From positions 1-23,472 of the forward strand of contig JAEOSH010000032.1 in assembly GCA_016840465.1 (NCBI GenBank): 23,472 bases of DNA. The letters run 5' to 3'. Below the pieces are notes generated by a model, which worked only from the letters and a program-made list of their open reading frames with translations, was not told where the DNA came from and made no database searches. Within the stretch, counting starts at the first letter, position 1; each line of letters starts with the position of its first letter. Both the position numbers and the translations under genes were made by a program. Below are positions 1 to 23,472 of the stretch, in pieces. This stretch comes from Candidatus Baldrarchaeum yapensis. Lineage in GTDB: Archaea > Asgardarchaeota > Baldrarchaeia > Baldrarchaeales > Baldrarchaeaceae.

Positions 1-48
1 ATAGTGTTGCATTTGTTGCCCTCGTGCACCTTTGCAACCTCAAAACCC

Positions 49-56
49 TTATAAAG
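49..56 (+). promoter_or_regulatory. TATA-box-like element upstream of structured RNA
   Basis: The octamer TTATAAAG resembles an archaeal TATA box. Archaeal transcription usually begins about 25 bases downstream of the box, which would put the start at about 76-82, exactly where the first predicted helix of the structured region begins (78). That coincidence supports a dedicated promoter for a non-coding RNA. The element was found by eye only and no BRE was scored. Confidence 0.45.
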
Positions 57-75
57 GACTTCTGTTGTGTTAAGC

Positions 76-258
76 GGGCTCCGCCCGGGATGTGGGAGGG
101 ACGGTGAGAGGGAGGGAAGCCCGAAAGGGCGGAGCGAAGGGTCAGATGGATGTACGGAGTACCGCTCCCCGCGAAAGCCCGTCGATGAACCCCGAGACGG
201 GAAGGCTCTCCGCCACGCACGCGTCAATTGCAACAAAAGTGGCGGAGAGTCAGAACGG
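76..258 (+). ncRNA. candidate structured non-coding RNA, family unknown
   Basis: This stretch is GC-rich and full of complementary segments. Bases 78-86 can pair perfectly with 127-135 (9 bp). Bases 119-122 and 127-130 form a GCCC/GGGC hairpin closed by a GAAA tetraloop, which competes with that first helix. Bases 178-183 pair with 196-201 (6 bp). Bases 204-216 pair with 239-251 (13 bp with one G-U). A TATA-like box lies 22-29 bases upstream of the first helix. I tried to match RNase P RNA, SRP RNA and tmRNA hallmarks and could not. One alternative is the right end of an IS605/IS1341-type element with the guide-RNA-like 3' end of a lost tnpB, since such ends also carry long terminal hairpins, but no transposase is present. 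It could also be a structured leader for the RAM-domain genes that follow. Strand and limits are inferred. Confidence 0.4.
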
Positions 259-269
259 TTGACAAATGA

Positions 270-566
270 GTGAAGTGCATAAGTGTGCATGAGGCATACG
301 TACTGATAAAGGTGTCACGGGACGCATTCGTACGTGGTGTCGTTAGTGAACTCAAAAAGCTCCCGCACGTTGAAAGGGCCGAAATCCTGTTCGGAGACTA
401 CGACATTATCGTGAAGATAAAGGCAGAAAAGCTCTATGACATCGAAAACCTCGTAGTCGATAAAATCTCGAGCATTGAGGGAATCCGAGAAACCATGACC
501 ATGTTCTGTGTCGATGAAAAGGTCCTGAGCGGGTGGGTGTTATGGAGATCGGTTATGTGTTCATGA
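270..566 (+). CDS. Stand-alone Lrp/AsnC ligand-binding (RAM) domain protein
   Basis: The 98-residue product has the beta-alpha-beta fold pattern of the RAM domain: an AYVLIKV strand, a helix with conserved VV..L..LP.V, the strand-turn GDYDIIVKIKA, then a helix ending in ISSIEGI and a last strand around ETMTMF. There is no helix-turn-helix, so it is the DNA-binding-free SmtB/RAM type that binds amino acids or small effectors and oligomerises with full Lrp proteins. The GTG at 270 gives the longest reading; GTG at 285 would start right at the domain and is possible. The end overlaps the next gene by 25 bases, and the last 11 residues look like read-through sequence outside the domain. It lies directly after the structured RNA region. 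Confidence 0.75.
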   Translation: MKCISVHEAYVLIKVSRDAFVRGVVSELKKLPHVERAEILFGDYDIIVKIKAEKLYDIENLVVDKISSIEGIRETMTMFCVDEKVLSGWVLWRSVMCS

Positions 567-785
567 ACGTGCAACCCGGAAAGAAGAAAGAGGCACTCGA
601 AAAGATAAAGAAGATCAATGGAGTCAAGGAGGCAAACGTCGTCCTAGGATTATTCGACATAATAGTGAGGATAGAGGAAAAACCATCGAAGACTTGAACG
701 AATATACTTCAATGAGATCGAAAAGATAGAGGGAATCACCAGCGCTCGCCTGCACATAGTGGCGTGCGAGAGAACAATAAAGTAG
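542..785 (+). pseudogene. Second RAM-domain protein, broken by two single-base deletions
   Basis: From ATG 542, preceded by a GGGTGGGTGTT ribosome-binding-like stretch, the frame reads MEIGYVFMNVQPG and continues through GLFDIIVRIEE, then stops early. Restoring one A in the A-run near 674-680 and one base near 702 gives the missing half: KTIEDLNEY, FNEIEKIEGI, then a final strand LHIVACERTIK ending at TAG 783-785. The rebuilt protein of about 81 residues aligns along its whole length with the preceding RAM protein, including the GxxDIIV motif and the IEGI motif. One lesion is in a homopolymer, so assembly or read error is as likely as true decay. If intact it is a tandem paralogue and probable partner of the upstream gene. 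Confidence 0.65.
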
Positions 786-848
786 GGTGCTCAGAAAGCC
801 CACCTTGCCACATCCGCCGCCGTTTCGGCCGATGCCAGGCTTCTTCAT
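624..848 (-). CDS. Possible small minus-strand protein with a strong start signal
   Basis: On the minus strand an ATG at 848 is preceded by AGGAGGGTG two bases upstream, one of the best ribosome binding sites in the window, and a TTTTAAG element lies some 30-40 bases further up. The reading begins MKKPGIGRNGGGCGKVGF. The open frame then runs to 624 across the antisense of the second RAM gene, which is unlikely to be coding on both strands. The real product may be much shorter: a one-base shift would stop it after about 18 residues, and this neighbourhood already has suspected indels. I recognise no family. The call rests almost entirely on the start signal. Confidence 0.2.
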   Translation of the reverse strand: MKKPGIGRNGGGCGKVGFLSTLLYCSLARHYVQASAGDSLYLFDLIEVYSFKSSMVFPLSSLLCRIILGRRLPP

Positions 849-1253
849 CACACCCTCCTAAATTATAATTTTTTGGCACTTAAAAGAACTTCTCATCAGG
901 GCAATAAATAACGATTTCCATAAACGACTGTGGCACCGCAAACGGTCGGCATATAATGCTGATCCACCACATATGTGTTTCTTCCGAATATGTTAAATAC
1001 GAGACCAGTAAAAGGGCCTTCTCCACAGCATCGAGACCGTGGAAGTTCGGCGAGAGAGTGGTATAAAGATTGTCGACTTATTAATGAGCTCTGTACTATT
1101 GTTAAAATACATTTTGCTAATCCAATACTGCGGATGCTGAAATCGTGTTCTATGTAATGATTCTGGGTTTCTCTTTGCACACCACAAAATAAAATAAAAT
1201 ATTTTCTTCACGCTATCTATTATTAAACCGACGCTCTGGAGGATGATTTCTTC
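786..1253. other. 468-base region without a convincing gene
   Basis: No reading frame here has both a good start and a plausible protein on the plus strand. The minus strand has a few 70-95 residue frames with low-complexity support only; one could be a worn transposase remnant but I recognise no motif. A T-rich run (about 860-875) after the RAM genes could serve as their terminator. The stretch 1186-1230 is AT-rich and contains possible TATA elements for the glutamate synthase-like gene, whose ribosome binding site GGAGGATG is at about 1238-1246. A minus-strand ATG at 848 with a strong AGGAGGGTG site is listed separately. Confidence 0.5.
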
Positions 1254-2855
1254 ATGACCAGAAGTCTCCTTAACGCCAAATCAACGACGGGAACGAGAGT
1301 CAGAGTTCCTGACATTTCCCCGCTAAGCGGCATGTGTCCCCTTTGTATCGAAAACTGCCCCTTCTTATGTGAGATCGGCAAATCAGCATTCAGGGGTAGA
1401 GAGGTTCTGTACCCTGATCCCGAGTTATTCGGTAGAAGTACCGCCTCCGCAAATAAAGATTACGGACTTGATTGGTCACACCTGCAAATAATGCCCGAGC
1501 TCCGAGGAGCCAAGGGAATAGAGGAAGACCCCGACAAGGCCCTCTTCCCCTATGTCGATATCGAGACGAAGGTTGCGGGAATCCCCATGAAGATCCCGGT
1601 GTTCATAGCGGCCCTCGGATCAACCGCCGTCGCAAAGAGAAACTGGGATGGACTTGCGGTCGGAGCCGCAATTTCCGGAATAATCCAAGTGATTGGAGAG
1701 AACGTCTGCGGAATGGACCCTGAGGCGGAGTTCACAAACGGAAAGGTCACGCACTCCCCCGACATGGAGTACAGAGTTAAGAAGTATCGCGAGTTCTGGG
1801 ACGGAAAATACGGTGACATCGCGGTACAGACGAACGTCGAGGATCAGAGACTCGGTGTGGACATCTACGCGATCTCCAAGCTAGAAGTTAACATAATAGA
1901 GAGAAAGTGGGGCCAGGGAGCAAAGGCAATAGGAGGCGAGGTCAGGATACACGACCTTGACAAGGCAATAATGCTCAAGAAGCGCGGATACTTGGTGATA
2001 CCCGACCCCGAAGACCCAGCAGTACAGGAGGCTTTCAGGAGCGGGATAATTAAGTCCTTCGAGAGGCACAGCAGGGTGGGGATGCCGAGGCTTAGAGACT
2101 TCGTCGAGGACGTGGAATGGCTTAGGGAACAGGGCGCCAAGAAAGTCTTCCTCAAAATGGGATCTTACAGACCTGCCGTTATAGCATGGTCGCTTAAAGT
2201 TGCATCCGAGGCGAAAGTTGATCACGTGACATTTGACGGCGCCGGTGGAGGAACAGGAATGAGTCCTGTGCCAATGATGGACGAATCGGGCGTCCCAACG
2301 GTCTATCTGGAGGCATTCGTGCTTAAATGCCTGCAAATACTGAAGAAGCACAGGAAACACGTACCCGATGTTTCAATGGCTGGGGGATTCATAAATGAAA
2401 CCCAGATATTCAAGGCAATTGCAATGAGCAACTTCGGAGATGGGCCCTTTGTAAAGGCAGTCGCTATCGCGAGAGCTGCCTTGACCGCCGTGATGAAGGC
2501 GAAGTTCTTCTACGAGCTGGCGAAGGAAAACAAGCTTCCGAAGGAGTTTGCAAGGCTCTACGGCACCGATCCCGAAAAGTTCTTCGTCACAGTGCCTGAG
2601 TTGAAGGCAAGATTCGGAGAGGACTTCTATAAGATACCTCCGGGCGCAATAGGACTGTACACTTACCTCGTCGACAGGGTCGGCACTGGGCTGAAGCAGC
2701 TGATCGCAGGCGTGAGGAAGTGGAGATTAAATCTCATAGATAGAGGAGATCTCGCGTCGTTGACAGAACGCTGCGCCAAGGTTACCGGTATTCCGCTGCT
2801 TGAGGACCTTGCCGAGCACGAGATGGAAGGCATACTCCTTGACTGGTACTACTAA
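1254..2855 (+). CDS. Stand-alone glutamate synthase-like FMN-binding domain protein
   Basis: The 533-residue product matches the FMN-dependent synthase core of glutamate synthase large subunit (FMN-binding glutamate synthase family) without the glutamine amidotransferase domain. Diagnostic stretches are IPVFIAALGSTAV, the IGENVCGMD loop, VFLKMGS, and the phosphate/flavin loop DGAGGGTGMSP starting at residue 328, followed by SMAGGFINE. The N-terminus carries four cysteines, C28, C31, C35 and C39 (C-x2-C-x3-C-x3-C), a possible iron-sulfur or zinc site that replaces the usual three-cysteine cluster of bacterial GltB. The ATG has a GGAGGATG site 8 bases upstream. Archaea carry such proteins split from their amidotransferase and electron-donor subunits; neither partner is in the window, so the substrate is uncertain. 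A T-rich run follows the stop. Confidence 0.85.
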   Translation: MTRSLLNAKSTTGTRVRVPDISPLSGMCPLCIENCPFLCEIGKSAFRGREVLYPDPELFGRSTASANKDYGLDWSHLQIMPELRGAKGIEEDPDKALFPYVDIETKVAGIPMKIPVFIAALGSTAVAKRNWDGLAVGAAISGIIQVIGENVCGMDPEAEFTNGKVTHSPDMEYRVKKYREFWDGKYGDIAVQTNVEDQRLGVDIYAISKLEVNIIERKWGQGAKAIGGEVRIHDLDKAIMLKKRGYLVIPDPEDPAVQEAFRSGIIKSFERHSRVGMPRLRDFVEDVEWLREQGAKKVFLKMGSYRPAVIAWSLKVASEAKVDHVTFDGAGGGTGMSPVPMMDESGVPTVYLEAFVLKCLQILKKHRKHVPDVSMAGGFINETQIFKAIAMSNFGDGPFVKAVAIARAALTAVMKAKFFYELAKENKLPKEFARLYGTDPEKFFVTVPELKARFGEDFYKIPPGAIGLYTYLVDRVGTGLKQLIAGVRKWRLNLIDRGDLASLTERCAKVTGIPLLEDLAEHEMEGILLDWYY

Positions 2856-2859
2856 CCTG

Positions 2860-2889
2860 ATTGTTTTATTTTCACTTCTCTGTTTTTAT
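2860..2889 (+). terminator. T-rich probable archaeal terminator
   Basis: Several T-runs, including TTGTTTTATTTT and CTGTTTTTATT, follow five bases after the stop of the glutamate synthase-like gene. Archaeal polymerase terminates at such oligo-T stretches without needing a hairpin. The next gene starts only 13 bases further on, so partial read-through into it is possible. Confidence 0.4.
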
Positions 2890-2901
2890 TCGGTGCTTAA
2901 A

Positions 2902-3243
2902 ATGTGCAGTCGGGACCCCGTTCTCATTTTTAGAAATAGAGATGTGAGAAGAGTGATCGCCGGAATTCCCCGTGGGCACGCACACCTCAGGGTCGTCATA
3001 GAAACCGAGCAGGGAACTTTCGTGTTCCAAGAGGCAACCGTGGCGGCACTTGTGCGTGCATATGTCTCCGTAAAAACCCATCCCTCGCGCAGAGCAATTG
3101 AACTTCGCAGAGTTTTCCTAGAAGATGAGCGTAGAAAGAGGGGATACGCGGAGTTCCAACTTCTAGAGAGTGACAAGCCTGAAAATAAGGTTCTAGAGGA
3201 TCTGGAGAGAATTTTAGAGAGCGCAAGTGCGCCCGACGCATGA
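2902..3243 (+). CDS. Hypothetical protein, 113 residues
   Basis: The ATG at 2902 is preceded by GGTG seven bases upstream and gives MCSRDPVLIFRNRDVRRV. The longer reading that begins inside the previous gene is rejected because the residues before 2902 are simply antisense-like low-quality sequence. The first 70 residues look like a small alternating beta/alpha domain with a strand-turn-strand LRVVIETEQGTFVF and a helix containing VAALVRAYVSV; the last 45 residues are charged and probably helical. No motif tells its function. It sits between the glutamate synthase-like gene and the first of the convergent pair and has no clear operon partner. Confidence 0.6.
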   Translation: MCSRDPVLIFRNRDVRRVIAGIPRGHAHLRVVIETEQGTFVFQEATVAALVRAYVSVKTHPSRRAIELRRVFLEDERRKRGYAEFQLLESDKPENKVLEDLERILESASAPDA

Positions 3244-3287
3244 CTTTATTATCGGGATCAGCAATTTCAAATTGAGCCGGTGCGAAG

Positions 3288-3294
3288 TATAAAT
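3288..3294 (+). promoter_or_regulatory. TATA-box-like element of the 424-residue protein gene
   Basis: TATAAAT lies only 11-23 bases before the candidate start codons at 3299, 3305 and 3311. With the usual spacing of about 25 bases to the transcription start, the mRNA would begin at or near 3311-3318, so translation is probably leaderless or nearly so, favouring ATG 3305 or GTG 3311 over GTG 3299. Confidence 0.45.
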
Positions 3295-3298
3295 CGCG

Positions 3299-4573
3299 GT
3301 GGTGATGCAAGTGAGTACCTCAAAAGCGTTGCAGGGATACTTTCAATTCCATGACAGATTACGCGGCGTGCTGACGGACACAAAGTGGACATTCTTCGGC
3401 GTGATATCTTATGACTACGTACTCTTCTCAAACGACATACTGATACTCCCCGAGAACGTGTGCATCGCGTTTGCAAAACTACTATCTGATATGGGGCATA
3501 ACGCGCTCGTGCTATTAAATATGGAGAGAGGGGGGCCTCTCTCCCTCTCCACCCCCGACGGTTTTTCAACATTCAGAAAACTGACGGAAAGTCTGGAGAG
3601 AACGCGTGTGCTATACTTCGGAGCGAGGGAAGAGACCCCCTGGGATAGGATAAAGGTTCCCTTAGAGTCGTTCAACAGGGTGGCGCCGACCGTTGCTAAA
3701 ATTCTATCCGCGCTTTCGAAAAAGTACGACTCCATTTCCCCGAAGAAGATTAGGAGGAGGGACGTTGACTCCCTCAGTCGGACCATTTCGGCAATACTAG
3801 GACCCCCCTCGCTCGGCAGGTACCTCATACTCAGGGCAAAGAAATATATCGAGGAACAGGGAGGCGGAACAAAGTTCGTATCCGGCCTTTTGAGCCTCAC
3901 AAGGCTGGCGGAGGTCTTCCTCTCCGGAGTACGTGGGTTCATCAACGGAGTAAAGCTATACATGAGAAACGAAGAGTACAAGCGGGCGCTCAGGGAGGAG
4001 CAGAAGAAGGTGAACCAGATATACTCCAAGGACATCCTATCGAGAATTTTCGGGGAGGAGAGTCCGGAATTTGAAGAGGGCGTGTACGTAGTAATCTCCG
4101 ATTGCTTCAGCAGACACTATGGGTTCTTCCTGCCCGCCCTGATAGATGAGTACCTAAACCGCCTAGAGAACGGGGTCCTGGTGCTCGGCGATCTTCCGGG
4201 ACCCGAGGACTACGACGCGTTTGCGAAGTGGCTCATCTCCCTACCCGAGAAGTACGAGTGCAAGGTGGTCGCGTGTGTGCCCTCCGCAAAGCTTCCAAAC
4301 ACCGATGCTTACGTCGACCTCATGAGGAGGCTGGTCATGGAAAAATCCCTGATATTCGATATAAAATCCGAGTTCTTCCATACACTACACGAGAGAGAAA
4401 GCATTGTCGTATACGCGTGGCTGTATGAGAAGTTTGGGCAGATAGAGGAAAACAGACGGCAGGGCGAAGGGCTAATAATACATCATGACGTTTACCGCGA
4501 AATAGACTGGGAACTCCTGTCACTTAAGCGAGGAAGACTGGAAAAGTTGGTAAGCAGGCTACTAAAGCGGTAG
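3299..4573 (+). CDS. Large protein of unknown function, paralogue of the convergent neighbour
   Basis: The 424-residue product has no signal peptide or membrane segment. It has an N-terminal alpha/beta part (about 1-120), a helical, highly charged middle (about 120-250) and a C-terminal alpha/beta part with buried strands EGVYVVISDCF and GVLVLGDLPG, ending in a basic tail. The same order is found in the convergent gene at 4580-5905, with which it shares the marks YDSISPKKI or SVTPERIGG before the helical part, and the pattern SxDxLSRI after it. The C-terminal part is vaguely like the second half of HerA/VirD4-type ATPases but has no Walker A, so any nucleotide function is doubtful. Start choice is uncertain: GTG 3299, ATG 3305 and GTG 3311 are all in frame, and GGTGGTGAT precedes the last. 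Confidence 0.7.
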   Translation: MVMQVSTSKALQGYFQFHDRLRGVLTDTKWTFFGVISYDYVLFSNDILILPENVCIAFAKLLSDMGHNALVLLNMERGGPLSLSTPDGFSTFRKLTESLERTRVLYFGAREETPWDRIKVPLESFNRVAPTVAKILSALSKKYDSISPKKIRRRDVDSLSRTISAILGPPSLGRYLILRAKKYIEEQGGGTKFVSGLLSLTRLAEVFLSGVRGFINGVKLYMRNEEYKRALREEQKKVNQIYSKDILSRIFGEESPEFEEGVYVVISDCFSRHYGFFLPALIDEYLNRLENGVLVLGDLPGPEDYDAFAKWLISLPEKYECKVVACVPSAKLPNTDAYVDLMRRLVMEKSLIFDIKSEFFHTLHERESIVVYAWLYEKFGQIEENRRQGEGLIIHHDVYREIDWELLSLKRGRLEKLVSRLLKR

Positions 4574-4579
4574 CCGCAC

Positions 4580-5905
4580 TTATCTGAAGAACCACTTTAT
4601 CTTATGCTTAATCTTCACCAGAAGCTTGGGCTTGACAAACTGCCACCTTTTTTCCGAGCACGCGTCGAACAGTATGAACGCCACCTCGCCGTTATCCAGC
4701 AATTGCCTCACCTGTCTGAATTGCCTCACAACCCATGCCTCCTCGGTTATCGACCTCCCCTCAAACACCCGCCGTATGAACCTTGAATCCGCATTGAAGA
4801 AGAGCGCGTACTCGCTCACCAGCAGGTCGAATAGTTCCAGAAACCAGGAAGAGAATTCACCAAACGTGGGAATCATGCTCATAAGCCTTAAGCCGTCCGC
4901 CTCTATCATGCTCTTCAGCAGGTCGAGGAAATCACGGTACCTGTCCAGCCTGGTGATGGAATCGACTATGAAGAGAACGTTCGGGTTTTCGGACATTATC
5001 TCGCGTATCAGTATCGGTATGAACAGGCTCTGCACGTTCTTGAAGTTCTCACATAATATCACAGCTAGGTTCTTCCTCCTGAGGCATTCCATAACTTCAC
5101 CGAGATTTCCATCCTCACTTATGAGTCTCGAAAGCGCATCCGGAGAAAAAAGACGCTTTATATTGTTCTCCCACTCCTTGATGTACCTCTTGTACTCCTC
5201 CGGCTTCTCCTTGGTCAGAATCTTCAGAAACTGGAAAGCGTAGCCCAATCCCTTGCTGAACGCCACGCTTGGATTGAAAATCACCGTGAGCGACGAGAGT
5301 ATGTGACCGCCTATCCTCTCGGGGGTTACCGATGCAAACTCCTTCTTTAACTCCTCGATCAGGGTTGGCGGCCTGAAAACATCTATCAGGAAGTTTGAAA
5401 GCGATACTATGTCACCGATGCCCTCAACATCCCTCTTCTCCACGGTTCTGGGAATCGGTATGGCGTACTTCAGAAGAGACGAAAGAAACTCATAATCCAG
5501 AACGGCACGTAGTGGCAGTTGAAGGAATGGAATCGAGGTCCTCTCCGCAACCCCGGTAACGTCGCTACCGAAGAAGAAAACAACATCCCGCATCCCGAGC
5601 ATCCTAAACAGGTCCTGATAAAACTCCGGGATCGACGCCACCGAGTACTGGTGCTCACGCGACGCATCTAGGAGAAGAACGGTCTTCATCTTCCTCCTCG
5701 GTACGTGCTCCGCCATCGATATGAGGAAAAACTCCGGAGTTATTATCCAGTTCTCCCCCTCTATGCACCGCTCGTCATAAGTGACAATGCTCAGGCACCT
5801 CCACCGCGGCCTGCGCCCCAGTATGCTATCCACGGTGACCGATACCGCGCGGTATCCCTGTATCAGCAGGTTCCGTTGCCTCTCACCAAGTGGTTGCTCA
5901 CTCAT
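4580..5905 (-). CDS. Large protein of unknown function, second of the convergent pair
   Basis: The 441-residue product begins at an ATG preceded by GAGGT at good spacing. It has an alpha/beta N-terminal part, a charged helical middle (about 150-260) and a C-terminal alpha/beta part with strands NLAVILCENF and NVLFIVDSITRL; the latter has the look of a Walker B strand with a single Asp and no following Glu. The segment after it, with LLVSEYALFFNADSRF and LLDNGEVAFILFDA, recalls the C-terminal half of HerA/TraG-type ATPases. No Walker A is present. The tail IKHKIKWFFR is basic and aromatic. It ends six bases from its paralogue on the other strand and starts 51 bases after the DUF72 gene, so those two minus-strand genes may be co-transcribed. 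Confidence 0.7.
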   Translation of the reverse strand: MSEQPLGERQRNLLIQGYRAVSVTVDSILGRRPRWRCLSIVTYDERCIEGENWIITPEFFLISMAEHVPRRKMKTVLLLDASREHQYSVASIPEFYQDLFRMLGMRDVVFFFGSDVTGVAERTSIPFLQLPLRAVLDYEFLSSLLKYAIPIPRTVEKRDVEGIGDIVSLSNFLIDVFRPPTLIEELKKEFASVTPERIGGHILSSLTVIFNPSVAFSKGLGYAFQFLKILTKEKPEEYKRYIKEWENNIKRLFSPDALSRLISEDGNLGEVMECLRRKNLAVILCENFKNVQSLFIPILIREIMSENPNVLFIVDSITRLDRYRDFLDLLKSMIEADGLRLMSMIPTFGEFSSWFLELFDLLVSEYALFFNADSRFIRRVFEGRSITEEAWVVRQFRQVRQLLDNGEVAFILFDACSEKRWQFVKPKLLVKIKHKIKWFFR

Positions 5906-5956
5906 TTCCGAACCTCAAAAAAGATAAGGACTTCTTCCCCTTAAAAACTAACACAT

Positions 5957-7135
5957 TCACGCCTCGTGCACGAAACTCCATTTATCTCGCTCACTGTAAA
6001 TCTTGCGGAGTATCTCTAGGGCCAACTCCTCCGGCAAACTCAGAAATAAACGCGCCAGATGCTTGCAAAACCTTCTCTCCACCGCGGTCCGCGACCAGTC
6101 AGCGCAGTTATGCACTATTCTCCTCTCCTTAACGTCCACAATTATCTTGTAGTCCCTGATCTGCGCCTTCACCATATCCCTGTCCGCCCTCAAAATGTTA
6201 ATATCCCTGTCGCTTATCCTACGTGCCCTCGCAAGTCTCTTCCAGTCGATGAAACTCGAAAGTAGGGACTCCAGGTTCGCGGGAACCACCTCTCCCGTAA
6301 CTGTCATCTGAACGGGCGCCTCCTCTCTACAGCCCGCCACTCCCTTCTCCATCGTTTCCAGCATCCTCCTCTCAACTTCCGCCTGGTATCCATTCTGCAT
6401 ACCAAGCAAACGGAGAAGTTGAAGCGCGTTCAGCGCCGCATAACCGTAGAAGTGATTGTTAAACAGGCAGTAAAGCTCCGCAACCCTCGACATCAGGTCT
6501 CTGACCCTCGGAACCCACTCTTGCAACTCCTCTTCCTTATAACGATAATTGTACCACGGGTGCCTCCCGCGGCCATGCCACCTTATATAAGCGATGTCCG
6601 ACGTCACCTCTATGATCGCTGGTAGGAGGGGCTCATCCACAATCACGTACGCCACCCCGTAGTCTCTCAGCAGATCAAATACCTCCCCACAGAGCCAAGA
6701 CTCCTCCCGAAACTCCACGGCGTACTCAAAGCCGGAGGGGAGAATTTCGAAGAACTTCTTGAGCAGGGGGGCGCTCTTCCTCAGAGAGGGGGGTAACTGC
6801 AAAAGTAGGGGTCCCAACTTCCCATCATCACGAAGCGGTCTCATCAATTCTATGAATTTCTCGAGAGACCTTCTGTTCTCCACGCTCGCCTCGAGTTTCC
6901 TCTTATGGGTTATTTCCCTTGGCACCTTGGCGGTGAATTTGAACCCCGCGGGCGCGCTGCGCTGCCACCCTCTCACCAGCGCTGCGGTCGGGTAGCTGTA
7001 GAACGTCGAGTTTATCTCAGTTGTGTTGAAAACCTTCGTGTAGAAGGAGAACATGCGGTCCTCGGACGGGTAAAATATCCCGACCCACTCCTTGTATGAC
7101 CATCCGCTCGTTCCGACCCGTATCGCACCACTCAA
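5957..7135 (-). CDS. DUF72 family protein with C-terminal SWIM-like zinc finger
   Basis: The N-terminal 240 residues carry the DUF72 (YecE-like TIM-barrel) signature: IRVGTSGWSYKEWVG, then NTTEINSTFYSYP, FKFTAKVPREITH, LLLQLPPS, YAVEFREESW, and the late motifs IRWHGR and CLFNNHFYGYA. About 80 linking residues follow, then a SWIM-like finger near the C-terminus with Cys in IVHNC and FCKH; the usual second cysteine of CxCxnCxH is Asp here. I start at TTG 7135, a few residues before the barrel, because the 29 residues of the longest reading (from 7222) have no place in the family and a TATA-like element fits the later start; GTG 7141 is an alternative. DUF72 function is unsettled; the finger suggests nucleic-acid or protein binding. 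Confidence 0.8.
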   Translation of the reverse strand: MSGAIRVGTSGWSYKEWVGIFYPSEDRMFSFYTKVFNTTEINSTFYSYPTAALVRGWQRSAPAGFKFTAKVPREITHKRKLEASVENRRSLEKFIELMRPLRDDGKLGPLLLQLPPSLRKSAPLLKKFFEILPSGFEYAVEFREESWLCGEVFDLLRDYGVAYVIVDEPLLPAIIEVTSDIAYIRWHGRGRHPWYNYRYKEEELQEWVPRVRDLMSRVAELYCLFNNHFYGYAALNALQLLRLLGMQNGYQAEVERRMLETMEKGVAGCREEAPVQMTVTGEVVPANLESLLSSFIDWKRLARARRISDRDINILRADRDMVKAQIRDYKIIVDVKERRIVHNCADWSRTAVERRFCKHLARLFLSLPEELALEILRKIYSERDKWSFVHEA

Positions 7136-7280
7136 CTGCACGCACCAAAATGGAAGTCTTTTCCGTAAATTGAGTATTGGGGTTGAGAAATTAAACAATT
7201 GGGTCTCAACATCGTAATACAAAAATACTCATTAGCATCTAGGGGAATGCCAGTACGAACCCGTGCCGGGAGGTAAAAGG

Positions 7281-7631
7281 ATGAAGGCATGGGAAATAAG
7301 CGAACTCCTTAAGGAGCAGGGCTACCGGTTGCTCGATATTTACAGGACGAAAAACGCGGACATACTGAGGGTGCAGAATATCTCCACCGGTGAGGTCTTT
7401 AAGGTGCGAATTTCGGGCTTTAAGGAATCGGTAACCCCTGATCAACTGCTGGAACTCCTCAAAAAGCAGAGGATAAAATTGGAGGACGACAAGAAGGCGT
7501 GGCTCGAGAGAATTAAGAAAAAGATGAAAAAGGTCAGAATAGTCGGAAGGAAAGAAGAAAGGAAGAAGGAGGAAAAAGCGGAAGAGGTTGAGAGGAAAGA
7601 GGAGGAAAAAGAGGCGGGCGAGGAATCATAG
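7281..7631 (+). CDS. Small protein with highly charged C-terminal helix
   Basis: ATG 7281 follows GGGAGGT by seven bases, which makes it a better start than the GTG at 7263. The 116-residue product has a compact N-terminal domain of about 60 residues (helix WEISELLKEQGYRLLDI, then a beta hairpin with VQNISTGEVFKVRI) followed by an unbroken Lys/Glu/Arg stretch of about 55 residues that is likely a single helix or disordered. The N-terminal part may bind RNA or protein; no catalytic motif is seen. It is divergent from the DUF72 gene and its stop overlaps the end of the minus-strand operon by six bases. Confidence 0.7.
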   Translation: MKAWEISELLKEQGYRLLDIYRTKNADILRVQNISTGEVFKVRISGFKESVTPDQLLELLKKQRIKLEDDKKAWLERIKKKMKKVRIVGRKEERKKEEKAEEVERKEEEKEAGEES

Positions 7632-8006
7632 CCACGCGTCTATCACATTTATCGGAACTGCGCGCAACACTATGGCGTACTCCCCATTGCTTATCGCAAC
7701 GCGGTTTCCATGGCCAAGAACCCAGAAAATGTTTCTCCCGAGAACCTTTTCCGCCCTCCTCACAAGATCGTACCCCACCGCGAGCCCATCCCTCAGCAGA
7801 ACAACATACTCCTTTCCGTCAATCTTAACCCTCGCGCTTTCACCTCTCCCCACAAACCTGATTCCCCCGCGCTTCAGCAATGCGACAACCTCCTTATGAG
7901 GCATTAATATGGCGTCTTCTCGAAGTGAGTAGATCCCGCCGTTTGCGCATTTCACCGGCGCGAATATTCTTCGAAACCTCTCAACACACCTGATATTCTC
8001 TCGCAT
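7626..8006 (-). CDS. Hypothetical 126-residue protein, last gene of the nitrogenase-like operon
   Basis: The ATG at 8006 overlaps the stop of the NifK/BchB-like gene in a TGATG arrangement, so translation is coupled to it; a GTG one codon earlier is also possible. The product is mostly beta-strand (FVGRGESARVKIDGKEYVVLLRDG; FWVLGHGNRVAISNGEYAIVLRAV), consistent with a small barrel, with C7 and C20 near the N-terminus. It is not recognised. Its position suggests a role as an accessory, assembly or electron-transfer partner of the reductase, but this is inference from location only. Confidence 0.7.
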   Translation of the reverse strand: MRENIRCVERFRRIFAPVKCANGGIYSLREDAILMPHKEVVALLKRGGIRFVGRGESARVKIDGKEYVVLLRDGLAVGYDLVRRAEKVLGRNIFWVLGHGNRVAISNGEYAIVLRAVPINVIDAWL

Positions 8007-9544
8007 CACTTCATCCCTACCCTCATTGCCTCCAGCACTGCTTCCTCTACGTCCTTTACGGTCACCTTCCTTCCCCTAACCCTCTCACGAAGTATTCTCT
8101 CAATGGCAAATCTCACACGTGACCTTATGAAGTGAGGTACTCTTGCCAGCACGCCGTTCAGCCGCTCTAACGCCTCTTCCTCATACATTAGGCCTTCCTC
8201 CGACCGGATATCCTCTCGTGGATGGCTCCGCTTGTACGCATACACAAACTTGACGGTTTCCTCCCACACCCTGTGGAGAAGATAGGAGACCCCACGGATC
8301 CCCCTGAACGGCGCATCTAGGTATCGACTTGAGAAGTACCTCGCCGGTTCACTTGCTGGTATGAAACTACCAATACCGGCCTCCTGCGAAGCCAAGTACT
8401 CCGTGAATCCACCAAATACCATGAACGGGGACGCGCTCTTCAGGGAGTCGACTATCTGCTCCTTCCCCGGCATGACTAGAACCTTAGTGCCACCAAGTTC
8501 CCGTTCTCTGAAGAACCCTACAAGCGCTTCATGCATGCCGTTCTTTATTCCAATGACCGCAAGTGACATCCATAGATCATCCGAGAGAACCCTCGAGAGC
8601 CCATAGGCCAGCGTGTTCGATCCGAAAACCGCAACCGGGCTGTCCGCAATAGTGAACCCCGAAATGTCCATGTCATCTATGACACTCGCGCCCCAAACCC
8701 TCATTTCCCGAGCCAAGAACTCCTCCACGCGTTTCGAAATACTAGGGAAGTACTCCTTCAACCCTTCGAGAAACTCCATCGTTCCCTCGATGCCGAACGG
8801 CACCTCGGTGTAATAGGCGATGCCGAACTCCTTTTCCAGAAAGCGTGCAGCACTTTCTCCAAAGTCGTAAGGATACATTAGTATCGTGAGATCCGCATGG
8901 GGTAGATTTCTGAAATCCTCGATGCCCGCATTCGCAGGGACTATTGCGTTTATGCGCAGATCCACGCCTTTAAGGAGCCTCAAGGTCTCCAGCAGGTCGG
9001 CTCTCCAGTTGAATATCCCCTTTGTTGGCCCAATTATGTTAACACTCGGCTGTTTTCCGTCACCACCTCCACTAGCCTTTTGATCGCAGAACTCCCGTGT
9101 CAGCACATAAAGAGCCTTATCTATTCCGTCATAAAACGTATCACGGAGGGTGTTCGCATAAATGGGCACCACCGGAACCTCCACATCGCACCTCAGGCCC
9201 TCGACCTCGCACTGGAGTATATCCTCACTGATGAGCAGTTCGGTTACGTTAGTCGTAGTCACAACTAAAAGCTCGGGGTTGTAGTTCTTTACCGCCTCTT
9301 TCACGGCCCTCCTCAGTCTATCAAGCCCCCCATGCGCAACGTCAGTCGCCAGCAGGCTTGAAGTAAAAATGTGGCACCCCTGCTTTTCCGCAATCACAAA
9401 CTCGGAGACCGCGTAGTTTGAGCATCCCGACGGACTGTGAATCACGGGAATTGCCCTCTTCATCGATAGTACCACATCACAGATCCCCTGGAAACTGGAC
9501 GATATTACCTCCTCAGAATACAAGCTCCGGCTCACCGATACCAT
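8006..9544 (-). CDS. NifK/BchB-like subunit of a nitrogenase-like reductase, with PCP_red-like C-terminus
   Basis: The 512-residue protein belongs to nitrogenase component 1 type oxidoreductases. The N-terminal signature AIPVIHSPSGCSNYA places C41 where NifK has a P-cluster cysteine and BchB has its cluster-ligating Asp36 (HAPQGD). The residue expected to be cysteine in the STTC.sEliGdD motif is Asn99 (TTTNVTELLISED), and the first NifK cysteine is missing, so only one canonical ligand remains; C22 and C57 are extra. The last 60 residues (about 453-512), with ALERL, ARVPHFIRSRVR, AIERILRE and VTVKDVEEAV, closely follow the PCP_red domain at the C-terminus of BchB/ChlB, and the overall length also fits BchB. 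I chose ATG 9544 (GAGGGGG just upstream); GTG 9535 is an alternative. It overlaps the NifD-like gene by 32 bases. Confidence 0.8.
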   Translation of the reverse strand: MVSVSRSLYSEEVISSSFQGICDVVLSMKRAIPVIHSPSGCSNYAVSEFVIAEKQGCHIFTSSLLATDVAHGGLDRLRRAVKEAVKNYNPELLVVTTTNVTELLISEDILQCEVEGLRCDVEVPVVPIYANTLRDTFYDGIDKALYVLTREFCDQKASGGGDGKQPSVNIIGPTKGIFNWRADLLETLRLLKGVDLRINAIVPANAGIEDFRNLPHADLTILMYPYDFGESAARFLEKEFGIAYYTEVPFGIEGTMEFLEGLKEYFPSISKRVEEFLAREMRVWGASVIDDMDISGFTIADSPVAVFGSNTLAYGLSRVLSDDLWMSLAVIGIKNGMHEALVGFFRERELGGTKVLVMPGKEQIVDSLKSASPFMVFGGFTEYLASQEAGIGSFIPASEPARYFSSRYLDAPFRGIRGVSYLLHRVWEETVKFVYAYKRSHPREDIRSEEGLMYEEEALERLNGVLARVPHFIRSRVRFAIERILRERVRGRKVTVKDVEEAVLEAMRVGMK

Positions 9545-10802
9545 CCCCCTCGAACTTATATTCCAAGAAGGGATCACAAACCAGGTTGAATCTCCTCATA
9601 AAATCACGGAACCTCCTAACCTTCCCATCCAGCTTCCTGACAAAGTCTCTACCCGATTTTATTACACCAAGAAATCCGGGCACGTCCATATTTGCGATGG
9701 AAATCCTCGAAAAGAACCATGCGCCCATGTCGATTGCGAGCGATCCCATGATCCAGTTGCCGATCACGAAATCGAACTCCTCACCAGATACCCTTTTAAT
9801 CGTCTCGTACACGCTCCTCTCTTGATGGAACTCCCCACCGTTCTCCTCTATGAACGATACGTTCTCCCTCGCCAGTGGGGGAGCATACGACGTGAAAACA
9901 ACCGTCTCCATTCCTAGAGATACTGCTATCGACGCAAGGTTCACCTCCCTGCCCAGACTCGACGCTATCAGCACTTTTCTCCCAGACAACTTATCCTTCA
10001 GTTTCTCAACCTCATGCTCCCACCTGTCGAACCTCGTATCTACCTTAACACCCGTAACATCGGAAACCCTCTCGACCGCGAGCCTCGTTGGAGCAGTTCC
10101 ATATGGAAGAACATCCACGTAGGGGATCCCAAATCTCCTCATGATCTCCTTCAGCGCCTCCTCCGCAAAGACGTGCAGTGGTATGTTTACTCCGGCAAGA
10201 GGTGCCCTAATGATTTGATCTATTGGTGAGCCCTCGGATGACACGATGGCGGAATTCAACTTCATCGGTTTAAGAATCTCGGACATGTGGACCCTCCCGT
10301 GGAGCGTGGCATATCCCAATATGTTGAATCGGGTTGCTTCCGCCCCCTCCTGCGCGTCCATTAGGTCAATAAGCGACTTCAGCGCCTCTCCAGCCCCCAT
10401 GTACTCAGCCCTGCAGTTATATCCGGCCTTCACAACAATGACGGGAACTCCCGTCTCTTCGGATAGTTGCTCCGCTACTGACATCAGATCCTCGTTTATT
10501 GTGAGAGACGTGCATCCCTCAATTATTGCCACGGCCTTGGGCCTCTTTCTCTCGATTAACTGCCTAATTGCCTCGTATACCTTATCCACCGCGCCGAATA
10601 TAGCCTCCCTTTCATTAAACACCGTCCCCGGAGTGTAAAGAGGGGATCCCAGACGTGCGACTGAGATGTGACAACGCAGGTTTGCAACACAGTCGCGTGC
10701 CGCGTGTATGTAAACCAGCAATCCGTTTACCTTTGACAGAAAGAATGTCGCATAGAAGGTGGAGCACATACCCTCGGGTTGAGGCTCAAAATATCCTCTC
10801 AT
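9513..10802 (-). CDS. NifD/BchN-like subunit of a nitrogenase-like reductase
   Basis: The 429-residue protein is the alpha-type subunit of a nitrogenase-like component 1. It has three cysteines with the spacing of BchN/NifD cluster ligands: C13 (PEGMCSTF), C38 (HAARDC) and C97 (IIEGCTSLTINEDL), that is 25 and 59 residues apart; BchN, from memory, has 25 and 61. Between them lies the family block GTVFNEREAIFGAVDKVYEAI. Later Rossmann-like domains include VPVIVVKAGYNC and KVLIASSLGREVNLASIAVSLGMETVVFTSY. Known relatives are BchN (protochlorophyllide reduction), BchY, CfbD (coenzyme F430) and NifD; residues around a FeMo-cofactor could not be recognised, so nitrogen fixation is unlikely. Its ATG overlaps the NifH-like stop by four bases (ATGA). 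Confidence 0.82.
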   Translation of the reverse strand: MRGYFEPQPEGMCSTFYATFFLSKVNGLLVYIHAARDCVANLRCHISVARLGSPLYTPGTVFNEREAIFGAVDKVYEAIRQLIERKRPKAVAIIEGCTSLTINEDLMSVAEQLSEETGVPVIVVKAGYNCRAEYMGAGEALKSLIDLMDAQEGAEATRFNILGYATLHGRVHMSEILKPMKLNSAIVSSEGSPIDQIIRAPLAGVNIPLHVFAEEALKEIMRRFGIPYVDVLPYGTAPTRLAVERVSDVTGVKVDTRFDRWEHEVEKLKDKLSGRKVLIASSLGREVNLASIAVSLGMETVVFTSYAPPLARENVSFIEENGGEFHQERSVYETIKRVSGEEFDFVIGNWIMGSLAIDMGAWFFSRISIANMDVPGFLGVIKSGRDFVRKLDGKVRRFRDFMRRFNLVCDPFLEYKFEGDGIGEPELVF

Positions 10803-11692
10803 ACCACCTCGACCCCCGCGTACGTGAACCTCAAAAGATCTCCATATGGAATCGGGGTGGGTACCACCTTCAGGTTATTCGAAAGGACCTTTTCCGCGAG
10901 TTCCCTGAAGATCCTCACCGCATTAGAGTCAGGGAATGCTTCGAGAACGGTTTTGCCCAGCTTATCCGCCTCCAGAACCTCAGGCATTCTGGGCAAGATT
11001 CCTATGACGTTGGCGCCCATCAGAGATGCAAACTCCTCTATTATCTCCCTCTCCCCAGGCACGCCCCGCATGTTGCCTATCAATCCCCCGAGCGCAACCC
11101 CATGCCTACTATACCTTCTTATTGCCGCACATAGGTTGTTTGCCGCATACAGTGACATGAACTCTCCCGATGTTACAATGTAAACCTCACGGGCGAACCC
11201 TCTCTGCATGGGCTGTGCAAAGCCCCCGCAGACGACATCTCCTAGGATGTCATAGATCACCACATCGATCTTCAGCTCCTTGAAAACGTCCTTTGCCCTC
11301 AGGAACTCAAGCGCCGTTATTACGGCTCTTCCTCCACAACCCACGCCCGGCTCGGGCCCACCGCTTTCGGCACAAAAGACCCCGGCAAATCCCTCCACTA
11401 TCACCTCGTTCAGATCCACCCTGTCGAAGTCCATGTCCACTTCGCGCAACTTGTCCAGGATTGTCGGGATATGGTTGCTACCGGTTAGTAGCCGAGTGCT
11501 GTCCCTTTTGGGATCACACCCCACTTGGAGTACTCGGAGCCCCCTTAATGCGAACGCCGCAGACAGGTTGCACGCTATTGTCGACTTTCCGATACCCCCT
11601 TTCCCGTAAATTGCAATCGCCCTTGGCTCTTTCTCCTCAAACCTCACGGGTTTGATTCTCCTTCTGAGAATAACACATGGGGACTCACACAT
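10799..11692 (-). CDS. NifH/BchL-like iron protein (ATP-dependent reductase)
   Basis: The 297-residue product is a nitrogenase-reductase family iron protein. It has the deviant P-loop YGKGGIGKSTIACNLS (GKGGIGKS at 30-37), the switch region VGCDPKRDSTRLL, and both 4Fe-4S ligands of the homodimer: C119 in EPGVGCGGR and C155 in DILGDVVCGGFA. Arg122 matches the ADP-ribosylated Arg of NifH. It would pass electrons with ATP hydrolysis to the D/K-like complex encoded next. ATG 11692 is chosen since a perfect GGAGGTGAT lies four bases upstream, inside the end of the HerA-like gene, which it overlaps by eight bases; the longer reading from 11728 is rejected. The 25 residues before the first strand, with CxxxC (C2, C6) and a basic run, are longer than in NifH. 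Confidence 0.85.
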   Translation of the reverse strand: MCESPCVILRRRIKPVRFEEKEPRAIAIYGKGGIGKSTIACNLSAAFALRGLRVLQVGCDPKRDSTRLLTGSNHIPTILDKLREVDMDFDRVDLNEVIVEGFAGVFCAESGGPEPGVGCGGRAVITALEFLRAKDVFKELKIDVVIYDILGDVVCGGFAQPMQRGFAREVYIVTSGEFMSLYAANNLCAAIRRYSRHGVALGGLIGNMRGVPGEREIIEEFASLMGANVIGILPRMPEVLEADKLGKTVLEAFPDSNAVRIFRELAEKVLSNNLKVVPTPIPYGDLLRFTYAGVEVV

Positions 11693-13253
11693 CTCCATCA
11701 CCTCCCGACTTTTTACCCTTATACTCATAATACGAGTGAAGAGCGCGAGAACCCTTCTCGGTGAGATAGTACACCCTCCTGACCAGCTTCCCTATCTTCT
11801 GCTCAGTCGGGTGGACGTAACCCTCCTCCTCCATCTTCTGAATGAGGCGAGCACAATACGGAACGTCAAGGTCGAGAGTTGTCGCAATGTTGAACAGAGA
11901 TAGGCCGGGGTACTCCTTAATGAGATTTAGAACCTCCGCGGCGCTGTCCGCATCTGCTCCAAAGTCCATTAATAGAAGGGGAACGGGGGGATGCCCGGAG
12001 CAACTTTGCACGACGACCTCCGGGAACAAGTACGTGACCCGAGAAAGTATCTGTTCGTCGGTGGATGCTGGGATCTCCGCTAGGGATCTGTCCACCCTAA
12101 CCAAAAACGGTTCGGAGAAACCATATCTGAACACCACTGCATGATACGGCTCCAAGTTCTTAAGATAGGACATCTGGTACAGCCTTCTTCTGCCCTCGGG
12201 CGCATGAATTCCTATTGCGAATTCCCTCAGGTTCAGCACGTCCGCAACTATCCTCTGCTCGATCCTCGTGCCCACCTTAAATGATATACGGTTCCCTATC
12301 TTTGCAAAGAGTGAGGGGTGGACAAGTCCCGGTGACGAGGTTGTCAGGAGAACAAAATGCCCTCTGGAACGGAGTTCATCCAGATATCCTAGGAGTTCGA
12401 CTGCGCTCTCATGTCTGGTGCCCCTTGAAAACAAATGGTGACACTCGTCCAGCAACAAGACGATATTCTCACGAAGACCCGAGGCGAGGATTTTAATCAT
12501 GAATATCACCTCTACGAGACTTAAAACCTTGGATGAAAGTTTAGGAACCTCTATAACGACGCATCGCTCGGCGAGTTCTCTGATGCCGATTGTCTGCTCC
12601 CGGCAAAACATTCTAGCAAGAGGAGGTACCGTTAAAACTTGGAGTTCTTTTTCTAATGCTGAGATGAGGTATGCAACCCTCGGACCCTCGGCTCCGGATA
12701 GCGATGACAGTCTCTCCCTCAATTGGAGGAGAGTCGGCGTGGGATCCTCCTCATATGCATCATATAGAATTTTGAGAAAGATCCTCCACGCATCGGGGCT
12801 CATCTGAAGCACCGCCGCAAAGATATTCGCAACATGCAGTGCATAGTCCTCCCTTTTTGCGCCTTCGGTGTCGAGGGGGTTTAACACGAACGTTTCGCCC
12901 AAACGCAGGACCACAACCTCGGAATTCAGTCCGTGGAGCCTTCTGTACTCGGCATCCGACGTTACCACTATGAACCTGTAACCTCGGTCATGAAGCCCTG
13001 AAAGAATCTTCGCGCAGAGAGCATACCTTTCGATGGAGGTTCCCGCCATTACTAGCGTTCCGTGTCTCAATTCCTCAAGTGTAAAGCCCGCCGCCCCACA
13101 TGGTTCAAAGTTCTCTGTTTCTATGATCTCGCCTACCGCAACGTCGCATGAGACGTGAGAGGGGGTGACATATTCTACCGGAAGTTCCGGCGGCATCATC
13201 TTCACAGAGAACGTCGGAATTTGAAAGAACCTCAAAACCTCATCTCCGCTCAT
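11685..13253 (-). CDS. HerA-like ATPase with degenerate Walker A and C-terminal winged helix
   Basis: The 522-residue protein has the HerA/FtsK plan: an N-terminal part with a strand reaching HGTLVMAGT (64-72), the long insertion with LNPLD and a helical bundle (about 125-205), VVIEVPKLSS, the Walker B strand NIVLLLDECHHLF (D269, E270), ELRSRGHFVLLTTSSPG as the sensor/motif III region, and a C-terminal winged helix (about 430-510) ending in VRRVYYLTEKGSRAL. At the Walker A position HerA has GTTGSGKS; here it reads GTSIERYA, with the GK[ST] core gone, so ATP binding is in doubt. It starts at ATG 13253 in a TGATG overlap with the upstream membrane-protein gene. The winged helix suggests DNA binding; the pairing suggests it docks onto that membrane protein. 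Confidence 0.75.
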   Translation of the reverse strand: MSGDEVLRFFQIPTFSVKMMPPELPVEYVTPSHVSCDVAVGEIIETENFEPCGAAGFTLEELRHGTLVMAGTSIERYALCAKILSGLHDRGYRFIVVTSDAEYRRLHGLNSEVVVLRLGETFVLNPLDTEGAKREDYALHVANIFAAVLQMSPDAWRIFLKILYDAYEEDPTPTLLQLRERLSSLSGAEGPRVAYLISALEKELQVLTVPPLARMFCREQTIGIRELAERCVVIEVPKLSSKVLSLVEVIFMIKILASGLRENIVLLLDECHHLFSRGTRHESAVELLGYLDELRSRGHFVLLTTSSPGLVHPSLFAKIGNRISFKVGTRIEQRIVADVLNLREFAIGIHAPEGRRRLYQMSYLKNLEPYHAVVFRYGFSEPFLVRVDRSLAEIPASTDEQILSRVTYLFPEVVVQSCSGHPPVPLLLMDFGADADSAAEVLNLIKEYPGLSLFNIATTLDLDVPYCARLIQKMEEEGYVHPTEQKIGKLVRRVYYLTEKGSRALHSYYEYKGKKSGGDGDV

Positions 13254-14008
13254 CACGATCCCCCTTCTACCCCTCTGACCACGCATAACACCGCCTCCCT
13301 CAGTTCTTCACCACGCAAAACCCTCAACTTTGTGTGAGGGAAACCGCTCAGGAACAGGGACTTTATCTTTGAAACCCTCTCCCTGACCCTTTCCGCGCAC
13401 TCCACGAGACCTTTCTCCGAATTACCCGTTTCGTATCTGGTCAATAGAAGCATACGACATCTCCAGACGCCTCCGATGGATGTCAGCAAACTCTCCCTCG
13501 CCTCTGACATCTTTCTCTTCAGTTTCTCTTTGTACTCATCCGATAATTCGGGCTCCCTCAAAGCCTCCTCCGGGCTCAGCGGCTCCTGGATGAACACATA
13601 AACAAGTGGTATCCTCTCCGCATACGCGGACCTTATGAAAAATTCAAAGTTCCCCCGCACACCTATCGGTATCCTCTCAAGTTCCAGACCGCCCACAGCA
13701 ATTACTTTTGACCCCTGTCTGAAAAGTATCACATCCTCGATAATCTCCCCCTGCGGCATCCCGTCCGTACCGGAGATGGCAAACTTGCCACTCCTATCAT
13801 TGATTATGCTGTTAATGACGGATGCCGATAAGACGCCGAACAGTACACTTATTATAAGCGCGCTTGGACCCGGAAGCACATTCTCCAGCGCGTAAGACGC
13901 CAGGATGAACATCAGCAACCCTACCCATACACATACCAACCTGTAATTGGAAGAGCTCCCGCCACTATTCGGTTTGCGAATATGAATCCTACCCGCTACT
14001 CCTTCCAC
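13253..14008 (-). CDS. Two-pass membrane protein with soluble C-terminal domain
   Basis: The 251-residue product has two close hydrophobic segments (about 24-43 and 48-69) and then a roughly 180-residue soluble domain, predicted cytoplasmic. That domain includes NFEFFIRSAYAERIPLVYVF, a charged stretch with SPEEALREPELSDEYKEKL, GGVWRCRMLLLTRY, and a final VLRGEELREAVLCVV. This order (hydrophobic hairpin, then a strand-rich domain ending in a gel/reelr-type helix) is like the membrane-proximal part that precedes the motor in VirB4/CedB-type ATPases, here encoded apart from its HerA-like neighbour. The resemblance is by eye and weak. It starts at GTG 14008, overlaps the 99-residue gene by 20 bases, and shares one base with the HerA-like start. 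Confidence 0.65.
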   Translation of the reverse strand: MEGVAGRIHIRKPNSGGSSSNYRLVCVWVGLLMFILASYALENVLPGPSALIISVLFGVLSASVINSIINDRSGKFAISGTDGMPQGEIIEDVILFRQGSKVIAVGGLELERIPIGVRGNFEFFIRSAYAERIPLVYVFIQEPLSPEEALREPELSDEYKEKLKRKMSEARESLLTSIGGVWRCRMLLLTRYETGNSEKGLVECAERVRERVSKIKSLFLSGFPHTKLRVLRGEELREAVLCVVRGVEGGS

Positions 14009-14288
14009 CCGCCACCACCCCCACTAACACAACCATCATCAGGGAGAGAATCAGCGCGTTGACGGACAGCGATAGGAGAAGATCCGTGGATACGGTGGGC
14101 CGCACAAGTAGGTGCATGAAGTCTATGACCAGCACAAGCGCGATTAGCAAAGATGACTTGAGCGGACCGTACCTGCCTCTCGATCTAATTACCGTTATTA
14201 ACAGCCATGCGCTACCAAACAACCACAGATTCTCCAGCACGAACTTGAACAGCATCACATAAATTACGAGTTCCATGAAACTCGCCAT
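13989..14288 (-). CDS. Small three-pass membrane protein
   Basis: The 99-residue product is almost wholly hydrophobic, with segments at about 6-34 (one long or two short), 46-63 and 69-93, separated by the basic loop IRSRGRYGPLKS. No residue pattern identifies a transporter family. ATG 14288 follows GGAGGGG at suitable spacing inside the end of the preceding gene, with an overlap of 25 bases. Small multi-pass proteins accompany DNA-transfer and secretion ATPases, but no specific homology is claimed. Confidence 0.65.
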   Translation of the reverse strand: MASFMELVIYVMLFKFVLENLWLFGSAWLLITVIRSRGRYGPLKSSLLIALVLVIDFMHLLVRPTVSTDLLLSLSVNALILSLMMVVLVGVVAGGRSSG

Positions 14289-14662
14289 CCCATCCCCTCC
14301 TTCTCACAAGCGTGCGCCATCTCGCCCACTATCCACCTCAACAAGAGTTCAGACCTCGTGAAAATACGCACCCTGACGGCATTGTCACCTGCCGGGAGAA
14401 CTTTAACACGAACAGGATCGTTAGCTCTTCCATTCGTCACTCCGTCTGCACCCAAGTTTTTCACTACACTTTCGACAACGCCCCTCACCCTTTCCGCATC
14501 GGCTCCCCAGATGGTCAGTTCCGTCCTCCGATCGTAAACGCATATTTCGCTCAAAACATCATTAGGGCGCTTGGTACTTCCCCTGATCGATCTTACGATG
14601 AGTAAAAACATCACGGCGGAGTAAAGTGCAATTGTCAGGTTAATCGCGTCCACTTCCACCAC
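14264..14662 (-). CDS. One-pass membrane-anchored small protein
   Basis: The 132-residue product has one N-terminal hydrophobic segment (about 8-24) followed by basic residues (RSIRGSTKR), pointing to a cytoplasmic soluble domain of about 100 residues. That domain reads as strand-helix-strand repeats: ELTIWGADAERVRGVVESVV, PVRVKVLPAG, NAVRVRIFTRSELLLRWIVGEM. No family was recognised. GTG codons at 14662, 14659 and 14653 compete as starts. It overlaps the helicase stop by about 20 bases and the next membrane gene by 25 bases. Confidence 0.6.
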   Translation of the reverse strand: MVEVDAINLTIALYSAVMFLLIVRSIRGSTKRPNDVLSEICVYDRRTELTIWGADAERVRGVVESVVKNLGADGVTNGRANDPVRVKVLPAGDNAVRVRIFTRSELLLRWIVGEMAHACEKEGMGWRVSWNS

Positions 14663-16766
14663 TCAGCACCTCCAGCAGTTCTCCCGCAAGGTGAGAGGTG
14701 TTTAGATACCCGCACAGTTCGCTTATTGCTCTGAGGGCATGGAGGGACCACCTGATGTAATCTATGAGTTCTTCGAAGTCGCCGGGCGGAATCTCGAATC
14801 TCACCGGGATTTCCTCCACGCTTATTCTCCCTTCATAAACTTCCAGAAGTGCGGCATGGAGTTGCGGAGGTACTCTTCTGCCCTCCTCGGATAAGAAACC
14901 GCAGAATCTTCTGATGAAGTCATAAACGTCTCCGCTGAACCTGCTGGAAAGAGCGTGCATCGCAACCGCAGTGCGCGGTCTGAGGTACAATTTTATGACC
15001 AGCTCGCCGAACCTCGTGACCTCGAATGCGGTAATGTCGGCGTCCTCAATCTGCTTGACCAGGCCCCCACGCATTAGGAAGTCCAAAGCGCTCCCCATGC
15101 CCAGTCCATCAAGAACTATGCCGATGCGATCTCGAAGATTTTCTGCAACATACATTGCGAGGCCTACCAGATGCCTACACGGGGTTGTACGTCTCATCTT
15201 CGAGAACTCAGAGCACTCGCACCAGGCGCCGTTACGTGAAATCGTGCACATTCTCCCATTCACAATTCCCTCGATCCTCCTACCATCTGCCTTCGTGATC
15301 ACGACTTCTCCACTGATTTCGTGAGATTCGTCCCAGTCGAGGAACCTCGTTTTGCCCGTTAAGAGTATTTTCCTTGAAATCTCAATTGCGGGTCTCTTGC
15401 GCCCCCAAAGTGTGCTTCTAAGGAACTCCACCAGATCGTCGATTGTTGCGCCTTCCGAGTCGTATATTGCAACGAGGAGCAACTCCTCCATAAGGTCTCC
15501 GTTCTCCAGCTGGCTCTCCACATTCTCATACCTAGGAGTCTGCCGCCCATCACGGAACAGCACACTTCTGAGAAGTTCTCTCTCCTGATCGGTGTACACG
15601 AGTATGTAGGCATGTCCACTGCTGTCAAATCCGGGCCTCCCCGCCCTCCCCACTATTTGGAATATCGTGTTTGCGCCTAATCTCCGGTACTCCATCCCAT
15701 CCGGCGTGCGCCTCACTACCACCAAGTCCCGCAGAATCACATAGCGTGCGGGCATGTTTATTCCCGCCGAAAGGGTGGTGGTGCACACGAGAACCTTCAA
15801 TAGCCTTTTCCTGAACGCGAGTTCTATTGCCCTTCTCAAATTCAGAGAGAGGCCCGCGTGGTGAAAGCATACCCCGGAGGGGGCCACTCTGAAGGCCCTC
15901 CTTGCAAGGGAACTCCTATCTCCCCCCGTAGCATTATCCAGAATTTTGCGAATGCGCATTCCAACCTCATCGTCCACGTGGTCCTTTAGGATCTCGCCGA
16001 GTTTTTCGGCAAGACTCTCGGCATCCCTCCTCCTTGCAACGAATACCAGCACCTGTCCCTCCTCTGAACAGCGCTCCCTCAGAAATTCCTTAATGAAGGC
16101 ATTCTTTTGCCGCGTGACCGTGATGCTTATCTCGAGCGGCACCATCCTAGCATGCGACTCTATCAAGGCACAATTCAACCATGACGCTATCTCATGTGGG
16201 TTTCCGATACTTGCGCTCAGCGGAATCATCTGGATATCGTTTTTGCGGGCCCTGAGCCTAAGCCTTGTCAGTATGCCTTCCAGCCGTGGACCCCTTTCAG
16301 GGTCACTGAGCATGTGCACCTCATCGATGACCACCGTTCTCAGCATGTCGAGAACGGCTGGGATTTGCCTCGTCATGGAGTCGAACTTCTCGTAGGTCAG
16401 TATCATAACATCGGCGTCGAGGATGTCTGAGGGGAATCTGTAGAAATCTCCCGTCGACATCACTATCCTGAGCGAGCGCGTCCTGCAAATCTCAACCATA
16501 TCATCGTACTTCTCGTAGGCCACAGACTTCAATGGAACTATATACGCCGCCTTTCCCCCGCTCAGTGCGCTGTTTATACATGCAATCTCGCCCAGGAGCG
16601 ACTTGCCCGATGCGGACGGCGAACAAATCATGACGTTGCGTCCTCTAAATACTCCCAGTTTCACTGCCGTGGACTGCACCGCGTTGAACCCCATCACTCC
16701 CCTCGCTGTCAGTATTTCGGCAAGTTCCCCGTCTAATCCGTAATTTACCGCTTCCTTAACCCTCAC
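14640..16766 (-). CDS. Ski2/Hel308-like superfamily 2 helicase with inserted SWIM zinc finger
   Basis: The 708-residue protein has the full set of Ski2-like motifs: a Q-motif-like FNAVQSTAV, Walker A CSPSASGKS (about 49-56), TYEKFDS, DEVH (148-151), SAS (motif III), FHHAGLS, TTTLSAGINMPAR (motif V) and QIVGRAGRPG (370-379). After the second RecA fold it carries a SWIM finger with C516, C518, C530 and H532 (CxC-x11-CxH), then a helical C-terminal part resembling a shortened Hel308 ratchet domain. Relatives unwind DNA or RNA 3' to 5'. I choose GTG 16766, six bases after a perfect GGAGGTG, over GTG 16775. It overlaps the upstream membrane-protein gene by 11 bases, so helicase and membrane proteins are coupled. 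Confidence 0.85.
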   Translation of the reverse strand: MRVKEAVNYGLDGELAEILTARGVMGFNAVQSTAVKLGVFRGRNVMICSPSASGKSLLGEIACINSALSGGKAAYIVPLKSVAYEKYDDMVEICRTRSLRIVMSTGDFYRFPSDILDADVMILTYEKFDSMTRQIPAVLDMLRTVVIDEVHMLSDPERGPRLEGILTRLRLRARKNDIQMIPLSASIGNPHEIASWLNCALIESHARMVPLEISITVTRQKNAFIKEFLRERCSEEGQVLVFVARRRDAESLAEKLGEILKDHVDDEVGMRIRKILDNATGGDRSSLARRAFRVAPSGVCFHHAGLSLNLRRAIELAFRKRLLKVLVCTTTLSAGINMPARYVILRDLVVVRRTPDGMEYRRLGANTIFQIVGRAGRPGFDSSGHAYILVYTDQERELLRSVLFRDGRQTPRYENVESQLENGDLMEELLLVAIYDSEGATIDDLVEFLRSTLWGRKRPAIEISRKILLTGKTRFLDWDESHEISGEVVITKADGRRIEGIVNGRMCTISRNGAWCECSEFSKMRRTTPCRHLVGLAMYVAENLRDRIGIVLDGLGMGSALDFLMRGGLVKQIEDADITAFEVTRFGELVIKLYLRPRTAVAMHALSSRFSGDVYDFIRRFCGFLSEEGRRVPPQLHAALLEVYEGRISVEEIPVRFEIPPGDFEELIDYIRWSLHALRAISELCGYLNTSHLAGELLEVLSGGSGRD

Positions 16767-17631
16767 GTTCCGCACCTCCCCAAATCCTTAGAATGGATTG
16801 CAGTATGCTTTCTCCGATCCTTGCATATCTGCCGTTGGATTTTGCGAAGAGCAATTCTGAGAGTTTGCTTCCAGATCCGTGGCCGTCGGCCGCTCTCAAG
16901 AACATCACATGAAACTCGGAGTCCCGATCACATCTCATGAGCAGGAACGTGGAACTGGGGTGGGCGAGCATTTCTTCAACATCTATTGGCACCACTCGCA
17001 GGTTCATAAGATTATCCAAATCGATCTCCGCCTCGCTATAATCGGATCTGCCATCTACGATTTCCAGTATCATCTCCATTATTGTCGAAATATTCCGATT
17101 TCTATCGACATCTCGTATTAGGAGGGCCTTCGGCCGGGCGCATCCGTCATTCCTTATCAGCATCACTTCTGAGTTCAGCACTCTCGCGATCGAAAGAACC
17201 TCCTCTACGGAGGCTCTGGATTCTACCGGTATCACTAGCTTTCCGTGGTCTCCTCTCATCAAGATCGCAATTCCATTCCGTGCAATCAGTACTGTTTTCC
17301 TTCGGGACATCTCGTACACTATAACATACGCGACGGTGAGGACCAGGGGCAGGAGGATAAGCGGGTTTTCCCGTATGAGGAGGAACGTTATGTGAACGGA
17401 GAACAACAACATTATCAGCGCCGGTAGCCTGCGAGAAGATGCATACACGCTCGTTCCAAAGATCATCACCACATAGAATAGAATTATCGGAAGATGCGCG
17501 CTCCAAATTCCAAATAACGCCAGTCTTGTCAGCATAATAAGCGATACGATTCCCTCCTCCACCACCGACAGCAACCATAGGATGAAGACTGCCCCCAGCA
17601 TGTACCTGATGATCACGTCATTCGTCGCCAT
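16756..17631 (-). CDS. Multi-pass membrane protein with cytoplasmic domain
   Basis: The 291-residue product has four or five hydrophobic segments in its first 110 residues (about 9-44, 47-64, 70-87 and 91-107), then a basic YEMSRRK stop-transfer signal and a soluble domain of about 180 residues. The soluble part has repeated strand-rich units (TVLIARNGIAILMRG; EVMLIRNDG; TFLLMRCDRDSEFHVMFL) and no catalytic motif that I recognise. ATG 17631 lies six bases after GGGGGTG and is preferred over the GTG at 17640. It overlaps the RadB-like gene by 14 bases and the helicase gene by 11. Its plan (membrane bundle plus soluble domain) parallels the two-pass protein later in the operon. Confidence 0.7.
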   Translation of the reverse strand: MATNDVIIRYMLGAVFILWLLSVVEEGIVSLIMLTRLALFGIWSAHLPIILFYVVMIFGTSVYASSRRLPALIMLLFSVHITFLLIRENPLILLPLVLTVAYVIVYEMSRRKTVLIARNGIAILMRGDHGKLVIPVESRASVEEVLSIARVLNSEVMLIRNDGCARPKALLIRDVDRNRNISTIMEMILEIVDGRSDYSEAEIDLDNLMNLRVVPIDVEEMLAHPSSTFLLMRCDRDSEFHVMFLRAADGHGSGSKLSELLFAKSNGRYARIGESILQSILRIWGGAEREG

Positions 17632-18280
17632 TTTCGCCACCCCCTAACGAGTAATTTATCCGCACTCCCGCGCTCCTCCCCGATAATTTCTCAATGACCG
17701 CCACTCTATGACCTCCGGCCGTGGAATCCCTCTCTAAGCGTATGACCGTACGTGCCAGCTTCTTCAGGGGTAGTAACAATCTCTGGTGGTGCAACTCGGA
17801 GGAGTTGAATTGGGCCAGCGCGATAATTGAGGTTCCTCTCCTGAGCAACAGCACGAGTATGGGGATCATTTCCTCTAAAACTTTAAACGCAGCCTTGAAC
17901 CCGTACCGGTAAATATTCCACCTTATCAGTGAGGAAATCGTGTCTATCACTATCAGAATGCCCGAGCCGGATGCTGTGGAACGAATGCCATCGAGTATTG
18001 AGAGCAACCGTGAAACTTCCGGGTTTCCAGTTATGACTGTTATTCTTCTGAGCAATTCGGGATTCTTCATGAAGCGGCCACGCAGGGCGCGGGGATCCAA
18101 CTTCAAATCTACATCTAGGTACATGGTCCTGATGTTCATCCGTGCCGCATGTATCGCCATTCTAAGGGCAATCATCGTTTTCCCGGTTCCGGACTCCCCG
18201 TATATCATGCAGATCGACGGATGAGCTATCCCTCCGTCCAGAATCTCATCAAGTTCCGGAACTCCCGTGCTGAGGACCAT
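17618..18280 (-). CDS. RadB/KaiC-like RecA-fold ATPase
   Basis: The 220-residue protein is a minimal RecA core. It opens with STGVPELDEILDGGI, the typical RadB/KaiC lead-in, then Walker A GESGTGKT (28-35), the strand TMYLDVD, Walker B ILIVIDTISS (D113), and a sensor-like ALAQFN. It ends with antiparallel strands around RTVIRLERD and HRVAVIEKLSG, as in RadB. Its length equals that of archaeal RadB, but it lacks obvious RadA features such as an N-terminal helix-hairpin-helix domain. ATG 18280 starts one base after the previous stop; TTG or GTG codons 12-18 bases earlier are less likely. It probably works as an ATP switch or recombination-like factor within this operon, not as the housekeeping RadB. 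Confidence 0.8.
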   Translation of the reverse strand: MVLSTGVPELDEILDGGIAHPSICMIYGESGTGKTMIALRMAIHAARMNIRTMYLDVDLKLDPRALRGRFMKNPELLRRITVITGNPEVSRLLSILDGIRSTASGSGILIVIDTISSLIRWNIYRYGFKAAFKVLEEMIPILVLLLRRGTSIIALAQFNSSELHHQRLLLPLKKLARTVIRLERDSTAGGHRVAVIEKLSGRSAGVRINYSLGGGENGDE

Positions 18281-18281
18281 C

Positions 18282-21200
18282 CTAGCCGCCCACACCAAGC
18301 CTCCTCACCACTCCTACCAGTTTTCTCTTGAAGAGGATGGAAGAACTGGCGATTATCAGCGCGGGGGTTGCTATCACGGCAATCTCTATAACCTCCCAGT
18401 TCTGCTCAGTAGACGGTGCTTCTCTCTTCATTTCAGTGGTGTGGAGGGTTTCATTTCCAACCTCTTGTTCGGTACTCGACTCATTCGTCTGCGTAGTAAA
18501 GTTGCTCTCTGCTACCTCTCCGTTCTGCTCCGTTTGAGGGGTTTCCTCCCTCATCACTCGTACTGTTACGAGGGAGGACGTCGCGGGAAGAAACGGATGG
18601 GAAACCTTCACGAGAAACGTGTAATTTCCGGCATTTAAGTTGCGCAGCGGAATTGTCACCTGATATTTGCCAGGGGCGGTTTGCATTCCGCATGAGGATA
18701 TATTGTACCCGATTATTGATGCGTTGACCGTGCAGTCGCCGAGCAATAGACCGTTATACGTTACGGACACATTTAGCATGACATATTCCGTGCCATTGCC
18801 GCGAATACTTATCACTCCGTTGCCCTGTACCGTTATCGAAATTTCGGGAGGTAGTGCTGTGCTTGATGAGTTCTCAACGAGCGGAAGCACTCCCAAGGTT
18901 TTCAATGCCCTCACAACGATCATCAATTCGACCAGATCCCGCAGATCTGGGTTTCTCAGTCTGGAGAGACAGTAATATAAAGAGGCATTCAGTTTGACAA
19001 AGGACTCTCGAAGGAAGGACTCCTCCCGGGCGCGCGTGGAATTCAGCGTTGAAATTATTAGCACCTTCAGTGCAGATGTGAGGGGGTCTTGGCACCTGCA
19101 CGATACAACATATCTTTCGAGCGATGTGAGGTTCACGCCTCCCGCAACCCCTATTGTCATAATTATTTCTGTGGCGAAATACTCCGAGATCAGGGGTGAG
19201 GACAAAACTGGCGGGATCCACTCGCTCTCTGGGAATGCGCCCGTCTCGTTCTGGTGGGTTCTCAGGTATTCGAGGAGTAATCCGGTGAAGTTATAGAGGT
19301 AGTCGAAGAGCGCGTCCATCTCCACGCACGTGAGGACCGCCATTGTAGCGCTGTAGATCGTGACATATCTTTCATCGGCGGGCACGAATGTCCATTTTCT
19401 GGTACCGCCGGCCAGTTCTCCGTCGGTAACCCTACACCTTCGGATCTTTTCCATCAATTCATCCCTATATTCGAACTCCAGCAAGAGAATGTTGTAGGAC
19501 CTGATTCCGAAGAGTGCGGTCCCAACACTGGGACTTCCGAGGCCGGTGTCGATTGCAATATCAAAGGGCATCCTCATGAATCGGGTGCCGGAGGATGAGG
19601 AAGTCCCGAAGAACAGGCATATTGGGAAGTCCCTGAACCCGTCCCCGGACATGTATGTGTTCTTCAAGAACTCGGCAAGGGAAGTTTTGTTCACGGCATC
19701 CAGCATCCCAATATCGCTCAGAGTTTCGATCACAAAGTACGTCGTTGCAAGGGAACCCTCCAGTTTGCTATATGGGAGGAATCCCCCTTTTCCTCTCCAG
19801 CAGGACTCCAGGTACGACCTTACGGCTCCAATGTTCACCGCTGAGAGAACATTGTATGCGCGAAGGGCGAGAAGCGCCGCCGCGGTGTCGAATACGGTGG
19901 GAAATATTATGTCATCGGATGAGAATCCGCCGATCTCCGTCTGTCTCTCCATTATCCAATCGATAACTCTTGCTAGGAAGATCCTGTCCAGTATTTCCGA
20001 TATTTTGCTGTCGTTGAACCTCCGTAGCCTTTCGACGCAGAGGACGGCGTATGCGTTCTGATAAAGCGTATCATATGATGTGACGTTGAACAGTTCATCC
20101 AGCAGGTAGCAATCCACGAGCCATTCGGCCGTGGCTGAAAGGTTCACGATATCGAGTACATATTCGGGGCCCAGAACCTCCGATAGGGTCAGGAGGGTGT
20201 CTAGTGCGAGGAAGGACGACTCGAAGAATCGATACGCGTAGTAACCGTATGCGAACGATGGAATTCCCTCCTTGGGCAGAAAAGCACCATAGTATTCGGA
20301 CGATTCGTCGGAGACCTGCAACCTCTTTATATAGCTAACGACGGAAGCCGCCATCGTTCCGTTGACTTCACCGAGTATCATGAGCGCCTTTATGGCGGCC
20401 CATGTAGCCTTAACCTCCATGGTTCTATCTATCGTCGTTTCGTAGGCAAATTTTCCGGAGGTGCTGTTATATGCGGAGGAAAGGAAACATGCGACCTTGC
20501 TTTTATTTACTAAGTCGAGGGCGCCGAGCATTTTCAACAACATGATCACAAGGGCCGTTGTGAGAACCTTCGACTCTGCCGGGGGTTCCTGGTAAAAGGA
20601 GCCCTCATCGTCATGATATAGCGATAAAAGCCAGCTAACGGTGGCGTTCTTATCGATTAGGGAGGAGTTAATTCCGCAGGTCTCCATGCAGAGCCATCCA
20701 TAGAACGTAGATACTATGTCGGGTTCCGAGAGACAGGGGAAGCCTCCGCGCCCATGCCATTGATCTAACTGCAACTTTGCGAGAGATTGTGCCAGTAGGT
20801 CGATGATGGTTTGTTCTCTTAACCAGAACAGCGAATTTATGAGGAAATACTTCCCCTCAAGTGAAAGATCGCCGGGTTTTTCAACCCCCACCCACAGAAC
20901 CCTAACATCTCCTCTCAGCGACACGGCTGATGCCGCGAGCGTGGAGTTTTTCATTATAAGGATCGGAGGCGTGGTGTTATTCAGCAGATCGGAGGCATTC
21001 GCCACCACGCATTCGGACCTAGGATTAACGATGTGCATATGAGCTTTGGACCCGCATATGTCAAATGGTGCCCTGAATATCGAGAGGTTACGCGCGTAGG
21101 AGGGAATGTAGAGGGCGTCGGGGGCGGTTATGCGTAACGGGGAGGTTGAGGTTACGAGCAACGTTATGGATTCACCGAGAAGTAGGGTTGGGGCCGAGAT

Positions 21201-21518
21201 GTTAAGGGCTTCTAAACTTTGGGATAGAGGACGGGGGATCACAATAATGTTATCGGAGGAGGCGTATTCGGTGAGGTTCTCTGGACTCGTTATTAGTGAT
21301 GATATTCCAAACTCTGAGAAGAAGCGGGCCCATGTGGCCGCGTAAGGGTCGCTGGTATTCTCGGATAAGATTACAACTTCCGGTGCCCGGTTGTTTTCGA
21401 CCACCGCCCGCTGTGTTATACTGTTTGCGGGAGGGACTTCATTGGCAATAATGAGTATCAATATTAGAGAGATCACCGATATTACATGAAATTTAAACCG
21501 ATGTTTTACGGATTTCAT
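18282..21518 (-). CDS. Large secreted, C-terminally anchored protein with alpha/alpha-toroid-like repeats
   Basis: The 1078-residue product starts with a signal peptide (basic MKSVKHRFKF, then a hydrophobic stretch, likely cut near ANS). Residues of about 35-230 form an alpha/beta domain like the GATase-like/BatA-type fold preceding secreted repeats. About 240-900 is helical with repeated turns of the terpenoid cyclase/prenyltransferase beta-subunit kind: GRGGFPCLSE, EGSFYQE, SGKFAYE, IGGFSSDD, KGGFLPYS, TGAFPES. One or two Ig-like beta domains follow (about 905-1000), then a Thr/Glu/Asn/Gln-rich linker and a membrane helix at about 1043-1063 with a basic tail KRKLVGVVRR. Many N-x-S/T sequons fit an S-layer-side location. 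ATG 21518 has GGAGAG eight bases upstream. It is the first gene of the operon and may sense or bind something outside the cell; no enzyme residues were seen. Confidence 0.75.
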   Translation of the reverse strand: MKSVKHRFKFHVISVISLILILIIANEVPPANSITQRAVVENNRAPEVVILSENTSDPYAATWARFFSEFGISSLITSPENLTEYASSDNIIVIPRPLSQSLEALNISAPTLLLGESITLLVTSTSPLRITAPDALYIPSYARNLSIFRAPFDICGSKAHMHIVNPRSECVVANASDLLNNTTPPILIMKNSTLAASAVSLRGDVRVLWVGVEKPGDLSLEGKYFLINSLFWLREQTIIDLLAQSLAKLQLDQWHGRGGFPCLSEPDIVSTFYGWLCMETCGINSSLIDKNATVSWLLSLYHDDEGSFYQEPPAESKVLTTALVIMLLKMLGALDLVNKSKVACFLSSAYNSTSGKFAYETTIDRTMEVKATWAAIKALMILGEVNGTMAASVVSYIKRLQVSDESSEYYGAFLPKEGIPSFAYGYYAYRFFESSFLALDTLLTLSEVLGPEYVLDIVNLSATAEWLVDCYLLDELFNVTSYDTLYQNAYAVLCVERLRRFNDSKISEILDRIFLARVIDWIMERQTEIGGFSSDDIIFPTVFDTAAALLALRAYNVLSAVNIGAVRSYLESCWRGKGGFLPYSKLEGSLATTYFVIETLSDIGMLDAVNKTSLAEFLKNTYMSGDGFRDFPICLFFGTSSSSGTRFMRMPFDIAIDTGLGSPSVGTALFGIRSYNILLLEFEYRDELMEKIRRCRVTDGELAGGTRKWTFVPADERYVTIYSATMAVLTCVEMDALFDYLYNFTGLLLEYLRTHQNETGAFPESEWIPPVLSSPLISEYFATEIIMTIGVAGGVNLTSLERYVVSCRCQDPLTSALKVLIISTLNSTRAREESFLRESFVKLNASLYYCLSRLRNPDLRDLVELMIVVRALKTLGVLPLVENSSSTALPPEISITVQGNGVISIRGNGTEYVMLNVSVTYNGLLLGDCTVNASIIGYNISSCGMQTAPGKYQVTIPLRNLNAGNYTFLVKVSHPFLPATSSLVTVRVMREETPQTEQNGEVAESNFTTQTNESSTEQEVGNETLHTTEMKREAPSTEQNWEVIEIAVIATPALIIASSSILFKRKLVGVVRRLGVGG

Positions 21519-21548
21519 AATATACACTCTCCTGGGACGGTAATGCTT

Positions 21549-21557
21549 CTTTTAACC
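21549..21557 (-). promoter_or_regulatory. Possible TATA box of the twelve-gene operon
   Basis: On the minus strand GGTTAAAAG lies about 31 bases upstream of ATG 21518. This would give a very short leader, which conflicts slightly with the use of the GGAGAG site at 21527-21532, so an element further upstream is possible. It is the only reasonable candidate within 60 bases. Confidence 0.3.
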
Positions 21558-21660
21558 GCGATATGTTTCGGGATATTCCATCAGACCCACTAATTGCTTG
21601 GTATTTTACCAGATGCGCCGCCTGTCGACTTTTTTTCACAAGTGGGGTTGATGCAGGGGG

Positions 21661-21733
21661 TTTATATAGGGTACTACAATCATGTTACTGTGCTGACGAA
21701 AATACGTGATTTTACCGCGTTCCGGTTATATAC
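21661..21733 (+). promoter_or_regulatory. TATA-like elements upstream of the HAMMH protein gene
   Basis: Two candidates are present, TTTATATAGG at 21661-21670 and TTATATA at 21727-21733. The second would place transcription start near 21755-21760, giving a leader of roughly 25-50 bases to the ATG codons at 21782 or 21806. The whole divergent interval between 21519 and 21764 is AT-rich on its right side and holds no other gene. Confidence 0.35.
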
Positions 21734-21763
21734 AGTTTTATTTTTGAAACTTGAGTAAAAAAT

Positions 21764-22891
21764 TTGAAATTTTGTAATATTATGCATTTTATTCGGTATA
21801 ATTTGATGCCGGAAGACGAGACCCGGTGTACCATTCTTGCAAAAATTTCAAAAACTGCGAGAGAGTGGTACGCGAGGTTTTGCAATTGTTCTTGCAGCAT
21901 GAAGTTGCATGCCAACCCTTTATATTTATGGGCTGAGAAAGATAAGTTGGTGGACGGGATGGACGTAAGCAGGATTTTCGAGGAAAACATGCTGGAAGCG
22001 GGAGAGTACGAACCCGAGGTAAAATCTCCGGAGGCCTTGAAATTCAGGGAGGAAAGAGCAATATTAGCACTGAAGAAACATGTCAGATCCATATGGGGAG
22101 GCGTTTCGAGGGAGCAGGTTCTCTCCGAGAGGTACCTTCATGACTTTCTGAGGAGAGCCATCTCCTTCCTTGCTGGTAAGACCTTTGAAGCGATAAAGGA
22201 TACACAAGTTCTGCCGATGCCCCCCACTCCGCCGGCCGCGGTGAAGGACCCGCCGCTGGCAGAAGTCGAGGAAGAGAGATGGGTGTTTTCGGGTGTTCAC
22301 CTAGCCGGGATTGTTGATCCGTTTTCCATCTACATCCCGTATCATGCGGATATCGAGAATTGGGGGATCTACATCAGGGCGCGGAGGGTGGTGGAGGACT
22401 TTCTTGCGTTCTGCGAGGAGTTCGAGGTGGAGGAGGTTGGGGTTCCGCTGGTGTTCACGATTTACCTCAACACCGTGATGACACACGCGATGATGCATCA
22501 CATTGTGGAGGACATAGCTACACTGCTGGAGTTTGGCAGCGGGAGTTCGCGGTACCCCCTGCTTAAGAGGGAGGAAGAGGAAGGCTTTTGCGAGTATATG
22601 GCATTTACGCGGAAGATTGCATCGACTAGGTTCACGAAGCTATTCCCCGCCGTGATGCGGTGGAGGGCCGGGGAGTATGGAGAAATATTTGCGAAAGTTA
22701 CTTCGGCGCTGTACTTTCATTGGAGGAGGGCGGAGGATCCCGTGTACAGGCCCCGCATTACGCCGGAGGTATCAAGGGCGCTGGGTCCATTCTCGTTTGT
22801 CGTTAAGTTCTCTCACAGGATAGAGAGCGCCACCGTTCTGAAGGTCAGAGGAGATGAGGTGAACCGCAGGGTCTTCGTCACGGAAAGGTGA
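21764..22891 (+). CDS. Unknown protein with zincin-like HAMMH...EGFCEY motif
   Basis: The longest reading (TTG 21764) gives 375 residues; ATG 21782 and ATG 21806 (361 residues, MPEDETRC) are in frame, and the last is likely as the sequence before it is AT-rich and low quality. A cysteine patch FCNCSC occurs early and a proline-rich linker (MPPTPPAAVKDPP) sits near residue 160. In the C-terminal half an MTHAMMHHIVED helix (H241, H245, H246) is followed about 30 residues later by EEGFCEYMAF (E273, E277). This spacing resembles the HExxH plus downstream Glu helix of gluzincin metallopeptidases, but the catalytic Glu is Ala. It may be a metal-binding, non-peptidase relative. It is divergent from the operon and may share control with it. 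The family is not recognised. Confidence 0.65.
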   Translation: MKFCNIMHFIRYNLMPEDETRCTILAKISKTAREWYARFCNCSCSMKLHANPLYLWAEKDKLVDGMDVSRIFEENMLEAGEYEPEVKSPEALKFREERAILALKKHVRSIWGGVSREQVLSERYLHDFLRRAISFLAGKTFEAIKDTQVLPMPPTPPAAVKDPPLAEVEEERWVFSGVHLAGIVDPFSIYIPYHADIENWGIYIRARRVVEDFLAFCEEFEVEEVGVPLVFTIYLNTVMTHAMMHHIVEDIATLLEFGSGSSRYPLLKREEEEGFCEYMAFTRKIASTRFTKLFPAVMRWRAGEYGEIFAKVTSALYFHWRRAEDPVYRPRITPEVSRALGPFSFVVKFSHRIESATVLKVRGDEVNRRVFVTER

Positions 22892-23064
22892 TTCGCGTTT
22901 ACTCGAGTTTCCTTTAAGCTAGTGTTGAGGCCGATTCATAAGCAATTTTAATGGAGAAGTACGGAAGTTCGTGCTCAGAGGACTTTGGCAACACCGCATT
23001 ACTAAACATGCGAAGTATTATTCAGCAACGGATCGAAAGCTTCAATAGAGCCCACCATGTAGGA

Positions 23065-23072
23065 TTTTATCG
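23065..23072 (+). promoter_or_regulatory. Possible TATA box of the aspartyl protease gene
   Basis: TTTTATCG lies 30-37 bases before ATG 23102, the distance expected for a nearly leaderless archaeal transcript. No convincing ribosome binding site precedes the ATG, which is in keeping with that. Found by eye only. Confidence 0.25.
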
Positions 23073-23101
23073 ATACTTCTAAGCGACGAGTTTTCGCAGG
23101 A

Positions 23102-23472
23102 ATGTTTTCACAAAAGTTTTGCGTGGTGTTAAAATTGCAAGTGCTAAAGGATGTGCGGGTCGCAATAGGCGGTAAGGTTGCACAACTCAGGGCATTATTT
23201 GATACTGGGTCGAATTTCACAATTATGGGGTATAATACTCTGAAGTCCAAGTTGGGCGATGTCGAAATTAAACGCCTCGCCAAGCCTAGGGAGGTCGTAC
23301 TCGTAAACGGGCAGAAAATAATCATTGACGCGTATGTTGATGCGGAAATATACATAGACGATTACATGATCGAGGAGCGAATATATCTGTCTAAGGATGT
23401 TGTTGGAAGGGTTTTCGTTGGTGAAAAGGAGATGCGGCTTCCGGATTTGATAATAGGGGCGCCGACTATGGA
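23102..23472 (+). CDS. Retropepsin-like aspartyl protease, 3' end beyond window
   Basis: The visible 123 residues form a retroviral-type (single-lobe) aspartyl protease domain. Strands LKDVRVAIGGKVAQLRALF lead to the catalytic DTGSNFTIM (D34), then LVNGQKIIIDAYVDAEIYI forms the flap-side sheet, and LPDLIIGAPTM at the window edge is the conserved hydrophobic-hydrophobic-Gly strand. Such proteins act as homodimers, each giving one Asp. Archaeal cellular versions are known and their substrates are mostly undefined. The start could also be GTG 23123 or GTG 23141, closer to the domain. The gene continues past the right edge, so only a C-terminal strand and tail are missing. About 210 bases without a gene separate it from the HAMMH protein. 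Confidence 0.8.
   Translation, partial: MFSQKFCVVLKLQVLKDVRVAIGGKVAQLRALFDTGSNFTIMGYNTLKSKLGDVEIKRLAKPREVVLVNGQKIIIDAYVDAEIYIDDYMIEERIYLSKDVVGRVFVGEKEMRLPDLIIGAPTM

Follow-up and report, generated by a model that had tools for sequence, protein, structure and literature searches.

Gene content and conservation of the locus

The window, a stretch of 23,472 nucleotides from the Asgard archaeon Candidatus Baldrarchaeum yapensis, carries twelve ORFs (g1-g12) running from 21518 or 21527 down to 7626, exactly where a sequence-only reading had placed them. They fall into a front module A (g1-g8) and a reductase module B (g9-g12).

g1, 18282..21527, minus strand: secreted protein of 1081 aa, start ATG 21518 or GTG 21527
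g2, 17618..18298, minus strand: RecA-superfamily (RadB/KaiC-like) ATPase; PF06745 5.6e-11, TIGR02237 9.2e-14
g3, 16756..17640, minus strand: membrane protein, ~5 TM segments plus a cytoplasmic domain (TM scan)
g4, 14640..16775, minus strand: Hel308-like SF2 helicase; PF00270 7.4e-23, NF002654 5.3e-97
g5, 14264..14662, minus strand: 132-aa protein, single N-terminal TM segment
g6, 13989..14288, minus strand: 99-aa protein, three hydrophobic helices
g7, 13253..14008, minus strand: two TM helices plus a VirB4 N-terminal-like domain
g8, 11685..13286, minus strand: VirB4/HerA-type motor domain, degenerate P-loop (AGTSIER)
g9, 10799..11728, minus strand: NifH-like ATP-dependent reductase; PF00142 1.9e-96
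g10, 9513..10802, minus strand: catalytic alpha-type subunit, BchN/BchY-like; PF00148 3.7e-48
g11, 8006..9577, minus strand: catalytic beta-type subunit, BchZ/BchB-like; PF00148 1.6e-55 (residues numbered from GTG 9577, the likely start being ATG 9544)
g12, 7626..8009, minus strand: soluble protein of 127 aa, the operon's last gene in both families

As claimed, the genes also overlap or lie one base apart at each junction, given plausible start codons. The g1/g2 junction is a one-base gap with ATG 18280 and otherwise an overlap of 14-17 bases, and the following overlaps measure 14-23 (g2/g3), 11-20 (g3/g4), 14-23 (g4/g5), 13-25 (g5/g6), 20 (g6/g7), 1-34 (g7/g8), 8-44 (g8/g9), 4 (g9/g10), 11-65 (g10/g11; 32 with ATG 9544) and 1-4 bases (g11/g12).

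The gene order from g1 to g12 is kept in a second family of the same taxonomic order (that of Candidatus Baldrarchaeota), where the junctions overlap as well. Genome G003 ('Candidatus Baldrarchaeota' Yap30.bin4.67) carries g3-g12 split over two contigs (L011 and L097), and G001 (L072) carries g1-g6. Identity to the second-family counterparts is 63% for g9, 54% for g11, 44% for g4, 32% for g8 and 20-24% for g3, g5 and g6, and the conservation of order and overlapping junctions despite such low identity indicates that the pairing of the genes is real and not due to chance. Between g9 and g10, G003 has one additional gene, whose 149-aa product is PCP_red-like, and the gene borders outside g1-g12 differ between the two families. 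Scans for promoters and terminators, whose coverage did not extend to archaeal promoters, gave no excess over shuffled sequences. The base composition is uniform, with front and back halves indistinguishable, so that nothing in it marks a special or recent fusion.

Module A and its VirB4-like protein

The product of g1 consists of prenyltransferase-type alpha/alpha toroid repeats (PF00432 5.7e-24) framed by a hydrophobic N-terminal signal or anchor and a C-terminal TM segment detected by the TM scan, and homologues sit at the corresponding locus of G001 (1337 aa, 27% over ~760 aa) and of G019. The P-loop is intact in g2 (GESGTGKT) and in g4, the latter also bearing a SWIM zinc-finger insertion (C519-x-C...C-x-H) that recurs in 22 of 23 rows of long Asgard homologues. 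Additional Hel308-like genes are present at other loci of the host genome. Both G003 and G001 have a homologue of g3 at the corresponding site and a positional counterpart of g6 (20-24% identity), and g5 has such a counterpart in G003 (21%).

The AF2 model of g7 (pLDDT 73) found R388 VirB4/TrwK as all of its best Foldseek matches, and its comparison with VirB4 (VIA) gave a Z of 11.0 and 4.3 A over 136. In most relatives g7 and g8 are fused into one gene, and the model of a fused homologue, with a motor domain as in g8, matched VirB4 (4ag5) with a Z of 29.1 and 2.9 A over 327. The models thus predict that g7 and g8 are one VirB4 split over two genes. At its C-terminus g8 ends in a winged helix (wHTH PF13412 6.1e-7). 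The product of g8 had been described as a HerA-like ATPase; the HerA/VirB4 fold was borne out, and the ATPase part was not, since a Walker A/P-loop was found in none of 18 homologues of the family, which makes ATPase activity improbable.

Module A is spread phylum-wide among the Asgards and elsewhere stands without the reductase or any nifH-like gene, about a hundred other genomes of the phylum having it without module B. Helicase and g8 homologues occur together in 35 of the ~53 phylum genomes with a g8 match, and genes for Rad51, XPG and XPD-like proteins accompany the module in relatives. The earlier suggestion of a DNA import or repair apparatus accordingly finds backing for the front part, in the VirB4-like fold and the Hel308, RecA, Rad51 and XPG partners, though g8 without a P-loop is unlikely to be its energising ATPase.

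We infer that module A is a DNA-handling apparatus anchored in the membrane, specific to Asgards and descended from the type IV secretion/Ced lineage. Since the motor site of g8 is degenerate, the VirB4-like subunit formed by g7 and g8 would most likely be a scaffold in the membrane or a gate for DNA. Remodelling and pairing of DNA may fall to the two intact ATPases, g4 (the Hel308-like SWIM helicase) and g2 (RecA-like), with g1 as the putative surface-exposed part and g3, g5 and g6 as putative membrane parts. The likely outcome would be that DNA is taken up, exchanged or repaired by recombination on the membrane side. We found no published account of a Ced/Ted-like system from the Asgard phylum.

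Module B and its enzyme class

In alignments, g9 retains the P-loop and both [4Fe-4S] cysteines (C131 and C167); its best PDB match is 9fmg_D (MarH, 4e-81), and its profile scores of 341 bits for nifH, 324 for CfbC, 232 for BchL and 193 for BchX show that it is not of the BchL/BchX type. The alpha-type subunit g10 has the cluster cysteines C13, C38 and C97 and groups with BchN/BchY in trees (support 84/93 and a moderate 73/84), but a tree that places it with NifE-type proteins is not rejected (p-AU 0.35) and NifE is its top NCBIfam match. The beta-type subunit g11 falls in the BchZ clade (98/97), and its C52 aligns with the position held by Asp36 in BchB and by Cys in BchZ. Its C-terminus resembles the PCP_red domain (PF08369 6.9e-4, 20 bits, under the cut-off of 32.5). 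The resulting 3+1 cysteine site is conserved in G003, which carries the same alpha/beta PF00148 pair with a NifH-type ATPase and has a homologue of g12 following g11 (phmmer 2e-21, 32% identity); g12 itself has no match in Pfam or NCBIfam. Among the genomes searched, g9-type genes, like the reductase module, were found only in this order. Contig scans returned nothing with g11 alone as query and the G003 contig only with the g11 alignment.

Judged by its sequences, module B is a putative ATP-dependent, two-component enzyme of the chlorophyllide/protochlorophyllide-reductase type. The g9 dimer would hand single electrons to a [4Fe-4S] cluster whose ligands are g10 C13/C38/C97 and g11 C52. In the cavity of g10 and g11 a substrate with a conjugated ring, perhaps a tetrapyrrole, may be reduced. 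A search of the four genomes of the order for ALAD (HemB) found none; a tetrapyrrole substrate would therefore need salvage, and a de novo chlorophyll pathway is unlikely. A BchH-type chelatase subunit scores above the TIGR02025 cut-off in the host genome and G003 and not in G001 and G002. It was rejected as a partner of the reductase because the family, present in 79 of 392 genomes of Asgards and other archaea, is widespread without the reductase, so that the match is not specific.

Joining of the two modules

The g8-g9 junction is visible in two families and joins the modules in both, the evidence coming from two genomes, each fragmented; G002 has neither module. Of the options raised earlier, the fusion of two older operons is the best supported. 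Outside the order module A stands without module B, the consistent separation in relatives that the earlier reading took as counter-evidence; within it the two are joined. Module B would have come to lie behind g8 in a common ancestor of the two families and stayed there since.

Set beside the observed gene order and its conservation, the folds, motifs and distribution, the best explanation, with a probability of roughly 0.5, is that a membrane DNA-recombination or exchange module derived from a type IV secretion system (T4SS) forms one transcription unit with an order-specific reductase, and the two may be functionally linked. Weighing against it are a VirB4 without a P-loop, which could not power translocation alone, the lack of a recognised channel or pilin, the moderately supported place of g10, the failure to find ALAD and a junction seen in two fragmented genomes. 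A serious alternative, somewhat short of an even chance, is co-transcription without a functional link, in which a metabolic reductase of unrelated function landed after the last gene of a conserved DNA module and uses its promoter, the overlaps reflecting a compact genome style. That module A stands alone in so many genomes, that module B has a coherent family logic of its own and that the composition is uniform all agree with it; yet every junction, g8/g9 included, overlaps in two families even though g8 is 32% and g5 and g6 are 20-24% identical, and the borders beyond g1-g12 vary while G002 lacks both modules.

Other readings fare worse. An anti-virus defence role for module A, built from helicase, HerA-fold protein and membrane effector, is unlikely: HerA-fold proteins and SF2 helicases are common in defence systems and PADLOC gave partial helicase and mad8-like matches, but these are mainly generic helicase scores, and the module is phylum-wide and has Rad51, XPG and XPD-like genes as neighbours, not SIR2/TIR effectors. 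Module A could also be a dedicated Ced/Ted-like DNA importer and module B its redox step, for instance a cluster-based reduction controlling or repairing incoming DNA. The VirB4 fold and the RecA and helicase partners would suit this, as would the Ted loci of Thermoproteales, in which HerA and ParA/MinD-family ATPases adjoin a VirB4-like gene (PMC9905601). However, g9 is a genuine NifH that keeps the two cluster cysteines and no plain ParA/MinD, g10 and g11 bear reductase-specific features and g8 lacks the P-loop, leaving this reading with very little probability. We know of no precedent for an action on DNA by an enzyme of the NifH/BchYZ type. It is likewise quite improbable that the nitrogenase-family reductase is a physical and functional part of a T4SS-derived Asgard membrane DNA machine, performing redox-coupled exchange or repair with no described counterpart.

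Module A is conserved throughout the Asgards, the archaeal phylum nearest to eukaryotes, as a candidate system for DNA exchange or for recombination at the membrane, to which the split VirB4 with its lost P-loop offers a concrete, testable clue. A reductase of the BchZ/BchN type in a host that lacks ALAD bears on the origin of chlorophyll-type reductases, and the conserved junction makes a functional link between the modules a testable question.

Comparison with known systems

Compared with Hel308/HelQ, g4 shares the SF2 core, Hel308-type profiles reaching 326 bits over residues 16-464, whereas its C-terminal half is different and bears the SWIM zinc finger. HerA-NurA was rejected, a NurA family match being absent among g1-g12 and g8 having no P-loop. 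The split g7-g8 resembles VirB4 and CedB-CedD in combining TM segments, a VirB4 N-terminal domain and a motor domain; unlike them, the Asgard family has no P-loop, the gene is split in two here, and the CedD profile NF053655 scores 21.7 against a cut-off of 600. The locus recalls Ced and Ted in having a HerA/VirB4-fold protein near recombination genes, but no CedA/VirB6-like channel or CedA1/VirB2-like pilin was recognised, g3 (~5 TM) and g6 (3 TM) being candidates.

As for the reductase, MarH of methylthio-alkane reductase is the solved structure closest to g9. Nitrogenase and methylthio-alkane reductase were set aside because the host genome (96% complete) has no NifB, the sole match being a 27.5-bit radical-SAM protein, and in the tree both catalytic subunits fall beside BchN/Y and BchZ rather than MarDK or VnfK. 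CfbCD of F430 synthesis was likewise rejected, as there are two catalytic subunits here and not one CfbD, and TIGR03282 gives 33-34 bits against a cut-off of 268. Module B departs from BchXYZ and BchLNB in its NifH/Mar-like ATPase, the weak link of g10 to BchN/Y, the lack of further Bch genes in the window, the host's apparent want of ALAD and scores far under the equivalog cut-offs. It resembles them in pairing two PF00148 subunits with a NifH-type ATPase, in drawing its cluster ligands from three alpha cysteines and one beta position (Asp in BchB, Cys in BchZ), in the PCP_red-like C-terminal domain on the beta subunit and in the branching of g11 with BchZ.

Gene set and conservation of the operon

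The window is the whole of one contig (C57, 23,472 bp) of the Candidatus Baldrarchaeum yapensis genome G000 (2.27 Mb in 100 contigs, 96% complete), in which all twelve ORFs proposed by the sequence-only reading were recovered at their positions. The tight coupling that it described also held: given candidate starts, all eleven junctions are overlaps or, once, a one-base gap. The operon and its neighbours are as follows.

21518/21527-7626 (-), g1-g12: module A (g1 secreted toroid-repeat protein; g2 RecA/RadB-like ATPase; g3, g5 and g6 membrane proteins; g4 Hel308-like SWIM helicase; g7 and g8 VirB4-like) and module B (g9 NifH-like; g10 BchN/Y-like; g11 BchZ-like; g12 soluble, 127 aa)
3299-4573 (+) and 4580-5905 (-), adjacent convergent genes without a Pfam match, distantly paralogous to each other (24% identity, E 7e-25)
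5957-7222 (-), DUF72 protein adjoining the operon end and carrying a SWIM-like C-x-x-W...C-x-H motif at its C-terminus
23102-23470, small retropepsin-like aspartyl protease (Asp_protease_2), truncated by the contig end and scoring under the cut-off; another lies at L161:17508-17942 in G000

Three relatives of the same taxonomic order were compared. G003 ('Candidatus Baldrarchaeota archaeon Yap30.bin4.67'), a MAG of another family, carries g3-g4-g5-g6-g7-g8-g9-[extra 149-aa gene]-g10 on contig C194 and g10-g11-g12 on C288 (JAEOSG010000175.1), followed by an opposite-strand HEPN/nucleotidyltransferase pair downstream of g12. The ends of both contigs code for one shared, slightly divergent g10 stretch, as expected for strain variants within a bin of 9% contamination. 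With mechanical starts, the G003 junctions are overlaps of 4-65 bases and one 6-base gap. In G001, a congener of G003, g1-g2-g3-g4-g5-g6 run up to the contig end; neither g4 or g8 matches nor g9/g11 orthologues were found in G002 (91% complete, 20 contigs). Because gene order is constant across families despite low identity (g8 32%, g7 31%, g3/g5/g6 20-24%), we take g1-g12 to be a conserved operon, a reading whose weak point is that the A-B junction is visible in just two MAGs. In G001 (L072:8674-10454), two more genes precede g1 in its tight row, one coding for a 4-TM protein that weakly matches M50 peptidases and one for a 378-aa protein; the window has a divergent gene at that place.

A probable split VirB4 in module A

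In most relatives g7 is joined to the g8 N-terminus, giving a fusion of ~770-970 aa or more. Two AlphaFold models, one of a fused homologue (pLDDT 80) and one of the window g7 (pLDDT 73), served as queries against the PDB. In the first, the motor part matched VirB4 best (4ag5, Z 29.1, 2.9 A over 327), with HerA behind (Z 25.8). For g7, the top ten Foldseek hits all came from the R388 type IV secretion system; nine of these chains are plainly VirB4/TrwK, and VIA gave Z 11.0 and 4.3 A over 136 residues. On these modelled matches, split VirB4 is therefore the most fitting name for g7 and g8. The site lacks the Walker A lysine, reading AGTSIER in g8, GGTDEER in G003 and GGSxxER in other homologues; a P-loop was found in none of 18 family members. 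Since the P-loop is gone, g8 probably does not hydrolyse ATP; of its earlier designation as a HerA-like ATPase, the HerA/VirB4 fold survives and the activity probably does not.

Homologues of g8 occur in ~106 sampled phylum genomes, weak hits counted, versus only 11 genomes outside it. By coordinates, 35 of the ~53 phylum genomes in which g8 gave a hit have a g4 homologue near it on one contig, mostly adjacent and within ~16 kb. ATPases of Rad51/RadA type and RadB-like ones are among the neighbours there, as are an XPG/FEN1 nuclease, an XPD-like helicase and more membrane proteins. The P-loops of g4 and g2 are retained, and 22 of the 23 long homologue rows of the Hel308-like family of g4 carry the SWIM zinc finger.

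The nitrogenase-like reductase of module B

Alignment showed an intact P-loop and both cluster cysteines in g9, a NifH-family protein; g10 and g11 are PF00148 proteins. Aligned with BchN/BchY, g10 has cysteines C13, C38 and C97, and C52 of g11 aligns with the BchZ cysteine and with BchB Asp36, the ligand in DPOR structures; G003 keeps all four. In the tree, g11 grouped with BchZ (98/97) and g10, more weakly, with BchN/BchY (84/93 and 73/84). A PCP_red-like domain ends g11 C-terminally, and the extra G003 protein between g9 and g10 is likewise PCP_red-like. Of 227 phylum genomes, only members of this order yielded g9-type genes, and no g11 orthologue was found outside it among 392 genomes.

NifB was not found in G000, which counts against a nitrogenase or methylthio-alkane-reductase cofactor. 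A tetrapyrrole may be considered as substrate class; ALAD was not found in the four genomes of the order, so any such substrate would need salvage.

BchH/CobN-type chelatase sets are frequent in Asgards; chelatases above the TIGR02025 BchH cut-off adjoin a ChlI/ChlD-type protein at L161:6947-12805 (G000, C12) and L163:2441-8166 (G003, C149), and on G000 C58 a second CobN-like set is accompanied by a BtuFCD-like transporter. Another nitrogenase-like set of the order (L098:8139-11062 in G002; L099:2417-5199 in G001) comprises one NflD-like, one NifH-like and one NifB-like radical-SAM protein encoded consecutively, akin to the single-subunit NflD of other archaea. An arrangement that resembles an F430-type (Cfb) cluster occurs in the Asgard genome G172 (L100:7708-10970), where a NifH-like gene adjoins those for a CfbD-like protein and an amidotransferase of CobB/CbiA type.

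Proposed roles and comparison with known systems

We favour, at a probability of about 0.5, a composite of a phylum-specific, T4SS-derived membrane module and an appended, order-specific ATP-dependent ring reductase. Module A would serve DNA exchange or membrane-side recombination, and module B would be the reductase that this order added to it. A weaker claim on the link, overlapping with the composite, is that module B is merely co-transcribed, which we entertain at somewhat below even odds; participation of module B in DNA handling is very improbable.

A full-text search of the open-access literature, which is not proof of novelty, returned no report of an Asgard system with VirB4, HerA and DNA uptake, and the split pseudo-VirB4 and the A+B combination do not appear to have been described before. 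Each half of the composite has known relatives. Ted loci hold a VirB4-like ATPase together with HerA and ParA/MinD-family ATPases, in a paper that does not mention Asgards (PMC9905601). The HerA/VirB4-like CedB and CedD of Sulfolobales are required in DNA import, and their N-terminal domains can be superposed on portions of the corresponding VirB4 domain (PMC11868833).
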